Source: Hyphomicrobium sp.
GTDB taxonomy: Bacteria; Pseudomonadota; Alphaproteobacteria; Rhizobiales; Hyphomicrobiaceae
Assembly (NCBI GenBank): GCA_003987725.1
Contig: RXJH01000002.1
Location: forward strand, 100,461 to 164,460
Length of the DNA: 64,000 nt
Reading direction: 5' to 3'
Under the pieces are notes generated by a model, which worked only from the letters and a program-made list of their open reading frames with translations, did no database searches and had not been told where the DNA came from. A program made the translations under genes and the position numbers. Of this stretch, positions 1 to 64,000 are shown one piece after another; within the stretch, counting starts at the first letter, position 1, and every line of letters starts with the position of its first letter.

Positions 1-771
1 CGAACCGCCACCAATCTTCCACTGATCGCCGTTCCAGGTCTTGAGCGAGGAGTCCTTGCCGACCGGCTTGCCGAGCGACAGGGTCTTCTCAGGATCGACC
101 AGGATGTCAGAATCCGGGCCCATCGAGTATGCGCGCCAGACCTTCTTACCGCTGTTGATGTCATAGGCGGTGACGTGGCAGCGAACGCCGAATTCAGCGC
201 CCGAGATACCGATGATCACCTTGTCCTTCGTGACAAGCGGAGCACCCGTGCCCGTCTCGCCCTTCTTCGGATCGCCGTCGATGACCTTCCACAGTTCCTT
301 ACCCGTCTTCGCGTCGAGAGCGACGAGAGCGGTGTCGGCCTGGTGGAGGAAGATCTTGCCTTCGGCGTACTGCACGCCACGGTTAACCGTGTCGCAGCAC
401 ATCACGGGGATGACCGAGGGGTCCTGCTTCGGGGTGTACTTCCAGATGATCTTCTGCTCGTCGGCGAGGTTCAGAGCGAACACGATGTTCGGGAACGCCG
501 AGTGGAGATACATCGTATCGCCGATCACCAGCGGGCCGCCTTCGTGACCACGAAGAACGCCCGTCGAGAACGTCCATGCCACTTTCAGCTGACCGACGTT
601 TTCAGTGTTGATCTGGTCCAGCGTCGAGTACCGGGTACCGGCATAATCGCCGGACTGCTGTGCCCAGTTATTCGGATCGCTCGACAACTTGGCAACGTCA
701 TCGTTCGCCCAGACGGGCGCCGAGAACGCGGCTGTTGCGAGCAAACCGTATGCGAATGCACTTTTGCGCAT
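1..771 (-). CDS. xoxF: PQQ-dependent methanol dehydrogenase, XoxF type (5' part only)
   Basis: Periplasmic quinoprotein oxidising methanol to formaldehyde and passing electrons to a cytochrome c. The 257 codons present run off the left edge of the window, so the C-terminal half is missing. ATG at 771 follows GGAGGAAG. Residues 1-23 are a signal peptide ending VWA, then NDD. The motif [13 protein letters not shown] (about 111-123) carries the adjacent-Cys disulfide, and W-motif propeller repeats follow ([11 protein letters not shown]). The short insert-free stretch after the CC motif and EFGVR match XoxF rather than MxaF, which carries an insertion there. The Asp that marks lanthanide dependence would lie past the window edge, so XoxF identity rests on the N-terminal half. 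Neighbouring mxaD and quinoprotein-relay genes agree. Confidence 0.93.
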
Positions 772-1218
772 CGCGCTTCCTCCATTTTGAGAAAAGTCTT
801 GCCACGCTTGCAAGTCGAACCCGAGAACTCCCGATATCTCCTTCTCCGATCTTGGGAATTGCGGGATTTTTTTCCCGTCTTTGCCCCATCGGAGGAGAAG
901 CTCTTCACGAAACCGTGTAGAAACCGATAGTCCTCGTGAACGGGGGGCATGTAGACACTTTTTTTTTAAGCCCGCAACACGAAGTGCGACACTCATTCGC
1001 CTGCGGCAAATTAGGACAACACAGCTGACCCAAAATATCCCTGTATTTACGGGGAAAATTTGCGCTGCACCAAAAATGCTGCGGCGCACGTCTAATTGTT
1101 TCCTGATGTTAAAAATTAGGCTTTGTGGCGAGGAATTCTCGTGCGTTCGTGAAAAGTTGCGAGCGAAAGTGCTATTTCCGCCCATACATATTTGGTGACC
1201 GACGTGAGCCCTACTCGC
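772..1218. other. Divergent intergenic region between xoxF and the metallo-hydrolase gene
   Basis: About 450 bases without a convincing coding frame. It must hold the xoxF promoter (minus strand) and that of the plus-strand hydrolase gene. A T-run lies at about 959-967. I could not pick out a convincing -35/-10 pair or a dyad for a regulator. ORFs here lack ribosome binding sites and recognisable motifs. Confidence 0.6.
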
Positions 1219-2187
1219 ATGCCGCAAATTCCTCCTTTCGAAGCAAAACCTTCCCGCAAGGACTTCCTTCGCGGCGCGACCCTTGCGGCGCTTCTGCCGC
1301 TTCTGCCTCGAATTTCCCATGCTGAGGCGGAAAGAATCGGCGTCATCGAGATCGCACCCGGTATCTTCGTGCACGTCGGTAAGTATGAATTGGTTAATAG
1401 CGAAAATCGCGGAGATATCTCTAACGCGATCTGCATCGTCGGGACCTCGGCTGCCGCCGTCATCGACACGAGCGGCTCCTACGCGGCCGGTAAGGATCTT
1501 CGTGAGACTATCGGCAAGATCACGGACAAACCCATTCGCTACGTGATCAACACGCACATGCATCCCGACCATGTGATGGGAAACGCCGCCTTCAAATCGC
1601 CGGGCATCGAGTTTGTCGGCCATCACAAGCTTCCAGCGGCGCTTTACGCGCGCAAGGAAAGCTATTTGGCGAACGCGCATGCGCGCGTGGGCGATGCAGC
1701 CTTCGCCGGCACTGAAATCATTCCGCCGACTTTGCTCGTCAATGACTCGCTCGACCTCGATCTGGGCGGCCGGACGTTGACACTCAAGGCACGTCCCACG
1801 GCGCACACCGACAACGACCTGACGATTTTCGATTCCGCGACGGGCACATTTTTTCTGGGCGACCTGCTCTTCTCCGATCACATTCCAACGCTCGACGGTT
1901 CGATCGTCGGCTGGCTCAATCTCATTCCGGAGCTGAAGCAGGAAACAGCCGAGCGCGCCGTGCCGGGACACGGACCGAAGACGATGGCTTGGCCCGACGC
2001 GATTGCGCCCGTGGAGCGCTATCTGAATGTGCTGGCCGGCGACGTTCGCAGGATGATCAAAGACGGGAAGACGATAGAGGAAGCTGTCGCCACAGCCGGA
2101 CAATCGGAACGCGGCAAGTGGGCTCTGTTCGACGAACATCACCCGCGCAACGTCACGGCGGCCTTCACCGAGCTGGAATGGGAATGA
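1219..2187 (+). CDS. Quinoprotein relay system metallo-beta-lactamase-fold hydrolase
   Basis: Secreted MBL-fold metallohydrolase of the kind found beside PQQ dehydrogenases (quinoprotein relay system zinc metallohydrolase 2, SoxH-related). The N-terminus has a Tat-like segment SRKDFLRG followed by a hydrophobic stretch and an Ala-rich cleavage site near SHAEAE. The zinc motif is [12 protein letters not shown], followed by a later AHTDND His and a PGHG loop, so the metal site looks complete. The start is uncertain: ATG at 1219 is chosen, but GTG at 1195 or TTG at 1192 in the same frame is possible and none has a good ribosome site. The substrate is unknown; genomic association suggests a role with PQQ or methanol dehydrogenase maturation. 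Confidence 0.85.
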
Positions 2188-2206
2188 TTTCTATCGGACC
2201 GCAAAT

Positions 2207-2253
2207 AAAAAGCGCCCGGCGGCATATCGCTCCGTAGAGCCGCGCCAGGCGCT
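2207..2253 (-). terminator. Rho-independent terminator of the mxaD-side minus operon
   Basis: Left arm AGCGCCCGGCGGC (2211-2223) pairs with right arm GCCGCGCCAGGCGCT (2239-2253) with small bulges. Read on the minus strand, the hairpin is followed by a T-run (2207-2211 region). It sits 20 bases past the stop of the last minus-strand gene at 2273, between convergent genes. Confidence 0.7.
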
Positions 2254-2272
2254 GAACGTTAGGCACTGAAGA

Positions 2273-2647
2273 TTAAAAGCAGCGAAGCTCGCCCTCGACT
2301 TGCGCGCGTCTCAGGTTTTTCACCTTCTCCTGAAACTCCGGCGCGTGCGCCCAGGCGACGTTTTCACCGCCGCGCAAGCCGACGGACACGAGCGTCTCGG
2401 CCTCCTCATATTGGCTGTACGGCAAGATGTTCGCGATCTCGTCGATCGAGCACGAGCACTTCTCGAGCATTGCGCGATTCTGACCATTCACGGCCATGCA
2501 CGCATAAACATAGTCGGCGCGCGCTGTCGTCGGGTAGTCGTTCGGCGGCAGCTCCTGTGCCGCGACCCGTACGGCTGAGGCGGAAACCAGGACCGCTGCC
2601 GCTGCAAAAAGCCCGCTGCAAACGCGGACCGCGAAGCGCTTTGTCAT
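2273..2647 (-). CDS. Small secreted Cys-containing protein of the xox locus
   Basis: A 124-residue protein with a clear signal peptide (FAVRVCSGLFAAAAVLVSASA, cleaved near residues 28-30). The mature part has one early Cys (YACMAVNG), a CSCS pair and a C-terminal LRCF, so about four cysteines that could form disulfides or bind a cofactor. It overlaps the upstream gene by four bases (ATGA), hence translational coupling, and is the last gene before a terminator. I recognise it as the kind of conserved unknown that accompanies methanol dehydrogenase accessory genes, but I cannot name a family or function. The periplasmic location and the operon suggest a role in methanol dehydrogenase assembly or electron transfer. 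Confidence 0.8.
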   Translation of the reverse strand: MTKRFAVRVCSGLFAAAAVLVSASAVRVAAQELPPNDYPTTARADYVYACMAVNGQNRAMLEKCSCSIDEIANILPYSQYEEAETLVSVGLRGGENVAWAHAPEFQEKVKNLRRAQVEGELRCF

Positions 2648-3336
2648 TTCACGTCTCCTACACCCTCGAGGGTTGTCGTCTCTTCAAGCGTCGGCGAGTT
2701 CTTGTCCGTATTTATGTACTCCGATGTCATCTTCGCGAAGTAACCCGGAATTTTGTCCGACAACGCTATTGTAAACGTTGCGCCCTCGAAACCGTTCATC
2801 TTCGCGCGCGCGGGATCGTTGACATAGGGCGTCGCCGTCACCTTGTAGCCCTCGACCGGCTGACCTTTGTAGACGATCGTCGCCGGAGCCATCGTCGCGC
2901 CGTCGCCGAGATACCTGCTGAAGGTCCCCTTGAGATAGGCGCTGTCGCCACCAGCCAGCTCGCGGAAATGAGCGACCGCACCATCCAGGAAGACGATGAG
3001 CATCGGGTTGCCGTCCATGTCGGTGATCCGCTGCGGATCACGGGCCCTTTCCCCCGAATACATTTTGATCATCACGTTCTTCTTGCCGGGCGCGCCGTCG
3101 CTTTCGATCTTCACGACGATATCGTCGGTGAAACCCTCGCCGAGCGCCTTCGGATTGGAAGGCTTGCGCTCGAATTTGTAGACGAGGTCGGTTCCCGGGG
3201 CGATCGCGGCGATGTGCGGTCGATCGAAGAGCATCTCCGTGAGCTTCGGCGTCTCCGCGGCAGTGGCACCAATGGCACCCAGGCAAGTAGCCGCGAACGC
3301 CGCAATACCGGCCCTGCGGAAGGAAATTTTCGACAT
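2644..3336 (-). CDS. Secreted protein of unknown function in the xox/mxaD operon
   Basis: A 230-residue protein. ATG at 3336 is preferred over upstream in-frame starts because GGAGGATC precedes it and a signal peptide (SFRRAGIAAFAATCLGAIGATAAE) begins right there. The mature part is rich in beta-strand-like segments, for example DLVYKFERK, DIVVKIESDG and TFTIALSDKIPGYFAKM, with no cysteines and no catalytic motif I can see. It is followed with a 4-base overlap by the Cys-rich small protein. About 220 bases separate it from the beta-propeller gene upstream, which may hold an internal promoter. I do not recognise the family; a periplasmic role tied to methanol oxidation is inferred from position only. 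Confidence 0.8.
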   Translation of the reverse strand: MSKISFRRAGIAAFAATCLGAIGATAAETPKLTEMLFDRPHIAAIAPGTDLVYKFERKPSNPKALGEGFTDDIVVKIESDGAPGKKNVMIKMYSGERARDPQRITDMDGNPMLIVFLDGAVAHFRELAGGDSAYLKGTFSRYLGDGATMAPATIVYKGQPVEGYKVTATPYVNDPARAKMNGFEGATFTIALSDKIPGYFAKMTSEYINTDKNSPTLEETTTLEGVGDVK

Positions 3337-3559
3337 GTGGGGCGATCCTCCAGATCGTCTATGCGGAATTTTTTGTCCGGCTGTGTAGCGGGACCGGGAA
3401 GGCTTGACCAGATGACTTGCCAATTTCAGTCAATGACCGTGCCAATGGTCCCGTTTCCGGAATGCAAGATTGCCATAGGATGCCGGAAGATCGGAAAGTC
3501 TCAACTTACAAGGCAGTAACGCGAGACCCGGCGCGCTGCCCGGCCACCGGAGCCCGTCA

Positions 3560-4528
3560 TCACCGGATGAATTTACCGAATGCCCGGGGCCCGTTTCCGA
3601 CGGGGACCTTTCCGGTCACCTTGAGGCTTAGCGGATCGATCCGTAGCAGAACGTCGTCGCCCCAGCAGGCCACATAAACGTTCGTCTCCGCGGCATCCGC
3701 CTCGATCCCCTCGGGGTGATCGCAGGCATCGATCCGTTTGATGGGAGCGAGCGTCCCCTGATCGAATACGGTGATCGTCCCCCCGTATTGGTCGGTGACG
3801 AACCCCCTCCCCTGTGCCAGGGCGACCGCGTAGGGCCGCCGGCCTGTCGGCACCTTGCCGACCACCGTTCTTGCCGCGATGTCGATCACGGTGACGTCGT
3901 CGCTTTTGACGTTGGCAGTAAAGGCGCGCGCCCCGGCCTTATCTATGGTGATGCCGAAGGGGCGGCTGCCCGTCGCCACCGTTCCCAGACGCGTCTTCGA
4001 CGCGACATCGATAATGGAAATGGCGTCGCTGTCCCGGTCCGCTGACAGCAGCAGGCGGCCATCGGGCGTCACCGCGAGCCCTGACGGAGACAGCCCGACG
4101 GCAATCTCCCCCGCAACGGCGAACTTGACGGTGTCGACGACGATCAGCTTATGCGCATACCAATCGGCGACATAGACTTCCGTCAGTGCCGGATGCGCGG
4201 CGATACCGAGCGGTGCGCCGCCGAGAACCAGACGCCGCTTCACCGCGTGCGAAACGGCGTCGATCTCGATGAGTTCTTTGCTGTCCGGGGCCGTGACATA
4301 CGCCGTCGCCTTGTCGGCCGAGAGAGCGACCCCGGCGGGTTTGCCGCCGACGTCGGTACGGCCGGTTTCTTTCATCGCCTCAAGATCGACGAAAGAAACG
4401 CTGTCGGCTGGCTGATCCGTTACGATCGCCTCATGAGCAACGGCGGGCGCGATGGCGGGTATGCTCCCCGGCCCGAGCAGCGCGAGCAGGCAAACGCCCA
4501 GCCCGCGCCGGAAGCTCGTGACGCGCAG
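3560..4528 (-). CDS. Secreted YVTN-type beta-propeller protein, probable CTG start
   Basis: Repeats of about 42 residues of the type PxGIAxxPxxxxVYVADWxxxxxxVVDT run through the whole protein, giving a seven-bladed YVTN/YncE-like propeller, the class often linked to PQQ-dependent catabolism. The first in-frame ATG (4375) lies inside the first blade (SVSFVDLEAMKETG), so it cannot be the true start. Upstream the frame stays open through a signal peptide (FRRGLGVCLLALLGPG, ending near AVAHEA), but contains no ATG, GTG or TTG before it. A CTG at 4528 follows GAGAGGA at ideal spacing, eight bases after the mxaD stop. I therefore place the start at CTG; a sequencing error creating CTG from ATG is the alternative. 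Confidence 0.75.
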   Translation of the reverse strand: MRVTSFRRGLGVCLLALLGPGSIPAIAPAVAHEAIVTDQPADSVSFVDLEAMKETGRTDVGGKPAGVALSADKATAYVTAPDSKELIEIDAVSHAVKRRLVLGGAPLGIAAHPALTEVYVADWYAHKLIVVDTVKFAVAGEIAVGLSPSGLAVTPDGRLLLSADRDSDAISIIDVASKTRLGTVATGSRPFGITIDKAGARAFTANVKSDDVTVIDIAARTVVGKVPTGRRPYAVALAQGRGFVTDQYGGTITVFDQGTLAPIKRIDACDHPEGIEADAAETNVYVACWGDDVLLRIDPLSLKVTGKVPVGNGPRAFGKFIR

Positions 4529-4536
4529 GTGTCCTC

Positions 4537-5079
4537 TCAGCTTCCGCCCTCGATCTTCTTCTTCAACGCCGCGAGCGTCGAGGTGTAGAGGTCTGTGATC
4601 GCCTTATTGGCAACTTCGTCCGACAGCTCCGGCGGTGGATCGTTAAGCATGTAGCCGCGATAGAACGCGCCCTTCCATTCGACCGTCGACTTGTTGCCGT
4701 CCGCCGTTACCGTGAGGTGGGACGAGTAATCGTTGATCGGCAGAACCTTCACATCGACCTTGGTGATTTCGTACGACAAGGTGTGTTCCGCTGCGTCGTA
4801 CGTGTCGAGCTGCTCCTCGATCGTACCGCCGCTCTGGAGCGTGAGGGTGCGCGTTGCACCAACGTCGTTGCCGCCCTTGCCTACCGTCTTGGCGACGGCC
4901 GGGATCCAGCTCGCATCCTGGAAGTTGCCGATCACTGCCCAAACCTTGTCAGCCGGGGCGTTGATCTCGATGGACTGAACGACTTTCTGACGCGATGGGC
5001 CGTGCGCCCATGCCGGGGCGGTCGAAGACAGCGGCACCAGGCCGAAGATCGCTGCGGCGATCAACAAGCGTTTTAGCAT
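4537..5079 (-). CDS. mxaD: MxaD family methanol-oxidation protein (SRPBCC fold)
   Basis: A 180-residue secreted SRPBCC/START-like protein. The signal peptide ends near APAWAHG; the mature part begins with the family pattern VVQSIEINAPADKVWAVIGNF and continues with a W-I-P-A-V motif and a C-terminal helix (AITDLYTSTLAALKKKIEGG). MxaD proteins are encoded in mxa clusters, and loss of MxaD in Paracoccus/Methylobacterium slows electron transfer from methanol dehydrogenase to cytochrome cL. Here the gene heads a minus-strand operon with the propeller and two unknown secreted proteins, divergent from fhcB. The ATG at 5079 has AGGA within GGAGGAAAT upstream. Identification is by sequence pattern and context. 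Confidence 0.9.
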   Translation of the reverse strand: MLKRLLIAAAIFGLVPLSSTAPAWAHGPSRQKVVQSIEINAPADKVWAVIGNFQDASWIPAVAKTVGKGGNDVGATRTLTLQSGGTIEEQLDTYDAAEHTLSYEITKVDVKVLPINDYSSHLTVTADGNKSTVEWKGAFYRGYMLNDPPPELSDEVANKAITDLYTSTLAALKKKIEGGS

Positions 5080-5306
5080 ACATTTCCTCCGGAAATTCTA
5101 TTATGCGACGGGCGGGTCGGTGACCCGGGGATCGAGCGGGGGGACATTAGGCAGGTTTCATTATCAACGGAAAGACGGCAAAATGTGTCGCATTCGAAGT
5201 GATCGTTCGCAACGCTTGACCGGCTGGGTAACGTTGTTTTACCTGCGGCCGCGTGCTTTGGTCGAATCCCGCCGGTTGCGAGACCAGGGGCCATGAGGAG
5301 CAGGAT

Positions 5307-6593
5307 TTGGAACCTGAAAAGTCGAGTAACGGCGCCAACCACTATCAAAACGTCGCCTGTCCTTTTTGCGGCATTCTTTGCGACGATCTGGAAATCGGAC
5401 CGTCCGGTAGCGGACTGAAGGTTCTCAAGAACGGCTGCGTGAAATCGGTAGCCGGCTTCGAACGCCCGCTGGTTGAACCCAAACCGCAAGTCGACGGAAA
5501 AGACGTTTCGCTGGACGAGGCCATAGCAGAGGCCGCCCGTCTGATTAGAGAGAGCCGCCTGCCGGCCTTTGGCGGTCTTGGCACCGACGTCGATGGTGTT
5601 CGCGCGGTCATCGCCCTCGCCGAAAAAGGCGGCGGCGTCGTCGACCATGCACTGAGCGACGCTCAGTACCGCAACTTCAGAGTGCTGCAGTCCTCCGGTT
5701 GGGTGTTGACGACGCTCACCGAGGCGCGCAACCGCGCCGATCTATTCATCATCGCCGGAAGCGACGTTCACAAGTTGCATCCGCGCTTCTTCGAACGCAT
5801 CGTTTGCAACGAAGCCTCGATGTTCTCCGATAACCCGCCGAAGAGAACGGTCGTGTTCCTTGGCGAAGGTCTGGATCAGTCCGCTGTCACCGGAAAAGAG
5901 CGCATCGGCGAGATCGTGACGCTACCGGTGAAGAGCGAGCGGATCGCAGAAGTTCTCGACGCGATGCGCGCGCTGAACAAAGGCGCGACGATCCCCGGCG
6001 ACGACATCGGTGGTTTGCCGCGCGCGGCCGTCGACGATCTTCTCGCCCGTTGCAAGGCAGCGAGCTATGGCGTCGTCGTATGGGCTCCGCCGAGCCTCGG
6101 CTTCCCGAGCGCCGATCTGACCGTCCAGGCCATCTCCGAGTTCGTGAAAGACATCAACCTGACGTCGCGCTTCGCGGGCCTCGCCCTTGGCGGCAACGAG
6201 GGAGCCGTCTCCGCGGGCGCCGTTTGCGGCTGGCAGTCGGGCTTCCCGCTGCGCGTCTCCTTCGCCAGCGGCAAGCCGGACTACGATGCGGAACGCTACG
6301 CGATCAGCCGGTTGCTCTATGCGAAGGAAACCGATCTGCTGTTGTGGATCGCATCCTTCTCACCCGATCTGACGCCGCCGGATACCGATGTTCCGATGAT
6401 CCTGCTCGGTACGCCGTCGGTCAAACCGGCACGCACCCCAAAGGTCTACATCCCCGTCGGCACACCCGGCGTGGACCATGCCGGAGTGATGGTCCGTGTC
6501 GACAACGTCGTATCGCTGCCCCTGCGCAAGTTGCGGCAGTCGAACCTGCCGAGCGCCGCCAGCGTGCTCGAGAAAATTGAAGCTGCCCTCTAG
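5307..6593 (+). CDS. fhcB: Formyltransferase/hydrolase complex subunit B
   Basis: Subunit of the Fhc complex, which converts formyl-H4MPT to formate in methylotrophs; it is homologous to the B subunit of archaeal formylmethanofuran dehydrogenase. The N-terminus has the iron-sulfur-type motif CPFCGILCDD (residues 18-27) with a further Cys at KNGC. The rest resembles a molybdopterin-oxidoreductase-like scaffold. TTG at 5307 is chosen because GAGGAG lies six bases upstream and the conserved sequence starts soon after; the frame remains open further upstream without a better site. The next gene, fhcA, starts 20 bases downstream. Confidence 0.92.
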   Translation: MEPEKSSNGANHYQNVACPFCGILCDDLEIGPSGSGLKVLKNGCVKSVAGFERPLVEPKPQVDGKDVSLDEAIAEAARLIRESRLPAFGGLGTDVDGVRAVIALAEKGGGVVDHALSDAQYRNFRVLQSSGWVLTTLTEARNRADLFIIAGSDVHKLHPRFFERIVCNEASMFSDNPPKRTVVFLGEGLDQSAVTGKERIGEIVTLPVKSERIAEVLDAMRALNKGATIPGDDIGGLPRAAVDDLLARCKAASYGVVVWAPPSLGFPSADLTVQAISEFVKDINLTSRFAGLALGGNEGAVSAGAVCGWQSGFPLRVSFASGKPDYDAERYAISRLLYAKETDLLLWIASFSPDLTPPDTDVPMILLGTPSVKPARTPKVYIPVGTPGVDHAGVMVRVDNVVSLPLRKLRQSNLPSAASVLEKIEAAL

Positions 6594-6613
6594 CCCCCAT
6601 ATCGAGATCGATA

Positions 6614-8278
6614 ATGTTGATTAAGCTCACCGGCGGCAAAGTCTACGACCCCGCGAATGGCGTTGACGGCGAGGTTCGCGATATCTTCATCGAGAACGGC
6701 CGCATCGTCTCTCCCGAGCCGACCGCCAAGGTCGATCACGAGTACGCATTGCATGGCCGTGTCATCATGGCTGGCGGCATCGATCCGCACTCGCACATCG
6801 GCGGCGGCAAGATGACGATCGCCCGCATGATGCTCCCTGAGGATCACATCGGCAATGAAGTCGCGCGCACGGAATTAACTCGCGCCGGCGTCGGCCACGC
6901 CGTCCCCTCGACGATGACGACGGGCTACCGTTACGCCGAGATGGGCTACACCGCGGCGTTCGAACCCGCGATGCTGCCCGCGAACGCACGCCAGGCGCAC
7001 ATGGAGATGGCCGACACGTCGATCATCGACAAGGGCGCCTTCGTGATGCTCGGCTCCGACGACTTCTTCTTGCGTCAGCTCGCCGCCAAAGCCGATTTTT
7101 CGGCCATAAAGGACTATATCGCCTGGACGATGCACGCTGCGCAGGCGATCGCCGTGAAGGTGGTCAATCCCGGCGGCATCAGCGCCTTCAAGTTCAATCA
7201 GCGGAAGCTCGATCTCGACGAGAAGCACACCTATTACGGGGTGACGCCGCGCGATATCATCGTCAACTTGGCGCGCGGCCTGAACGAGTTGGGCGTGGTC
7301 CATCCTCTGCATGTTCATGGCTGTAACCTCGGCGTCCCCGGCGGCTACGAGACGACGCTTGCGACGATCAAGGGCGCAGAAGGCCTGCCGATCCACCTGA
7401 CGCACATCCAGTTCCACAGCTACGGCACCGAAGGCGACCGGAAGTTCTCCTCCGCCGCCGCGCAGATTGCCGAAGCGGTGAACGCCAACAAGAACGTCTC
7501 GTGCGACGTCGGCCAGGTCATGTTCGGACAGACCTGCACGGCATCGGGCGACTCGATGCGCCAGTTCGTCAACACACGCTCCGCTGATCCCAAGAAATGG
7601 GTCGTGATGGACATCGAGTGCGACGCAGGCTGCGGCGTCGTCCCGTTCAAGTATCGCGACAAGAGCTTCGTCAACGCACTGCAGTGGGCGATCGGCCTCG
7701 AGTTGTTCCTACTCGTCAACGATCCCTGGCGTCTCTTCCTGACGACCGACCATCCGAACGGTGGTCCATTCACATGGTACCCGCATCTCATCCGGCTCCT
7801 GATGGATAAGAATTTCCGCCGGGACATGATGCAGAAGATCAACCAGGACGCTCTGCAGTATTCGACGCTTGGCTCGCTCGACCGCGAATATTCGCTCTAC
7901 GAAATCGCGATCATGACGCGCGCCGGTCCGGCGAAGAGCCTCGGTCTTGTGGATCGCGGTCACCTGGGCGTCGGCGCCTGGGCGGACATCACCGTCTACG
8001 ACGACAACCCCGACCGCGAAGCCATGTTCACGACGCCCGAGCTGCTCTTCAAGAATGGCGAGCTGATCGTGCGCAACGGCAAGATCGTCAAGGTCGTCAA
8101 CGGCGGAACGCACGTTGCGCGGCCGAACTACGATCCTGGCATCGAGAGGTCTTTGAAGCGCTATTTCGAAGATTTTCACACGGTCCGCATGGATAACTTC
8201 CGTCTCTCAGACGACGAGATCATCAACGGCGGCCGCGGTTCGCTGATCATTCAACCGACCAGGGCGCGCGCAGCATGA
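6614..8278 (+). CDS. fhcA: Formyltransferase/hydrolase complex subunit A (formyl-methanofuran hydrolase)
   Basis: A 554-residue amidohydrolase-fold subunit that hydrolyses the formyl carrier intermediate to formate. The metal motif GGIDPHSHIGGGK is at about 56-68, and later His residues (HVHGCN, LTHIQFHSYG) match the zinc site of the FwdA/FhcA family. TTDHPNGGPF follows in the C-terminal half. The length is normal for the family. It ends in ATGA, shared with the start of fhcD, so the two are translationally coupled. It is the second gene of the fhcBADC operon. Confidence 0.95.
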   Translation: MLIKLTGGKVYDPANGVDGEVRDIFIENGRIVSPEPTAKVDHEYALHGRVIMAGGIDPHSHIGGGKMTIARMMLPEDHIGNEVARTELTRAGVGHAVPSTMTTGYRYAEMGYTAAFEPAMLPANARQAHMEMADTSIIDKGAFVMLGSDDFFLRQLAAKADFSAIKDYIAWTMHAAQAIAVKVVNPGGISAFKFNQRKLDLDEKHTYYGVTPRDIIVNLARGLNELGVVHPLHVHGCNLGVPGGYETTLATIKGAEGLPIHLTHIQFHSYGTEGDRKFSSAAAQIAEAVNANKNVSCDVGQVMFGQTCTASGDSMRQFVNTRSADPKKWVVMDIECDAGCGVVPFKYRDKSFVNALQWAIGLELFLLVNDPWRLFLTTDHPNGGPFTWYPHLIRLLMDKNFRRDMMQKINQDALQYSTLGSLDREYSLYEIAIMTRAGPAKSLGLVDRGHLGVGAWADITVYDDNPDREAMFTTPELLFKNGELIVRNGKIVKVVNGGTHVARPNYDPGIERSLKRYFEDFHTVRMDNFRLSDDEIINGGRGSLIIQPTRARAA

Positions 8279-9180
8279 GCAAGACGGTCAACGGCGTCGT
8301 CATCGACGATACCTTCGCCGAAGCTTTCGGCATGAGCGGAACCGGCATCATCATCACCGCCGATACGCTGAAGTGGGCGCGCATCGCTGCAACCGTCGCG
8401 ACGGGCTTCGGCACGTCCGTCATCGGCTGCGGCGCGGAATGCGGCATCGACAAGGAACTGTCGCCGGACGAAACACCGGATGGCCGCCCGGGCGTCCGCA
8501 TCCTGATCTTCGGATTTTCGCCCGACGCGCTCGTTCCGCAAATCCGCAACCGTATCGGCCAGTGCGTGCTGACGAGCCCCGGCTCCGCCTGCTACGCGGG
8601 CTTCAAGGCGGATAAGACGATCGGCCTCGGCAAAGGCCCGCGGTTGTTCGGCGACGGATATCAAACGGCGAAGAAACTCGGCGGCACCCGTTACTGGCGC
8701 GTGCCCGTCATGGACGGCGAGTTCGTGATCGAAGAGGAAACGGGCCTGACGACCGACGCCGTCGGTGGCGGCAACATGCTCATCCTCGGCACCGATCGTG
8801 CGGGTCTTCTCGAAACGGCTGAAGCCGCAGTCGATGCCATCGCCAAAGTCGATGACGTCATCACACCGTTCCCTGGCGGCATCGTACGCTCGGGCTCGAA
8901 GGTCGGCGCCAAGTACGCCGGCATGTTTGCTTCGACGAACGACGCCTTCTGCCCGACACTCCGCGGCACCGTCAAAAAGTCGGAGCTGGCGCCCGACACG
9001 CTCGCGGTCCTCGAAATCGTCATCGACGGCCTGACGTCGAAAGCAGTTGCCGACGCCATGCGCGCCGGTCTCAAAGCCGTCACCGACACCGGCGCCAAAC
9101 GCGGCGTCACGCGGATCACTGCCGGCAACTACGGCGGCAAGCTCGGACAGCATCACTATCATCTGAAGGATCTCATCTGA
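8275..9180 (+). CDS. fhcD: Formylmethanofuran--tetrahydromethanopterin formyltransferase
   Basis: A 301-residue Ftr/FhcD protein transferring the formyl group from formyl-H4MPT to the methanofuran-like cofactor bound by the complex. It begins VNGVVIDDTFAEAFGM, the hallmark N-terminus of Ftr, and has GFGTSVIGCGAECGID near residue 45, typical of the family. The overlap with fhcA (4 bases) and with fhcC (1 base) shows a tight operon. The length is typical and no residue looks out of place. Confidence 0.95.
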   Translation: MSKTVNGVVIDDTFAEAFGMSGTGIIITADTLKWARIAATVATGFGTSVIGCGAECGIDKELSPDETPDGRPGVRILIFGFSPDALVPQIRNRIGQCVLTSPGSACYAGFKADKTIGLGKGPRLFGDGYQTAKKLGGTRYWRVPVMDGEFVIEEETGLTTDAVGGGNMLILGTDRAGLLETAEAAVDAIAKVDDVITPFPGGIVRSGSKVGAKYAGMFASTNDAFCPTLRGTVKKSELAPDTLAVLEIVIDGLTSKAVADAMRAGLKAVTDTGAKRGVTRITAGNYGGKLGQHHYHLKDLI

Positions 9181-9992
9181 TGAGCGGCTTCACGCTGCGC
9201 CTCAAGGCGCCCGCGACCGAGCGGATGACGCTCTCCGGCATAACGCCCTCTAAACTCTCGGCCCTGTCCGCGCACGAAATCGCGCGCCTCGACGTTGGCA
9301 TTGAGAAGGGCGGCCTGGCGCTCGGCGACGCCTTCGACATTTCAGGCAGCGCTGGCGAAATCCTCACCATCGAAGGCGCAACGCCCGAGCTGGATTTCAT
9401 CGGTGCGGGTCTCGACAGCGGCACGATCCGCGTCGTCGGCGATGCCGGCTCCTATGCTGGCCGCAAGATGGCCGGCGGCAAACTCGAAATTCACGGCAAC
9501 GCCGCGCATTTTCTGGCCTCCGGATCGACCGGCGGCATGATTCACGTCCGCGGCAACGCCGGCGATAATCTCGGCGGCATGATCCCCGGCGACCGTTTCG
9601 GCATGCTCGGCGGCATCACGGTCGTTGAAGGCAACATCGGCTCTCGCGCGGGCGACAAGATGCGGCGTGGCACGATCGTCGTCCGCGGCAAAACCGGTTC
9701 GCACACCGGCTCGCGAATGATCGGCGGCACCATCTGGGCCGAGGGTGGCATCGGGCCCGAACCCGGTCTGATGATGCGCCGGGGCACCTTGATCGGTCCG
9801 AGCGTAGAGAAGCTGCTGCCGACCTTCGTCGATACCGGCAAACACGATCTCGTGATCACGCGCGTCATCTCGCGCTACCTGAAAGCAGCGCTCGGGGACC
9901 TGGCTCCGAAGCCTATGCCCTTGTTTGTCCAGAAGATTGGCGGCGACTTGGCAACGATCGGACGAGGCGAAATCCTGCTTCCGGCGGCCTGA
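9180..9992 (+). CDS. fhcC: Formyltransferase/hydrolase complex subunit C
   Basis: A 270-residue protein with the parallel beta-helix (GXGXG / GltS C-terminal-like) fold of FwdC/FhcC. Glycine-rich turns repeat about every 19-20 residues, for example GDAGSYAGRKMAGG, GNAGDNLGGMIPG, GNIGSRAGDKMRRG and GKTGSHTGSRMIGG. It is the structural subunit of the Fhc complex. TGA of fhcD and ATG of fhcC overlap. It is the last gene of the fhc operon; about 110 bases without a strong hairpin follow before a small gene. Confidence 0.94.
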   Translation: MSGFTLRLKAPATERMTLSGITPSKLSALSAHEIARLDVGIEKGGLALGDAFDISGSAGEILTIEGATPELDFIGAGLDSGTIRVVGDAGSYAGRKMAGGKLEIHGNAAHFLASGSTGGMIHVRGNAGDNLGGMIPGDRFGMLGGITVVEGNIGSRAGDKMRRGTIVVRGKTGSHTGSRMIGGTIWAEGGIGPEPGLMMRRGTLIGPSVEKLLPTFVDTGKHDLVITRVISRYLKAALGDLAPKPMPLFVQKIGGDLATIGRGEILLPAA

Positions 9993-10102
9993 CGCGTTTA
10001 ATTTGACAGCTTTTTTCTGATTGGGCTCATCTGAAACAAATCCCCGAGCCGTAACGTCATCGTATGGTCAAGTGCCGCTGACGCTCAATCCGGAAAATCG
10101 CC

Positions 10103-10303
10103 ATGCTTGCAATCGTTCTTTCCGCCTGCCTCACGAACGATCCCAATGTCTGCCGCGACTACAAGATTCCGATCGATGCCAACATCGACTCCATGACGTG
10201 CATGGCCGAAGCCCCTCCCCATTTCGCGAAATGGGCCGAAGAGCATCCCGGCTGGCAGGTGACGCGTTGGCGCTGCGCCCCCACCTCCGAAAACGACATC
10301 TGA
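10103..10303 (+). CDS. Small conserved hypothetical protein
   Basis: A 66-residue protein reading MLAIVLSACLTNDPNVCRDY at the start and ending near WQVTRWRC. Three or four cysteines and the pattern AEEHPGW..RWRC resemble small unknown proteins I have seen in Rhizobiales genomes. The N-terminus is mildly hydrophobic and may be a short signal or membrane-associated segment. It lies alone between the fhc operon and a convergent DUF1194 gene. The function is unknown. Confidence 0.65.
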   Translation: MLAIVLSACLTNDPNVCRDYKIPIDANIDSMTCMAEAPPHFAKWAEEHPGWQVTRWRCAPTSENDI

Positions 10304-10318
10304 CCTGAGGCCTGTCAG

Positions 10319-11125
10319 CTATCGGGCAAAGTTTGTCTTCGAATAGGTGGGCGCTTCCAAGCCGCTCACCTCGATGACGAATTTTTGCCGGATCGCGCGC
10401 TCGAAATCGCCGTAGCCTTGCGCAGGAAGCACGAAGCTTCCCGGGCCACCCATGACGTGCTCGCGATACCATTGCTCGAGGGGATGCTTGCCTCCGGGAA
10501 CCGCCTTCGGCAGAAGCGCCGAGTCCTCGGGCGTATCAAGCAGGATCGGCAGGCCGTTGATCGTGACGCCGTTGGCGACGAGTTCGTTGCGAACGGTCTC
10601 GATCGACTCTTCCGCGTTGCAGTTGTCCGGCCCATCCCCCGAGACATCGATAAGAATGCGGGCCGCCTTGGCTGGAATTTGCGGAACGATCTTATCGTTT
10701 GCCGACCGCAGCATACGAGTCATGCACGTGAACTCGCCGCCCTGCTGCGGCAACGTCCTAACCCGCTTCGCAGCCGCAAATGCGTCGGCCTTGCTGGCGA
10801 TCCTGATCCACGGAATGACGAAGGACGGCGTGTCCGCCCACGTCACCATGGAGAACAGAATGCCGCCGGACGATCCCCCTGTAATCGCGTCGATGACGCC
10901 GGGGTCTTCGAGCGCCTTGGCAATCCCTTCCATCTGCAGCCGGTAACGTGCTTCGTCGACCGAGTTCGAAACATCGACGGAGACGACCAGCGCCGTGTCG
11001 ACGGGCGCCCCCTCCTGCGCCACGGCCAAAGCTCCAGCCAAGAACGCACCGGCAGCAACGACAGCGGAAATCGCCGCCCGCCGCTGTTTGAAAAAATTGA
11101 AAATGGAGCAAACTCCCGCGGGCAT
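10319..11125 (-). CDS. DUF1194 domain protein (von Willebrand A-like), secreted
   Basis: After a long signal peptide (RRAAISAVVAAGAFLAGALAVAQE) the protein starts VDTALVVSVDVSNSVDEARY. The D-V-S-N-S motif is a MIDAS metal site of VWA domains. It continues with LIDVSGDGPDNCN and VNGLPI-like strands typical of DUF1194, a family of predicted periplasmic VWA proteins in Alphaproteobacteria. In-frame starts at 11167 (TTG), 11158 (ATG) and 11125 (ATG) exist; the last gives a normal signal peptide and is chosen without a strong ribosome site. The physiological role is unknown. Confidence 0.85.
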   Translation of the reverse strand: MPAGVCSIFNFFKQRRAAISAVVAAGAFLAGALAVAQEGAPVDTALVVSVDVSNSVDEARYRLQMEGIAKALEDPGVIDAITGGSSGGILFSMVTWADTPSFVIPWIRIASKADAFAAAKRVRTLPQQGGEFTCMTRMLRSANDKIVPQIPAKAARILIDVSGDGPDNCNAEESIETVRNELVANGVTINGLPILLDTPEDSALLPKAVPGGKHPLEQWYREHVMGGPGSFVLPAQGYGDFERAIRQKFVIEVSGLEAPTYSKTNFAR

Positions 11126-11651
11126 CGCGCGGCACCAGATGCCGCACCTATATTCCATACCTATCAAACCGATTTTTTCCCGCCAAGCGCTCCCTGATGC
11201 CTCCGCCGGACCCCCTAGACCGTTTGGCTAGGCTTCGGCATCCCGGCCGATGAAGCTGCACGCCCGTGCGTCGAGTCGGAGCTTTGGGTTCAATGCCGAT
11301 ACAATGATCAATGCGACGCCAGCATCGCTGCAGAAGTTTGTGAGCGGTTTGGATGTGCCGAACCAGGTAAATGACGCCGTTGCTCTGCAGTGCCCCTAGC
11401 CGAGGCCACTAAGAGGCGCGGCCGCCGCCCTCAGCATTCTTTTGCCTTCCCGCGCTGTTCCCGGCGGAACAGAGGTCTCCGGCCGCTCGCGTGTTAGAAT
11501 GTGGTTAACGGTGGCGATGCCCCGTTCATCCGGTCCGCAAAACGCCCGACCGCCCGTGATCCCATGATTTTGATCACGACACTGATCGAGCACGCATTTC
11601 CGATTCCCCTGGCGATCCGGCCGGATGCCTTCGCTCACAAAGGAGAGCACC
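11126..11651. other. Intergenic region with a weak 49-codon ORF
   Basis: About 520 bases upstream of two divergent genes. An ATG at 11250 opens a 49-codon plus-strand frame ending at 11399 that looks mildly protein-like (FGFNADTMINATPASLQKFV), but has no ribosome site or recognised relative, so I do not call it a gene. Nothing else is evident beyond promoter space for the following secreted protein. Confidence 0.4.
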
Positions 11652-12040
11652 ATGTCGAGAAAGCTTCTTCTGATATGTGCCGGCGGAGCGCTTGCGCTCG
11701 CGACGGCCGCCTGTGCCGCCGTGGCGGCGCCGCTAGACCTCGGCCGGTACACCCATCGGGCGGCGACAACAGCCTCCAGACCCTCATACGGTCCGGCGGC
11801 ATGCACGGTGGAATGGGAGGCATGTCTAGCGGCCACGCCATGGGTGCGCCTCACCTCTACGGGCACCCGTATGTCAGTCGCGGAATCTCCCGAACCCACT
11901 TCGCCGGACGAGGCCACCATCGCCACAACCGCTTCTTTTTCGTCGGTTACCCGTATTATTACGATGATGATTATTACTACGGCTACGACTCCTGCTGGTG
12001 GAGCAGGCCGCGCCACCGGTGGGTCTGCGGCAACTACTGA
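11652..12040 (+). pseudogene. Frameshifted secreted Gly/His/Tyr-rich protein
   Basis: ATG at 11652 after AGGAGAG opens a signal peptide (SRKLLLICAGGALALATAACAAVAAP) and LDLGRYTH, but that frame then degenerates into Thr/Ala-rich low-quality sequence. Another frame becomes convincing from about 11755: SGGMHGGMGGMSSGHAMG, then RGHHRHNRFFFVGYPYYYDD and a final CWWSRPRHRWVCGNY stop at 12040. Joining them needs one frame change near 11745-11760 (around VHPSGG). The composite would be a roughly 129-residue secreted or cell-surface protein with a Tyr/His-rich tail. Either a real frameshift, a sequencing error or, less likely, programmed frameshifting explains this. Confidence 0.65.
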
Positions 12041-12068
12041 ATAGATCTCATCCGAGCATAGACAACAG

Positions 12069-12109
12069 CCCTCAACGATAGCGTGCGTTGGGGGCGCCTT
12101 GCTCTTTTT
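12069..12109 (+). terminator. Possible rho-independent terminator
   Basis: CCCTCAACG (12069-12077) pairs with CGTTGGGGG (12086-12094) over an 8-base loop with one G-T pair. A T-rich stretch (12105-12109) follows after a gap of about ten bases, longer than ideal. It sits just after the frameshifted secreted gene. Confidence 0.4.
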
Positions 12110-12263
12110 GCGCGCACGCATCCGCCTTTGGATTTAGCGGACTCGTAAAGACGCGCAACATCGACGATGATGCTTAACTCGGACATACGCTAATTAATGG
12201 TCAATCATCTTTAGGCTACGCTGCGTCTCCACCTTGCCTGCCAGCATACTCAAGGTCTCAAAA

Positions 12264-13916
12264 ATGTTCCGTCTGCACCCAAAGCGGCAGTACCCTTTCT
12301 TGGGCCTCGCTTCGTTGGCAATGGTTGCATTGGCATTCAATTCGACTTTCGAAAGCGCCGAAGCCGCGAGCCGCCGCTCAGCTCGGCTTGAAGATGTGGC
12401 GCAGGACACGCTGACCGGACCGCCCGTCATGGCGATCGTCTCCATCAAGGATCAGCGCGTAACCATTTACGATGCCGCCGGCGGCACGATGCGATCACAC
12501 GTTTCGAGCGGACGAACGGACTACGAAACCCCGGTCGGCATCTACAGCGTCCTGCAAAAGGAAGAGGAACACTATTCGAACGTCTACGATGACGCTTCGA
12601 TGCCGTTCATGCAGCGCATCACCTGGTCCGGCGTCGCACTCCATGGCGGCGTGCTTCCTGGCTATCCGGCATCCCACGGATGCGTTCGCCTCCCCGAGAG
12701 CTTCGCCCAGCGCCTCTATCCGCTGACGAAAATCGGCATGCGCGTGATCGTTGCCTACGACGACGTAGCGCCGGTTGAAATCTCCCACCCCGTGCTGCTG
12801 AAGGCAACGCCCGTGCCGGCCGTAGAGTCCGCGGTCGCGATTCCGATGTCCTACCAGGATCAGGACAGCTCCGATAACGCTAGCCCATTCGAACCCAACG
12901 TGAAGCGTTGGCCGGCACGGGTGGCCCAGCTCGAAGCTCTGAAGTCGATCGCTGCTGGCAAACGGATTGAAGCGGATGCCGCGAACGATCAGGCCGATCA
13001 GATGACGCAGATCGTCGCCGAAAAGAAGGAACCGCGCGATAAGGCGGCAAAGGCCTTGCGCAAGGCCGAAGCGGCGAAGAAATCCGCCGACGATAAACTC
13101 GCAAAGGCCGACAAGGCACTGAACTCCGCGAAATCTCCCAAAGCCGCAAAGAACTGGGAAGAGGCGAAGGCAAAAGCCCTCAAGATCGCGGAAGACGCAA
13201 CCGCCAAGGTCGCCCAGTTGACCGAGACGCTCAAGGCGGCCAAGGCCGAGTTGCAGACAGCCACGGAAAAGGCCGCTCCGTTTGTAGCGGCACGAGACGC
13301 AGCCGTCGCCGTTGCCGACGCTGCGAAACACAAGACGCAACCCGTTTCGATCTTCATCAGCCTCAAGACACAACGCCTCTACGTTCGCCAGGGCTATGAG
13401 CCGGTATTCGAAGCCCCCGTCACGATCAGTGAGCCCGACAGGCCGATCGGCACGCACATCTACACTGCGGTCGATTATACGAACGACGGCAAGAATTTAC
13501 GCTGGACCGCCGTGACGATGGAACACAAGGGAGCCGATTACGCGTCCTATGACGACGATCGTCTCGATCAGACGAACGGCGCCTCAGACGCGGCTCAGAC
13601 AGACGTCGCGAAAGCCACCGCCGCGCTCGATCGCATCACCATTTCGCCGGATGTTCTCGCGCGCGTGACCGAGGCGGCATGGCCGGGCTCATCGCTGATC
13701 ATTTCAGACGAGGCAGCAAGCAAGGAAACCGCCAAGGCAACAGACTTCATCGTTCTCATCTCAACCGAGCCCCAGGGCGGCATCAAAAAGCGGCCGAAGC
13801 AGTTCTTCCCCTCCGACAACTTCTATCGCGATAGCTCGTACGACTTTTACTACAACTACGACCGCTATGGCCGGCGAGGGTATTATCCGCGCCAGAAGTC
13901 ACTGTTCTGGTGGTGA
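12264..13916 (+). CDS. L,D-transpeptidase (YkuD) with central coiled coil and degenerate second domain
   Basis: A 550-residue periplasmic cell-wall enzyme forming 3-3 peptidoglycan or lipoprotein cross-links. The signal segment is YPFLGLASLAMVALAFNSTF. The YkuD domain spans about 55-170, with HGG and then SHGCVRLP (catalytic Cys at about residue 142). A Lys/Ala/Glu-rich helical coiled coil follows (about 215-350). The C-terminal part (about 360-520) again has a YkuD-like opening (VSIFISLKTQRLYVRQGYEPVFEAPV), but no HxxGC motif, so it is an inactive repeat. The tail is very Tyr-rich. ATG at 12264 is preferred to the TTG at 12234 in the track frame because it directly precedes the signal sequence. 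Confidence 0.88.
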   Translation: MFRLHPKRQYPFLGLASLAMVALAFNSTFESAEAASRRSARLEDVAQDTLTGPPVMAIVSIKDQRVTIYDAAGGTMRSHVSSGRTDYETPVGIYSVLQKEEEHYSNVYDDASMPFMQRITWSGVALHGGVLPGYPASHGCVRLPESFAQRLYPLTKIGMRVIVAYDDVAPVEISHPVLLKATPVPAVESAVAIPMSYQDQDSSDNASPFEPNVKRWPARVAQLEALKSIAAGKRIEADAANDQADQMTQIVAEKKEPRDKAAKALRKAEAAKKSADDKLAKADKALNSAKSPKAAKNWEEAKAKALKIAEDATAKVAQLTETLKAAKAELQTATEKAAPFVAARDAAVAVADAAKHKTQPVSIFISLKTQRLYVRQGYEPVFEAPVTISEPDRPIGTHIYTAVDYTNDGKNLRWTAVTMEHKGADYASYDDDRLDQTNGASDAAQTDVAKATAALDRITISPDVLARVTEAAWPGSSLIISDEAASKETAKATDFIVLISTEPQGGIKKRPKQFFPSDNFYRDSSYDFYYNYDRYGRRGYYPRQKSLFWW

Positions 13917-14044
13917 CTTAAGAAACCGTCGAAGCTTCACCGCCCTTCTTTACACGCGAGAATAATCCGTCCGGGCGCCGCCTCTCCTTGAAAATGCCGC
14001 GAGGACGTTATTGCCTCCGAAGAAACGACTTCGGAGGATCCGTC

Positions 14045-14218
14045 ATGAATGCCCAACCGCGGCTCGCAAGCGATATTTCGACACTCGGCGTCATTGAGCA
14101 GCTTCGCGATGCGTTGAAATATGCCGACAGCGAACTTCAGCGCCGCTGCGTCATCTCGAGCAAAATTCGCGAAGCGCTCGGCGTCGCAGAACGGTTTCTC
14201 GCTAACGCCGGTCCCTGA
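14045..14218 (+). CDS. Small hypothetical protein
   Basis: A 57-residue soluble, mostly helical protein (IEQLRDALKYADSELQRRCV ...). ATG at 14045 has CGGAGGA at ideal spacing, which is the main reason to believe it; the longer frame from 13988 lacks such a site. It stands alone. No family recognised; a small regulator or toxin/antitoxin-like role cannot be judged. Confidence 0.55.
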   Translation: MNAQPRLASDISTLGVIEQLRDALKYADSELQRRCVISSKIREALGVAERFLANAGP

Positions 14219-14780
14219 CAGCTCAGGTCGCTGACGGCCAAGGTCGCTGATGGATTGGGCCGCTGAGACATTTCGGGTGAAGCTTCGAACCGAAGGGCTA
14301 TCCTCAGCGGACGACCTGACGTGCCCAGTTCGACCGATGGTCGCGGACTCCGACGTTGAACTCGGCATCCTGCATTTCGCGCGGTGATACGGGCCACAGC
14401 AGTCCGTCGGTGCTGATCATATCGACAATCAAATCGTAGACTTCAGCCAAGATGCCCTTTCGGCCGTAGAAGTTAACGATCTAAGTGTTGTCTCCACACC
14501 GCCAATCGAAATTCCACAATACATTGAAGCGATCTGCAAAAAAGCGTGAGGCTAACACAACGCCTACGCCGCATTGCGAACCCTGGGTACAGACGTTAAG
14601 GCATTCGAGCGAATTCGGCCGAGACCTAAGCCCACCCTGAGCTGACCAGCATATTTTCTATCGCCCATAATCGATGCTGCAAGTATACAGCCCGGCAAGC
14701 AGCCGAGAGCTGTGTGGAGCCTCGATGGCAACTTTAAGGGATCACGAAAGTTGCAGCCTACGAACAAGCGGAAAAAATCC
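14219..14780. other. Intergenic region with possible minus-strand gene remnant
   Basis: About 560 bases mostly without a gene. On the minus strand from about 14480 to the stop at 14304 a frame reads IVNFYGRKGILAEVYDLIVD, then LLWPVSPREM and ending ARQVVR. It looks like real protein, but opens right after a TAG, with only a TTG (14450) as start. It may be a 48-residue small gene or the 3' remnant of a decayed one. The rest, including the 200 bases before emrA, shows no clear signal. Confidence 0.35.
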
Positions 14781-15659
14781 ATGCAGGACCGATTGCCAGA
14801 AAAGAAGCCGGTGGCTGTCCAAAGTGTCAGCCCTGCGTCCGCGCGCGCACCGCTTCTTTCAAGGCAAGCCCTGTCGGTCCTCGGCGTTCTTGCTCTCATC
14901 GCTCTCATCGCGGCGGGTTATTTCTACTGGCAACACGCGAGCCTCTATCCTTCGACCGAGAATGCGCAGGTCCAAGCCAATATCGTTCAGATAGCTCCCC
15001 TCGTGACGGGCCCCGTCACGGAGGTCAAAGTCCATGACTTCACCGCCGTCAAATCCGGCGATGTCCTCGTTCAGCTCGACCGCGCACCTTTTGAAGCCGC
15101 TCTGAAACTCGCAGAGTCGCGTCTCAGCGTTGCCCAGCAGCAGGCGACCGCAGCCGCCGGTCCACAGGCCGCCGCCGCGAAGGCGAACGTCGAGCAAGCG
15201 CAGATTGCCGTCGATCAGGCCCGCACCGATCTCGATCGCACGACCATCAAGGCGCCCGCCGACGGAACTGTCGGAAAGGTTCGCATTCAGCCCGGCGAAA
15301 TCGCGAAGGCCGGGATGGGCATGTTCCCGCTCGTCGATACGGCGCATTGGTGGGTCGACGCCAATTTCAAGGAAACCGACCTTGCCCGCATCAAGCCCGG
15401 ACAAACCGCAACGATCACCATCGATGCGTATCCGTCGCAGAAATTCACCGGCAACGTCGAAGCGGTCAGCCGCGCCAGCAATGCTGCGTTTTCTTTGATG
15501 CCGGCCGAGAACGCGACCGGCAGCTGGGTGAAGGTCGTCCAGCGATTTCCGGTTCGCATCGGCCTGACGCTCAAGCCCGAAGATCCCGCAATTGGCGTCG
15601 GCGCCTCCGCATACGTGATCGTCGACACCGCCGAAGAGGCGACCAGTGGCGCTAAGTGA
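14781..15659 (+). CDS. HlyD/EmrA family membrane-fusion protein
   Basis: The periplasmic adaptor of a multidrug efflux pump. One N-terminal transmembrane helix (LSVLGVLALIALIAAGYFYW, about 33-52) is followed by the biotinyl-lipoyl-like and hairpin domains (NAQVQANIVQIAPLVTGPV; later TIKAPADGTVGKVRIQPGE) and a beta-barrel segment (WWVDANFKETDLARIKPGQ). ATG at 14781 is chosen, with GGAAAA upstream; the frame extends to 14712 without a site. It overlaps the next gene by 14 bases, so they form a two-gene emrAB-type operon. No outer-membrane factor and no regulator lie nearby. Confidence 0.9.
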   Translation: MQDRLPEKKPVAVQSVSPASARAPLLSRQALSVLGVLALIALIAAGYFYWQHASLYPSTENAQVQANIVQIAPLVTGPVTEVKVHDFTAVKSGDVLVQLDRAPFEAALKLAESRLSVAQQQATAAAGPQAAAAKANVEQAQIAVDQARTDLDRTTIKAPADGTVGKVRIQPGEIAKAGMGMFPLVDTAHWWVDANFKETDLARIKPGQTATITIDAYPSQKFTGNVEAVSRASNAAFSLMPAENATGSWVKVVQRFPVRIGLTLKPEDPAIGVGASAYVIVDTAEEATSGAK

Positions 15660-17196
15660 TCAAGTTGCCGATCATACGAGCACGCCGCTCCCCGAAAGGC
15701 TCCTGAGTTCGCTTGCAGTTCTGATCGCCGTGCTCATGGTCATCCTCGACATGACCGTGGTCAACGTCGCGCTGCCCGATATGATGGGAGCGCTCGGCGC
15801 CACGCCCGACCAGATCACATGGGTGCTGACGTCGTACATCGTCGCTGAAGCCATCGTGATACCGATGAGCGGCTTTCTCTCCGAACGGTTCGGGCGCAAG
15901 AACGTTCTGGTCGCCAGCGTTGCCGGTTTCGTAGTCGCTTCCATGCTCTGCGGCCAGTCCAGCACGCTTTTCCAGATGGTGCTGTTCCGCCTCCTTCAAG
16001 GCGCGTTCGGCGCGAGCGTCGTTCCGCTATCGCAGGCGACGATGGTCGATTCCTACGATGCGCAGAGCCGCGGTAAGGCGATGGCCGTTTGGGGAATAGG
16101 CGTCCTCCTCGGACCGATCATGGGCCCAACGGTCGGCGGCTTCATCACCGACCATCTCGGCTGGCAATGGGTGTTCTACATCAACCTGCCGATCGGCATC
16201 GTCAATCTCGTGCTTCTCGCACTTTACATCAGACCGACGAAGGCCATGCGAGTGCCGATCGACTGGCTCGGCGCCGCTCTTCTGGCCATCGGCGTCGGCA
16301 GCCTCCAGATGCTGCTCGATCGCGGCAATGTCGAGGACTGGCTGCAATCGCCCCTGATCGTCTTCTTAGGCATCGTATCCTTCGTCTGCTTGGCAGTCTT
16401 CGTCATCAGAAGCTTCAACCGGCCCGATGCAATCCTGAGGCTTAACCTCTTGAAGGACCGGAACCTCGCGACGGCGACATTTCTCATCATGGCGTTCGGC
16501 GTCGGAATGCTCAGCACGATCGCGCTGCAACCGCTCTTTCTCGAGCACCTTCTCGGCTATCCTGCGAGCACGGCCGGGCTCGTCATGGCACCCCGCGGCG
16601 TCGCCGTCATGATTGGCATGGTCGTCGTCGCAGCGCTGATCTCGCACGTCGATTCACGGTGGCTCGTCTTTTTCGGCCTCACCTTGTCAACCGTCGGCAC
16701 GTATGTGACGACGAGGACGTACAATCTCGAAATCGATAACTTCTGGATCATTCTGCCGACCATCGTGCAGGGCATCGGCATGGGCATGATTTTCGTGCCC
16801 CTTTCGACGCTTGCCTACCAGACCTTGCCGAAGGAGGCGTCGGACCAGGCTGCCGGCATCTTCAACATCGCCCGGACGATCGGCGGATCGCTCGGCATCG
16901 CGATCGCCGCAACGATCCTGACGCGCGCCTCGCAACAGAATTGGCAAACTCTCGGCGGCGCACTGGATCCTTATAATCCCGCGCTTCATGCATGGTTCAA
17001 CGCGGCAGGGTTATCGGCTTCCGATCCGCGTGCGCAGCAGTTGCTCGGCGCTGAGCTCATGCGGCAGTCGATGATGATCGGCTTCATCGAGGCCTTCGGC
17101 TTCATCACGCTGAGTTTTCTCGTGTTGATCCCGTTCGTGCTGCTGCTGAAGGATACCGGCGCGGGCTCGCCCTATGCGCCCAACAGTACGAAATAG
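15646..17196 (+). CDS. DHA2-family MFS drug transporter, EmrB type
   Basis: A 516-residue major facilitator of the 14-helix DHA2 class. It has the N-terminal motif LDMTVVNVALPDM, the motif-A-like loop SGFLSERFGRKNVLVAS, and motif C-like GVLLGPIMGPTVGGFI. It exports hydrophobic compounds or acids through the adaptor encoded just upstream by proton antiport. The GTG start lies within the end of the emrA-like gene. Substrate cannot be told from sequence. Confidence 0.92.
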   Translation: MALSDQVADHTSTPLPERLLSSLAVLIAVLMVILDMTVVNVALPDMMGALGATPDQITWVLTSYIVAEAIVIPMSGFLSERFGRKNVLVASVAGFVVASMLCGQSSTLFQMVLFRLLQGAFGASVVPLSQATMVDSYDAQSRGKAMAVWGIGVLLGPIMGPTVGGFITDHLGWQWVFYINLPIGIVNLVLLALYIRPTKAMRVPIDWLGAALLAIGVGSLQMLLDRGNVEDWLQSPLIVFLGIVSFVCLAVFVIRSFNRPDAILRLNLLKDRNLATATFLIMAFGVGMLSTIALQPLFLEHLLGYPASTAGLVMAPRGVAVMIGMVVVAALISHVDSRWLVFFGLTLSTVGTYVTTRTYNLEIDNFWIILPTIVQGIGMGMIFVPLSTLAYQTLPKEASDQAAGIFNIARTIGGSLGIAIAATILTRASQQNWQTLGGALDPYNPALHAWFNAAGLSASDPRAQQLLGAELMRQSMMIGFIEAFGFITLSFLVLIPFVLLLKDTGAGSPYAPNSTK

Positions 17197-17232
17197 CGTC
17201 CCGGCAGGTCTGCTTGGCAGGACTTTGCAAGG

Positions 17233-17676
17233 TTAAAGCATGGCCACTTTCTGGATATGCGAAACCACTTCGCTGACACGAAAGCGGGTGAGGTCCTTGT
17301 CGATTTCCGCGACAATCTTTTCACGCGTATTGGAAGGCAGAACCTTACGCAATTGACCGAGCATCGTCGGCGGTGCGACCACGACAAGGCGATCGAATGA
17401 GTTTCGCGCCGCATACCCACCGAGCATTGCTCCAAGCTGGCTTGCGAAGAGAACCTCGAGCGCGCGGTGCAAATCCTGCCTCGGCTCGATCGAATGGCGC
17501 GTGTAACCGAGAGATTCATGCACCCGGCCGAGCTTATCCCTGACTTTCAGATGACTCGGAGTATTGTTCAGGTTGGCTTCCGAAAAGACGTGAACGTTTT
17601 TGCCTCGGCCGAATGCTTCCAATATCCGTGCATGGCCGCCATCGGTGACGAGTATCCATGTTCGCGTGGGTTTCAT
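17233..17676 (-). CDS. Host attachment family protein (baeRF/Host_attach)
   Basis: A 147-residue cytoplasmic protein beginning TRTWILVTDGGHARILEAFG and containing LVVVAPPTMLGQLRKVL and EIDKDLTRF. This pattern is the Host_attach family (annotated from Agrobacterium as required for attachment to host cells), related to peptide-release-factor-like domains. ATG at 17676 follows AAGGAAAAG and matches the family start; upstream codons are unlikely to be used. A single gene, convergent with emrB. The true biochemical role is not established. Confidence 0.85.
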   Translation of the reverse strand: MKPTRTWILVTDGGHARILEAFGRGKNVHVFSEANLNNTPSHLKVRDKLGRVHESLGYTRHSIEPRQDLHRALEVLFASQLGAMLGGYAARNSFDRLVVVAPPTMLGQLRKVLPSNTREKIVAEIDKDLTRFRVSEVVSHIQKVAML

Positions 17677-17891
17677 CGACTTTTCCTTGAACCTCGCCCG
17701 TCCACGCCTCCGCTTCGCTTGGCTCTGACGAAACAGCGAGACGACGCTCGATGCGTTTGCAAACGCGCGGCCGGTTCTGTCGTTGCTCAAGTTGTTGGAA
17801 TGACCGTAGCGTGGCTAGTGCCGGACCCAAATACTGTCAGCGCTACGCCGATCCAAGCTTCTCGCCAGCGCGAAAGCCGTGAGAAGTTGGC

Positions 17892-19121
17892 CTAGTCTCT
17901 ACTCAAAGCCTCTGCACAGGATTGCAGTTCTGCGACGGAATGCTCCGAAGAGATGAAGAATCTCAGCCGGCTCGCATTGATCCGGACGCCAGGATAGATG
18001 ATCGGCGACGGATTGAAGCCCTGCTCCACCATCAGTTCCATCCGCCTCCCCGTTTTCTTTACTGGACCGATCATAATGGGGATCATTCCAAGTCCAATGC
18101 TCGTACCGGTATCAAACCCGCGCGTACGGCACTCCTCGAAGAACAGCTTGCAATTGCTATGGAGACGATGGACGCGTTCCGGCTCGCTTCTAAGAATGCG
18201 CAGGCTTGCGCGTGCGGCGGCTGTCACTGACGGGGGAAGGCCTACCGAGTAGACGAAAGCTGGTGCCGAATATTTGAGAATTTCGATCAATTCGGCATTG
18301 CCTGCAATAAACCCGCCGCAGGAAGCGAGCGCCTTGCTCAGCGTTCCCATGTAAATGTCGATTTTCCGTGGATCGACCCCAGCGTATTCCGCAAGTCCGC
18401 GGCCGCTTTCGCCAAGGACGCCGATACCGTGCGCGTCGTCGACCATCAGCCAACAGCCGAACTCGCACTTGATCTGAACGAGGCGCGAAAGACGGACGCA
18501 ATCGCCCTCCGTTGAATAAAGACCTTCGACGACGATCAGTACATTTTTGAAACGTTCGCGACTTTGCAGAAGTACCCGGATAAGCGATTCCAAATCGTTG
18601 TGCTTGAAGGGCTTCATTTCAGCGCCCGATAGGCGCGCACCGACTATGGCACTGTTGTGGACCAACTCATCATGAACGACCAAGTCGCCCTTGCCCAAAA
18701 GGGTGCCGATTGTTGACACACTGGCGGCACGCCCGCTCACAAACACAAGCGAATTTTCAAAGCCGAAAAACTCTGCAAGCTCCGCTTCAAGCTGCCGGTG
18801 CATTTGTAGGTCCCCCGAGACCATGCGGCTTGCTGAAATACACGAACCGAACGCGTCGATAGCAGACTTCGCCGCCGCCAGTACCTCGGGATGATCGCTG
18901 AGCCCTAGGTAATCGCACCACCCGAAGTTTATGAGTTGTCGCCCATCGATGGTCACTGACCTCTTCGAACGGCTTTCCTGAATCTTGAAGAACGGATTTT
19001 CTACCCCCCAAGCGCGCGCCAACATTTGATATTGCCGGATCGACTTAAACAGCGACGTATCGGAAAATGCTGCAGCCTCTCGATAGCGGGGTTTCAAGGC
19101 GCGAGTGGTACTTGATGCCAT
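17892..19121 (-). CDS. AONS-family PLP-dependent acyl transferase (orphan)
   Basis: A 409-residue alpha-oxoamine synthase, the family of 8-amino-7-oxononanoate synthase, serine palmitoyltransferase, KBL, ALAS and the autoinducer synthase CqsA. Seen: NFGWCDYLGLSDHPEV, SGRAASVSTIGTLLG, the cofactor motif MVDDAHGIGVLG, and the Schiff-base lysine in GTLSKALASCGG. It condenses an amino acid with an acyl-CoA or acyl-ACP. No bio genes, acyl carrier protein, sphingolipid genes or sensor kinase lie nearby, so it could make a sphingoid base, a signal such as an alpha-hydroxyketone precursor, or a metabolite. ATG at 19121 has AAAGGTCC upstream, and a dyad flanks the promoter region. Confidence 0.85.
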   Translation of the reverse strand: MASSTTRALKPRYREAAAFSDTSLFKSIRQYQMLARAWGVENPFFKIQESRSKRSVTIDGRQLINFGWCDYLGLSDHPEVLAAAKSAIDAFGSCISASRMVSGDLQMHRQLEAELAEFFGFENSLVFVSGRAASVSTIGTLLGKGDLVVHDELVHNSAIVGARLSGAEMKPFKHNDLESLIRVLLQSRERFKNVLIVVEGLYSTEGDCVRLSRLVQIKCEFGCWLMVDDAHGIGVLGESGRGLAEYAGVDPRKIDIYMGTLSKALASCGGFIAGNAELIEILKYSAPAFVYSVGLPPSVTAAARASLRILRSEPERVHRLHSNCKLFFEECRTRGFDTGTSIGLGMIPIMIGPVKKTGRRMELMVEQGFNPSPIIYPGVRINASRLRFFISSEHSVAELQSCAEALSRD

Positions 19122-19541
19122 GGGCTGGACCTTTTCATCCTGCGGGAAAAGATGCGTCCCTAAAATAATCCGTTAGATGAGTATAATATTCCCGCAGCAT
19201 GCCTCGTTCCCTCTCATAGGCGGAGGTCATCTCTCGAGTTCACGCAGGTGTGAAATATAGAGCTGCCCGGACGCGCGATGCCCCTGAAATACGGACAAAC
19301 TCAGCTTTGCCGGTTGAACTAGCTGAATGGCCTAGTTACTCTGATCGGTGCGGGGAAGTTCGGTTCGATCGCTCAATCGCTCGGTCGCTTCGGAGCGAAA
19401 CCTGAACACCAGCGGAAAGAACGCCCGCAGCTCAACCGAAACAATGGAAACTGGACGTTCAGTTTTTTCTGGCTCGCAGATTCGACTCGCGAAAGCGCGA
19501 GTAATCACGAAGCCCGCGCACAAATTTTAGCGCGGCACATC
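19122..19541. other. Intergenic region upstream of the AONS-family gene
   Basis: About 420 bases with no gene. It holds the dyad described separately and, near the WYL gene end, a perfect hairpin ACTCGCG/CGCGAGT (19485-19502, loop AAAG) without an adjoining T-run in the useful direction. Also AAACTG/CAGTTT with a T-run at about 19448-19468, a weak plus-strand terminator shape with no plus gene before it. Confidence 0.5.
19140..19197. repeat. Widely spaced 9-bp inverted repeat in the AONS-family promoter
   Basis: CTGCGGGAA at 19140-19148 and its exact reverse complement TTCCCGCAG at 19189-19197, 40 bases apart, just before the minus-strand start at 19121. The AT-rich stretch between (TATAATATT, 19182-19190) could serve as -10. 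The spacing of about four helical turns fits two half-sites of a looping regulator, or a long stem-loop in the leader. Confidence 0.5.
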
Positions 19542-20336
19542 TCATAAAGGTTCGTATTCTGTCTTTGCCCGTTCGAGACGCGCACCTTTCTGATCCAATC
19601 CCCATCGATGATCGAAAAAAAACTCCAGCGCCTTCCGCGTCTCCACACGCAGGAGTTCACTATCGAAGCCATATTCCCGCCGAACGACGTTCGCCTGTTG
19701 CGCGGAAAGACCTGATTTCGGCCTCAGCCAAATGATCGCCTTGGTCTTCCAATCCTCGTCCTCCGGCAGCAGTCCCGCTGACGGCTTTTCCTCGAACGTG
19801 CTGTCAGGCTCGATCCGGACCGGCAGGTAATTCCGGAATTCCTTATGTTTGAAGCTGAAGGCTCTGAGGTGCACAATTTCGCCATCGGACGTGAAGCGCG
19901 TCGGGACAATCCACTGCCCTTTGTCCGCGCCCGATGTCATCGACGTGTAGCGCACGTAGAGAGCCTTCTCTGACCGGATCGCTTGATAGAGACGCGCGAT
20001 TATTTTTGGATCGGCCCGCCGTTCCGGCTGTGGAAGGGCCGAGGAAGGCCCTTTTTCGCCCTCGTCCGCCAGTATGCCAAAAGCTTCCGTGAGGCTCGAC
20101 GGCACCAACGGTTCATGCCTGTCTGAGGCGAAATAGGTCTTGCGAACCGGATCATAAGAAGGGGGCTTGGCGCGCGCCAACTTCAGGTATGTCCTGAAAT
20201 CCAGCGCGGCCTGCGCCGTCGAGATGCCGAAGCGATCGACCAGATCCCGGCGGTTCGCCATACCCCGCCAGGTGAGGCATCTGTCGAGGAAGATCACCCG
20301 CTCTCTCTGGGCATGCTTGAGGTCATCGAGACTCAT
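19542..20336 (-). CDS. WYL-domain transcriptional regulator, BrxR/CapW-like
   Basis: A 264-residue regulator. The N-terminal winged helix-turn-helix (about 10-55: RERVIFLDRCLTWRGMANRR, DLVDRFGISTAQAALDF) resembles that of BrxR/CapW. The WYL domain follows (about 115-190), with IRSEKALYVRYTSM and a basic/aromatic core (HLRAFSFKHKEFRNYLPVRI). The C-terminal WCX-like part has IWLRPKSGLSAQQANVVRREYGF and RKALEFFFDHRWGLD. BrxR/CapW proteins are repressors that guard phage-defence loci and respond to nucleic-acid or nucleotide ligands. Here the gene is divergent from sbcD over only 75 bases, so sbcDC is the likely target. Confidence 0.85.
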   Translation of the reverse strand: MSLDDLKHAQRERVIFLDRCLTWRGMANRRDLVDRFGISTAQAALDFRTYLKLARAKPPSYDPVRKTYFASDRHEPLVPSSLTEAFGILADEGEKGPSSALPQPERRADPKIIARLYQAIRSEKALYVRYTSMTSGADKGQWIVPTRFTSDGEIVHLRAFSFKHKEFRNYLPVRIEPDSTFEEKPSAGLLPEDEDWKTKAIIWLRPKSGLSAQQANVVRREYGFDSELLRVETRKALEFFFDHRWGLDQKGARLERAKTEYEPL

Positions 20337-20351
20337 GACAGGATCACTAAC

Positions 20352-20379
20352 TTGACATACCGGCTCATGTCCATATAAA
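20352..20379 (+). promoter_or_regulatory. Predicted sigma-70 promoter of sbcDC
   Basis: TTGACA (20352-20357), 16 bases, then TATAAA (20374-20379), nearly consensus and unusually strong for this genome. The start of transcription would fall at about 20386, inside the palindrome that follows. Confidence 0.65.
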
Positions 20380-20382
20380 AAC

Positions 20383-20407
20383 TATACGTGTAATAATTAT
20401 ACGGATA
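20383..20407. promoter_or_regulatory. Palindromic operator between the WYL regulator and sbcD
   Basis: CGTGTAAT (20387-20394), a central A, and ATTATACG (20396-20403): 7 of 8 positions are complementary, and flanking TATA/GATA extends the symmetry. It lies over the expected sbcDC start site and five bases before the sbcD ribosome region, an ideal repressor position for the adjacent WYL protein. Binding itself is inference. Confidence 0.6.
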
Positions 20408-20411
20408 AGCC

Positions 20412-21554
20412 ATGAGGATTTTGCACACGGCAGATCTGCATCTCGGGCGCCAATTCAATGGTATCCCGCTCGATGAGGATCATCAGGCAATCCTCGATCA
20501 GATCGTTCACGCTGCCGTCGATCTTCGCGCCGATGTCCTCATAATCGCGGGCGATATCTTCGATCGCGCGGCCCCACCGGCGGCTGCAGTCCGCCAGTTC
20601 AACGCTTTCCTGTCACGTATCGCAGCCGAGACCTCTGCCGCCGTTGCGTTGATCGCAGGTAATCATGATTCAGGTGACCGTATCGCATCGATGTCGATCA
20701 TGACCGACGCACGGCGGGCGCTCATCCGCGGCGTCGTCAGCGCCGACGAAAAACCTCTCCTTCTCACCGATGCGCATGGGATCGTCGCCTTCTCCGGCCT
20801 GCCGTTCTCATACGAATTTGCGGCACGCGAGTGCTTTGCCGACGAAACGATGCAGACACCCGAGGACGTCATCGCGGCACAGATCGCCTCGGCCCGGCGC
20901 AATGTTCCGGAAGGCGCCCGCTGGGTCATCGTCGCCCACGCCTTCGTGGCGGGCGCTGACGGAAGTGACAGCGAGCGCCCGCTTGCGCGCGTCGGAGGCG
21001 TCGAAACGGTCCGCCCGGACGTCTTCGAGGGCGCGCATTACGTCGCGTTGGGGCATTTGCATAGGCCGCAGTTCGTCGGCGTGCCGCACCTCAGGTATTC
21101 CGGATCGCCGCTGGCCTTCGGATTCGACGAAGCCGACGCCGCGAAATCCATGAGCCTCGTCGAAATCGACGCTACAGGCAAAACGACGATCGAGAACATA
21201 CCGTTCAAGCCGCTCCGTGGCGTTCGCATCTTGACGGGCAAGCACGCCGAACTTCTGCTCGCCGAACCGTCTGAGGATTTCGTCAAGGTTGTTCTGACTG
21301 ATGAAACTCCTGTCATCGACGCCATGAAGCGTCTGCGTGCTATGTTTCCGAATGCCTGCGACCTGACTTATCAGCGCGAAGAGCGCGCGCCCGAGATCAA
21401 GTCCCTTGCGAGATCGGGGACAAAGGTTGCAGATCCGATCGGCGTCATCGGCGATTTCCTGAACTTCATCCGAAACGAACCGATGACCGACAGTGAGCTG
21501 GCGATCGTCGCCCCTGCCCTCCATCTCGCCCAGAACGGTGGGGAAGCGGCATGA
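20412..21554 (+). CDS. sbcD: Exonuclease subunit SbcD (Mre11 family)
   Basis: A 380-residue metallophosphoesterase, the nuclease partner of SbcC, which cuts DNA hairpins, palindromes and protein-blocked ends. The metal motifs are intact: TADLHLGRQF (residues 6-15), IAGDIFDRA (about 45-53), AGNHDSGD (about 80-87), VAHAFV (about 177) and GHLHRPQ (about 215). The capping domain follows. It overlaps sbcC by four bases (ATGA). The upstream region has a strong promoter and palindrome, so expression is probably repressible. Confidence 0.95.
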   Translation: MRILHTADLHLGRQFNGIPLDEDHQAILDQIVHAAVDLRADVLIIAGDIFDRAAPPAAAVRQFNAFLSRIAAETSAAVALIAGNHDSGDRIASMSIMTDARRALIRGVVSADEKPLLLTDAHGIVAFSGLPFSYEFAARECFADETMQTPEDVIAAQIASARRNVPEGARWVIVAHAFVAGADGSDSERPLARVGGVETVRPDVFEGAHYVALGHLHRPQFVGVPHLRYSGSPLAFGFDEADAAKSMSLVEIDATGKTTIENIPFKPLRGVRILTGKHAELLLAEPSEDFVKVVLTDETPVIDAMKRLRAMFPNACDLTYQREERAPEIKSLARSGTKVADPIGVIGDFLNFIRNEPMTDSELAIVAPALHLAQNGGEAA

Positions 21555-24500
21555 GGCCTGTGAGGCTGACTATGCAGGCCTTCGGGCCCTATCCGGGACG
21601 CATCGTCGTCGACTTTCGGGATGCGGTTGATGCCGGGCTTTTCGGCATTTACGGCCAGACCGGATCGGGCAAGTCAACCATCTTCAGCGCCATGACGTTC
21701 GCTCTATTCGGCGCACCTGCGAAGCCGGATCAGGAAGCGCCATCGCTACGATCAGATCACGCCGATGCTGGCATGACGACCGAAGTCGAGTTCGTCTTCG
21801 ACATCGGCGCGCGCCGCTTCGTAATCTGGCGGAAGCCGGAACAGATGCGCCCGAAGCAGAAGGGAAGCGGCGAAACCGCGAGCCTTCACGAAGCCAGACT
21901 CTTCGACGCAACAGGCTTGTCGGTCGACGAAATCACGGACCAACGTCGGGGCAAGATCATCGCAGAGAAGAAGGTAGGCGTCGTCAATGCCGCAGTTTCG
22001 GAAATGCTCGGCTACGGCCCGGACCAGTTCCGGCAAATCGTTCTGCTGCCACAAGGCCGGTTCGAGACGTTTCTCGCCGCGAAGACAAAAGACCGGCTCG
22101 ATATCCTGCGCGATCTCTTCGATGTATCGCTTTATCGTGATCTTGCGGCCAGGCTGAAGGCAGACGCTGCAAACGCTGAAAATCATGTGCGCGGAGAGCG
22201 CGACGTCTGCGCTCGCCGTCTCACCGCTGAGGGCTTCGAAAGCACCGACGCGCTAGCGTCTGGGATCGTCGAAGCCGAAACGCGTCACGCGGAACGTCTT
22301 GAAATCGAGAACACCGGGCGCCTGGCGTTAGAAGTTGCACAGACTAAACTGCGCGACGCCGAAGCGATCGAAGCAAAATTCAAAGCCGCCGAAACAACCA
22401 CGACTGCGCTCTCAGCGCTGGAAGCAGGCAAACCCGCGGCAGACGCACTGGCCGAGCGCGTCGCCAAGGCGGAACGAGCGCGTTCCCTGCTCGATGCAGA
22501 AGCCCGTGTCACGGAAGCCGCGAGCGAAATCTCGAAAGCTGAAGAAGAACTGCAAAACACTCAAGCCAACGCCGAGAAAGCCGCAAACGCAGCGAAGCTG
22601 GCAGCCGAAGCGCTGCAGTACGAAAACGGCCGCGCAGGAGAGATTGAAACGCTGCGCCGTCAGATCGACGAGCTCGACCGGCATAAGCAGGCGCTCGATA
22701 ATGCGGCGAGCGTAACAGACGCACTTCAAAAATTGCAGACGGCTGAGCACGGGGCGCGCATCGCACTGGATAAAGCTCGGCAAGGCCACACGAGCCTCCA
22801 GACCAAATGGCGTGAGAAGTCCGATGGCCTCAAAATTGCGCGCGCCACCGAGGCACGTCGTCATGACATTGGTGTTCGACTGGCCGCTTTGCGGGCATCA
22901 TTCGTCGCTGCCGAGGCCTTCGAGAATGCAGGCAAAGAAATCCAGGCCGCAAACACGAGCGTCGTGAACCTTCGCTCCACACACGAGACGGCCGCGCGCC
23001 GCGCTGAAGAGGCATTAGACAAATTCGAGAACGCCGAGCGGAGGCTTTCCGCGGCTCAGGCATTGCATCTCGCAGCGAAGCTTGAAGCCGGCGCGCCTTG
23101 TCCGGTCTGCGGGGCGACCGAGCATCCGGCGCCCGCGACACGCGCGCTCGAGAACGTCGAAAGCGATCAGACATTTCGCGACACCAAGTCGGCTTGGCAG
23201 CAGGCGGACAAGGCGGCACGCGATGTTGCCGAGAGGCTCGCGGCGGCGCGGAGCATATTGAAGGAGCGTGAGGATCGGCAAGCCGGCATACCGCGACCGA
23301 ACGACAGCGCTGCTGTGCTGAACGACAAGGTTCGTACCGAGCTCCTGGCTCTTGATGGTCTCGGCCCGCAAATCGACATCGTGCGAGTAGAGTCCGAAAT
23401 TGAGAGCCTGGATAGCGAGATCGCAGCACTTGCAACGAAACGCGAAGCGCTGCGCGATAGCCATGTCGAGTGCGAGAAAAACACGTCCGTCGCGCGCGCG
23501 CGGTTGGAAGAAATGCTGTCGTCCGTGCCGTTAGCCCTGCGCGATCAAACAGCTCTCTCCGCTTCCAGAGAGACCGCATCTCAAACGTTGCTCAAGCGCG
23601 AGGCGGCGAAAACAGCGGCCGAAAAGCAAGCATCGGAAACACGCGACGCCGCCTTGAACGCCCAAAAAGATCAACAGGCGGCCGCCAATGCCATCACCAA
23701 TTGTCGCGAGCGCCAGCAGAAAGAGATCGGCGCCTTCAAATCCCGCCTCGTGGAAGCCGGTCTTTCCGAAGATGACTTCCGCTCCTTGAAACCCGACATC
23801 GCGAACATCGACACAGATCGGGCTACCGTCGAACAACATGCCCGCAAGCTCGCAATCGCCCTGGACGCCGCTGAAAAAGCAGCCGCGGCCATTCGAGAAC
23901 AGGTCCGCCCCGATCTCGAAAACCTTGGCGCGAACCAGCACGATGCCGAGAGAGATCTGAAGGCCGCCACAGACCAGCGATCAAGCGCCAGATCCAAGCT
24001 GGAGCAACTCACGAAACTCCGCGACGAACTCGCTGACACGTTGCGCAAGCTCGATGAAGCCGAAGCGGCATCCGGCCCCCTCCGCAAACTCGCTGAACTT
24101 GTGAACGGCGACAACGCGCAGAAGCTCGACCTGGAAACCTTCGCCATCGGCGCGATGTTCGATCAGGTGCTCGAGGCCGCAAACCTGCGCATCGGTCCCA
24201 TGACGAACAATCGCTATCGGCTGGAGCGCGATCTCGAAGGTGGCCGCGGACGCCGCGGCCTCGGCATTCAGGTGTTCGACACGCATACGGGCAAGGCGCG
24301 ATCGACAAGCACGCTTTCCGGCGGCGAGACATTCATCGCCGCGCTTGCACTCGCATTGGGCCTCGCCGACGTCGTCGAAAGTGCCAGCGGCAAGATCAGG
24401 CTCGACACCATTTTCATCGACGAGGGATTCGGCAGCCTCGACACCGAGAACGGAGCCGGCACTCTCGATCAAGTCCTCCAGGTCTTGAGTAAGTTGGTCA

Positions 24501-24622
24501 GTCAGAACCGCTCAGTGGGGATTATCTCGCACGTCCCACTCGTGCAGGAAGCCATCCCGAACGGCTTCTATGTCCGAAAGGACATCACCGGTAGCACGGT
24601 CGAATCCCGAAGCGTGATTTGA
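21551..24622 (+). CDS. sbcC: Exonuclease subunit SbcC (Rad50 family SMC-like ATPase)
   Basis: A 1023-residue ATPase that pairs with SbcD. Walker A is GIYGQTGSGKST (about 33-44), with a QxxxLPQGRF-type segment at about 165. Long coiled coils (about 180-850) surround the zinc hook CPVCG (about 516). The ABC signature is STLSGGETF (about 919), and Walker B is DTIFIDEGFGSLD (about 950). Every functional motif is present and the length is normal. It is coupled to sbcD by a 4-base overlap. About 540 non-coding bases follow. Confidence 0.96.
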   Translation: MRPVRLTMQAFGPYPGRIVVDFRDAVDAGLFGIYGQTGSGKSTIFSAMTFALFGAPAKPDQEAPSLRSDHADAGMTTEVEFVFDIGARRFVIWRKPEQMRPKQKGSGETASLHEARLFDATGLSVDEITDQRRGKIIAEKKVGVVNAAVSEMLGYGPDQFRQIVLLPQGRFETFLAAKTKDRLDILRDLFDVSLYRDLAARLKADAANAENHVRGERDVCARRLTAEGFESTDALASGIVEAETRHAERLEIENTGRLALEVAQTKLRDAEAIEAKFKAAETTTTALSALEAGKPAADALAERVAKAERARSLLDAEARVTEAASEISKAEEELQNTQANAEKAANAAKLAAEALQYENGRAGEIETLRRQIDELDRHKQALDNAASVTDALQKLQTAEHGARIALDKARQGHTSLQTKWREKSDGLKIARATEARRHDIGVRLAALRASFVAAEAFENAGKEIQAANTSVVNLRSTHETAARRAEEALDKFENAERRLSAAQALHLAAKLEAGAPCPVCGATEHPAPATRALENVESDQTFRDTKSAWQQADKAARDVAERLAAARSILKEREDRQAGIPRPNDSAAVLNDKVRTELLALDGLGPQIDIVRVESEIESLDSEIAALATKREALRDSHVECEKNTSVARARLEEMLSSVPLALRDQTALSASRETASQTLLKREAAKTAAEKQASETRDAALNAQKDQQAAANAITNCRERQQKEIGAFKSRLVEAGLSEDDFRSLKPDIANIDTDRATVEQHARKLAIALDAAEKAAAAIREQVRPDLENLGANQHDAERDLKAATDQRSSARSKLEQLTKLRDELADTLRKLDEAEAASGPLRKLAELVNGDNAQKLDLETFAIGAMFDQVLEAANLRIGPMTNNRYRLERDLEGGRGRRGLGIQVFDTHTGKARSTSTLSGGETFIAALALALGLADVVESASGKIRLDTIFIDEGFGSLDTENGAGTLDQVLQVLSKLVSQNRSVGIISHVPLVQEAIPNGFYVRKDITGSTVESRSVI

Positions 24623-25164
24623 ACGCGGTTAGCAAAGTCGTTGCCCCGCCCACATTCATTTGCGGACCTTCTCGGGAACTTTGTGGAGTTGCTCAGAAAG
24701 ATCGTTGGGGGAGAGGGGCTAACCGATCCCGGCGAGATTATTCCGCTTCCTTGGCCCTCAGCTGGCAAATGAGATTAAGCCGCTTGTCAGCACGCGGTTC
24801 CAGCACGCGGTTAAACTCCGTGTCTCACTTCGGCGCGACGCGGCGTGTAGGCAGGACAATGCTGCACGCTGCCATCTAAGCTTAGAAATTCTAATCAGTT
24901 CTCACATTCGTTTCTCATGAGTAAATCAACTTCCGTTTTAAACGCAGAGGCGCGGAAGTTGACAGATGGCCTAAATCGGCGGCCGCAAAGGTTCTGCCCA
25001 AGCTCCCGGTGCTCCGGCGCACCGCATATCGCGGAACGCTCTTTCCGCTGAGGCGGCTCGCACAAACCACAAGATGCGTTTCCCAAAACGCATTCGCCCG
25101 CACAACACCTGCGGCGAACGTAAGGATTCGTGCGCGTAACGGACTTGAAGAGAAGAGAACGTCT
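24623..25164. other. Intergenic region before the dimethylsulfide block
   Basis: About 540 bases. A 12-base sequence CAGCACGCGGTT is repeated in tandem with one base between (24788-24799 and 24801-24812). A perfect hairpin lies closer to the TPR gene (listed separately). In-frame codons upstream of the TPR start at 25165 run to 25009, but look non-coding. No other gene. Confidence 0.55.
25074..25093. promoter_or_regulatory. Leader hairpin upstream of the TPR/monooxygenase operon
   Basis: ATGCGTTT (25074-25081), loop of four bases, AAACGCAT (25086-25093): an exact 8-bp inverted repeat 71 bases before the TPR start codon. No T-run follows. It is either an operator dyad or an mRNA hairpin; the sequence does not decide between them. 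Confidence 0.45.
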
Positions 25165-26628
25165 ATGGAAATCGACCAACAAGGACTTGTGCTCACAGGC
25201 GCGACCAATACGGGCGCCGCGCTTTTTCGCAGCGCTCTCGATGAATTGGTCTACTTCAAAACCTCGGTTCTTTCGACGCTCGACGAGGCAATAGCTGAAG
25301 ATCCCGGGTTCGCCCTTCCCTACTTCGCACGAGCCTATCTCGATCTCTTCATGACCGAACCCCAGTTCGCCCAGCGCGCGAAGAACACGCTGGAAGAGCT
25401 CAGGACAAAGGTCGATATCGATAAGCTCTCATGGCGAGAACGCCATCACGCGGCGGCAATCGAGGCGTGGATCGGTGGCGATCTTCGGAAGTCCGCTCGC
25501 ATCCTCGATCAGCTCGGCCTTGATGAACCGCGCGATATTCTGGCTCTCCGGATCGGACACGAGTTGGATTTCTTCGCTGGCAACAAAAGAAGTTTGCGCG
25601 ATCGCGTCGCGCGCCAACTCAGCGCATGGTCTCCGTCGGATGCCCACTATGGCATCGTCCAAGGATGCTATGCCTTCGGTCTTGAAGAGAACGGCCAATT
25701 CGAACGCGCCGAGGAACACGGCCTGATCGCGCTGAGCGCGCGCCCTGACGACGTTTGGGCACTGCACGCGGTAACGCACAGCTTCGAGATGCGGGGCGCT
25801 ATCGCCGACGGCCTACGCTTCATGAGCGAACGCAGCAGCGATTGGGCTGACGGCAATCTCTTCAGCGCGCACAATTGGTGGCACAAGTCGCTGTTCAACA
25901 CCGACATCGGCAACTACGCGGCCGCTTTCGAAATATATGACAAGGCCATCTTCAACCAGGACTCGCCGAAGATCGCCCTCGTCCTGCTCGATGCATCGTC
26001 CTTGCTATGGCGCCTGCATCTTCAGCGGATCCCTGTTGCCGATCGCTTTGCCGAACTCGCCGATGCCTGGGATGCACTGGCGTCGGATCCGTTCTACGTC
26101 TTTAATGATGTGCACGCTCTCATGGCCTACGTCGGTAGCGGACGCATCGCCGATGCGCGCGCCGTGGTGAACCGCCTTGAGCGATACGTCGGCGACGGCC
26201 ATCAGGGCACGAACAACTACAGCAACACGGTTCGCGTCGGGCTCCCGCTCGCAAGAGCGCTCGTCGCCTTCGGCGAAGAGCGATACCAAACAGCGTTGGA
26301 ACTTCTTTACAGCGTCCGCGAGAACGCGATTGAGTTTGGCGGTTCCGAAGCTCAGCGCGACGCTATCGACCGAACACTGCTCGAGGCGGCGATCCGAAGC
26401 GGCCGCGCGAATTTGGCCAACGCGCTCGCTTCGGAGCGGGTCAACCTCAATCCTCAAAATCCGTACAACTGGTCGAAGTTGGCCGACGCCCTTCGCCTGT
26501 CGAACGCCGTTGAGCGTGCCCGGGAGAGCGACACCCGATCGCAAACGCTCAGATGCGAAATCTTCCAGGCCGTGGATCCAGTGCGCACGCAGAGCAACGC
26601 GGCGATCGGTTCACTCCTTCGGCACTGA
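25165..26628 (+). CDS. Tetratricopeptide repeat protein, TTC38-like
   Basis: A 487-residue helical repeat protein. It opens with SALDELVYFKTSVLSTLDEA, where a sulfur- or amine-pathway TTC38-type protein typically has LNxAxEAI repeats, and continues with AIEAWIGGDLRKSARILDQL, LDFFAGNKRSLRDRVARQL, HAVTHSFEMRGAIADGLRFM and W..HNWWH, all marks of the TTC38 family. Cytoplasmic; no signal peptide. ATG at 25165 follows AGAGAAG. It heads the operon with the flavin monooxygenase (57 bases later) and an ABC importer. The function is unknown; a scaffold or regulator for the neighbours is a guess. Confidence 0.85.
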   Translation: MEIDQQGLVLTGATNTGAALFRSALDELVYFKTSVLSTLDEAIAEDPGFALPYFARAYLDLFMTEPQFAQRAKNTLEELRTKVDIDKLSWRERHHAAAIEAWIGGDLRKSARILDQLGLDEPRDILALRIGHELDFFAGNKRSLRDRVARQLSAWSPSDAHYGIVQGCYAFGLEENGQFERAEEHGLIALSARPDDVWALHAVTHSFEMRGAIADGLRFMSERSSDWADGNLFSAHNWWHKSLFNTDIGNYAAAFEIYDKAIFNQDSPKIALVLLDASSLLWRLHLQRIPVADRFAELADAWDALASDPFYVFNDVHALMAYVGSGRIADARAVVNRLERYVGDGHQGTNNYSNTVRVGLPLARALVAFGEERYQTALELLYSVRENAIEFGGSEAQRDAIDRTLLEAAIRSGRANLANALASERVNLNPQNPYNWSKLADALRLSNAVERARESDTRSQTLRCEIFQAVDPVRTQSNAAIGSLLRH

Positions 26629-26684
26629 CGAAAACAGCAATCCCCTCGGCCTCATACACGAAACGCAAAAAGGACAGACTCCCC

Positions 26685-28001
26685 GTGTCATCGAAGAAAT
26701 TCCACTTGGGTTGGTTCACGAACTTCACAGCTGACGAGTGGAACGAACCCTTCTCGAATGGTGGCGATTCCTGGGACGGCAAGTTCCACATCGAAATGGC
26801 CCAGTCTCTCGATCGCGCCGGCTTCGACTTCATCATGCTCGAAGACAAGCTCGCAATCCCGGAAGCCTACGGTGGAAGCTTCGAAGTCTACCTGAAGCAC
26901 GCACTCGGCATGGCGCCGAAGCATGATCCGGTTCCGCTTGCGACGTTGCTCGCAGCCTCGACCAAAAATCTCGGCGTCGTCGCAACCATGTCCACGCTCG
27001 GCTATCCGCCTTTCCTACTGGCGCGTCTGTGCTCGACCATCGACCATTTGGCCGGCGGACGTTTCGGCTGGAACATCGTGACGAGCGCCGAAAACGCTGC
27101 TGCACAGAACTTCGGTCTAGATCGCTTGCCGCCCCGCGAAGAGCGCTACGAGAGAGCGCACGAATATATGGACCTCGTCTTCAAGCTGTTCGATTCCTGG
27201 GAAGATGGCGCCATCATCCGCGACCGCGCATCCGGCACCTACGCCGACTTCAAGAAGGTCCGGACGATCGACTTCGAGGGCAAATATTTCAAGTCCCGAG
27301 GTCCCTTGAACACGGCGCGCTCGCCGCAAGGTCGGCCGACGCTTCTGCAAGCTGGCGGATCGCCGACGGGCCGCGACTTTGCGGCAAAATATGCCGATGC
27401 GATCATCGCCGTCAGCGGCGGCGTCGAAGCGATGAAGGAATACCGCGACGACGTCCGCGCCCGCGCTAGGAAGCACGGACGCAATCCCGATGACATCAAG
27501 GTGATGTTCCTCGTAACGCCCGTTCTCGGAGAAACCGAACGCGAGGCGCGCGATAGGCATGAACGCATCACACACGCCCCAGGCTTCATCGAGCAGAACC
27601 TGGCATTGATATCGGCGATCACCGACATCGACTTCAAAAAGTTCGACCTCGAAATGCCGTTGCCCGAACGGCTGGTGACGAACGGCGAGCAGGGCTCGCT
27701 CGACATGTTCCAGCAATGGGGCAGCAGCAAAACGCTGCGCCAGCTCGTCGTCGAAGCCTCGGGCGGAATCTGCGCCTCGATCGAGCTTGTTGGAACGCCC
27801 GATCAGGTTGCCGATCAAATGGGCGAAGCGATGGAGAAGGTCGGCGGCGACGGCTTCTTAATCACGACACCGAGGCTCTCGACCAATCGCCGGCATATCG
27901 CCGAGGTGACGGACGGTCTCGTTCCGGCACTGCAGCGCAGGGGTCTCGTTCGCGATGGCTACACACACAAAACACTGCGCGAAAACCTCCGAGCATTCTG
28001 A
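26685..28001 (+). CDS. NtaA/DmoA-family FMN-dependent monooxygenase, probable dimethylsulfide monooxygenase subunit
   Basis: A 438-residue bacterial-luciferase-like (LLM) monooxygenase. Seen: LGWFTNFTADEWN at the start, GFDFIMLEDKLAIPEAYGGS, STLGYPPFLLARLCSTIDHL, GRFGWNIVTSAENAAAQNFG and RPTLLQAGGSPTGRDFAAKY, the FMN-binding and family pattern of NtaA/SnaA/DmoA enzymes. DmoA of Hyphomicrobium uses FMNH2 and O2 to turn dimethylsulfide into methanethiol and formaldehyde. GTG at 26685, 11 bases after AGGA, is the likely start. No flavin reductase is present in the window, so one must come from elsewhere. Methanethiol oxidase downstream supports an organosulfur substrate, though SfnG-like dimethylsulfone or a nitrogen substrate cannot be excluded. 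Confidence 0.8.
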   Translation: MSSKKFHLGWFTNFTADEWNEPFSNGGDSWDGKFHIEMAQSLDRAGFDFIMLEDKLAIPEAYGGSFEVYLKHALGMAPKHDPVPLATLLAASTKNLGVVATMSTLGYPPFLLARLCSTIDHLAGGRFGWNIVTSAENAAAQNFGLDRLPPREERYERAHEYMDLVFKLFDSWEDGAIIRDRASGTYADFKKVRTIDFEGKYFKSRGPLNTARSPQGRPTLLQAGGSPTGRDFAAKYADAIIAVSGGVEAMKEYRDDVRARARKHGRNPDDIKVMFLVTPVLGETEREARDRHERITHAPGFIEQNLALISAITDIDFKKFDLEMPLPERLVTNGEQGSLDMFQQWGSSKTLRQLVVEASGGICASIELVGTPDQVADQMGEAMEKVGGDGFLITTPRLSTNRRHIAEVTDGLVPALQRRGLVRDGYTHKTLRENLRAF

Positions 28002-28047
28002 AGCATAGCAATCGAAACTTCTCACTAGCCCCTCACGAGGAACTGTC

Positions 28048-29112
28048 ATGAAACGAACCATACTTGCCGCATTCCTGGCGATTGCAGCTCTGCTGCAAGC
28101 CGGCACGCAATCACTTCACGCAGCGGAAAAGCCCACATTCAAGCTCGGCTGGATTGTCTTCACACCCTGGATGCCCTGGGGCTACGCGCAGCAGAGCGGC
28201 ATTCTGAAAAAATGGGCGGACAAGTACAACGTCAACATCGAGCTCGTGCAGCTCAATGACTATGTCGAGTCCCTCAATCAGTATTCGGCTGGCGGCCTCG
28301 ACGGCGTGCTCGGCAGCATTGCCGACGTCTATTCCATTCCCGTTGCCAACGGCGTCGATACCACGATCTTTCCCATCGACTACTCGAACGGCGCCGATGC
28401 CATCATCCTGAAGAACAAAGACAAGCTAGCCGACATCAAGGGCCAGACGGTCAATCTCGTCGAGTTCTCCGTATCTCACTACCTGCTCGACCGTGCGCTC
28501 GAAACCGCCAATCTGAAACACGACGACGTCAAGCGCGTGAATACGTCGGATGCCGATTTCGTGGCGGCCTATAAGAGCCCCGACGTCTCAGCGATCGTCG
28601 CGTGGAATCCCCAGGTCGAACAGATTCAGAAGACGGGCGACGCTCATATCGTCTTCGACTCTTCGAAAATTAAAGGAGAAATTTTTGAATCGGTTCTCCT
28701 GCGCACGAGCAAGCTGAAAGAAAACCCCGACGTCGCCAAAGCCCTTCTTGGTGCTTGGTACGAAACCGTCGGCATCATCAACGGCACGTCGCCGGAGCGC
28801 GCCGGAGTCATCAAGGCGCTTGCGACAGCTTCAGCCACCGATCCTGCAGGCTATGAGCAGCAATTGAAGTCCGTTGTTCTCTTCTCCGACGCCAAAGCCG
28901 CGCTAGAATTTGCGGAGAGGCCGGAGACCAAGGATACGCTTATCCGCGTTCGTGATTTCGCGCATCGCTACAATCTCCTCGGCAAGGACGTGAAGGACGC
29001 CAACGCAATTGGCATCGAACTCCCGAGCGGCGAAGTCGTCGGAAATTCGAAGAACATCCTCTTGCGGTTCGACAGGTCTGTCCTAGCTCTCGCAGCAGCA
29101 GGCAAACTCTAA
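28048..29112 (+). CDS. ABC transporter substrate-binding protein, urea-carboxylase-associated type
   Basis: A 354-residue periplasmic binding protein with signal peptide (TILAAFLAIAALLQAGTQSLHA). The mature start FKLGWIVFTPWMPWGYAQQSG and then VQLNDYVESLNQYSAGGLDG match the NitT/TauT-like family often annotated as a putative urea/amide ABC binding protein from urea carboxylase regions. The position in this operon suggests instead an organosulfur or C1 compound such as a sulfone or sulfonate, which is inference. Permease and ATPase follow directly. Confidence 0.85.
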   Translation: MKRTILAAFLAIAALLQAGTQSLHAAEKPTFKLGWIVFTPWMPWGYAQQSGILKKWADKYNVNIELVQLNDYVESLNQYSAGGLDGVLGSIADVYSIPVANGVDTTIFPIDYSNGADAIILKNKDKLADIKGQTVNLVEFSVSHYLLDRALETANLKHDDVKRVNTSDADFVAAYKSPDVSAIVAWNPQVEQIQKTGDAHIVFDSSKIKGEIFESVLLRTSKLKENPDVAKALLGAWYETVGIINGTSPERAGVIKALATASATDPAGYEQQLKSVVLFSDAKAALEFAERPETKDTLIRVRDFAHRYNLLGKDVKDANAIGIELPSGEVVGNSKNILLRFDRSVLALAAAGKL

Positions 29113-29121
29113 ATAGATCCA

Positions 29122-29943
29122 ATGGCTCGCTTGTTGAATACGACACCCTCCCGAGGGCTCACGATTGCCCTCGGGGCAGCTCCCTTCATCGCCGTCGCGG
29201 GCGTCTACGCAATTGCGTCCGCGGAACGATTGTTGGTCAATGCCCGCGACAATCTCCTGCCCTCTCTCACGACGATGTTCGGCGGACTTCAACGCGTGGG
29301 ATTCGAGCCGGATCCGATCTCGGGCCACCTCGTCATTCTGGCCGACACGCTGGCGAGTCTCGAACGGCTCGGCGTCGGGCTCGGCATCGCCGCCATTATC
29401 GGTCTCTACATTGGTATCATCATCGGCCTGATACCTCTTGCGCGCGCGACGCTGGCACCGTTCATCGCCGTGCTCTCGATCATTCCGCCGATTACGCTTC
29501 TGCCGATCTTATTCATTGCGTTCGGCCTAGGCGATACTTCGAAGATCATCCTGATCGTGATCGGCATCGCGCCTTTCATCGCACGCGATATCGCCGCTCG
29601 AACGGAAGAAATTCCGAAGGAAATGCTGATCAAGGCACAGACTCTTTACGGATCGACTTGGTTGATCACGCTCCATATCGTGCTGCCGCAGATCTTTCCG
29701 CGTCTTCTCGAAAGCATTCGCCTCAGTCTCGGCCCGGCGTGGCTTTTCGTTCTGTCCGGCGAAGCCATCGCCGCGCAGAGCGGTCTCGGCTACCGGATCT
29801 TTCTCGTCAGGCGATACATGGCGATGGATGTCATCATCCCTTACGTCATATGGATCGGCATATTGGCCTTCACATTCGATCTTGCGTTACGGTGGAGCGC
29901 GAAGCGGCTCTCCCCCTGGTCACAGCCTGGAAACACAAGATGA
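29122..29943 (+). CDS. ABC transporter permease (NitT/TauT type)
   Basis: A 273-residue inner-membrane permease with six hydrophobic segments. It carries the EAA loop EIPKEMLIKAQTLYGSTWLI, and the following VLPQIFPRLLESIRLSLGPAW. One permease gene with one ATPase implies a homodimeric channel. It starts ten bases after the binding-protein stop and ends with a 4-base overlap onto the ATPase. Confidence 0.92.
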   Translation: MARLLNTTPSRGLTIALGAAPFIAVAGVYAIASAERLLVNARDNLLPSLTTMFGGLQRVGFEPDPISGHLVILADTLASLERLGVGLGIAAIIGLYIGIIIGLIPLARATLAPFIAVLSIIPPITLLPILFIAFGLGDTSKIILIVIGIAPFIARDIAARTEEIPKEMLIKAQTLYGSTWLITLHIVLPQIFPRLLESIRLSLGPAWLFVLSGEAIAAQSGLGYRIFLVRRYMAMDVIIPYVIWIGILAFTFDLALRWSAKRLSPWSQPGNTR

Positions 29944-30710
29944 GCCAGATCTCCGTCCGCAACCTGGATGTCGTGATCGATGGACATCCCGTTCTCCGCG
30001 ACATCAACCTTGACGTCGCGAGCGGTGAGTTCTGCGTCGTCACCGGCCCGTCGGGAAGCGGCAAGACGACGTTTATCCGCCTTCTCCTTAGCCAGTTGCG
30101 GCCAACGGCTGGCGAAATCACGATCGACGGCACTCCCATCGCACCCTTCCCGGCACCGGATCGCGGAGTCGTATTTCAGGATTACTCCGTCTTCCCGCAC
30201 AAAACCGCGTTGCAAAACGTCCTTGTCGGCCCGCAGTTCAAACGTTCACCGCTACTCGGCCGTGTCTTCGGCAATGAGCGCAAGAAGCTCGTCGAGCACG
30301 CCACGCAGGCGCTTGCGGATGTCGGCCTAGCTGAGGCAGCATCGAAATATCCAGGCCAACTGTCAGGCGGCATGCGCCAACGTTTGGCCATTGCCCAGGC
30401 GCTGATCTGCCGCCCGAAGGTCCTGCTGCTGGACGAACCGTTCGGAGCACTAGATCCCGAAATCCGCGCGCAACTTCATCGCGTTGTCCTGAAACTTTGG
30501 CGCGAGAGCCGCACGACGATCGTGATGGTGACCCACGATCTCGCCGAGGCTGAGACCTTGGCAACCAGGCTCGTATCATTTGGCTTTGCGAAGGGCGGCG
30601 GGGGAACGATCGTGACCAACGGCACGACCGCGGCCGTGTCGGTCGTCACGCCCTTGACCGGCAAAAGAAACGCCTACGGCGTCCGGCAGAAAAAAAGAAA
30701 ATACCGCTAG
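29940..30710 (+). CDS. ABC transporter ATP-binding protein
   Basis: A 256-residue ATPase. Walker A is GPSGSGKTT (about 37-45), the Q-loop region is VVFQDYSVFPHKTALQNV, the signature is LSGGMRQRLAIAQAL (about 144), Walker B is VLLLDEPFGALD, and the switch His is in MVTHD. The C-terminal 30 residues are basic and unusual (ending QKKRKYR). It completes the importer with the two genes before it. ATG at 29940 overlaps the permease stop. Confidence 0.93.
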   Translation: MSQISVRNLDVVIDGHPVLRDINLDVASGEFCVVTGPSGSGKTTFIRLLLSQLRPTAGEITIDGTPIAPFPAPDRGVVFQDYSVFPHKTALQNVLVGPQFKRSPLLGRVFGNERKKLVEHATQALADVGLAEAASKYPGQLSGGMRQRLAIAQALICRPKVLLLDEPFGALDPEIRAQLHRVVLKLWRESRTTIVMVTHDLAEAETLATRLVSFGFAKGGGGTIVTNGTTAAVSVVTPLTGKRNAYGVRQKKRKYR

Positions 30711-30797
30711 AGCAGAAAAGTTTTACGGCGCGCGATTTGCATTGAGCCAACCTGTACGGTCCGTGTCGTCCGAGCGCCCCCTTCCCCGGAGGAAATG

Positions 30798-32198
30798 ATG
30801 ATTCAACGACCAGATCCCACCTTTCACGCTTCTCCGAAGCTCGCCATCGAAGCGGCACCCGAGAAGTTTGCTTACACGCTCTTACTGAGCGGAGACTTCA
30901 CGAAGCCGGACGCGCTCGCCATCGTCGATGTCGACCCATCGTCATCGCAATACGGAAAAATCGTCCATACGGTAACGATGCCGAACAAGGGCGACGAATT
31001 TCATCATTTCGGCTGGAATGCATGCTCGTCGGCTCTTTCGCCGCTCTCGGGTCACGCCTTCATCGAAAGACGATACCTCATCATCCCGGGACTCCGGTCG
31101 TCGCGCATCTACGTCATCGATACCAAGCCGCATCCGACGCAGGCGAAAATTCACAAGATCATAGAGCCCGAAGAAATCTTCCATAAAACGGGCTATTCGC
31201 GCCCTCATACAGTCCACTGCGGACCAGACGGCATCTACGTCAGCACATTGGGCGGCGCAGGTCCCGACGGCACGGAAGGTCCCCCGGGCATCTTCATTCT
31301 CGACTGCGAAACGTTCGACGTGCTCGGTCGTTGGGAGATCGACCGCGGACCACAGTTGCTGCACTACGATTTCTGGTGGAACCTGCCGCGGGATTACATG
31401 GTCAGCAGCGAGTGGGGCCTACCACCGCAATTTGAAAATGGCATCGTCCCTGAAGACTTGCTCGCGAACAAATACGGTCACCACGTCCACTTCTGGAATT
31501 TGCGCGCGCGCCGCAACGTGCAGACCATCGATCTCGGCGCTCAGCATCAGATGGCGCTCGAAGTGCGCCCAGCGCATGATCCCGCACGGGAATACGGATT
31601 CCTCGGCGTTGTCGTCGATACCACCAACCTTGAAGGATCGATCTGGACGTGGTGGCGAGATGGCTCCGAGTTCCGCATCGAGAAAACGGCGACGATCCCC
31701 GCCGAACCGGCGGATCCTGAATTGTTGCCGTCCCTGCTCAAAGGCTTCGGCGCCGTCCCGCCGCTGGTGACGGACATCGACCTCTCTCTCGATGATAAAT
31801 TTCTCTATGTCGCGTGCTGGGGAACGGGAGAGCTTCGCCAATACGATGTTACCGAGCCGCGAAAGCCGAAACTGGTTGGCAGCGTTCACGCCGGCGGGAT
31901 CGCCCGGCGGACACCTCGCCCCGATGGAAGCCACTTCGCAGGCGGCCCGCAGATGCTCGAAATCAGCCGCGACGGAAAACGCGTCTATGTAACAAATTCG
32001 CTCTATTCCACATGGGATGATCAATTCTATCCCGGCGGCGTTCCCGGTAGTCTGGCGATCGTCAACGTCAATCCGGCAGGTGGCATCGCATTCGACAAGG
32101 CGTTTCGTGTCGAAATCCCCGAAGGCTATCGCACGCATCAGGTGCGGCTCGAAGGCGGTGACTGCTCGACAGACTCGTTCTGCTACTCATCCGCTTGA
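30798..32198 (+). CDS. mtoX: Methanethiol oxidase, SBP56 (selenium-binding protein) family
   Basis: A 466-residue copper-dependent enzyme that oxidises methanethiol to formaldehyde, hydrogen sulfide and hydrogen peroxide. Very clear SBP56 motifs: ATVDVDP-like AIVDVDPSSSQYGKIVHTV, HHFGWNACSS (the conserved Cys), RSSRIYVIDTKP, KIIEPEEIFHKTGYSRPHTVHCG, YDFWWNLPRD, DIDLSLDDKFLYVACWGTG, FAGGPQMLEISRDGKRVYVT and the C-terminal LEGGDCSTD. No signal peptide is seen, unlike the periplasmic form reported in Hyphomicrobium. GGAGGAA precedes two ATGs; 30798 has the better spacing over 30795. It follows the monooxygenase/importer operon by about 85 bases, completing dimethylsulfide to formaldehyde. Confidence 0.93.
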   Translation: MIQRPDPTFHASPKLAIEAAPEKFAYTLLLSGDFTKPDALAIVDVDPSSSQYGKIVHTVTMPNKGDEFHHFGWNACSSALSPLSGHAFIERRYLIIPGLRSSRIYVIDTKPHPTQAKIHKIIEPEEIFHKTGYSRPHTVHCGPDGIYVSTLGGAGPDGTEGPPGIFILDCETFDVLGRWEIDRGPQLLHYDFWWNLPRDYMVSSEWGLPPQFENGIVPEDLLANKYGHHVHFWNLRARRNVQTIDLGAQHQMALEVRPAHDPAREYGFLGVVVDTTNLEGSIWTWWRDGSEFRIEKTATIPAEPADPELLPSLLKGFGAVPPLVTDIDLSLDDKFLYVACWGTGELRQYDVTEPRKPKLVGSVHAGGIARRTPRPDGSHFAGGPQMLEISRDGKRVYVTNSLYSTWDDQFYPGGVPGSLAIVNVNPAGGIAFDKAFRVEIPEGYRTHQVRLEGGDCSTDSFCYSSA

Positions 32199-32200
32199 CC

Positions 32201-32860
32201 ATGACCGATGGTTTGAACATTGGACTTTGGCTCGCCGTCATCGCGAGTGGCATCTATCACGGGGTCAACCCGGGCATGGGTTGGCCGCTCGCTGTCGCTG
32301 CGGGCTTGATGGAGCGCCGGCAATCGGCGCTCCTCGCGGCTCTCGCCCCATTGGCAGGAGGCCACTTCCTCGCGATGGCCGTCATTCTGTTGCCCTTCGG
32401 CATGTTGACGGCCCTCCAATATTGGAACCATGAAATCCGCATCGTTGCGGCCTTGATCGTCATCTGCATTGGCGTTCTGCTTTTCGTCTATCGACGGCAT
32501 CCGCGCGTCCTTGCGCGCATTCCACCGAGCCAGATCGGGCTATGGTCGTTCGCAATTGCCATTGCTCACGGAGCTGGCCTGATGCTGGTTCCGATGTATC
32601 TCGGGCTATGCACGACAAAGCCGTCGACGATCCTGGACCATGACGCGGCGATGTCGATCGTCACGAACAACCTCGGCCTGGCAGTTCTCGTATCCGCCGC
32701 ACATGCACTCGCAATGATCGGCGCGGGCGGTGTGGTCGCGTGGCTCACCTATCGCTATTTCGGTCTTCAGGTTCTGTCCAAAGCTTGGATCAACCTCGAT
32801 ACGGTCTGGGCGGGAAGTCTCATCGCCGTCGGCCTTGTTGCCGTCGCCGGGTCCTTTTGA
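32201..32860 (+). CDS. Multi-spanning membrane protein linked to methanethiol oxidase
   Basis: A 219-residue integral membrane protein with about six helices, starting two bases after the mtoX stop, so surely co-transcribed. Helices include IGLWLAVIASGIYHGVNPGM, AALAPLAGGHFLAMAVILLP, IVAALIVICIGVLLFVYRRH and GAGLMLVPMYLGLC. Conserved-looking His residues in or near helices (YHGVNPG, GGHFLAM, AHGAGLM, AAHALAM) could bind metal, and its shape recalls NiCoT/HupE/CtaG-like metal transporters. It could deliver copper to MtoX; that is inference. I cannot name the family. Confidence 0.8.
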   Translation: MTDGLNIGLWLAVIASGIYHGVNPGMGWPLAVAAGLMERRQSALLAALAPLAGGHFLAMAVILLPFGMLTALQYWNHEIRIVAALIVICIGVLLFVYRRHPRVLARIPPSQIGLWSFAIAIAHGAGLMLVPMYLGLCTTKPSTILDHDAAMSIVTNNLGLAVLVSAAHALAMIGAGGVVAWLTYRYFGLQVLSKAWINLDTVWAGSLIAVGLVAVAGSF

Positions 32861-32934
32861 CGGCCCTCAGTCAACGTTGCACCAATTAGCCTAACTCGCA
32901 TGATGGACACGGCCGCGTCCGTTCTTGTATATTT

Positions 32935-32946
32935 CAATAATTATTG
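32935..32946. promoter_or_regulatory. ArsR-type operator palindrome
   Basis: CAATAATTATTG is a perfect 12-base palindrome 12 bases before the arsR start, the place and AT-rich dyad form expected of an ArsR/SmtB autoregulatory site. It presumably overlaps the ars promoter. Confidence 0.6.
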
Positions 32947-32958
32947 TACTATCCATCC

Positions 32959-33306
32959 ATGAACAGCAAAGACGCCGTGATCTGCCTCGCCGCGCTGGCG
33001 CACGACCAGCGACTCGCCATCTTCCGCCTCCTGGTGCGGGAAGGCCCCTCTGGCCTCCCTGCCGGAGAAATCGCCGACGCCGTGGGCGCAACGCCGACTG
33101 GCGCGTCCTTCCACCTCAAGGAGTTGGATCGCGCGGGGCTCATCCACGCCACGCGGGTCGGCCGCTACATCCGCTACGCGGTGCATTTCGAGGGGATGCG
33201 ACAGCTCTTGAGCTTCCTCACGGAGGACTGCTGCCAAGGCCAGCCGGAGCTTTGCGGTTCAACAATCAAAAAGACGCGAAAGTTATGTAAGGGAGAAACG
33301 AAATGA
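32959..33306 (+). CDS. arsR: ArsR family metalloregulator
   Basis: A 115-residue winged-helix repressor of the ars operon. Seen: [40 protein letters not shown] (recognition helix) and [11 protein letters not shown] (wing). The C-terminal [12 protein letters not shown] supplies three cysteines, in the place used by proteobacterial ArsR with a C-terminal As(III) site. ATG at 32959 is used; a TTG lies 15 bases earlier inside the operator. It overlaps the next start by four bases. Confidence 0.92.
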
Positions 33307-33440
33307 CCGAAGACCGACCCTTCAACGTCCTCTTTCTCTGCACGGGCAATTCTGCCCGTTCCATCATTGCCGAGGCCATCGTCAACCGCGTCGGCGCGGG
33401 AAAATTCAAAGACACCGACGTCACCCCTGAAAGGGCGTGA
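33303..33440 (+). pseudogene. Internally deleted low-molecular-weight-phosphatase-type arsenate reductase
   Basis: An in-frame 45-codon ORF. Residues 1-36 match the start of LMW-PTP-type ArsC ([18 protein letters not shown], including the C-x5-R P-loop), but then the frame passes straight to [10 protein letters not shown], which resembles the extreme C-terminus of such enzymes. About 120 codons are thus missing, including the general-acid Asp and redox cysteines, so it cannot reduce arsenate. ATG overlaps the arsR stop and the stop is three bases before the aqpS start, so the remnant keeps the operon's translational coupling. Confidence 0.8.
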
Positions 33441-33443
33441 GGC

Positions 33444-34148
33444 GTGGGACTTTATTCAATTGGCCAGCGTCTTGGCGCGGAGTTCCTTGGCACGGCGATG
33501 CTCCTCGCAACGGTCATCGGCTCCGGCATCATGGGCGCCAAGCTCTCCGCCGGGAACGATGCTCTCGCGCTGTTAGGCAACACGCTTCCGACCGGAGCCA
33601 TTCTCGTCGTTTTGATTACAGTCTTCGGGCCTGTTTCCGGTGCGCATTTCAATCCTGCCGTTTCATGCGTTTTTTGGCTGCGCAGCGAGATCGGCTTCCG
33701 TCTCGGACTGTTTTATGTTCTGGCGCAGGTCTGTGGTGGCCTCGTTGGCGTGGCGGTAGCACACGTGATGTTCGACCTGCCGCTGATGCAGCTCGCGACA
33801 AAGGTGAGGACCGGAAGCGGCCAGTGGTTCGCGGAAGGCGTCGCGACCTTTGGCTTGGTGTTGACCATTCTCGGCACGCTGCGGGCAAGACGTAAGGCCG
33901 TGGCGGTCAACGTCGGCCTTTACATTACTGCCGCGTACTGGTTCACGGCCTCGACGTCATTTGCCAATCCCGCTGTCACCATCGCGCGGGCCTTCTCGGA
34001 CACCTTCGCGGGTATCCGCGGCGCCGACGTAGCGCCCTTTATTCTGGCGCAGCTTGCAGGAGCGTTGCTCGGCATGCTCGTGGCGAGTCAGCTCTTCCGC
34101 CCCGCACTTCAGACAAAAACGAAAACAATTCAGGCAGAACAAGCATGA
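33444..34148 (+). CDS. aqpS: Aquaglyceroporin-type arsenite channel
   Basis: A 234-residue MIP channel with two NPA motifs (HFNPAVS about residue 71; FANPAVT about residue 172) and six helices. In Sinorhizobium meliloti the ars operon is arsR-aqpS-arsC-arsH, where AqpS lets arsenite out by diffusion in place of ArsB; the same layout is seen here. GTG start at 33444, three bases after the arsC-remnant stop; it overlaps arsC by four bases. Confidence 0.92.
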   Translation: MGLYSIGQRLGAEFLGTAMLLATVIGSGIMGAKLSAGNDALALLGNTLPTGAILVVLITVFGPVSGAHFNPAVSCVFWLRSEIGFRLGLFYVLAQVCGGLVGVAVAHVMFDLPLMQLATKVRTGSGQWFAEGVATFGLVLTILGTLRARRKAVAVNVGLYITAAYWFTASTSFANPAVTIARAFSDTFAGIRGADVAPFILAQLAGALLGMLVASQLFRPALQTKTKTIQAEQA

Positions 34149-34561
34149 GCATCACGATTTATCACAACCCCGCCTGCGGCACGTCGCGGAATACGCTGGC
34201 GATGATCCGGCAAAGCGGTGAGGAACCGGAGATCACCGAGTACCTCAAGACTCCGCCTTCGCGCGCCACATTGGTGGACCTCATCAAACGTATGGGCATT
34301 AGACCGCGCGAGCTGCTTCGCCAGAAAGGCACACCTTACGCTGAGCTAGATCTTGGCAATCCCAAGTGGACCGATGACCAGCTGATCGACTTCATGTTGG
34401 AGCACCCCATTCTGATCAACCGCCCCATCGTGGTGACGCCGCTCGGCGTGAAGCTGTGCCGCCCCTCGGAAGCCGTGCTCGACATCCTCCCTAATCCCCA
34501 CATCGGCAGCTTTACCAAGGAAGACGCCGAAGTGGTGCCGGCAAGAAAGAGCGCGAAATGA
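34145..34561 (+). CDS. arsC: Arsenate reductase, glutaredoxin-linked (ArsC/Spx family)
   Basis: A 138-residue thioredoxin-fold reductase converting arsenate to arsenite with glutathione/glutaredoxin. The catalytic Cys is in [16 protein letters not shown] (Cys about residue 11), and the three Arg of the family lie near R50s/R90s/R105 ([19 protein letters not shown]). It supplies the reduction step that the deleted LMW-type gene upstream can no longer provide. It overlaps arsH by four bases. Confidence 0.95.
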
Positions 34562-35295
34562 GTAAGAACGGCATCAGCGACCTGCGCAATGTCGCTCACG
34601 AGCACCTGCATGTTCCCGCCGGCGACAAGCTCACCGCCGCCGCTACGCACAAACCACGCATCCTGCTGCTCTACGGCTCCTTGCGCGCGAGATCGTACAG
34701 CCGCTTCCTCACCATGGAAGCGGCGCGACTTCTGGAGCACTTCGGCGCCGAAACCAAAGTCTACGACCCGCACGGCCTGCCGCTGCCCGACGACGTGCCC
34801 GACACCCATCCCAAAGTGCAAGAGCTGCGCAACCTCGCCGCCTGGTCCGAGGGTCAGGTATGGTGCTCGCCCGAGCGCCACGGCGCGATGAGCGGGGTCA
34901 TGAAGTCGCAAATCGACTGGATTCCCCTGTCCACGGGCGCCATACGGCCCACGCAGGGGAAGACATTGGCGGTGATGCAGGTCAGCGGCGGTTCGCAGTC
35001 TTTCAACGCCGTGAATCAGATGCGCGTGCTCGGTCGCTGGATGCGGATGATCACCATTCCCAATCAGTCCTCGGTGGCCAAGGCCTTCAACGAATTCGAC
35101 GAGGACGGCCGCATGAAGCCGTCATCCTACTACGACCGCGTGGTGGACGTGATGGAGGAGCTGGTGAAGTTCACGCTGCTCACGCGCGATCGCGCCGCCT
35201 ACCTCGTGGATCGCTACAGCGAACGAAAGGAAAGCGCGGAGGAATTGGCGCGGCGCGTGAACCTGCCGTCCGCCGTGAACGACCGCACCTCATGA
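34558..35295 (+). CDS. arsH: NADPH-dependent FMN reductase ArsH
   Basis: A 245-residue flavodoxin-fold protein. The FMN loop is [13 protein letters not shown] (about 35-47), followed by [13 protein letters not shown] and [23 protein letters not shown], a motif diagnostic of ArsH. In Sinorhizobium and cyanobacteria ArsH oxidises trivalent organoarsenicals or acts as a quinone/azo reductase. It is the last gene of the ars operon and is convergent with the copper block. Confidence 0.95.
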
Positions 35296-35338
35296 GCATC
35301 CCACATCATGCCAGCGCAGTCGTCGTGCATGATCAAGG

Positions 35339-35773
35339 CTACTCCTTGGTATAGATTGGCGCGGGGCCCTCACCGCCGGTGATGGTCAGGATTTCGAACG
35401 GCCCTTCCTTCTCTCCGGGCATTCCGGGTGAACCCACCGGCATACCGGGCAGCGAGATGCCCTTGATGTCGGGCTTTTCGGCGAGAAGTTTCTTGATCGG
35501 GCCGACCGGTACATGGCCCTCGACCACATAGTTGCCGATCACCGTCGAATGGCAGCTCGCTAGATTCTCGCGCACACCGTACTTCTGCTTAATCAGCGTC
35601 ATGTTGGGAGGCTCGATGACGGTGACATGGAAGCCGTTGGCGCGGAGATAGTTCGCATAGCTGTCGCAGCAGACACAGCCGGGCTTTTTGTAGAGCGTAG
35701 CGTCGATTTCTTGAGCCGCCGCGAATCCGGAGGCAAAGACCAGACTGACGAACGTAAATAATATCTGCTTCAT
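35339..35773 (-). CDS. DUF411 periplasmic metal-binding protein
   Basis: A 144-residue secreted protein. The signal peptide (QILFTFVSLVFASGFAAAQE) begins at ATG 35773, which has GAGAGGAGAG upstream. The mature part has YKKPGCVCCDSYANYLRANG, the C-x-C-C motif of DUF411, then VRENLASCHSTVIGNYVVEGHVP. DUF411 proteins bind copper and sit in copper-resistance clusters. It is 43 bases downstream of cusA and probably in the same transcript. Confidence 0.88.
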   Translation of the reverse strand: MKQILFTFVSLVFASGFAAAQEIDATLYKKPGCVCCDSYANYLRANGFHVTVIEPPNMTLIKQKYGVRENLASCHSTVIGNYVVEGHVPVGPIKKLLAEKPDIKGISLPGMPVGSPGMPGEKEGPFEILTITGGEGPAPIYTKE

Positions 35774-35816
35774 GGCGGGCTCTCCTCTCCGAAAACCGAC
35801 TTTTTCAACTCGCAAC

Positions 35817-38800
35817 TTATCTCGCGTGTGCGAGCCGATGCGTCTGCGGCGTCGCCTCCATCGGCAAGCGCCAACCCTTAACCACACCATAGATCGCCGG
35901 GATGACGATAAGTGTCAGCAACGTTGATGAAACCATGCCCCCGATCATCGGCACGGCGATCCGTTGCATCACTTCCGAGCCGGTGCCGGTGCTCCACATG
36001 ATGGGCAGCAGCCCCGCCATGATCGCGACCACCGTCATCATCTTCGGCCGCACGCGCTCCACCGCACCGATCATGATGGCCCGGTAAAGGTCTTCCCGCG
36101 TGAAGGGGCGTTTCTCCAGCAGGCACGCTGCCTGCACCTCCCGCGAGGCGTGGTCGAGGTACATCAGCAGGACGACGCCGGTCTCGGCGGCAACGCCTGC
36201 CAACGCGATGAAGCCCACCGCCACCGCAACCGACAGATTGAAGCCCAGCCACCAGATGAGCCAGAATCCGCCGACCAGTGCGAACGGCAGCGACAGCATG
36301 ACGATGAGCGTCTCCGTTAGCCTCTGAAAGTTGAGGTAGAGCAGTAGGAAAATGATCATCAGCGTGACGGGCACCACCATCTGCAGGCGCGCTTCGGCGC
36401 GCTCCAGGTACTCGAACTGTCCCGACCACACGAGATAGGTTCCGGGCGCCAGCTTCACCTGCGTCTCGACCGCCTTCTTGGCGTCGGCGATGTAGCCGCC
36501 GAGATCGCGGTCGCGGATGTCGACGTAGACATAGGTTGCGAGCTTAGCGTTCTCGGTGCGGATGGTGGTGGGGCCCTGGGTGAGCCGGATATCGGCCACC
36601 TCGCCCAATGGCACGGTGCCGCCGCCGGGTAACGACACCACCACATCCTTGGCGATGGCCTGCGGGTCCGAGCGTAAATCGCGCGGGTAGCGCAGAGCGA
36701 CCGTGTATCGTTCGCGACCTTCCACCGTGGTGGTGATCGGTTCGGCGCCGAGCGCCATCGAAACCACGTCCTGCACGTCGGAGACCATAAGGCCGTAGCG
36801 GGCCAGCCGTTCGCGGTTGGGGACGACCTCGAGGTAGTAGCCGCCCATCACGCGCTCCGCGTAGGAGCTGGAGGTGCCCGAGACTGATTTGAGCACGGTT
36901 TCAATCTGACGGGCGACTCCATCCAAGACAGTGAGGTCGGTACCGATCACCTTGATGCCCACGGGCGTGCGGATGCCGGTGGAAAGCATGTCGATGCGCG
37001 CTTTGATCGGCATCGTCCACGCATTCGAGACGCCAGGGAACTGCAGCGCCTTGTCCATCTCTGCGATCAGGCTGTCGACCGTTACTCCCGGCCGCCAATC
37101 TTCTTTTGGCTTTAGGTTGACCACCGTCTCGAACATCTCAGTCGGCGCCGGGTCGGTAGCCGTCTGCGCGCGCCCCGCCTTGCCGTAGACCGATGCCACT
37201 TCGGGGAAGGATTTGATGATGCGATCCTGGGTCTGTAACAGCTCCGCCGATTTGGTGATGGAGACACCCGGCAGCGTGGTCGGCATGAACAGCAACGTGC
37301 CCTCGTTGAGATTCGGCATGAACTCGCTGCCGACCTTGGTCACCGGCCACACCGACACCGCAAGGATCGCGACAGCCAGCGCGATAGTCAGCGTCTTGAC
37401 TTTCAGCACCGCGCAGATGACCGGCCGGTAGATGGCGATAAGTGCGCGATTCAGCGGGTTCTTCGCTTCCGGAATGATCCGACCGCGTACAAATATGATC
37501 ATCAACGCGGGCACCAGCGTCACCGAAAGGATCGCTGCCGCCGCCATGGAAAAGGTCTTGGTGAAGGCCAGCGGGCCAAACAAGCGACCTTCCTGCGATT
37601 CCAATGTGAAGATCGGTAGGAACGACACGGTAATGATGAGCAAGGAGAAGAAGAGCGCCGGGCCGACTTCGCTCGCTGCTTCGATGAGTATCTCGGTGCG
37701 GTGTTTGCCGGGCGGCGCTCGCTCGAGATGCTTATGCGCGTTCTCGATCATGACGATGGCCGCATCGATCATCGCGCCGATGGCGATGGCGATGCCGCCG
37801 AGACTCATGATGTTGGAGCCAATGCCCAAGAGCTTCATGGCGACGAAGGCCATGAGAATTCCGACAGGCAGCATCAGTATGGCGACCAGCGCGCTCCTCA
37901 CATGCAGCAGGAAGACGATGCACACCAACGCGACGACGAGACTTTCCTCGAACAGCGTGGACTTCAAGGTCTCGATGGCGCGGTGAATGAGTTCCGATCG
38001 GTCATAGACGGGAATGATCTCGGTCCCGCCCGGCAGCGACGGCATGATCTCTTTGAGCCGCGCCTTGACGTTGTCGATCACGGTCAGTGCGTTGGCGCCG
38101 TAGCGTTGCAGAGCGATGCCACTGGCAACTTCGCCCTCGCCGTTGAGCTCGGCAATGCCGCGCCGCTCGTCGCCTGCCAGTTCGACGCGCGCTACATTCT
38201 TCAGCAGCACCGGCGCACCGCCGTCAGCTTTGACCACGATGTTCTCGAGGTCCTTCACCCCCTTGAGGTAGCCGCGTCCGCGCACCATGAACTCGTGCTC
38301 GGAAAGCTCTAAGGTGCGCCCGCCGACATCCACGTTGTTGTTGCGGATGACGTCGCGAATCTTGTCCAGCGGTATGTTGAAGCTTCGAAGGCGCCCCGGG
38401 TCCACGACGACGTTGTATTGCTTGACGAAGCCACCGACGCTTGCGACCTCGGCCACACCCTCGGCCTTGGATAGCCCGAAGCGAACCTCCCAATCCTGCA
38501 TTGAGCGCAGATCAGCGAGGGATTTGTTCGGCGCCTGCAAGGCGTATTGGTAGACCCAGCCGACGCCGCTGGCATCGGGACCGAGTGTCGGGGTGACGCC
38601 TGTCGGTAGCCGCTTCGCCGCCGTATTGAGGTATTCGAGCACGCGCGATCGCGCCCAATAGATATCCGTGCCGTCCTCGAAAATGATGTAGACGAACGAA
38701 ACGCCAAAGAACGAGAACCCGCGCACGACCTTTGATCGCGGCACGGTAAGCATCGACGTGGTGAGCGGATAGGTAACCTGATCCTCCACCACCTGCGGCG

Positions 38801-38969
38801 CCTGACCGGGGAATTCGGTGTAGACAATAACCTGCGTGTCCGAGAGGTCCGGGATCGCGTCGAGCGGTAGCGTCTTTACCGCCCAAATCCCCGCCACCAC
38901 CACGAACGAGGTGGCGATGAAGATCAGCATCGGGTTCCTGGCCGACCAGGCGATGAGACGGGCGATCAT
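35817..38969 (-). CDS. cusA: RND heavy-metal efflux pump CusA/CzcA
   Basis: A 1050-residue inner-membrane proton-driven pump exporting Cu(I)/Ag(I). The N-terminus is IAWSARNPMLIFIATSFVVV, with 12 helices and two large periplasmic loops. The IGAMIDAAIVMIENAHK segment holds the proton-relay Asp/Glu, and RIDMLSTGIRTPVGIKV holds the Met corresponding to the CusA metal triad. This favours monovalent over divalent ions. It overlaps cusB by four bases. No outer-membrane CusC-type gene lies in the block. Confidence 0.93.
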   Translation of the reverse strand: MIARLIAWSARNPMLIFIATSFVVVAGIWAVKTLPLDAIPDLSDTQVIVYTEFPGQAPQVVEDQVTYPLTTSMLTVPRSKVVRGFSFFGVSFVYIIFEDGTDIYWARSRVLEYLNTAAKRLPTGVTPTLGPDASGVGWVYQYALQAPNKSLADLRSMQDWEVRFGLSKAEGVAEVASVGGFVKQYNVVVDPGRLRSFNIPLDKIRDVIRNNNVDVGGRTLELSEHEFMVRGRGYLKGVKDLENIVVKADGGAPVLLKNVARVELAGDERRGIAELNGEGEVASGIALQRYGANALTVIDNVKARLKEIMPSLPGGTEIIPVYDRSELIHRAIETLKSTLFEESLVVALVCIVFLLHVRSALVAILMLPVGILMAFVAMKLLGIGSNIMSLGGIAIAIGAMIDAAIVMIENAHKHLERAPPGKHRTEILIEAASEVGPALFFSLLIITVSFLPIFTLESQEGRLFGPLAFTKTFSMAAAAILSVTLVPALMIIFVRGRIIPEAKNPLNRALIAIYRPVICAVLKVKTLTIALAVAILAVSVWPVTKVGSEFMPNLNEGTLLFMPTTLPGVSITKSAELLQTQDRIIKSFPEVASVYGKAGRAQTATDPAPTEMFETVVNLKPKEDWRPGVTVDSLIAEMDKALQFPGVSNAWTMPIKARIDMLSTGIRTPVGIKVIGTDLTVLDGVARQIETVLKSVSGTSSSYAERVMGGYYLEVVPNRERLARYGLMVSDVQDVVSMALGAEPITTTVEGRERYTVALRYPRDLRSDPQAIAKDVVVSLPGGGTVPLGEVADIRLTQGPTTIRTENAKLATYVYVDIRDRDLGGYIADAKKAVETQVKLAPGTYLVWSGQFEYLERAEARLQMVVPVTLMIIFLLLYLNFQRLTETLIVMLSLPFALVGGFWLIWWLGFNLSVAVAVGFIALAGVAAETGVVLLMYLDHASREVQAACLLEKRPFTREDLYRAIMIGAVERVRPKMMTVVAIMAGLLPIMWSTGTGSEVMQRIAVPMIGGMVSSTLLTLIVIPAIYGVVKGWRLPMEATPQTHRLAHAR

Positions 38970-40435
38970 TGGCTGGCCTTCGTGTCGGACGATATTATCG
39001 GCGACGGTGCTTCAAACCCCTTCAATGCCGATTGCAGATTGCTTTCGGCGTCGATGAGGAAGTTGCCGTTGACGACGACATGGTCGCCTTCGGAGAGCCC
39101 GCTCAGGACTTCGCGGAAGCCGTCGCCGGTTTTGCCGAGCTTGACCTCGCGCGGCTCGTAGCGACCATCGCCAAGGTCGAGCAGCACCACCTGACGGGTA
39201 CCGCTGTCGATCACCGCACTGGCGGGAACTGCAACAGCATCGGCATTGCCGCCGGTGGCGATAGCGACCTCGCCGTACATATCGGGCAGCAGCGCCATGT
39301 CCGGGTTTTGCATCTCAATGCGAACCTGCGCGGTGCGCGTTTCCTTCATCAGGTGCGGATAAATCACCTTCACCCGGCCCTCGAAGACTCGGCCGGGGTA
39401 GGCGCGCATCGTGACCGTCACCCGCTGTTCCGGTTTGACCGAAGCGATGTCATCCTCGGCCACGTTGGCCATCATCCACACCATGCTGTGGTCGACGATG
39501 CGGAAGCCGACGTCGCCGGCCTTGAAACCTTGTCCATCGCTCCAATCGCGCTCCAGCACGTCGCCGCTGATGGGCGCGCGGATGGTGAAGGTATCGGGCA
39601 CTCGGCGCTCGGTTTTAACCTGGTCGATGAATTCCTCGGGCACGCCGAGATTCTGCAGACGGCGGGCGGCGCCGACCACGCCGGCCGGACCCTTGAGCCC
39701 CGGCGGAGAAGCCGCTTCGTCACTGCGTGTCCAGCCGGAGTTCTGCTCGATGAGCAAGCGTGCGGCTTGGTCGAGCACCGCTTGCCCGAACACCGTTGCA
39801 AGCACGTCGCCCTCTTTCACATGCGTGCCGGTGGTGACGTTGCCGACCTTGACCACGTAGCCATCGAACTTCGGCGACACGACCGCGACGCGGCGCTCAT
39901 CGACGGCGACAACGCCCGGCGCCTGAATGAGGCGCGTGATAGGATGCTTGCCGACGATTGCAGTCTCGACACCCGTACGCTGGATCTTGCCCAGAGAGAT
40001 CTTGATTGAACCATCGTCGCTATCCTCGCCCTCGTAGACCGGGATGTAGTCCATCCCCATCTGATCCTTCTTCGGCGTTGGCGAAGTGTCCGGCAGCCCC
40101 ATGGGATTGCGGTAGAACTTGATCCTCCTTTCGCCATCGACTGGCGCAGCGGGCATGGCAGGAGCGGTGTTAAACGACACGTCCTCGCCCTCGCGAACCG
40201 GCAAATAGGCCTTGCCTGTCTCGGTCGTTTTTGGCGTATCCGAGAAAAGCGGTTTCCCGTCCGGATCGCGATAATAAATGATCGGACCTGTTGGTTCGGG
40301 CGTAGCTGGTTTGGCGACGTTCAATCGCTCACCCAACGGAAGCTGCAGCAGACCCGTCTGGCCTGCCCACAGCCCGGCACCCGCCGCAGCTGCAATGGCT
40401 GCGACGGGGACCACGTATCTCACGGCGCGTTTCAC
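38966..40435 (-). CDS. cusB: Efflux RND periplasmic adaptor CusB with two heavy-metal-binding segments
   Basis: A 489-residue adaptor joining CusA to the outer membrane. It opens with a helix (YVVPVAAIAAAAGAGLWAG), then two related segments, IIYYRDPDGKPLF and KFYRNPMGLPDTSPTPKKDQ with DQMGMDYIPVYEGED, of the heavy-metal-binding-domain (HMBD) type often fused to CusB. The lipoyl and barrel domains follow (VVSPKFDGYVVKVGNVTTGT; RVTVTMRAYPGRVFEGRV). The first HMBD copy lacks the Met-rich tail and may not bind. Coupled by 4-base overlaps to its neighbours. Confidence 0.92.
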   Translation of the reverse strand: MKRAVRYVVPVAAIAAAAGAGLWAGQTGLLQLPLGERLNVAKPATPEPTGPIIYYRDPDGKPLFSDTPKTTETGKAYLPVREGEDVSFNTAPAMPAAPVDGERRIKFYRNPMGLPDTSPTPKKDQMGMDYIPVYEGEDSDDGSIKISLGKIQRTGVETAIVGKHPITRLIQAPGVVAVDERRVAVVSPKFDGYVVKVGNVTTGTHVKEGDVLATVFGQAVLDQAARLLIEQNSGWTRSDEAASPPGLKGPAGVVGAARRLQNLGVPEEFIDQVKTERRVPDTFTIRAPISGDVLERDWSDGQGFKAGDVGFRIVDHSMVWMMANVAEDDIASVKPEQRVTVTMRAYPGRVFEGRVKVIYPHLMKETRTAQVRIEMQNPDMALLPDMYGEVAIATGGNADAVAVPASAVIDSGTRQVVLLDLGDGRYEPREVKLGKTGDGFREVLSGLSEGDHVVVNGNFLIDAESNLQSALKGFEAPSPIISSDTKASQ

Positions 40436-40833
40436 GGCGCGGCCGTAACGATGAGCTTGCTCTCGACCGTCCCGCTCTCACCCTGCACTTTCGCGCCGAG
40501 CGATAAGGCCCACCGGCCTTCCATCGTTAGATTGGTCTTGAACCGATAAACGCCGGGCTCTTTCGACGGCTCTGCCTCCAACGGCGCGGTCATCTCACCC
40601 ATCGCTTCTGGCCCCATGTCGATGCGTTTTGCAAAGATCACGGCGTCGGGGATGGCGCGGCCGGAAAGCTTGTGCACGAGCTTGACCGCGATGACGGCCT
40701 GCCCCTGCTTCACCTCCTTGTCCAGAAGCTGGAACTCATAGTCCTTTGCATCGGCGAGAGCTGAACCGCCCATACCTGTGAGAAGCGCGACGGCCACGAT
40801 GGCCGCGCGCAATGTGAGTTGCTGCATCTTCAT
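40432..40833 (-). CDS. FixH/YtkA-like secreted protein of the copper operon
   Basis: A 133-residue protein with a signal peptide (LRAAIVAVALLTGMGGSALA) and an immunoglobulin-like domain (VIAVKLVHKLSGRAIPDAVI, then GVYRFKTNLTMEGRWALSLG). This matches FixH/YtkA-like proteins found with cusAB in Rhizobiales. A Met-bearing central loop (MGPEAMGEMT) could bind copper. It precedes cusB with a 4-base overlap. Confidence 0.85.
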   Translation of the reverse strand: MKMQQLTLRAAIVAVALLTGMGGSALADAKDYEFQLLDKEVKQGQAVIAVKLVHKLSGRAIPDAVIFAKRIDMGPEAMGEMTAPLEAEPSKEPGVYRFKTNLTMEGRWALSLGAKVQGESGTVESKLIVTAAP

Positions 40834-40934
40834 TTTCTCCGGATGTCATGAACCAAGCGCGGGCCACCGTGGCCAACGCACGCATAGGCCGCGGCATTGG
40901 CCGCAACCCTGCTGACGCCTGCGGGGCGCGCGGT

Positions 40935-41315
40935 TCAGACGCTCGGAGGTCGAAGGAGAGGAGGTATCAGCGAACCGGGAGTAACCCGCGTCGGCGCCGG
41001 CATGACGCGCTGGTCGATGACTTCGCGTTGTAGCCACGCTTCGGCGACAGGCTGCTGCAGCGTCTGGAAGCACTTGACCAAACAACTGCTCATCTCAGGG
41101 CAGACTTTTTGAGGACAGTTCGGACAGTGCTTCACTGGTTTGTGGCAGGGCATTTCGCCCTTGGCATCCGCCATCGTCATGCCATGAGAAACCGCCGGTT
41201 GCGCACCGGACATCGTCAACGCGGTGGAAGCCGTAATGGGCACAGCCACGAGCGCCACGAACATGGCAAGCATGCCGAGCATTGCAAACCAGCGCTGGTA
41301 AATGCGGTTCCTCAT
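40935..41315 (-). CDS. Cys-rich secreted or membrane-anchored protein heading the copper block
   Basis: A 126-residue protein with a long N-terminal hydrophobic segment (FAMLGMLAMFVALVAVPITA) and a cluster of cysteines in EMPCHKPVKHCPNCPQKVCP plus MSSC and VKC: seven in all. The pattern suggests metal binding. It lies about 100 bases upstream of the FixH-like gene on the same strand, as the first gene of the copper block. Family unknown to me; copper sequestration is inferred. Confidence 0.7.
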   Translation of the reverse strand: MRNRIYQRWFAMLGMLAMFVALVAVPITASTALTMSGAQPAVSHGMTMADAKGEMPCHKPVKHCPNCPQKVCPEMSSCLVKCFQTLQQPVAEAWLQREVIDQRVMPAPTRVTPGSLIPPLLRPPSV

Positions 41316-41426
41316 AGATTCAACCTGCCATAGCTCAGCCGCTCGGGCAACCGGTCATCGTCGCAGGAATTATAAGCCCATTAGGATACCACCTTAATCC
41401 TGCCCCTTGCCATGATGCCCATTTAC

Positions 41427-41439
41427 GGGTAGATACCCA
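41427..41439. promoter_or_regulatory. Operator-like dyad before marR
   Basis: GGGTAGATACCCA contains the perfect dyad GGGTA-GA-TACCC, five bases before the marR ATG. The same 13-base pattern (GGG, four bases, TACCCA) recurs before the MFS gene. Confidence 0.55.
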
Positions 41440-41443
41440 ATTA

Positions 41444-41842
41444 ATGGCAACCAAATGCTACTGCATAGCGCTTCGTAAGGCTGAGAGAAGGGTGACATCG
41501 GTCTACGATGAAGCCCTGAAACCGGCTGGCGTCAATATTGCGCAATTTAGCCTCATGCGGACGATCGAACGGGAAGCTCCGGTCTCGCTAAGTAAAATTG
41601 GCCGGTTGGCCGAGCTCGATCGCTCAACCGTTGGCCGGAACGTCAAGGTTCTTGAGCGCATGGGTCTGGTAAAGACACTTCATGGAGAGGATCAGCGTGA
41701 AGCCGCTGTGGTGCTCACGGCTCGAGGACGAAGCGTGCTCGTCGACGGTGCAAAGCTGTGGGACGAAGCGCAGACCATGATCGAGAAAAGGTTAGGCGTC
41801 GTCGCGACCAGGCAGTTGAAAACTCTTCTTCAGACACTCTAA
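41444..41842 (+). CDS. MarR family transcriptional regulator
   Basis: A 132-residue winged-helix repressor. Seen: VNIAQFSLMRTIEREAPVSL, SKIGRLAELDRSTVGRNVKV (recognition helix) and MGLVKTLHGEDQREAAVVLT with the DxR wing (EDQRE). It is followed after 43 bases by an MFS transporter gene in the same direction. Identical operator-like dyads before both genes suggest autoregulation and control of the transporter by a small ligand that the transporter moves. Confidence 0.9.
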   Translation: MATKCYCIALRKAERRVTSVYDEALKPAGVNIAQFSLMRTIEREAPVSLSKIGRLAELDRSTVGRNVKVLERMGLVKTLHGEDQREAAVVLTARGRSVLVDGAKLWDEAQTMIEKRLGVVATRQLKTLLQTL

Positions 41843-41858
41843 TGGTTCGGCAATATGT

Positions 41859-41871
41859 GGGCATATACCCA
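41859..41871. promoter_or_regulatory. Second copy of the MarR operator-like dyad, before the MFS gene
   Basis: GGGCATATACCCA shares GGG-N4-TACCCA with the site before marR and is itself a dyad (TGGG/CCCA). It lies between the marR stop and the MFS start at 41886. Confidence 0.5.
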
Positions 41872-41885
41872 TATACGTCGACGAA

Positions 41886-43196
41886 ATGTCAGGACTTGTA
41901 ATGATCTCGACCCGGCTTGCTTCATGGCTCGACACGAAAAACATCCACTACGGATGGGTTGTCGCTGGGACGACGTTCCTGACCATGCTCGCGACTGCCG
42001 GAGCCTTGGGATCTCCCGGCGTCATGCTAGAGCCGCTCCAACGCGATTTCGGCTGGCAGAATGCTGATATCTCATTCGCACTCGCCGTTCGTTTGGTGCT
42101 GTTCGGTTTGATGGGCCCGTTCGCCGCCGCTTTGATGAACCGTTTCGGCGTTCGCAACGTTGTCATCGCGGCGCTGTCGCTGATTTCCGCCGGCCTCCTC
42201 GGATCTATGGCGATGATTTCGGTGTGGCAGCTCGTGGTCTTCTGGGGCGTTCTCGTGGGATTGGGCACCGGCATGACAGCGCTGGTACTCGGCGCGACGG
42301 TCGCCACCCGCTGGTTCTCACGACGCCGCGGTCTCGTCGTCGGCATGATGACCGCGAGCACGGCCACCGGCCAGCTCGTCTTCCTGCCTCTTCTTGCCGA
42401 GCTGACGCAGCGCATCGGATGGCGCGCCGCTCTTCTCTTCGTCGTGGCGATCCTGCTCCTGGCCCTGCTCGCCGTCGCGCTCTTTATGCGCGACTACCCC
42501 GCCAATGTCGGCCTGGCACCGTTCGGTGAAAAGGATGTCGTCGAGCCGCCGAAGCGTGACCACCGCCTTTTGTCGCTTCTGTCCTCTCCCCTCATCGCAT
42601 TGCGCGAGGCATCGCGATTATCGACCTTCTGGATTCTGTTTCTGACCTTCTTTGTGTGCGGCCTCAGCACCAACGGGCTCATCCAAACGCATTGGATATC
42701 GCTGTGCGGAGATTTTGGGATCGCACCGGTCGGCGCAGCGGGCATGCTCGCTATGATCGGCGTCTTGGATTTCATGGGCACGATCTTCGCGGGCTGGCTA
42801 TCGGACCGCTACGACAATCGTTGGCTGCTTTTCTGGTTTTACGGCTTGCGCGGGCTGTCACTACTCTACTTGCCCTTCAGCGAATTCACAGTGCTCGGGC
42901 TGTCGATCTTCGGCCTCTTCTACGGCCTCGATTGGGTGGCAACGGTGCCGCCGACCGTCAAGCTAACGGCTGAACGCTTTGGACCTGAGCGCGCTACCTT
43001 GACCTTCGGCTGGATTTTCGCCGGCCACCAGCTCGGAGCCGCAACGGCTGCGTTCGGCGCGGGCGCGACGCGCACCATCTTCGGCACTTATCTTCCGGCT
43101 CTCTATGTCGCCGGTGCAATGTGTGTCGTCGCGGCATTGCTCGTCATATCTCTGAAGCCAAGAGCGAAGCTCGAGCCTCAGCTCAGGTTGGCATAG
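41886..43196 (+). CDS. Major facilitator superfamily transporter
   Basis: A 436-residue 12-helix transporter of the monocarboxylate/oxalate-formate-like type. Seen: HYGWVVAGTTFLTMLATAGA at the start (the HYGWxV motif), FGWQNADISFALAVRLVLFG, and MNRFGVRNVVIAALSL in loop 2-3. The substrate is unknown; the linked MarR gene and shared dyads suggest an aromatic or organic acid. ATG at 41904 in the same frame is an alternative start. Confidence 0.9.
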   Translation: MSGLVMISTRLASWLDTKNIHYGWVVAGTTFLTMLATAGALGSPGVMLEPLQRDFGWQNADISFALAVRLVLFGLMGPFAAALMNRFGVRNVVIAALSLISAGLLGSMAMISVWQLVVFWGVLVGLGTGMTALVLGATVATRWFSRRRGLVVGMMTASTATGQLVFLPLLAELTQRIGWRAALLFVVAILLLALLAVALFMRDYPANVGLAPFGEKDVVEPPKRDHRLLSLLSSPLIALREASRLSTFWILFLTFFVCGLSTNGLIQTHWISLCGDFGIAPVGAAGMLAMIGVLDFMGTIFAGWLSDRYDNRWLLFWFYGLRGLSLLYLPFSEFTVLGLSIFGLFYGLDWVATVPPTVKLTAERFGPERATLTFGWIFAGHQLGAATAAFGAGATRTIFGTYLPALYVAGAMCVVAALLVISLKPRAKLEPQLRLA

Positions 43197-43232
43197 ACCA
43201 GTGCTGTCGAACGGTCCGTCGATCCGCTCCTG

Positions 43233-45026
43233 CTATTTCAAACTTACCTCGGGAAAATAGAGTCCTTCCTGTCGACGGATCCACCACTGGCCGGTCTCCG
43301 CGTGGGCTGCCGGATCGGCAAATCGATAGTCGAAGAGAAGCGCGCGCACGCGTTTGGGCGGATGGTCGGGAAACGGGTTTGAACCAAGCAGCGCAAGCAC
43401 GGGTGCGCTACCTTCGAGTAGGCGTCGAAGGAGACGTTCGAACCACGGATTTTCCGCAAAGCTGCTGTTGGCCGCGAACCACATTTGCCAATCGAGCCGC
43501 GGCTGATGCGGGATATTCCACGATGGGCGTCGATCGATTGGCCCGGGCTTATAGCGGAAGTCGTACTCGCGCCAGCTCTGCCCGTCGTCCGAACCCTCAG
43601 CAATGATCTCCGGCCGGTTCATCGTTGTCGTTGCGAACGGTCCATAGGCATTGACGATGAGCCACGGCGAAATCGCTTGAGTTATGGAATTCACAACGGG
43701 CAGATTTGGCAATGCCAGTGCCTGCACGATGCGATCGACACCGACCGGAACGACCAAGAGCGTCAGTACGAGCGCGCAAGCCGTCGCGGCCTTGTCCGGC
43801 CGCGGCGCATGATTTTGGATCCAGAGGCTCAGCTTTTCAGGAATAATGCGTCGGATTGCGGCGTCATCGAACAGAAAAATGCAAAGCGCCATCGTCAACA
43901 GGTTGAAAAACCCGTAGTTGCCCGTGAGCATGATCAGGGCCTGGAAAATCAGGATGCACCAAGCTGCAAATGCCCGCAGCCTGCGCGGTAGAAAGATCAG
44001 AAACACGAGAATGAGCTCAATGACGAGCGTCGCCGCAGTTCCGGCCGCGAGCATCCAGGGTGGCAGCTGAGCCGCGTACCACGCCAGCGGCGTTGGGAGA
44101 GGCTGCGACATGAAATGGTACTGGAGCGCAGTAAGATCATGCCACGTCGTCTGTGCGGAGACGGCCTTCACGATTCCGGACATGAAAAGATAGCGGAAGA
44201 TGAGCCAGCGGTAGAGCCAGACGACGATGCGTGAACCCGCCGTCAGGAAAATTGCCAGGAAGCCAGATTCGAGCAACAGCAGGTCCCACTGGTAGCTCAT
44301 GAAGACCTGGCCGGCGTAAACGCACGACAGGTAAAGAACGAATAGCCCGACCAGTGCCGCGCGGGTCCATATTCCGAAAGCGACGAGAAGCCCCAGAAGA
44401 ATGCCCAGACTGGTCGCCGCGAAAAGCGCGGTATCGTTGGCATTCAGCCAGAACAGCGTCGGCATTCGCCAGTAGGCTGACACACCCCATCCCTGACGTG
44501 CTGCATTCAGATATTCGCCGGCGGGGAGAATGCCCCTCTCCCCGACCAACCCCTGGATTTGCACCGCCAAGGAAGTGAATGCGATAACGTAAATGCCGCC
44601 GAGCAACCGGAGGAATAGCCACGAGACGAGTTCATAGTGCTCAGGCTCCAGGTGTGCTCCCCACAAGATGTAAGAAAGCCGGCTAAGCAGACCCCTGCGC
44701 CGTGCCAAGAACGCGTAGGCCCATTCGCTCGCACCGGAAAATCCTGGTATGCGCTCGTACATCCACCACCAGGCGGCACGCCCCGGCGCGTGACGCAAGG
44801 TCCTGTAGGTTGCCGCTGCGCCTGCGTAGATTGTGCCGTCGGGCTCAATGAGTTGAATGGCGCGTACGAAGCTTTCTCGAGGGATGGCGGGAAAATCCCC
44901 GGCCGCCTCTTGGTAAGGCCGGTAGACGACGCGGTCGCCGGTTTGCTGCTTCCAGTAGTCTATCCAATAGCGACAGATCCCGCAGTCGCCGTCGTAGACC
45001 AGTGTCGCGCGTCGTTCGGCGGGCAT
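43233..45026 (-). CDS. Fusion of DCC1-like thiol-disulfide oxidoreductase and lipase maturation factor domains
   Basis: A 597-residue protein. Residues 1-115 are a DCC/DUF393 domain with DGDCGICRYWIDYWK (the CxxC site) and RPYQEAAGDFP. Residues about 130-480 form a polytopic membrane part (YILWGAHLEPEHYELVSWLF; SYQWDLLLLESGFLAIFL; TGNYGFFNLLTMALCIFLFDD) of the lipase-maturation-factor/HTTM type. The C-terminal part has NRPEIIAEGSDDGQSWREYDF and RLDWQMWFAA, diagnostic of LMF1/LMF2-like proteins. The two functions may act together in folding exported disulfide proteins. No lipase gene adjoins. Confidence 0.85.
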   Translation of the reverse strand: MPAERRATLVYDGDCGICRYWIDYWKQQTGDRVVYRPYQEAAGDFPAIPRESFVRAIQLIEPDGTIYAGAAATYRTLRHAPGRAAWWWMYERIPGFSGASEWAYAFLARRRGLLSRLSYILWGAHLEPEHYELVSWLFLRLLGGIYVIAFTSLAVQIQGLVGERGILPAGEYLNAARQGWGVSAYWRMPTLFWLNANDTALFAATSLGILLGLLVAFGIWTRAALVGLFVLYLSCVYAGQVFMSYQWDLLLLESGFLAIFLTAGSRIVVWLYRWLIFRYLFMSGIVKAVSAQTTWHDLTALQYHFMSQPLPTPLAWYAAQLPPWMLAAGTAATLVIELILVFLIFLPRRLRAFAAWCILIFQALIMLTGNYGFFNLLTMALCIFLFDDAAIRRIIPEKLSLWIQNHAPRPDKAATACALVLTLLVVPVGVDRIVQALALPNLPVVNSITQAISPWLIVNAYGPFATTTMNRPEIIAEGSDDGQSWREYDFRYKPGPIDRRPSWNIPHQPRLDWQMWFAANSSFAENPWFERLLRRLLEGSAPVLALLGSNPFPDHPPKRVRALLFDYRFADPAAHAETGQWWIRRQEGLYFPEVSLK

Positions 45027-45259
45027 GATCGGAAGTCCTGCAGGCGCGGACAGGCGAACGCATTACGGAGTGCATTGAAAGCCGGTCCGGAAACTGGCAA
45101 TCTCACCTTGAGTAACGGGGCGAAGTCATCGCTCACTGCACTGCAGAAAATCACATTTCCAAAATCTGGACTTGCTTACTCCGCCCTGTGAACTCGAAGC
45201 ATTCACCTGCGCGAATGGCACGAAAAATTCAAACCAATATTTTTTGGGGAGGTGATTTC

Positions 45260-45448
45260 ATGGCTGATTCTGCTCTGGGAATTTTGCAGCGTGAGGGTGA
45301 GCAGCGTGGCGCAACCGGGCACGTTCCCGACACCCAAGACTTTGACGAGCATGTGCGGTTCTACCAAGGCGCGCTTCGGATTGTGAGAATGTTTCTCGCG
45401 TTCATGGCGGCACTCCTGCTGGGCATGTATTTCTTTCTCGTCAGATGA
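45260..45448 (+). CDS. Small membrane protein, aa3-type oxidase subunit IV-like
   Basis: A 62-residue protein with one C-terminal helix (MFLAFMAALLLGMYFFLV) preceded by QDFDEHVRFYQGALRIV. This DxxEHxxxY...F pattern followed by one helix resembles bacterial aa3-type cytochrome oxidase subunit IV. ATG at 45260 has GGGGAGGTG upstream; the longer frame from 45188 lacks one. No oxidase genes adjoin, so the assignment is tentative. Confidence 0.6.
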   Translation: MADSALGILQREGEQRGATGHVPDTQDFDEHVRFYQGALRIVRMFLAFMAALLLGMYFFLVR

Positions 45449-45905
45449 ACTTCGCTGGCTGAGCTTGGATTCGCGTCCTGCTTTCCTTTCCATACTGGAA
45501 GGAGAGATAGGGGGACCGTCCGCGACGCCGCGCACGTGATTGCCGTTCAGATCGCTAAGATAGAGCAACAAGGCGCCGCCAAAAGAAGTGTGCGCGCGCC
45601 CACTCCAACTTGTGAGCGGCAAGATGATATTGTGATCATCTCGCGTCAGAGATCAGCTTCTGGCGAGACAATCACCATTGCACGAATAACCTGCCCCCGG
45701 GAAACGAGCGCCGTGGTACGGCAGGAACCCATTTAATGGCGAAATCAATAGCTTATTAATGGGAGTAGATACAAATTGCACGAATTACAGATAATCTCTT
45801 CTCACCTAATGGTTTTTTTTAAGAAGGATTCACGAACTTCATAATACGCCTTTTGAGCGTTTGTTGAATCGGGAAAACACCGACAAGACGCCTGAAGTGG
45901 ATCCC
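45449..45905. other. Intergenic region before the GGDEF-EAL gene
   Basis: About 450 bases. The last 130 are AT-rich (ATTAATGGG, GGTTTTTTTT, 45750-45830) and probably hold the promoter of the signalling gene. The frame of that gene is open from a TTG at 45861. No other gene is supported. Confidence 0.5.
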
Positions 45906-48578
45906 ATGTCGCAGAGCTCAGAGCCCCGGCGCTTATTCTTTCCATTGGATCTTGGCGCTTTCGACCTTCACGGGCACGAGCTTCGTGAGATCGTCGGCAC
46001 AGCGGTAGTATTTGGCATCATTGCGTATTTATCGATGGCGTTCACGCCGAGCGACGGCGTGGCGATCGTTTCACCTTCGAACGGTATCCTGCTTGCCGCA
46101 CTGCTATTTGTTCGCCGCCCGTCCAGCCGCACGGCAATTATCGCATTCTCGATGATTGCAGATGTTATCGCGAACGCCACAACCCATCACACTCTGTTGA
46201 CCAGTATTGGGCTTTCGTTGATCGACGGCCTCGAAATTATTATTGCGTTTTCCATCCTCAAATCTAGGGAACGTCTGCCTTTCCAATTCAAAGGCATACC
46301 CTCGCTATTGTCATTCAGCGTGGCGGTCTTTGCGGCCAGCGCCGCCGCCGCAATACTCGCGGGAACTGTTCATTCATTCTCGCAAAAGGCCGTTGATGCG
46401 CACTCTCTGTTTTCTCTGTTTGCCGCGCACTTGCTAGGCTTCTTCACAGTTACGCCGGCGCTCATTCGTTTTCTGGGAAGATCGAAAACAATACATCCAA
46501 CGCCGTCGTCCTATGAAAGATTTGGCCTTCTCGGGTTGCTGGTCTTTTTGCCGGTGATCATGATCGTCACCTCTCAGTCGCCATTTGGTTTCGTGATCCT
46601 TCCAATCCTCGTCGCAGTTGCTTATCGGCTTGGACCAAAAGATACGTCTACGGCGGTCCTGCTGCTGTCCGGAACGGTTCTGATCTGCTCCGCGCTTGGC
46701 TACGATCCCAGTGCCAACATTGCACCAACGTCGCTCCTGAGCGGCCCGCTGATCCTTCAGCTTCGCATTCTCACAACCATATTCACAGTCATGCTGTTGG
46801 CAGAGACGATCGCGTCGCAAGCACGCCTGCGAGCGCAACTGTCGGCCGAATTGGCCCGCCGCTCGAAATTGAATTGTCACCTCAAGTCACAGGAAGAAAC
46901 GCTCACTCTGCAGAAGGCTGAACTCGAGAGAGCCCATAATAGATTGAGGGAAGCCATCGATATTTTGCCGGAAGGCATGGTCATTCTCGATGCTGACAAT
47001 CGCTATGTCGCGTGGAACAGGCGGTACGCCGAGATCTATAGCCAGACGGCCGATTTGCTTTCGGTCGGCGGAAACTTCATTCTTGAAAATGCTCATCATC
47101 CGGAAGCTCGGCGCATCGATGATGCGTCGCTCGCGGATAAGTCTTTGCGAGCATCTTCAGACCCGCGCGAGCAGTTCCTCGACGGCCGCTACTATCTTGT
47201 CGAGGAGAAGCGGACCAGCGAAGGTGGACTCATAAGTCTGCAAATCGATATCACGGACATAAAGAAGCGCGAGAGTTCCGCCGTCTATATGGCGCGACAC
47301 GATGCACTGACATCGTTGCCAAATCGCCATGTGCTGACCGAGCGCATGCACGCAGCAACCACCTGCGAGCATCGCGGAGAGGGCATGGCGCTATTGCTTC
47401 TGGACCTCGATAATTTCAAGACAGTCAACGATACGCTGGGCCACGCCGCAGGGGATGAATTGCTGCAGGCTGTGGCTGATCGGCTCAGAAACGCACTCCG
47501 GGAAAGCGACACCGTAGCCAGACTTGGAGGCGACGAGTTTGCTGTGCTGGTAAAGGTTTCGCAGCCGGAAACGGCCGGAGCCACTGCTGCTCGGGTTCTC
47601 AATGTATTGAAAAATCCGGTTCGTATTGGCGGCAAGGATGTGGTGTGTAGCGCGAGCATCGGCATTGCCGTCACCCCCGACCATAGCAGCGAAGCTATCG
47701 AACTCTTCCGGCTGGCCGATCTCGCGCTCTATGCTGCCAAAGAGACGGGCCGCGGCACCTACCGGATATTCGAGCCTGAATTGGACATCAAGTTCAAGGC
47801 CAAGGCTCAGCTTGAGACAGAGGTTCGCGAGGCCATTCTTGGCAAGCAATTCGAAATTCACTACCAACTCATCACCTCCCTTTCGACGCTGAAGCCCATT
47901 GGAGCCGAGGCCTTGGTGAGATGGAGCCACCCACGGCAAGGATCCGCATCGGCCGCGGACTTCATAATGATTGCCGAGGAGATTGGATTGATCTCCGAAC
48001 TTGGAGCCGAAATTCTTCGGCGAGCCTGCCTTGAGGCAGTGACGTGGCCGGACGAAATGAGCGTCTCGGTCAACGTCACAGCTACGGAACTCGAGGCCGA
48101 TAATTTCATCGATACGGTCAAGTGCGCTCTGGCTGATTCACGACTTGCCGCCGATCGCCTTATCATTGAGGTCACAGAATCGACGGTGATGAAGGATGTC
48201 GAGCGCTCAGCACGCGTCCTGCGAAATATAAGGGAATTGGGCGTTGAAGTGGCCATGGACGATTTCGGCACTGGTTACTCGTCCTTAGGGTCGTTGGCGA
48301 AGGTACCCTTTCAAAGAATCAAGATTGATCGGTCGTTCGTGCGCGATCTCGCAGCATCTCCCGAAGCTCGCGCGATCCTTGCCACGATTGTTGATCTCGC
48401 AAAAACACTCGGCATGGCCACCACGGCCGAGGGCATCGAAACCGCAGAACAGCTCAGTATCGTCAAGAATTATGGTTGCACCTCGGTGCAGGGTTATTTG
48501 TTCCATCGGCCACAACCGGCAGAGCAGGTGCGGGCTCTACTATGGAATCCCTGCGACACTGAACAGAATGCAGCATAG
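45906..48578 (+). CDS. MASE1-PAS-GGDEF-EAL cyclic-di-GMP signalling protein
   Basis: An 890-residue membrane protein. Order: MASE1-type membrane sensor with about eight helices (1-310), coiled coil (about 315-350), PAS domain (IDILPEGMVILDADNRYVAW, about 355-465), GGDEF domain (LTSLPNRHVLTERMH; LARLGGDEFAVLV-like site RLGGDEFAVLV, about 475-640) and EAL domain (GAEALVRWSHP; VEVTES-like IIEVTEST; DDFGTGYSSL; TTAEGIET, about 655-885). Both catalytic motifs look intact, so it may make and break c-di-GMP. ATG at 45906 is chosen; TTG at 45861 is possible. Confidence 0.92.
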   Translation: MSQSSEPRRLFFPLDLGAFDLHGHELREIVGTAVVFGIIAYLSMAFTPSDGVAIVSPSNGILLAALLFVRRPSSRTAIIAFSMIADVIANATTHHTLLTSIGLSLIDGLEIIIAFSILKSRERLPFQFKGIPSLLSFSVAVFAASAAAAILAGTVHSFSQKAVDAHSLFSLFAAHLLGFFTVTPALIRFLGRSKTIHPTPSSYERFGLLGLLVFLPVIMIVTSQSPFGFVILPILVAVAYRLGPKDTSTAVLLLSGTVLICSALGYDPSANIAPTSLLSGPLILQLRILTTIFTVMLLAETIASQARLRAQLSAELARRSKLNCHLKSQEETLTLQKAELERAHNRLREAIDILPEGMVILDADNRYVAWNRRYAEIYSQTADLLSVGGNFILENAHHPEARRIDDASLADKSLRASSDPREQFLDGRYYLVEEKRTSEGGLISLQIDITDIKKRESSAVYMARHDALTSLPNRHVLTERMHAATTCEHRGEGMALLLLDLDNFKTVNDTLGHAAGDELLQAVADRLRNALRESDTVARLGGDEFAVLVKVSQPETAGATAARVLNVLKNPVRIGGKDVVCSASIGIAVTPDHSSEAIELFRLADLALYAAKETGRGTYRIFEPELDIKFKAKAQLETEVREAILGKQFEIHYQLITSLSTLKPIGAEALVRWSHPRQGSASAADFIMIAEEIGLISELGAEILRRACLEAVTWPDEMSVSVNVTATELEADNFIDTVKCALADSRLAADRLIIEVTESTVMKDVERSARVLRNIRELGVEVAMDDFGTGYSSLGSLAKVPFQRIKIDRSFVRDLAASPEARAILATIVDLAKTLGMATTAEGIETAEQLSIVKNYGCTSVQGYLFHRPQPAEQVRALLWNPCDTEQNAA

Positions 48579-48591
48579 CCCACCACTGATT

Positions 48592-50313
48592 TCAGTCTGA
48601 CTTTTTCATCGCATCGCTGGCACTTCCACCCTTCCTCAAAAAGCGCGCCTGCCCTTTTTCAGGAGACAGCTCGGCGCCCAACTGCTTCAGCGCGTCGGAC
48701 GTGTCGAACCTATCGAGCATAATTTCAATCAAGACTGGTCCGTCATTTGTCGCCTGAGCGTGCGCGAGTGCATCCTCGAGCTCGTCTTCGGTGGTCACGC
48801 GCCGCCCCCAGCCTCCGCCGAACACCTCCGGGAGCTTGTGATAGGCCCACGGTTGAATGTCGTTATAAGGCCCCTCGTGGATGACCCGTTCTGTTGTGTA
48901 GCCATCGTTATTCAGGAGAAGCACGATGGCATTGCTTTTTCTTCGACAAAGCGACGAGAGTTCCTGGGCCGTCATCTGAAAAGCGCCGTCGCCGATGAAC
49001 GTCACCGGCCGTCGCGACGGATCTGCGAGCGCCGCGCCGAGCGTCGCAGGTAGCGCATAGCCGATCGAGAGGTAAAAGGCCTGGCCGATAAAGCCGACAT
49101 CGTGGTGCATCACGAGATCCGCAGCGAGGAAAATCGAGTCACCGGTTTCCGCGATGACCGTCGTGCCCTCTCCGATGAAGGCGTTAATCCGCTTTGCGAC
49201 CCGGCTCACCGTGAGGGTGCGGCCGGTCTCAACGGTGAAGCCGGTGTCCAATAGGCGCGAAACGCTCGTGAAGGGAGGATGAGATAGACCGCCCGGCGGC
49301 ATGCGGTCAGCCAACCCCGCGACCACATCCCCGATCCATACCTGTTCGTAGACATGCTGGCTGATCTTCAAGCGCCCGGAGTTCGCGAGGATCATGTGAC
49401 GGCCCTCGAGCCGACCGGTGTACACACCGAAGTTGATATCGCTGATCCAGGCCCCAAGGCACAGCAGGACATCACTATTCTCAACAATATCGCAAATCGT
49501 CGGACGCGAGGTTCCGCCTTCATAGACACCGATCGCCTGCGGATGAAGTTCGGAAATGACTGTCTTTCCCAGAAGCGTCGTCGCAACCGGCAGCGCGCTC
49601 GCCTCAACAAGCCGGCGGAATTCTTGCATCAAGCCGTAACGATGCAGTTCGACACCACCCAGAATAACCGGCCGGCTCGCCGTTGAGAGAAGCGCCATCA
49701 CCTCATCGAGCGCCTCCCCCAGCGCATCAGGATCGGACGGCGGCCGCGCAGGGGCGGCGAAGGTCTCTGGCGCTTGGCACGACCGATCCACCATATCGAC
49801 AGGGATCTCAATCATGATCGGCCGCTTTTCCGCGATGCAGAGGGCAAGCGCGCGATCTATGCGCTGTGGCGCATCGACGGCATCGTCCAGCAACACAGAG
49901 GCCACCGTGATGTGGGAATAGGCATGCTGCATCGTTGCGACATCTCCCACGCCGTGATGCAACAGCATCGGCGAACGCCGTTGCATTGTGCGCGGCCCGC
50001 CGACCAGGACGACCAGCGGCACTTGCTCCGCGTAGGCGCCCGCCACAGCATTCATGGCACTGAAGCCACCCACGCCCCAAGTGAGACAGATACAGCCGAT
50101 GCCGTTGATGCGAGCATAGGCGTCAGCCGCATAGCCAGCGTTGAGTTCATTACAGGTGCCGACGAATTCGATACCGCCCTCGATGAGACGGTCCATGAAC
50201 GTCAACACATAATCGCCTGGCACGCCGAATGCGTGCTTGAGACCGATCTGCTTCAGACGGTCAATGAGATATGTGGCGACCGTCGCTTGCATCGTATTCG
50301 TAGTTAGAAGCAT
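48592..50313 (-). CDS. TPP-dependent alpha-keto acid decarboxylase (pyruvate/indolepyruvate type)
   Basis: A 573-residue enzyme of the PDC/IPDC/KDC family that decarboxylates a 2-keto acid to an aldehyde. Seen: FGVPGDYVLTFMDRLIEGG, the activating Glu in TCNELNAGYAADAYAR (about residue 48), the paired His in LLHHGVGD (about 115), and the TPP/Mg motif IGDGAFQMTAQELSSLCRRK ending NNDGYTTE. Pyruvate, indolepyruvate or phenylpyruvate cannot be told apart. It stands alone; an Ehrlich-type or indole-acetate role is possible. ATG at 50313 with AGG upstream is chosen, with MQATVATYL at 50292 an alternative. Confidence 0.9.
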   Translation of the reverse strand: MLLTTNTMQATVATYLIDRLKQIGLKHAFGVPGDYVLTFMDRLIEGGIEFVGTCNELNAGYAADAYARINGIGCICLTWGVGGFSAMNAVAGAYAEQVPLVVLVGGPRTMQRRSPMLLHHGVGDVATMQHAYSHITVASVLLDDAVDAPQRIDRALALCIAEKRPIMIEIPVDMVDRSCQAPETFAAPARPPSDPDALGEALDEVMALLSTASRPVILGGVELHRYGLMQEFRRLVEASALPVATTLLGKTVISELHPQAIGVYEGGTSRPTICDIVENSDVLLCLGAWISDINFGVYTGRLEGRHMILANSGRLKISQHVYEQVWIGDVVAGLADRMPPGGLSHPPFTSVSRLLDTGFTVETGRTLTVSRVAKRINAFIGEGTTVIAETGDSIFLAADLVMHHDVGFIGQAFYLSIGYALPATLGAALADPSRRPVTFIGDGAFQMTAQELSSLCRRKSNAIVLLLNNDGYTTERVIHEGPYNDIQPWAYHKLPEVFGGGWGRRVTTEDELEDALAHAQATNDGPVLIEIMLDRFDTSDALKQLGAELSPEKGQARFLRKGGSASDAMKKSD

Positions 50314-50465
50314 CACACAACCTTGGAGCCAGTGAAATCAATTTTGGTCGATCGGCATTGTCAGACAGGATATGTTTCGAAAAACGCTAGCGCACGCTAA
50401 ATTACAAAGAGAACTCGAGCGCGGCAGTCCCGATTGTAGTCAGTTGGAGCGATGGGACTTCAATT

Positions 50466-51257
50466 ATGCAGGAAAGTAACGGCAGCTCGTCTCGAATCTC
50501 CGGTGTTCTCCTCGATCTAGGAGGCGTAATTTATGTGGGCAGTACTCCCATCAAAGGAGCACTTGCAGCGGTCGAGCGGCTTCGCCTTGCCGGTCTACCG
50601 CTCCGCTTCATCACAAACACGACCAGACGCTCAAAGCGTCGGGTGATGGACGATTTGTGCAAAATGGGCCTGCACGTCTCAAACGACGAGCTGTTGACTC
50701 CGGCTACTCTCGTGCGGGCATACTTGGAAAAGCATATGCTGTCGCCATTTCTCGTCGTTCATCGCGAATTGGAAGAGGACTTTGCTGATCTCCCTTCTGA
50801 CCGCACTGAGGCTGTCGTCGTCGGAGACGCGGGAGAATACTTCACCTACGACCGGCTCAATTGCGCTTACCGGAAGCTCACGGAAGGCGCACAACTTTTG
50901 GCGCTCGCAAAGAACCGAAACTTCAAGGACGCAGATGGCGAATTGAGCCTCGACGCCGGCCCCTTCGTTACCGCGCTCGAGTATGCGACCAACAGCAGGG
51001 CCACACTTTTTGGCAAACCGTCATCCGATTTTTTCGGCGCCGCCATCGAAGATCTCGGATATTCCGCGAGCAAGATCATCATGATAGGCGATGATGCAGA
51101 GGCCGATGTTGAAGGCGCGATCTCTGCAGGCTTGATGGGCATTCTCGTTCGAACCGGTAAGTATCGTCCTGGAGATGAATCCAAGTTGCCCTCTGCGCCT
51201 GACCTTGTCGCCGAAAATCTCGAGGAGGCGGCTCAATGGATTTTGGCTCACCGTTAA
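50466..51257 (+). CDS. HAD-superfamily hydrolase, HDHD2/LHPP type
   Basis: A 263-residue phosphatase-like protein. Motif I is [11 protein letters not shown]: the second Asp of DxD is replaced by Gly, as is usual in the HDHD2/LHPP branch (DLSGT, DISGV). Then [13 protein letters not shown] (motif II), [11 protein letters not shown] (Lys, motif III) and [20 protein letters not shown] (motif IV). Cap type II. The substrate is unknown. It ends overlapping by four bases the end of the convergent slipin gene. Confidence 0.88.
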
Positions 51258-52039
51258 CTTGAGGTCGGCGGCTCCTGCTCTCCTTCGCCCCAACGTTTGC
51301 CAAGATGACCGAGGAGGTCCATCGGCAACGGAAAGACGACGGTCGAGGAGCGCTCGCCAGCGACGTCGTGGAGCGCCGCAAAATAGCGCAGCTGCATTGC
51401 CTGCGGTTCCTGCGCCAGGATGCGGCCAGCCTCGACGAGCTTTTCTGCCGCCTGCTGCTCGCCCTCGGCGTTGATCACCTTGGCGCGGCGCAGACGCTCT
51501 GCCTCGGCCTGCTTGGCGATGGCGCGCACCATATTTTCGGCGAGGTCGATATCCTTGATCTCGATGTTTGCGACCTTAATGCCCCAGGCGTCGGTCTGCT
51601 GATCGAGGATCTCCTGGATGTCGGCGTTGAGCCGGTCACGTTCGGCCAGCATCTCGTCGAGCTCGTGCTTGCCGAGCACGGAGCGCAACGTCGTTTGCGC
51701 GAGCTGGCTCGTCGCGGCCATGAAATCCTCGACCTTGATAATCGCCCGTTCCGGATCGATGATCCGGAAGTAAAGCACGGCGTTGACTTTGACCGAGACG
51801 TTGTCGCGCGAGATCACGTCCTGCGGCGGCACGTTGTGAACCACGACCCGAAGGTCGACCTTCACCATCTGCTGCACGAAGGGAATGAGGATGATGAGGC
51901 CGGGGCCTTTGACCCCGGTGAAACGGCCGAGCGTGAAAATCACGCCACGCTGATATTCGCGCAGGATGCGGATCGCCGCGGAAAGGAAGATGACGGCAAT
52001 CACGGCGACAAGCAGGTAGGGCAGATAATCGAGCGTCAT
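51254..52039 (-). CDS. SPFH-domain protein, slipin/stomatin type
   Basis: A 261-residue membrane-anchored protein. It has an N-terminal helix ([18 protein letters not shown]), then [40 protein letters not shown] and [20 protein letters not shown], the classic slipin pattern. Slipins form oligomeric rings in the membrane together with a partner NfeD protease; that gene lies directly upstream and overlaps by four bases, a very common pair. Confidence 0.95.
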
Positions 52040-53451
52040 GGGGGCTCTCCTTCGGCGGTCGCCGTGTCCGACCGGCGCCGCACCATCAGGGTCAGGCCGC
52101 TGACGGTCGCCACCTCGACCGTCTCGCCGGGAGTGAAGGTTTCATCGCCGCGGGCCTGCCACCGCTCGCCATTGGCACGCACGTGGCCCTCCCCCGCCCG
52201 CCAGTCGAGGATCTTCGCCGGCAGGCCCTGCATCGCCTCGCCGCCGACGCGCGGCTGGCGGCGGCGCGCTCGCCAGAGCGCACGACCAACGAGGGCGACC
52301 AGAGCGAAGACCAGCATCGCGGCGACACCGACGACAGCCGGCGAGAGGCGGAAGCCGGGCGCCTCGACCTTGAACAGCATCGCCGTGCCGAGCAGGAAGG
52401 CGGCGAGACCGCCGAGCCCGAGGACGACGGTGGGATTGAAGGCCTCGACGATCAGGAAGGTGAGCCCCAGCAGCATCAACACGAGACCGGCATAGTCGAT
52501 CGGCAGCAGGTTGAGCGCATAGAGGCCGAGCAGCAGCGCAATGGTGCCGACGACGCCGGGTGCCACCGCACCCGGGCTCGTGAACTCGAAGATCAAGCCG
52601 TAGACGCCGACGAGCATCAATATGACGGCGACATTCGGATCGGTAATCACCGAGAGCAGACGGATGAGCCAACCCGGTTGCAGCGTCTCGATAGTGAGGC
52701 CGCGGGTTGCCAGATGCTCCGGGGCGCCACCGTTCACAGCGACGGTACGGCCGTCGATCTTCGCCAGCAGCTCGGTCGTGTCTCCGGCGATGAGATCGAT
52801 CGCGCCGGCCTTGAGCGCTGCGTTGGCCGAGAGGCTAGAAGCCTCACGCACGGCCTCCTCCGCCCAGTCGGCATTGCGGCCGCGCAGCTCTGCCAGGCTA
52901 CGGATAAAGGCGACGGCGTCATTGGTCATCTTCGCCGTCATGGCGTCTTGTGAGGGCGCCGGCGTCACGCCCTTGTCGCTGCCGCTCTGGTCTTTTTTGT
53001 CAGGCGGACCTGGAAGTCCCGGCATGGGGGCGCCGATCTCGACCGGCGTCGCCGCGCCGAGATTGGTTCCAGGCGCCATGGCCGCAACATGCGTCGCATA
53101 AAGGATGTAAGTGCCGGCACTCGCAGCATGCGCGCCAGACGGTGACACGAAGCCGACGACCGGAACCCGCGAGGCGAGTACGTCGGCGATAATCTCGCGC
53201 ATGCTGGTGACGAGGCCGCCGGGCGTATTGAGGCGCAGGATGACGATTTCAGCACGGCGTTCGTCTGCGGTCGCCAGCGCCTCCTTCACGTACCGGGCGG
53301 TGGCGGGACCGATCGCGCCGTCGATATCGATCTCAAGTGCAAGCTTAACGGAACCCACCTTGTCGGCCGCGAAGGGCGGCGAGAGGGTCGCCACGACAGC
53401 GGCGAAAGCAGCCGCAACAAAAAGGGGCGCGCGCACCAGTTTCACGCTCAT
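52036..53451 (-). CDS. NfeD family membrane-bound serine protease (ClpP class)
   Basis: A 471-residue protein. After the signal segment ([20 protein letters not shown]) comes a ClpP-like protease domain (about 30-225), with [20 protein letters not shown] and [20 protein letters not shown], holding the catalytic Ser in AASAG; the partner Lys is expected after it. Then four to five helices (about 300-400) and a C-terminal OB-fold NfeD domain. It cleaves hydrophobic C-terminal tails such as that of slipin. ATG at 53451 is chosen as it starts the signal peptide; the frame is open to 53505. Confidence 0.92.
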
Positions 53452-53602
53452 AGCTCCCTGCAAAGCCGATCGCGGCATGCGATAAGCCCACACGAAAGCA
53501 ATCAACGCCGCTGGGGATCAGCTTCCCAAGCAAGCGGCGGCTTCAGTCCGCAAACCTCCGCGCATATCACCGGCCCCGGCAGGGCAACGAACGGGCTAAA
53601 AG

Positions 53603-53824
53603 CTAGCTTGCCCCATGCGCCTGCCGCTCGGCGTCATCGGCAGCCCGACGAAAATCGTCGGCTTCCTTTTGCCAGGCTGCCTCATTGCCGACCAGGGACG
53701 GAGAGATGACGAGGACCGCGAAAAGTGACATATGCTCGAGCATTTCCAGCGACGGCACCTCGCGCTCAACACTCCGCGCGTCGGCCGTTTCGTAGATGAT
53801 GCTCTGCGGAAGAGTGGTCCCCAT
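53603..53824 (-). CDS. Small hypothetical protein
   Basis: A 73-residue acidic protein (SIIYETADARSVEREVPSLE, then EHMSLFAVLVISPSLVGNEA, and a helix DDFRRAADDAERQAHGAS). ATG at 53824 follows GGAGGG with good spacing. A competing frame (53596-53865) has no such site. Family unknown; it lies within a stretch of small stress-type genes. Confidence 0.45.
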   Translation of the reverse strand: MGTTLPQSIIYETADARSVEREVPSLEMLEHMSLFAVLVISPSLVGNEAAWQKEADDFRRAADDAERQAHGAS

Positions 53825-53946
53825 CGGAACACCCTCCAAGCGGTACCGGCACCAAACGCCGGCATTTCAAGAAAAACATGGGCAACTGCGGCCGGAGTTT
53901 CAATGCCCCGGTCGTTGGCTGCCGAAGATATTCAGACCGTAAAGAA

Positions 53947-54162
53947 TTACGCGGCTGCCGCCATCAGGCGATCGACTGTCGCTGCGAAATGACCGCACCA
54001 ATCTTTCGTCTCCACCACCGGCCACACTCCGTGATCATTGGAGGCCGATTGAGCCATAGGCGCATTATAGCGGCACAGGCCGGTGTCTTTTTCCTTATGC
54101 TTCGTGGCGGTCTTGCTTTGATTATCGAAAAATTGGCAATTGCCGCAGGCACAGGTGGTCAT
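53947..54162 (-). CDS. Small Cys-rich protein, possible iron-sulfur or zinc site
   Basis: A 71-residue protein. CACGNCQFFDNQSK at the start and later GLCRYNAP and DWCGHF give the pattern C-x-C-x2-C ... C-R ... W-C-x-F, known from small proteins and phage-encoded ones in Rhizobiales. Four cysteines suggest a metal centre. ATG at 54162 begins the conserved segment; the longer frame to 54291 reads as non-coding. Confidence 0.7.
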   Translation of the reverse strand: MTTCACGNCQFFDNQSKTATKHKEKDTGLCRYNAPMAQSASNDHGVWPVVETKDWCGHFAATVDRLMAAAA

Positions 54163-54209
54163 TGGATGCCTCCTCGTCCTAGTGCCCATGGCCCAAACCG
54201 GACCTCCTG

Positions 54210-54461
54210 TCAGGGTCCACTCATCGCCAGCGCACTTTTCGCTTCGCTCCGGACGGCTTCCAGAGCCAAAATCGCCTCGTCGACAAAACAATCAATCTCG
54301 GCTGCCGTTCCCATATGCGGAGAAATGGGCAGATCAGCCACCCGGCTCATGGCGCTGGATTTCACATAGATTTGGACGAAAGCCGCTACCGGACGGGCGT
54401 CATCATCGCCCGCTGAAAAGTGAAATCCAAACCGGCCTTTTGTTTCTTCGATTTGCATCTC
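54210..54461 (-). CDS. Small conserved hypothetical protein
   Basis: An 83-residue protein. IEETKGRFGFHFSAGDDDAR is followed by AAFVQIYVKSSAMSRVADLP and a C-terminal helix (VDEAILALEAVRSEAKSALA). ATG at 54461 follows GGGAGACC. It is soluble and resembles small unknown Rhizobiales proteins found with CBS-domain and stress genes. Function unknown. Confidence 0.65.
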   Translation of the reverse strand, partial: EMQIEETKGRFGFHFSAGDDDARPVAAFVQIYVKSSAMSRVADLPISPHMGTAAEIDCFVDEAILALEAVRSEAKSALAMSGP

Positions 54462-54517
54462 GGGTCTCCCAAACGCTTCAGCCGAACCGGCCGGTATGCC
54501 TTCAGCTCGATTTCGGT

Positions 54518-54952
54518 TCAGCGGTCGCCTTTGATGTAATGTTCGAGCTGTTCGATAATGAACTTTTGATCTGCAATCACGCTTTTGACCAAATCGCCGA
54601 TCGAAACCAATCCGATAACCGTCGTGTGCTCGAGGACAGGGAGATGGCGAACGGCTTTCGCGGTCATGATAGCCATGCACTCCTCCACGGTCTGATCCAA
54701 TCGGGTGCAGATGACGGTAGTCGACATGATCTCCCGCACCAGCGTCCGAGGAGATGTCCGTCCCTTCAACACGATCTTTCGAGCGTAGTCTCGTTCGGTG
54801 ATGATCCCGGTGAGATTTCCACCGTCGATGACGACGAGCGCCCCAATCTGATGCTCCGCCATCATCTCGAGGGCAGCCAGCACGGAGGCATCCGGATGAA
54901 TATCATAGACACCGCGCCCTTTCTGATCGAGCACATCTCGAACGGTTGCCAT
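54518..54952 (-). CDS. Two-CBS-domain protein
   Basis: A 144-residue protein made of two CBS motifs (VRDVLDQKGRGVYDIHPDAS with LTGIITERDYARKIV, and VREIMSTTVICTRLDQTVEE with VIGLVSIGDLVKSVI). Such stand-alone pairs bind AMP, ATP, NADH or SAM and sense energy state; in Rhizobiales they occur with universal-stress and anaerobic genes as here. ATG at 54952 follows GAGAGGTG. Confidence 0.93.
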   Translation of the reverse strand: MATVRDVLDQKGRGVYDIHPDASVLAALEMMAEHQIGALVVIDGGNLTGIITERDYARKIVLKGRTSPRTLVREIMSTTVICTRLDQTVEECMAIMTAKAVRHLPVLEHTTVIGLVSIGDLVKSVIADQKFIIEQLEHYIKGDR

Positions 54953-55024
54953 CTCGCGGCACCTCTCGACATCTTCACGGCAACCGTCAACGGGTACTCA
55001 AAAAGCTGCAGCCGTTACGGCAGC

Positions 55025-55747
55025 TCATATGCCCGAACCAGTGACTGCCAGAACTTGCCCTGTCACTCCGGCAGATGCGTCGCTCGCCAGAAACGCAACG
55101 GCTTGAGCGACATCACCGCGTTTCGCCCAATGCTTAAGGTCTTTGGGCTTCATGGCGGCGATGTTGGATTCCGTATCCACGAGTCCAGGCGCCACTGCGT
55201 TGAACCGGATGCCCACGTCGCGACCTTCGAGCGCGAGCGTTCTCGTGAGCGCCTCGATGCCCGCTTTGGCGCAATTGTAGGCGACCATATTGGCCTGAGG
55301 CAGCCCGGCACGGGCGAAGTTGATGATGGTTCCGCCCCCGCTATCCCGCATGCGAAAAAAGGCGGCGCGCGAGCACAGGAATGACGACAAAAGATTGTTG
55401 TTCAGTTCGTGCTGCCAGTCGTCCAACGAGTGCTCCACAGCCGGCTTGTAACGCGTGAGCCCGCCTGCCAAGTTCACGAGGATATCGATGCGACCGTATT
55501 CCCGAATCATCTGACCGATCGCCTCGTTCACTTCTTGCTCGTTGGTGAGATCGGCGGCCAGCGCCAGGACGCGAGCACCACGTGAGCGTAGCTCGGCAGC
55601 CCGAGCCTCAACATTAGCTCGATTGCGAGCTGAGATTGCGAGACTCGCGCCAAGGTCAGCCAGCGCTTGAGCTACCGCTAGCCCGATCTGTCCGTTTCCG
55701 CTAACCCCGGTGACAAGAGCAAATTTGCCCTCCAACCCGGTTGCCAT
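55025..55747 (-). CDS. Short-chain dehydrogenase/reductase with altered catalytic Ser
   Basis: A 240-residue SDR. Cofactor motif VTGVSGNGQIGLAVAQ (TGxxxGxG), NAG-type site as VNLAGG, then IINFARAGLPQANMVAYNCAKAG: the Tyr and Lys (YNCAK) are present, but the Ser normally 13 residues before Tyr is Phe. Either a neighbouring residue serves or activity is altered. The C-terminus VTGQVLAVTGSGI is the usual family end. ATG at 55747 has AAGGAG at correct spacing; 55753 would be too close. Substrate unknown. Confidence 0.88.
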   Translation of the reverse strand: MATGLEGKFALVTGVSGNGQIGLAVAQALADLGASLAISARNRANVEARAAELRSRGARVLALAADLTNEQEVNEAIGQMIREYGRIDILVNLAGGLTRYKPAVEHSLDDWQHELNNNLLSSFLCSRAAFFRMRDSGGGTIINFARAGLPQANMVAYNCAKAGIEALTRTLALEGRDVGIRFNAVAPGLVDTESNIAAMKPKDLKHWAKRGDVAQAVAFLASDASAGVTGQVLAVTGSGI

Positions 55748-55796
55748 AGCCATCTCCTTTGCCCCTTTGCTTCTTGCTCGGCCAGCAGATTAGCGG

Positions 55797-56627
55797 TCAG
55801 TCCGCATGCGGAACGAATGCAACATGGGCGACCTTGCTCTCGACCGTTGTCACACCCTCAACGCCTTGCAGCAAACGCACGGCATCGACGATCATCTGCT
55901 GATCTGTCGTCGCTCCCGTAAGCAGCACCTTGCCGCTCAAAACATGCACATCAATGCAATTTTGAATGGACTTCGCGCCGAACCGGCGATCCATGGCAGC
56001 CCGCGCACGAAACAGGATGACCTGGTCCATGAGCACGTTGCGGGATCGCGCGGTTTCCTGAAATGTAGAACTCTCTGCCAAGCGAACGATATGTTCGACG
56101 CAGTCTTGGACTGGGACCCGTGCGGTATTGAGCACGATCGCATAGAGCGACGGATCCCCCCAGTCGATGCCAAAAAGTCTTTGCATCGTTCCGTTATGAG
56201 CGGCGTCGCTGCGCTCGATTTCCCGACGTGCGTTTGCGGCGATGCCAACGCCGAGCCGCTCCATCAGAACTCTTTCGCGAAAGAGCATCGGAGCGCAGAT
56301 ACGCACACAAATGACGTGCGGTATGGACCTCAAGAGATAGCTGGCACCCCAGCCTCTGATCAGCACGTTTCCCTTGACCGCCAGCTCCAAAATCTCTTGA
56401 GCCGTATACCGGGACATTCGCTTGCGATCGAGCGTCCACCGCTCCAGCATCGACGTCTCGCCTTCGAGAAATCGATGCACCTCGCTTTCCGGCATGCCGG
56501 CTCGTGCAGCAATGTCGTGCTCGACAATCTCATGGTGAACGATCGCAAGGCCCAATCGAGTTGCGAGCCCTCTCGCCACTTCGCTTCCGCGCGTCGCCAT
56601 CTCGCGCGTCATCGCGATGACAGCCAT
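55797..56627 (-). CDS. Cytidylate-kinase-like domain fused to BON domain
   Basis: A 276-residue protein. Residues 1-190 are the cytidylate-kinase-like family (VIAMTREMATRGSEVARGLA at the start, then HHEIVEHDIAARAGMPESEV, GNVLIRGWGASYLLRSIPHV and VRICAPMLFRERVLMERLGV). Residues about 205-270 are a BON domain (FGAKSIQNCIDVHVLSGKVL with LLQGVEGVTTVESKVAHV). The Walker-like loop is replaced by TREMATRGSE, as usual for this subfamily. BON domains bind membranes or lipids, so the fusion may be a membrane-linked kinase-like sensor. ATG at 56627 follows AAAGGAGGA. Confidence 0.85.
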   Translation of the reverse strand: MAVIAMTREMATRGSEVARGLATRLGLAIVHHEIVEHDIAARAGMPESEVHRFLEGETSMLERWTLDRKRMSRYTAQEILELAVKGNVLIRGWGASYLLRSIPHVICVRICAPMLFRERVLMERLGVGIAANARREIERSDAAHNGTMQRLFGIDWGDPSLYAIVLNTARVPVQDCVEHIVRLAESSTFQETARSRNVLMDQVILFRARAAMDRRFGAKSIQNCIDVHVLSGKVLLTGATTDQQMIVDAVRLLQGVEGVTTVESKVAHVAFVPHAD

Positions 56628-56982
56628 TGTATCCTCCTTTGCGGCATCGCGTGCCGGAGGATGCGCCTGTAAGCCCGACGGCCTGCCAAGCAGCATTACG
56701 GGTACTTAGAACTCGCGCTCGCCGCCCAATGGATCCTTTCGCAAAAATTTTAAGCCGTTGTTTCCACCGTCGCAACATCGACGGAGTGCCTTGGCAAGGT
56801 GGGTTTCACTCCCGGCCCTGCACATCGCAAGCGTATTGCATTGCGGTAAAGCGGGCGAGATCGATCAAATTTTTCGATTTCGGCTGCCCCGTCCTTGAAC
56901 GCGTTAGACGGTCAATTACTTCAGATACACAGATGCGAAGTCCCCTAATGGGACTTGCGATGTCAACCACAGGAGGTTGGCA

Positions 56983-57348
56983 ATGGATGCAAGGCAAAAC
57001 ATCACAAGCGACTGGCAGGACTCGGCCAACGTCTTGCTCGGAATTGCACTGTTCATCTCACCTTGGGCGCTAAACTATGTAGCGGAGACCAACGCTGCAC
57101 TGAATGCACACATCGTCGGGGCGGTCATCACGTTGCTGGCTCTAGCGGCGCTGTTCGCCTTCCGCGTCTGGGAGGAATGGATTAATGCCGTGTTGGGCGC
57201 TTGGCTGATCGTAGCACCATGGGTGCTAAGCTTCAGCGGCCATGCGGTGGCGACGCGTACGAGCATAGCGATCGGAATCGCCGCGATCGTGCTAGCGCTT
57301 TGGTCGGTGAACGAGCACACCTCAGGGCACATGAGTGCCGGAGGTTAA
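56983..57348 (+). CDS. SPW-repeat membrane protein
   Basis: A 121-residue protein with four helices and two copies of the SPW motif (GIALFISPWALNY and GAWLIVAPWVLSF), the SPW-repeat family of unknown function. WQDSANVLLG and WEEWINAVLG precede the copies. ATG at 56983 has AGGAGG upstream. Divergent from the kinase-BON gene. It ends a block of stress-type genes. Confidence 0.92.
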   Translation: MDARQNITSDWQDSANVLLGIALFISPWALNYVAETNAALNAHIVGAVITLLALAALFAFRVWEEWINAVLGAWLIVAPWVLSFSGHAVATRTSIAIGIAAIVLALWSVNEHTSGHMSAGG

Positions 57349-57766
57349 GCAGGCGGCCTACAGGCACGCCACTGATGGTCGGAATCGCGCGGTCCCTGAC
57401 CGGGCGCGTGGGATCTTCGGCGACGCGGATAGGTTTGATCGTGGATTGGAGCGACAGTGATTAACTCACCGGTTGCACCGTCGATTTTGGTCCAACCAAC
57501 TTGAGGAAGCGGCGAAAAGCATCAACGCACGCAAATTGTCGCCGGATACTTGTCACTGTGCCAGTCAAGACGGCCTTCGTGTCCGCCGCAACGAAAGGCA
57601 AGAGTAGCAGAACCGCAACGCGATGCAGCGAAATCCAACGGCTTGTGAATGTTGTGAACAATTCCGGGCCGTCGCCTCGCTTTTCGCGCAAAACAGCCCC
57701 AGATGGAACCGGCCGTCGCTGATTCAGCAACTTCGACTGGTCTGTTAAATTCGGGGAAGATTCTGA
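57349..57766 (+). other. Region upstream of the PqqD operon, with a candidate 41-residue Cys-bearing ORF
   Basis: About 420 bases. A plus-strand ORF 57623-57748 reads MQRNPTACECCEQFRAVASL and ends LIQQLRLVC, with a CECC cluster, 18 bases before the pqqD-like start. It lacks a good ribosome site, so it is only a candidate peptide gene. A second, Arg/Lys-rich frame (57501-57722, TTG start) overlaps it and is less likely. Confidence 0.3.
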
Positions 57767-58222
57767 ATGTTAGACGCTGCCGCCGATATTGGCATCTTAG
57801 AGGTCTCAACTCCCGACTGCGTCGCGAACGATTTTGACGGCGAGATCGTGGCGCTGAATTTGTCGAGCGGTGTCTACTGGAGTCTGCGCGATCTCGCGGC
57901 TGCGCTGTGGCGGGATGTTACGTCAGGACATAACCCAGAAGCGATCATCGACCGCCTAGCTCAGATGAATTCAAACCTCGCCCATGAGAGTCATCTCGTC
58001 ATTGCGAATCTCGTGAACGCCGGCCTGTTGCGTCGGTGCAGTGGGAGCCCTGTTGCGCTCGAGGCGAGCGAAACGGTGGCACGTGCAGAGGCGGGCGAAG
58101 TTGCCTTTTCGGTCGAGTCTTATGAGGACATGAAGGACTTGATCCTGGCAGACCCGGTGCATGATACTGAGGAGCACCTCGGCTGGCCCGTCATACGCAA
58201 TGACAATGGCGTCGGCGCATGA
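57767..58222 (+). CDS. PqqD-family peptide-binding protein (RRE domain)
   Basis: A 151-residue protein. The first 90 residues match PqqD/RRE: VANDFDGEIVALNLSSGVYW, then SLRDLAAALWRDVTSGHNPEAII and LVNAGLLRR. PqqD-like domains bind leader peptides of ribosomal peptides and present them to modifying enzymes. The 55-residue acidic C-terminus (YEDMKDLILADPVHDTEEHLGWP) is an added segment, as in PqqD relatives of the HPr-rel-A systems. It has GGGGAAG upstream of the ATG and overlaps the next gene by four bases. Confidence 0.85.
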   Translation: MLDAAADIGILEVSTPDCVANDFDGEIVALNLSSGVYWSLRDLAAALWRDVTSGHNPEAIIDRLAQMNSNLAHESHLVIANLVNAGLLRRCSGSPVALEASETVARAEAGEVAFSVESYEDMKDLILADPVHDTEEHLGWPVIRNDNGVGA

Positions 58223-59313
58223 TTGCGTGCGCTCTGTCCGGTGTTGCGCAATCTGAGGCAAACCGGCCGCGCGCAGACGAACTTTTAGAGGCGCTTGACC
58301 TATTTACAGCGCGACACGCGAAACGGGCCCATCAGGTCCGGGTGCGGGTCGCAGATCTGTCCATCCGTCTCTACATGCCATCGGCCGCCATGGCCGATCT
58401 CTATGCAGGTCGGCTCGGTGGCGCGGTCAAAACAAATGCCGGGGCCGATGATCTGCACTTCCACCTCGCCGAGCCATCGGCGGTCGGTAACCCAGATGCC
58501 GCAAATTTTGCTTACTACCAATCCCTCGGACCTGATTTCGAGCGACTTGCCGGAGAGTCGGGCCTCATCGGCATCGTCGGCCGACCAGACCCGTATAACA
58601 ATCCAACCGAGCCATGCACGCTTTTCAATCCGCGTACAGGCGTCGGCGTGCAGTGGGTGACCTCGCTGGCTGACCTGCCACCGTGGGATGCTGGCTCACC
58701 TTTCCGTCTGCTCATCCACTGGGCAACCGCGCAGCGCGGATTGCGCATGATGCACGCCGGCTCTCTCGTCTCAGGGCGCAGGTCCATGCTGCTCGTCGGT
58801 GGAGGCGGCAGCGGCAAGTCGGGTACGACACTCGCGGGCGTCGCGTCGGGTCTTCAGACGTTGGGCGACGACTATGTCGTGGTCACGGCCGACCCTGTAC
58901 CTCGTGTCCATCGGGTCCATCAGTTGCTGAAACAGGACCCGGCCGGCATCAAACGCGTCCTTGGGCCACGCGAGTTGGAGACGCCCTTAGTGCTGAATTG
59001 GCAGGGCAAGGTCGAAATCGATCCCGAGTTACATTTCAGGGGATGCATGGCCGAGAGTGCGGACGTCGTAGCGCTCGTTCTTCCCAGGATCGCTCGTGCA
59101 GATCAGACGACTTTCGAACCTCTTCGAGCTCAGGATTTATTCCATCATGCCGCCGCATCCATGTGGCAGCAGCTTCCGGGTGCGCAGAAATCCGGCTTCA
59201 TGTTTGCCACGGCGCTAACGCGGCGCGTTCCGACGTGGCGCATGAACCTTTCCTCGGATCCGTTTGAGATCGGCAGAGCGGTACGTCGGTTTCTCGATAG
59301 CGGTGTGCCATGA
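58219..59313 (+). CDS. HprK-related kinase
   Basis: A 364-residue protein. A HprK-type P-loop LLVGGGGSGKSGTTLAGVAS (about 191-210) is followed by TLGDDYVVVTAD (the metal/catalytic DD) and LVLPRIARADQTTFEPL. The N-terminal half is a distinct domain (about 1-185, including LFNPRTGVGVQWVTSLADLPPWDAGSP). Such proteins, called HprK-related kinases, accompany PqqD-like proteins in peptide-modification gene sets and phosphorylate peptide side chains in some lasso clusters. It sits between the PqqD gene and the glycosyltransferases, overlapping both by four bases. Confidence 0.87.
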   Translation: MIACALSGVAQSEANRPRADELLEALDLFTARHAKRAHQVRVRVADLSIRLYMPSAAMADLYAGRLGGAVKTNAGADDLHFHLAEPSAVGNPDAANFAYYQSLGPDFERLAGESGLIGIVGRPDPYNNPTEPCTLFNPRTGVGVQWVTSLADLPPWDAGSPFRLLIHWATAQRGLRMMHAGSLVSGRRSMLLVGGGGSGKSGTTLAGVASGLQTLGDDYVVVTADPVPRVHRVHQLLKQDPAGIKRVLGPRELETPLVLNWQGKVEIDPELHFRGCMAESADVVALVLPRIARADQTTFEPLRAQDLFHHAAASMWQQLPGAQKSGFMFATALTRRVPTWRMNLSSDPFEIGRAVRRFLDSGVP

Positions 59314-60110
59314 CCGCCGCTCCCATAGTCAGCGTCATCATACCGGTTTTCAACGGTGAGCGGCACCTTGGCGAAGCGCTGGCTTCGCTGAAGGAAGAGC
59401 CCGACCTTCAGCTCGACATCGTCATTGTCGATGACGGATCGACGGATCGTTCGCTGGATATCATCTCTGAAATCAGTCGCCGCGATCGGCGCCTGCGCAT
59501 CATGAGCGGGCCACATCGAGGCGTCGCCGCCGCGCGCAATATTGGCGTCCAAGCAGCGCAGGGCGAGTTTGTAACTTTTCTCGATTGCGATGATGTCTGC
59601 CCGCGCGGGCGTATTGCGCGCCAGCTCGGAAAGCTTCTCGCCAGCCCTGAGGTGGCGTATGTCGTCGGGCAGACCCTACTTTTCGAGCAGCTCGACGATG
59701 CGCAGCGTCCGTACCCCGGTTCGCGGAGCGCCAGCATGTTGCTGCCCACGTTGCACAGTGCGCTCTTTCGAAGAGGAGTGTTCAGTCAATTCGGTTTGTT
59801 CGACGAAGAACTCACCTTCTCTGAAGACCTGGATTTTTTCTTCCGTCTCGCCGAGCACGATGAGCCTATTCTGGTCGAGGCTGAGATTGCCTCGCTCTAC
59901 CGCCGGCACGACGCCAACATGACACGCAACGGTCGCGCCATTCGCGCTTCCACTCTCCAGGTTCTCAATAAGTCGATTGCGCGCCGAAGGGCGATTGGAC
60001 GGCGCAAGCCGCTGGACCTGTTCTTCGTGCAACACCAAGAGGTAGAGGCTTTGTTTGATAGGCCCGCGAGCAACGACGCGTGTGACCGCTCAAAGGCAGG
60101 GGCGCAATGA
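59310..60110 (+). CDS. Family 2 glycosyltransferase, first of three
   Basis: A 266-residue GT-A glycosyltransferase. VSVIIPVFNGERHLGEALAS and IVDDGSTDRS bind the nucleotide sugar; FLDCDDV is the DxD metal site; a later FSEDLDFFFRLAEHDEP holds the ED base. No membrane segment, so a cytoplasmic enzyme acting on a soluble or membrane-near acceptor. Its ATG overlaps the kinase stop and its end overlaps the second transferase. All three resemble each other, so local duplication is likely. Confidence 0.9.
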   Translation: MTAAPIVSVIIPVFNGERHLGEALASLKEEPDLQLDIVIVDDGSTDRSLDIISEISRRDRRLRIMSGPHRGVAAARNIGVQAAQGEFVTFLDCDDVCPRGRIARQLGKLLASPEVAYVVGQTLLFEQLDDAQRPYPGSRSASMLLPTLHSALFRRGVFSQFGLFDEELTFSEDLDFFFRLAEHDEPILVEAEIASLYRRHDANMTRNGRAIRASTLQVLNKSIARRRAIGRRKPLDLFFVQHQEVEALFDRPASNDACDRSKAGAQ

Positions 60111-60856
60111 CCGTTCAAGCGCTCCCTCGGATCTCGGTCATCATGACGACGTATAACGGGGCAGAATTCGTAGACCAATCTATAGGGTCGCTTACGGCCG
60201 AGCCCGGCGTCGATCTGGATATCGTCGTCGTCGACGACGCCTCGACTGATGGAACGCTTGCACGCCTGCGCGATCTTGAGGCGCACGATCCTCGTATTCG
60301 CGTTTTCGCCGGGGAGAAGCGCGGCATCGCCGGATCGCGCAATGCTGGGCTGGCCAAAGTCAGGTACGAGCTTCTTACGTTTCTTGATCAAGACGATCTT
60401 TGCATGCCGGGCCGCCTCGCGCGTCAAGCCGCGCTGATCCAGAGAACGCCCGATGCAGCGGCCGTCATGGGCGAAACACTCATGTTTCAGACCCTCGGCC
60501 CGGACCGGATGCCTTTGCCGGGCACCAACACAGCGCGCATCCTCGGTATACAGCTGTCAGCCGGCTTATTCCGGACCAGCGCTGTCCGGTCACTTGGGTT
60601 CGACAGCACATTCGCTATGGCAGACGATTTTGATCTGATCCTGCGCCTGCTTGAGACGGATCATGAGATCGCGGTCGAACGCGAAGTTGCGACGTTGCAC
60701 CGGCGTCACGTCGGAAACACGTCGGGAAATATCTCGGCCCTGCGGCTCGAACTGCTCAAGGTGTTCCAGGCATCATTGAAGCGTCGCCGCGCTGCGGGAC
60801 AAGTCGGACCGATCATGCATCCGCTGGTGGCAGCGATGTCTCGGGCTGGAAACTAG
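60107..60856 (+). CDS. Family 2 glycosyltransferase, second of three
   Basis: A 249-residue GT2. Seen: ISVIMTTYNGAEFVDQSIGS, VVDDASTDGTL, FLDQDDLCMPGRLARQAALI and FAMADDFDLILRLLETDHEI. It is close in length and layout to the one upstream, with the same C-terminal RRRAAGQ-type tail. It overlaps its upstream neighbour by four bases and is followed by the third GT2 after four bases. Confidence 0.9.
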   Translation: MTVQALPRISVIMTTYNGAEFVDQSIGSLTAEPGVDLDIVVVDDASTDGTLARLRDLEAHDPRIRVFAGEKRGIAGSRNAGLAKVRYELLTFLDQDDLCMPGRLARQAALIQRTPDAAAVMGETLMFQTLGPDRMPLPGTNTARILGIQLSAGLFRTSAVRSLGFDSTFAMADDFDLILRLLETDHEIAVEREVATLHRRHVGNTSGNISALRLELLKVFQASLKRRRAAGQVGPIMHPLVAAMSRAGN

Positions 60857-60860
60857 GTCC

Positions 60861-61541
60861 ATGTCGGATTCTGCTTATGCAGTCGTCATCCCCGCATATA
60901 ACGCAGCGCGCACGTTGGATGAAGCAATCCGGTCGGTGCTTGCACAGACGGTTGCCGCCAGCGACATCCTCGTGATTGACGACGGCTCGACAGACGATAC
61001 GGGCGATATTGCCGCGAGATACGGCGGCACGGTTCGCGTTATCAGGCAAGGCAATGCAGGGGCGGCTGCCGCGACGACCGTGGGGTTGACGAACGTATCG
61101 GCGCCGTTCGTTGCGGGTTTGGACGCCGATGACATTTGGCTGCCTGAGAAAGCCGAGCGGCAATTGGAGCGATTGGCACGTGCACCACACGTCGACGGTC
61201 TGTTCTGTCGCGTTCGCCGTTTTCAGCATGGCGGCAATGATCGATCGAGCGGCGTGGTTTCCGATGGCCTGTCGCGTTCCGCAATGATGTTGCGCGCGTC
61301 TGCCGTTGCAGCGATCGGCCCCGTCAACGATCCGGGGGGTGCGCGCGGCCGCGGTGAGATGATCGATTGGCTGCAAAGAGGCCGCGAACTCGGATTGATT
61401 TTCGAAACGCTGCCGGAGGTGTTAGGGCTCCGTCGAATCCTTCCTGGGAGCTTGAGTTACGGCCATGACGCGATGGCAGATCGTGGTTATCTCGACGTTG
61501 TCCGTGCCTCGCTCGAGCGGAGGAGAGCGAGATCAACATGA
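60861..61541 (+). CDS. Family 2 glycosyltransferase, third of three
   Basis: A 226-residue GT2, the shortest of the set. Seen: YAVVIPAYNAARTLDEAIRS, VIDDGSTDDTGDIAARYGGT and GLDADDIWLPEKAERQLERL. It has the RGEMIDWLQRGRELGL segment where the acid/base residue of the family lies. It ends with a 4-base overlap onto the nucleotidyltransferase gene, making pqqD-hprK-GT-GT-GT-NTP one transcript. Confidence 0.9.
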   Translation: MSDSAYAVVIPAYNAARTLDEAIRSVLAQTVAASDILVIDDGSTDDTGDIAARYGGTVRVIRQGNAGAAAATTVGLTNVSAPFVAGLDADDIWLPEKAERQLERLARAPHVDGLFCRVRRFQHGGNDRSSGVVSDGLSRSAMMLRASAVAAIGPVNDPGGARGRGEMIDWLQRGRELGLIFETLPEVLGLRRILPGSLSYGHDAMADRGYLDVVRASLERRRARST

Positions 61542-62992
61542 GAGTCCCCGTATTGAAGGGGGCGCGACCGGCCCCTGAGATAGATCTTCTGCTTCAAGCT
61601 TGCCTCGCTCCGCCGGACGCAGCGCGTGCGGCTTGGCACCTCTGGCTGGCGAGCCGCGAACTCGACGATGCGAGTTGGCATGAAATGCGTATTCTTGCAC
61701 CTCTTTCAGGTCGCCTGCGGACTCTCGATCCGAACTCGACCTATCGGCCTCGCATCGAGGGATTAGCCAAATCCCATTGGACCCAAACCCAGATCATGCT
61801 GGGTGAGACACTGCCGGCCATCAAAGCCCTACGCAAGGCCGGGATCGAATGCATGCTCATCAAGGGCGCCGCCGGATACGCAGAAGGCTTCGGGCCAACG
61901 GTTCGTCGTTTGATGGGCGATGTCGACATACTCGTTCGACAAGAGGATGGGCCGCGTGCCGCCAGCGTTTTGACAGCAGCGGGTTGGGAGGCAACGAACG
62001 GCGATTCGGCCCTCCTGCTGCAGCAGCTCGCGCCGCTCCGCGCGTCATCAAATTATCGTCGGGGCATTTACGGCGAAGTCGACTTGCATACGCAGGCGTT
62101 TCACTTCTGTCGTCGCGACCAGGAACTCGAAAACGCACTATGGCGTGATGCGAGAGTAATCTCGTTCGGCGGCACTGACGTTTGCGTACCCTCTTCTGCG
62201 GACAGCATCGTCATCAGTCTCGCACATGGCGTGGTCGGACGCGATGGAGATTGGGCAATCGACATCGGTCAGCGTATCAACGCCGGCGGCGTCGAATGGG
62301 ACCGCACGATCGAGCTTGTCGAGCGTCGAGCCTTGGTTCCATTGGCGCTCGCTGGTCTCAACTATCTGCACGAGCTTGGCCTCGGTGTGCCGCAGGATGT
62401 GATGCGCAGACTTGCCGAAACGCCGGTCGCGCCCGGCGTCTGGTTGAAGCATTACGCAAGCATCCGCTCGAACAGACGAAAGCGCCGATTGCTGCAAAGA
62501 ATTGCTGACGTACTATCATCGCCGCTCCTGCCGCGTACCATCTATCATCGGTCGGCTAAATCCGACAATTTGATCGGGGTCGCACGCGACAATCGCGGCG
62601 TTTGGTACCCGCGCCGCTGGAGGCGCATACCGCTGGCTGAGGGTCATACGGCAGCGTCGGCGGGTCACTGCATCGAAATTGATTCTGACGCGGATATAAG
62701 GGTGTGCGGAGTATCTCTGCGTTTTCCGACTAGCCCCCAGTCGAGGAGAGTGTTCATCGAGGTCGCGTCCGGCGAGAGGGTCATACATCGCCTGCGAGGC
62801 CGTTTGCGCTCCCGTGCCGGAAAGTATCAAACCATGCGCTTTGAAATTCCGCTCGATGATCTAGCCCCCGGTCGGCGTATCATAACACTTGAGGCGCGCC
62901 CTTCTGGCTATGTGTCGTCCGCGGCACCGCGTTCTGAGGCGGTGGCAAAGGCAGCGCCTGCTTTCCAAATAACGGATGCCTGGGCCGCTTGA
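61538..62992 (+). CDS. NTP_transf_5 family nucleotidyltransferase with C-terminal beta domain
   Basis: A 484-residue protein. Residues about 60-345 match the uncharacterised nucleotidyltransferase family (NTP_transf_5): HWTQTQIMLGETLPAIKALR, IKGAAGYAEGFGPTVRRLMG with GDVDILV (the G-D-x-D metal site) and YGEVDLHTQAFHF. The last 130 residues look like a beta-sandwich (HCIEIDSDADIRVCGVSLRF; RRVFIEVASGERVIHRLRGR) not seen in most family members. Members occur with PqqD and HprK-like genes in peptide-modification gene sets. It is the last gene of the operon. Confidence 0.85.
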   Translation: MRVPVLKGARPAPEIDLLLQACLAPPDAARAAWHLWLASRELDDASWHEMRILAPLSGRLRTLDPNSTYRPRIEGLAKSHWTQTQIMLGETLPAIKALRKAGIECMLIKGAAGYAEGFGPTVRRLMGDVDILVRQEDGPRAASVLTAAGWEATNGDSALLLQQLAPLRASSNYRRGIYGEVDLHTQAFHFCRRDQELENALWRDARVISFGGTDVCVPSSADSIVISLAHGVVGRDGDWAIDIGQRINAGGVEWDRTIELVERRALVPLALAGLNYLHELGLGVPQDVMRRLAETPVAPGVWLKHYASIRSNRRKRRLLQRIADVLSSPLLPRTIYHRSAKSDNLIGVARDNRGVWYPRRWRRIPLAEGHTAASAGHCIEIDSDADIRVCGVSLRFPTSPQSRRVFIEVASGERVIHRLRGRLRSRAGKYQTMRFEIPLDDLAPGRRIITLEARPSGYVSSAAPRSEAVAKAAPAFQITDAWAA

Positions 62993-63034
62993 CTTCCGCT
63001 TTCTCCTCGGCCCCGCGCGACAAATCTCGTTGAT

Positions 63035-63247
63035 TTCTTTTTTCAATATCTACAGGCGATCATCGTCACGGCAGCGACACTTCTCTATGCGACCGGCGTT
63101 TACCGCATTCGCTGCCGCGTGGGCCACGAACGCGTGGTGACTCGCTCGCAAACGCTCGCTTTCACCGTGGCCGCCATTTTGTTTGTCGTCACTCTGTCGC
63201 AACCGGTCGACGACATCGCGGACGCATCGTTTTCAGCTCACCCGTAG
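63035..63247 (+). pseudogene. Fragment of a CtaG-like (caa3 oxidase assembly) membrane protein
   Basis: An open stretch of 70 codons, just after an in-frame TGA and lacking a start codon. It reads ATLLYATGVYRIRCRVG, then SQTLAFTVAAILFVVTLSQP and ends DDIADASFSAHP stop. This matches the first two helices and the LFSAHM boundary of the CtaG family, then is cut. No ribosome site exists and the remaining 180 or so residues are absent. It is a decayed N-terminal piece lying between the NTP_transf_5 gene and hupE. Confidence 0.65.
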
Positions 63248-63320
63248 CCTTGATATCGGCTTCACGGCCAAGTTTTATGATCGAGCATTGCCCGTGCTTC
63301 AGAGGCTTCAAAGAGAGTGA

Positions 63321-63925
63321 AATGACATCACGACAAAGGTTCGCGCTGCTCGCTGCGCTGGTTGCCGCTCATGCCCCTCGCGCCGGCGTTTGCGCACACG
63401 GGAACGGGCACGTCCGCTGGTCTCCTGTCTGGCTTCATGCATCCGATCACGGGTGTTGATCATCTCGTCGCCATGGTGGCAGTCGGTCTATGGGGACAAC
63501 TCGGCAATCCCGCGATCTGGATACTGCCGATTGCGTTTCCGCTCGTGATGGCGATTGGCGGCCTCTTCGGCGTCTCGGGATTTGATTTGCCCTTCACTGA
63601 AATCATGATTGCGATTTCAGGAATCGCGCTCGGGCTAGCGGTCGCGATGAATATCCGCCCTCCGCTTTGGGCCGCCGCCCTCCTTGTAGGCGTCTTCGCG
63701 GTTTTCCACGGCTACGCGCATGGACGCGAGCTGCCTGAAGCCGCCGATCCCCTCGCCTTCGGTGTGGGCTTCGTCATCGCTACTGTCCTCTTGCATCTCT
63801 GCGGTATCTTGATCGGCGTACTGACCCGTTGGCCGGTCGGCGCACAGCTCGTTCGAGCCAGCGGCGCCGCAATCGGTGCAATCGGAGGATACTTCCTCTT
63901 GAGCGCAATGGGATTGGTCACTTGA
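63321..63925 (+). pseudogene. HupE/UreJ family protein, frameshifted in the signal peptide
   Basis: The mature protein (MHPITGVDHLVAMVAVGLWG; YAHGRELPEAADPLAFGVGF) is a clear six-helix HupE/UreJ-type metal permease. ATG at 63321 after GAGAGTG begins a proper signal peptide, TSRQRFALLAALVAAHAP. It then runs out of frame near 63368-63375, where the alternative frame reads LMPLAPAFAHTGTG, the expected cleavage region. One base gained or lost explains it. Otherwise translation would start at TTG 63362 or ATG 63371 with a truncated signal. If the shift is an error, the gene is intact; nickel or cobalt uptake is the family role. Confidence 0.65.
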
Positions 63926-64000
63926 AAAAGGAAACGCTGATCCGCGCCATTGCTGCGGCGCTCGCACTCGTAAGCGTACCCGCGAGCGCCGATGCTCATC
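63922..64000 (+). CDS. Start of a secreted protein (partial at window edge)
   Basis: A TTG at 63922, overlapping the hupE stop, opens KKETLIRAIAAALALVSVPA and SADAH, a typical Sec signal peptide. AGGA/GAAAAAGG is inside rather than upstream, so the start is provisional. Coupling to hupE suggests a related periplasmic or metal function. The rest lies past the window. Confidence 0.55.
   Translation, partial: MKKETLIRAIAAALALVSVPASADAH

Follow-up and report, generated by a model that had tools for sequence, protein, structure and literature searches.

The 64,000-nucleotide stretch of Hyphomicrobium sp. DNA analysed here (the window) contains a six-gene operon that encodes a PqqD-like RRE protein with a conserved C-terminal tail, an HPr-kinase-like kinase, three GT2 glycosyltransferases and an NTP_transf_5 enzyme. 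We hold, with middling confidence, that this cassette is a self-contained accessory unit for RRE-guided phospho-glycosylation of a peptide or protein, and its role is best read as a variant of peptide phospho-glycosylation in which an RRE guides the enzymes and the substrate is not linked to the cassette. The features concerned, with their positions in the window, are the following.

57464..57766, + strand: upstream region conserved with the operon, possible promoter or regulatory region (blastn, three-way alignment)
57767..58222, + strand: tailed RRE (PqqD-like) protein, 151 aa (ORF list, Pfam, tail alignment, profile match)
57806..58039, + strand: RRE domain, approximately residues 14-91, predicted from its homology to TbiB1, PbaB1, TfuB1 and LppB to adopt a winged-helix peptide-binding fold (profile match, cleft residues)
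58118..58192, + strand: conserved C-terminal tail motif, residues 118-142 (alignment, codon comparison)
58219..59313, + strand: HPr-kinase-like P-loop kinase, 364 aa, with conserved H179, K200, D217 and D218 (profiles, alignment)
59310..60110, + strand: GT2 glycosyltransferase a, 266 aa (ORF, Pfam)
60107..60856, + strand: GT2 glycosyltransferase b, 249 aa, paralogue of a (ORF, Pfam, pairwise comparison)
60861..61541, + strand: GT2 glycosyltransferase c, 226 aa (ORF, Pfam, pairwise comparison)
61538..62992, + strand: NTP_transf_5 nucleotidyltransferase-fold enzyme, 484 aa, with conserved D128, D130 and D182 (ORF, Pfam, alignment)

The six-gene operon at 57767-62992 is real. The tight one-strand arrangement described in the initial annotation was confirmed: neighbouring ORFs overlap by 4 bases at four of the five junctions and are 4 bases apart at the remaining one. 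All six genes have dN/dS values of 0.14-0.27 relative to loci L003 and L004, which indicates purifying selection and, together with the recurrence of the gene set, argues that the set is not due to chance. A codon-usage gene caller overlooked real genes, including the last gene of the operon; it was used solely for choosing ORFs, not for counts. According to ORF and domain calls, the block contains no lasso cyclase, leader protease or radical-SAM gene, and the combination of RRE, HprK-like kinase, NTP_transf_5 and GT2 genes in their absence, which had been pointed out initially, therefore holds for the window's block. The same block also lacks a signal peptidase, an MsbA-like or other ABC exporter and a leader peptidase.

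Blastn comparisons showed that the six genes, together with 170-300 bp of upstream DNA, are 88-91% conserved in five Hyphomicrobium genomes, including that of the window. Hyphomicrobium facile DSM 1565 is one of the carriers of the block. Relative to the four other genomes the conserved block begins at 57464-57596; it has sharp edges and is bounded at six genes, and the DNA around the window's copy gave no further match in the same genomes. Since the block is conserved and its surroundings are without match, the cassette behaves as one accessory unit. The upstream region contains a conserved direct repeat, TTGTGAA..TTGTGAA, at approximately 57643-57658 (three-way alignment and sequence), and a consensus scan of this region found no sigma-70-like site. 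An ORF at 57501-57722 lies in this conserved DNA, but we did not take it as a gene, since the L004 sequence has a gap of 7 bases at this place and only a much shorter counterpart of the ORF. Mirror-tree correlations between the four families, calculated with four near-copies left out, were r = 0.51-0.75 (shuffled maximum 0.41), which fits a common history of the families, although species ancestry alone could produce the same result.

In the case of the kinase, the window protein has no Pfam match above cut-off, but the profile of its family picks up HPr kinases of solved structure (1jb1, E = 1.8e-7). It has a Walker A motif and the catalytic H-K-D-D residues; a possible loss of key kinase residues in the homologues had been flagged for checking, and H-K-D-D proved to be kept in all 37 aligned sequences, which represent 37 of the 39 loci compared (L110, and L052, whose open frame ends early, were left out). 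H-K-D-D is the catalytic set reported for lasso-peptide kinases (PMC9266682). A known anti-phage defence system was considered and rejected, as PADLOC gave a single weak match, between the kinase and PDC-M54A (E = 0.0022 over 41 residues). All three glycosyltransferases are GT2 enzymes by Pfam (107.1, 98.5 and 96 bits); the initial description of three related proteins needs correcting in that only a and b are mutually close (E ~1e-53), c being distant (~3e-15). The last protein matches NTP_transf_5 (PF14907) with 86.5 bits (cut-off 31.2). Of 27 aligned sequences, 25 retain the D-D-D-H positions of this family, in which we take the D.D...D residues to be metal ligands; L107 and L034 have lost the catalytic residues. 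The C-terminal extension of the window protein (approximately residues 340-484) is alignable in just part of the family, and no NTP_transf_5 relatives were found in the PDB by sequence.

The RRE protein of the window on its own scores 23.1 bits against PqqD (Pfam), slightly below the cut-off of 23.4. The profile of its family matches the solved RREs TbiB1 (E = 5.6e-15), PbaB1 (4e-11), TfuB1 (2.4e-8) and LppB (2.9e-6), which firmly places it, as a predicted winged-helix protein, in the RRE/PqqD superfamily, homologous to lasso B1 proteins. Judging from the residues lining it, the peptide cleft appears to be partly kept. Most of its positions are still hydrophobic (in a set including Ala and Cys), those of pocket 2 and the divider in 33-36 of 36 sequences, the RRE-wide mean being 0.49. 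The classical leader-recognition features seem weak: the 36 sequences vary at the place of the kink Asn/Gly, just 18 of them have a hydrophobic residue at one pocket-1 position, and just 12 have D/E at the Tyr-bonding position.

The most distinctive element of this protein is its C-terminal tail. The initial annotation had described an acidic tail; the tail exists, and is better described as a conserved sequence motif, D-P-[IV]-H...G-W-P, present in 37 of the 39 loci (the exceptions are L110, in which no PqqD was found, and L053, with a degenerate DPIHG lacking GWP). Residues D129, P130, H132, W140 and P141 are invariant across the 37 aligned tailed RREs, and comparison with L003 and L004 shows no nonsynonymous change in the 25 tail codons. 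The tail is the best-conserved part of the protein. A tail profile run against 22 cassette genomes or records gave 27 strong matches (E < 1e-8), namely the 21 sequences from which it was built and six new ones, and each adjoins a cassette-type kinase. There was also one degenerate match (G154, locus L053, E = 0.011), the ten remaining matches having E > 0.1, so that no other protein in these genomes or records carries the tail at E < 0.01. In a comparison of 30 loci, kept from 44 places, the tail was not present in 24 other RRE loci, and it has no match at E <= 10 in solved structures. The tail as a phospho-acceptor was rejected on the grounds that it has no conserved S/T/Y. Most likely, the tail serves as a docking motif, through which the substrate bound by the RRE is delivered to at least one of the cassette enzymes.

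Altogether, the cassette probably attaches phosphate and sugars to some peptide or protein, and we infer the following course of events. The RRE would bind a substrate peptide in its cleft, and the tail would dock the bound substrate to the cassette enzyme or enzymes. The HprK-like kinase would then phosphorylate a substrate hydroxyl (Ser), possibly repeatedly; the NTP_transf_5 enzyme may place a sugar (or a nucleotidyl or sugar phosphate) on the phosphate as a cap, as reported for PsmN in pseudomycoidin, and the GT2 enzymes may lengthen the glycan. The product would be exported, by a linked MsbA-like exporter in some genomes and by an unlinked one here. Several observations count against this proposal: no precursor was found, the block is without exporter and leader peptidase, the RRE shows weak features of classical leader recognition, and catalytic residues are lost in the two NTP_transf_5 sequences mentioned above. 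In addition, the NTP transferase of the linear polyphosphorylated peptides (LPP) showed no activity (PMC13381572).

The precursor was sought in two ways. Firstly, the nearby conserved small ORF that the initial annotation had suggested looking for did not emerge: among 3011 ORFs of 20-200 aa located within 3 kb of the cassettes, no family occurred in more than four loci among the families listed, largest first, although this comparison would miss a precursor of very variable sequence. Secondly, a separate precursor bearing the tail motif was rejected, because the tail profile found no second kind of protein in the 22 genomes or records.

The 39 loci, which are mostly from Hyphomicrobiales and include one cyanobacterial plasmid, give a view of what belongs to the cassette. 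Their fetched stretches contain a GT2 match in 39/39, an RRE in 38/39 and NTP_transf_5 in 33/39, the latter count including L053 and, for L048, a match that is weak; by Pfam, L050 is a further case. NTP_transf_5 was not found in L036, L043, L098, L099 and L111 (for L111, in the 12 of 15.9 kb read). The four families occur together in the stretches of 32 loci, and as one run with gaps of at most 400 bp in 22. Many cassettes have several GT2 genes, and GT2 is contiguous with the kinase in 34 loci; the adjacent glycosyltransferases, regarded as unusual in the initial annotation, are thus a regular component. An ABC exporter adjoins five loci (L034 by annotation, L048, L101 and L102 by Pfam, and L103 by similarity), and methyltransferase, radical-SAM or extra glycosyltransferase genes occur each in single loci. 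A GT8 gene is present in L044, and L111 encodes a sulfotransferase-GT2 protein at a distance of some 6 kb from its kinase. The surroundings of the L039 cassette include a Transglut_core protein, and a trypsin-like/PDZ protease gene is located directly upstream of the L103 RRE gene on the same strand. The annotated flanking genes are of many unrelated kinds. No confirmed cassette relative was found on viral contigs; on plasmids, the kinase matches the Crinalium plasmid only, and the RRE searches gave in addition two partial matches, in Tistrella and Paenibacillus, that stop short of the tail.

The multiplicity of GT2 genes, together with the GT8 and the sulfotransferase-GT2 protein, would also fit enzymes that make a phosphorylated glycan or glycolipid, with the RRE-tail protein acting just as a scaffold or regulator, and the lack of a precursor peptide points the same way. 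However, the peptide cleft of the RRE appears partly kept, and the annotated flanking proteins in the sample of flanks contain no flippase or polymerase. We consider such a non-peptide substrate unlikely, if worth reckoning with.

It is also conceivable, with a similarly small probability, that the system is free of any precursor: the RRE with its fused recognition peptide, the tail, would serve as a built-in leader or carrier through which the enzymes (kinase, NTP_transf_5, GT2) are recruited to targets not linked to the cassette, or would itself be the platform for phosphoglycan assembly. If true, this RRE logic would be unlike the leader-peptide logic of known RiPPs. Somewhat more doubtful is the narrower view that the tailed RRE is a scaffold on or around which a glycan is assembled, so that, its own tail being the built-in leader or carrier, no separate precursor exists. 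The failure to find such a precursor and the exceptional conservation of the tail agree with this, and the tail start, approximately [YFH]x[DN][MLI]xx[LIM], is by eye loosely like the YxxPx[LVI] leader (PMC13381572). On the other hand, a conserved hydroxyl acceptor is missing: S/T/Y is absent from the 23-residue tail stretch in 7 of 37 sequences, S/T/Y/C is absent beyond the stretch in 19 of 37, and the residues that follow it are variable and usually few.

The homology of the RRE, kinase and NTP_transf_5 proteins could alternatively mean that the cassette is a tailoring module of the lasso or LPP kind that has become separated from its precursor, protease and exporter, which would lie elsewhere in the same genome. 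In line with this, G182 and G359 each have a divergent second copy with an Asn synthase (PF00733) gene near its tail motif, at 2.8 kb and 3.7 kb, respectively; the Transglut_core protein of L039 and the protease of L103 also fit. We nevertheless regard it as quite improbable, as the lasso protease PF13471 has no match in the window's genome and was matched in 9 of 32 genomes or records, in none of them beside a cassette, and no Asn synthase was found near any other cassette in the same 32 (a set without G160). Finally, a fragment of an ordinary exopolysaccharide locus, in which GT2 enzymes are typical and within whose capsule counterparts LPP clusters have been reported (PMC13381572), is highly improbable given a block bounded at six genes in five Hyphomicrobium genomes and annotated flanks of many unrelated kinds.

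RRE-guided peptide phospho-glycosylation is thus the reading we favour. HprK-like kinases and NTP_transf_5-type enzymes are frequent in peptide natural-product pathways and poorly understood, and a minimal cassette with its own GT2 enzymes and a motif-bearing RRE offers a compact system for testing their chemistry. The five invariant tail residues form a clear mutable element, which makes the RRE docking question directly testable, and the tail is a precise search handle for more members.

Several known systems resemble the cassette. The HPr-rel-A and HPr-rel-B sets presumably comprise the TIGR04352 and TIGR04355 kinases and the TIGR04353 PqqD protein. The initial assignment to the HPr-rel-A type is not upheld by the curated cut-offs, the homology being distant: the window kinase scores 27.1 bits against TIGR04352 (curated cut-off 200), although 35 of 36 kinases match this model distantly (best 4.2e-11) and 34 match TIGR04355. 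TIGR04353 was matched by 4 of 36 RREs and had no match in the window's genome, the window PqqD giving none at E <= 1; moreover, unlike the cassette RRE, the HPr-rel-A-type PqqD loci L095 and L096 have no tail. The SynChlorMet cassette also includes what we take to be an HprK-like and PqqD-like pair, ScmC/ScmD. Weak profile matches to ScmD and ScmC were obtained for 7/36 and 8/36 cassette members, respectively, whereas the window proteins match neither at E <= 1 and the window's block has no radical-SAM gene. As compared with lasso peptide clusters, PF13471 is not linked to the cassettes of the genomes or records searched, and PF00733 lies near a cassette only in the case of the divergent second copies (G359, G182).

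The nearest relatives are the tailoring systems of paeninodin and pseudomycoidin, and LPP; published experiments on their kinases and nucleotidyltransferases speak for our proposal. In pseudomycoidin, phosphorylation is the work of PsmK, and without PsmN the phosphate receives no hexose (PMC9266682, PMC8498205). PsmK-PsmN, PadeK and ThcoK tailoring (described in the same reviews) shares with the cassette an H-K-D-D HprK-like kinase and a B1-type RRE, PsmN being likened to the cassette NTP_transf_5 via its nucleotidyltransferase annotation, not its Pfam family; in contrast, the window's block has three GT2 genes and no lasso cyclase, B2 protease or precursor. The LPP systems of Paenibacillus and other Bacillota resemble the cassette in having a discrete RRE, an HprK-like kinase, an NTP transferase, a richness in glycosyltransferases, no required macrolactam cyclase and, at 5/39 cassette loci, an adjoining ABC exporter. 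LppK phosphorylates peptide Ser, and the LPP NTP transferase had no detectable activity in a heterologous host, a missing partner being suspected (PMC13381572). LPP has a precursor with the leader YxxPxVLxHQxIxFETxxS (PMC13381572), whereas small-ORF comparison found none linked to the cassette; LPP has an MsbA-like exporter, whereas the window's block has neither exporter nor signal peptidase. Unlike LPP, the cassette has GT2 enzymes as regular members, an RRE with a conserved C-terminal tail, and hosts that are mainly Hyphomicrobiales.

The window's cassette consists of six genes at 57767-62992 on the + strand, with 4-base overlaps at four junctions and a 4-base gap at one. The genes, in order, are:

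First gene, + strand: PqqD-like protein, 151 aa
Second gene, + strand: P-loop kinase, 364 aa
Third to fifth genes, + strand: GT2 enzymes GTa, GTb and GTc, of 266, 249 and 226 aa
Last gene, + strand: NTP_transf_5 protein, 484 aa

GTb is a paralogue of GTa. The nearest relatives of the kinase are found in H. facile DSM 1565 (88% identity) and in a Hyphomicrobium MAG (86%), and the window's own genome holds no second good match to it (next E = 0.056). A direct repeat, TTGTGAA-(2)-TTGTGAA (57643-57658), precedes the operon by about 110 bp; it is conserved in three aligned Hyphomicrobium sequences and is a possible regulator site. Elsewhere in the window, reading of the ORFs suggested formylmethanofuran dehydrogenase/formyltransferase-like genes (5253-9992), which would suit a methylotroph, and CusA/CusB-like heavy-metal efflux genes (35817-40435).

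Recurrence of the gene set was assessed in 39 loci: the window, its relatives L003 and L004, a Crinalium plasmid (L034), the remaining 34 places in the order where the kinase occurs, and one locus from outside the class (L111, genome G497). Within the stretch fetched for each locus, mostly 20 kb, a PqqD-like protein was present in 38 of the 39, a GT2 in all 39, an NTP_transf_5 protein in 33, and all four families in 32. Since GT2 enzymes are common generally, the counts of runs contiguous with the kinase (gaps <= 400 bp, either strand) are safer: PqqD in 32, GT2 in 34, NTP_transf_5 in 23 and all of them in 22 of the 39. The window's order, namely PqqD, kinase, at least one GTa, GTc and NTP_transf_5, was read by eye in 14/39 loci. 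Thus, glycosyltransferases belong regularly to the cassette.

When positions 50000-64000 of the window were compared with stretches from other Hyphomicrobium genomes, each gave a single matching block around the operon: 57538-62996 (91%) for L003, 57464-63033 (88%) for L004, and 57596-63015 and 57464-63041 (both 90%) for two further genomes, L119 and L120. L122 and L123 duplicate the records of L003 and L004 and have identical edges. No further match to the window was found outside the block in these stretches; based on these edges, the operon and 170-300 bp upstream behave as one unit in five genomes. By contrast, the flanks of L003/L122 and L004/L123 have 1.2-1.5 kb of DNA in common, though how far it lies from the cassette differs, and L119 and L120 match over an additional 147 bp upstream (81%). 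The distribution is patchy: the RRE gene, encoding the PqqD-like protein with its predicted peptide-binding domain, is present in 6 of 22 Hyphomicrobium genomes (that of the window, four others at 89-93% and a further one at 33%), and the kinase, at E <= 1e-6, in 29 of 397 genomes of the order (35 places). Together, the block edges and this distribution suggest the label "portable" for the cassette. For all six genes, dN/dS against L003 and L004 is 0.14-0.27.

The RRE protein carries, C-terminal to its RRE domain and a variable linker, a tail motif of ~23 residues with the consensus [YFH]xD[ML]xDLxLxDP[IV]H[ED]VDxxxGWP, which is present in 37/39 loci. D129, P130, H132, W140 and P141 do not vary among the 37 aligned tailed sequences, the sole invariant residue of the RRE domain being G35, and the tail shows zero nonsynonymous differences over 25 codons against L003 and L004. 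A tail-only profile gave 27 matches below 1e-8 in 22 cassette genomes or records, of which 21 were the profile's own sequences; all matches above noise were PqqD-like proteins adjoining cassette-type kinases, and a degenerate copy in L053 scored E = 0.011. Across the phylum, the whole-protein profile matched 44 places. Among the 30 of these loci examined for the tail, the match reached it in six, all carrying the motif, and the other 24 were without it; the motif is also absent from the HPr-rel-A-type loci L095 and L096. No counterpart of the tail was found among solved structures. As the tail lacks a conserved hydroxyl residue (S, T and Y are all missing from 7 of the 37 motifs), it is unlikely to be a phosphate acceptor; it may serve to dock an enzyme, or may fold back onto the RRE.

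The family's RRE profile matches the RREs of lasso and linear polyphosphorylated peptide (LPP) systems, for which the complexes PbaB1-PbaA (PDB 9x90) and LppB-LppA (9x8z) have been described (PMC13381572). The leader-contact residues named in that account were mapped by hand onto the HMMER alignment, counting Ala and Cys as hydrophobic. Positions 38, 40, 47, 64, 78, 82 and 87 are hydrophobic in 33-36 of 36 sequences, against an RRE-wide mean fraction of 0.49; position 43 is so in only 18/36, position 41 at the kink varies, and position 74, the Tyr-bonding one, carries an acidic residue in 12/36. Judging from its residues, the tailed RRE probably binds a peptide, and this peptide is probably not a classical YxxP leader.

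The kinase profile matches the HPr kinase/phosphorylase structure 1jb1 (E = 1.8e-7). H179, K200, D217 and D218 are conserved in 37/37 aligned kinases, and H-K-D-D is described as the catalytic set of lasso kinases (PMC9266682). Distant matches to HprK_rel_A (35/36), HprK_rel_B (34) and ScmC (8) place the kinase, by similarity, in that neighbourhood of families. Of 27 aligned NTP_transf_5 proteins, 25 retain the D-D-D-H residues; these are lost in L107 and in the L034 copy adjoining the RRE, near which lies a second nucleotidyltransferase gene. The window's protein has a C-terminal extension that is alignable in part of the family only.

No recurring precursor-like ORF was found near the cassettes; if the substrate is a peptide, either its gene must lie elsewhere or the tailed RRE must serve as the substrate. 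A search for the lasso protease family PF13471 gave nothing in the window's genome, and its matches at E <= 1e-3 in 9 of 32 genomes or records are all, by position, away from a cassette. An Asn synthase accompanies two divergent second copies of the tailed RRE and kinase, at 2.8 and 3.7 kb from their tail motifs, in genomes G182 and G359 of one genus; no other cassette has one nearby (G160 left out). These copies (L098, G182:C115; L099, G359:C1) may form a separate subtype. Proteases of other kinds occur near individual cassettes: a Transglut_core protein in L039 and, in L103, a trypsin-like/PDZ protease (7259-8182). The latter is encoded immediately upstream of the tailed RRE, in the same orientation, and is a possible processing enzyme.

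The annotated flanking proteins, a sample, are mostly of unrelated kinds, and several ORFs have no family. ABC exporters lie beside or between cassette genes in L048, L101, L102, L103 and L034, and methyltransferases in L107 and L034. A 749-aa protein within the L101 cassette (6939-9188) combines FkbM methyltransferase, SPASM and radical-SAM domains; a GT8 accompanies the L044 cassette, and a sulfotransferase-GT2 protein lies ~6 kb off in L111. These extra genes suggest a tailored, exported product. Inside the cassettes of L102 (9425-13012) and L103 (9326-12895), an open frame of ~1190 codons holds ABC exporter and GT2 domains; these may be fused or may belong to two genes that share the frame.

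In the LPP system, LppK is described as phosphorylating a Ser of the precursor, and as doing so repeatedly (PMC13381572). In pseudomycoidin, according to two reviews, PsmK phosphorylates the C-terminal Ser, and the addition of one or two hexoses to that phosphate requires PsmN (PMC9266682, PMC8498205). By analogy with this chemistry of corresponding enzyme pairs, the substrate would first be phosphorylated under guidance of the RRE, the NTP_transf_5 enzyme would then cap the phosphate, and the GT2s would extend the glycan. No published account of the lasso-free set or of the tail was found among the open-access papers listed, a scope outside which most subscription papers fall. The combination of kinase, nucleotidyltransferase and GT2 is itself already in print: Butyrivibrio lasso clusters are reported with a similar mix of HPr kinase, nucleotidyltransferase and GT2 (PMC7533575), and LPP loci are described as glycosyltransferase-rich (PMC13381572).
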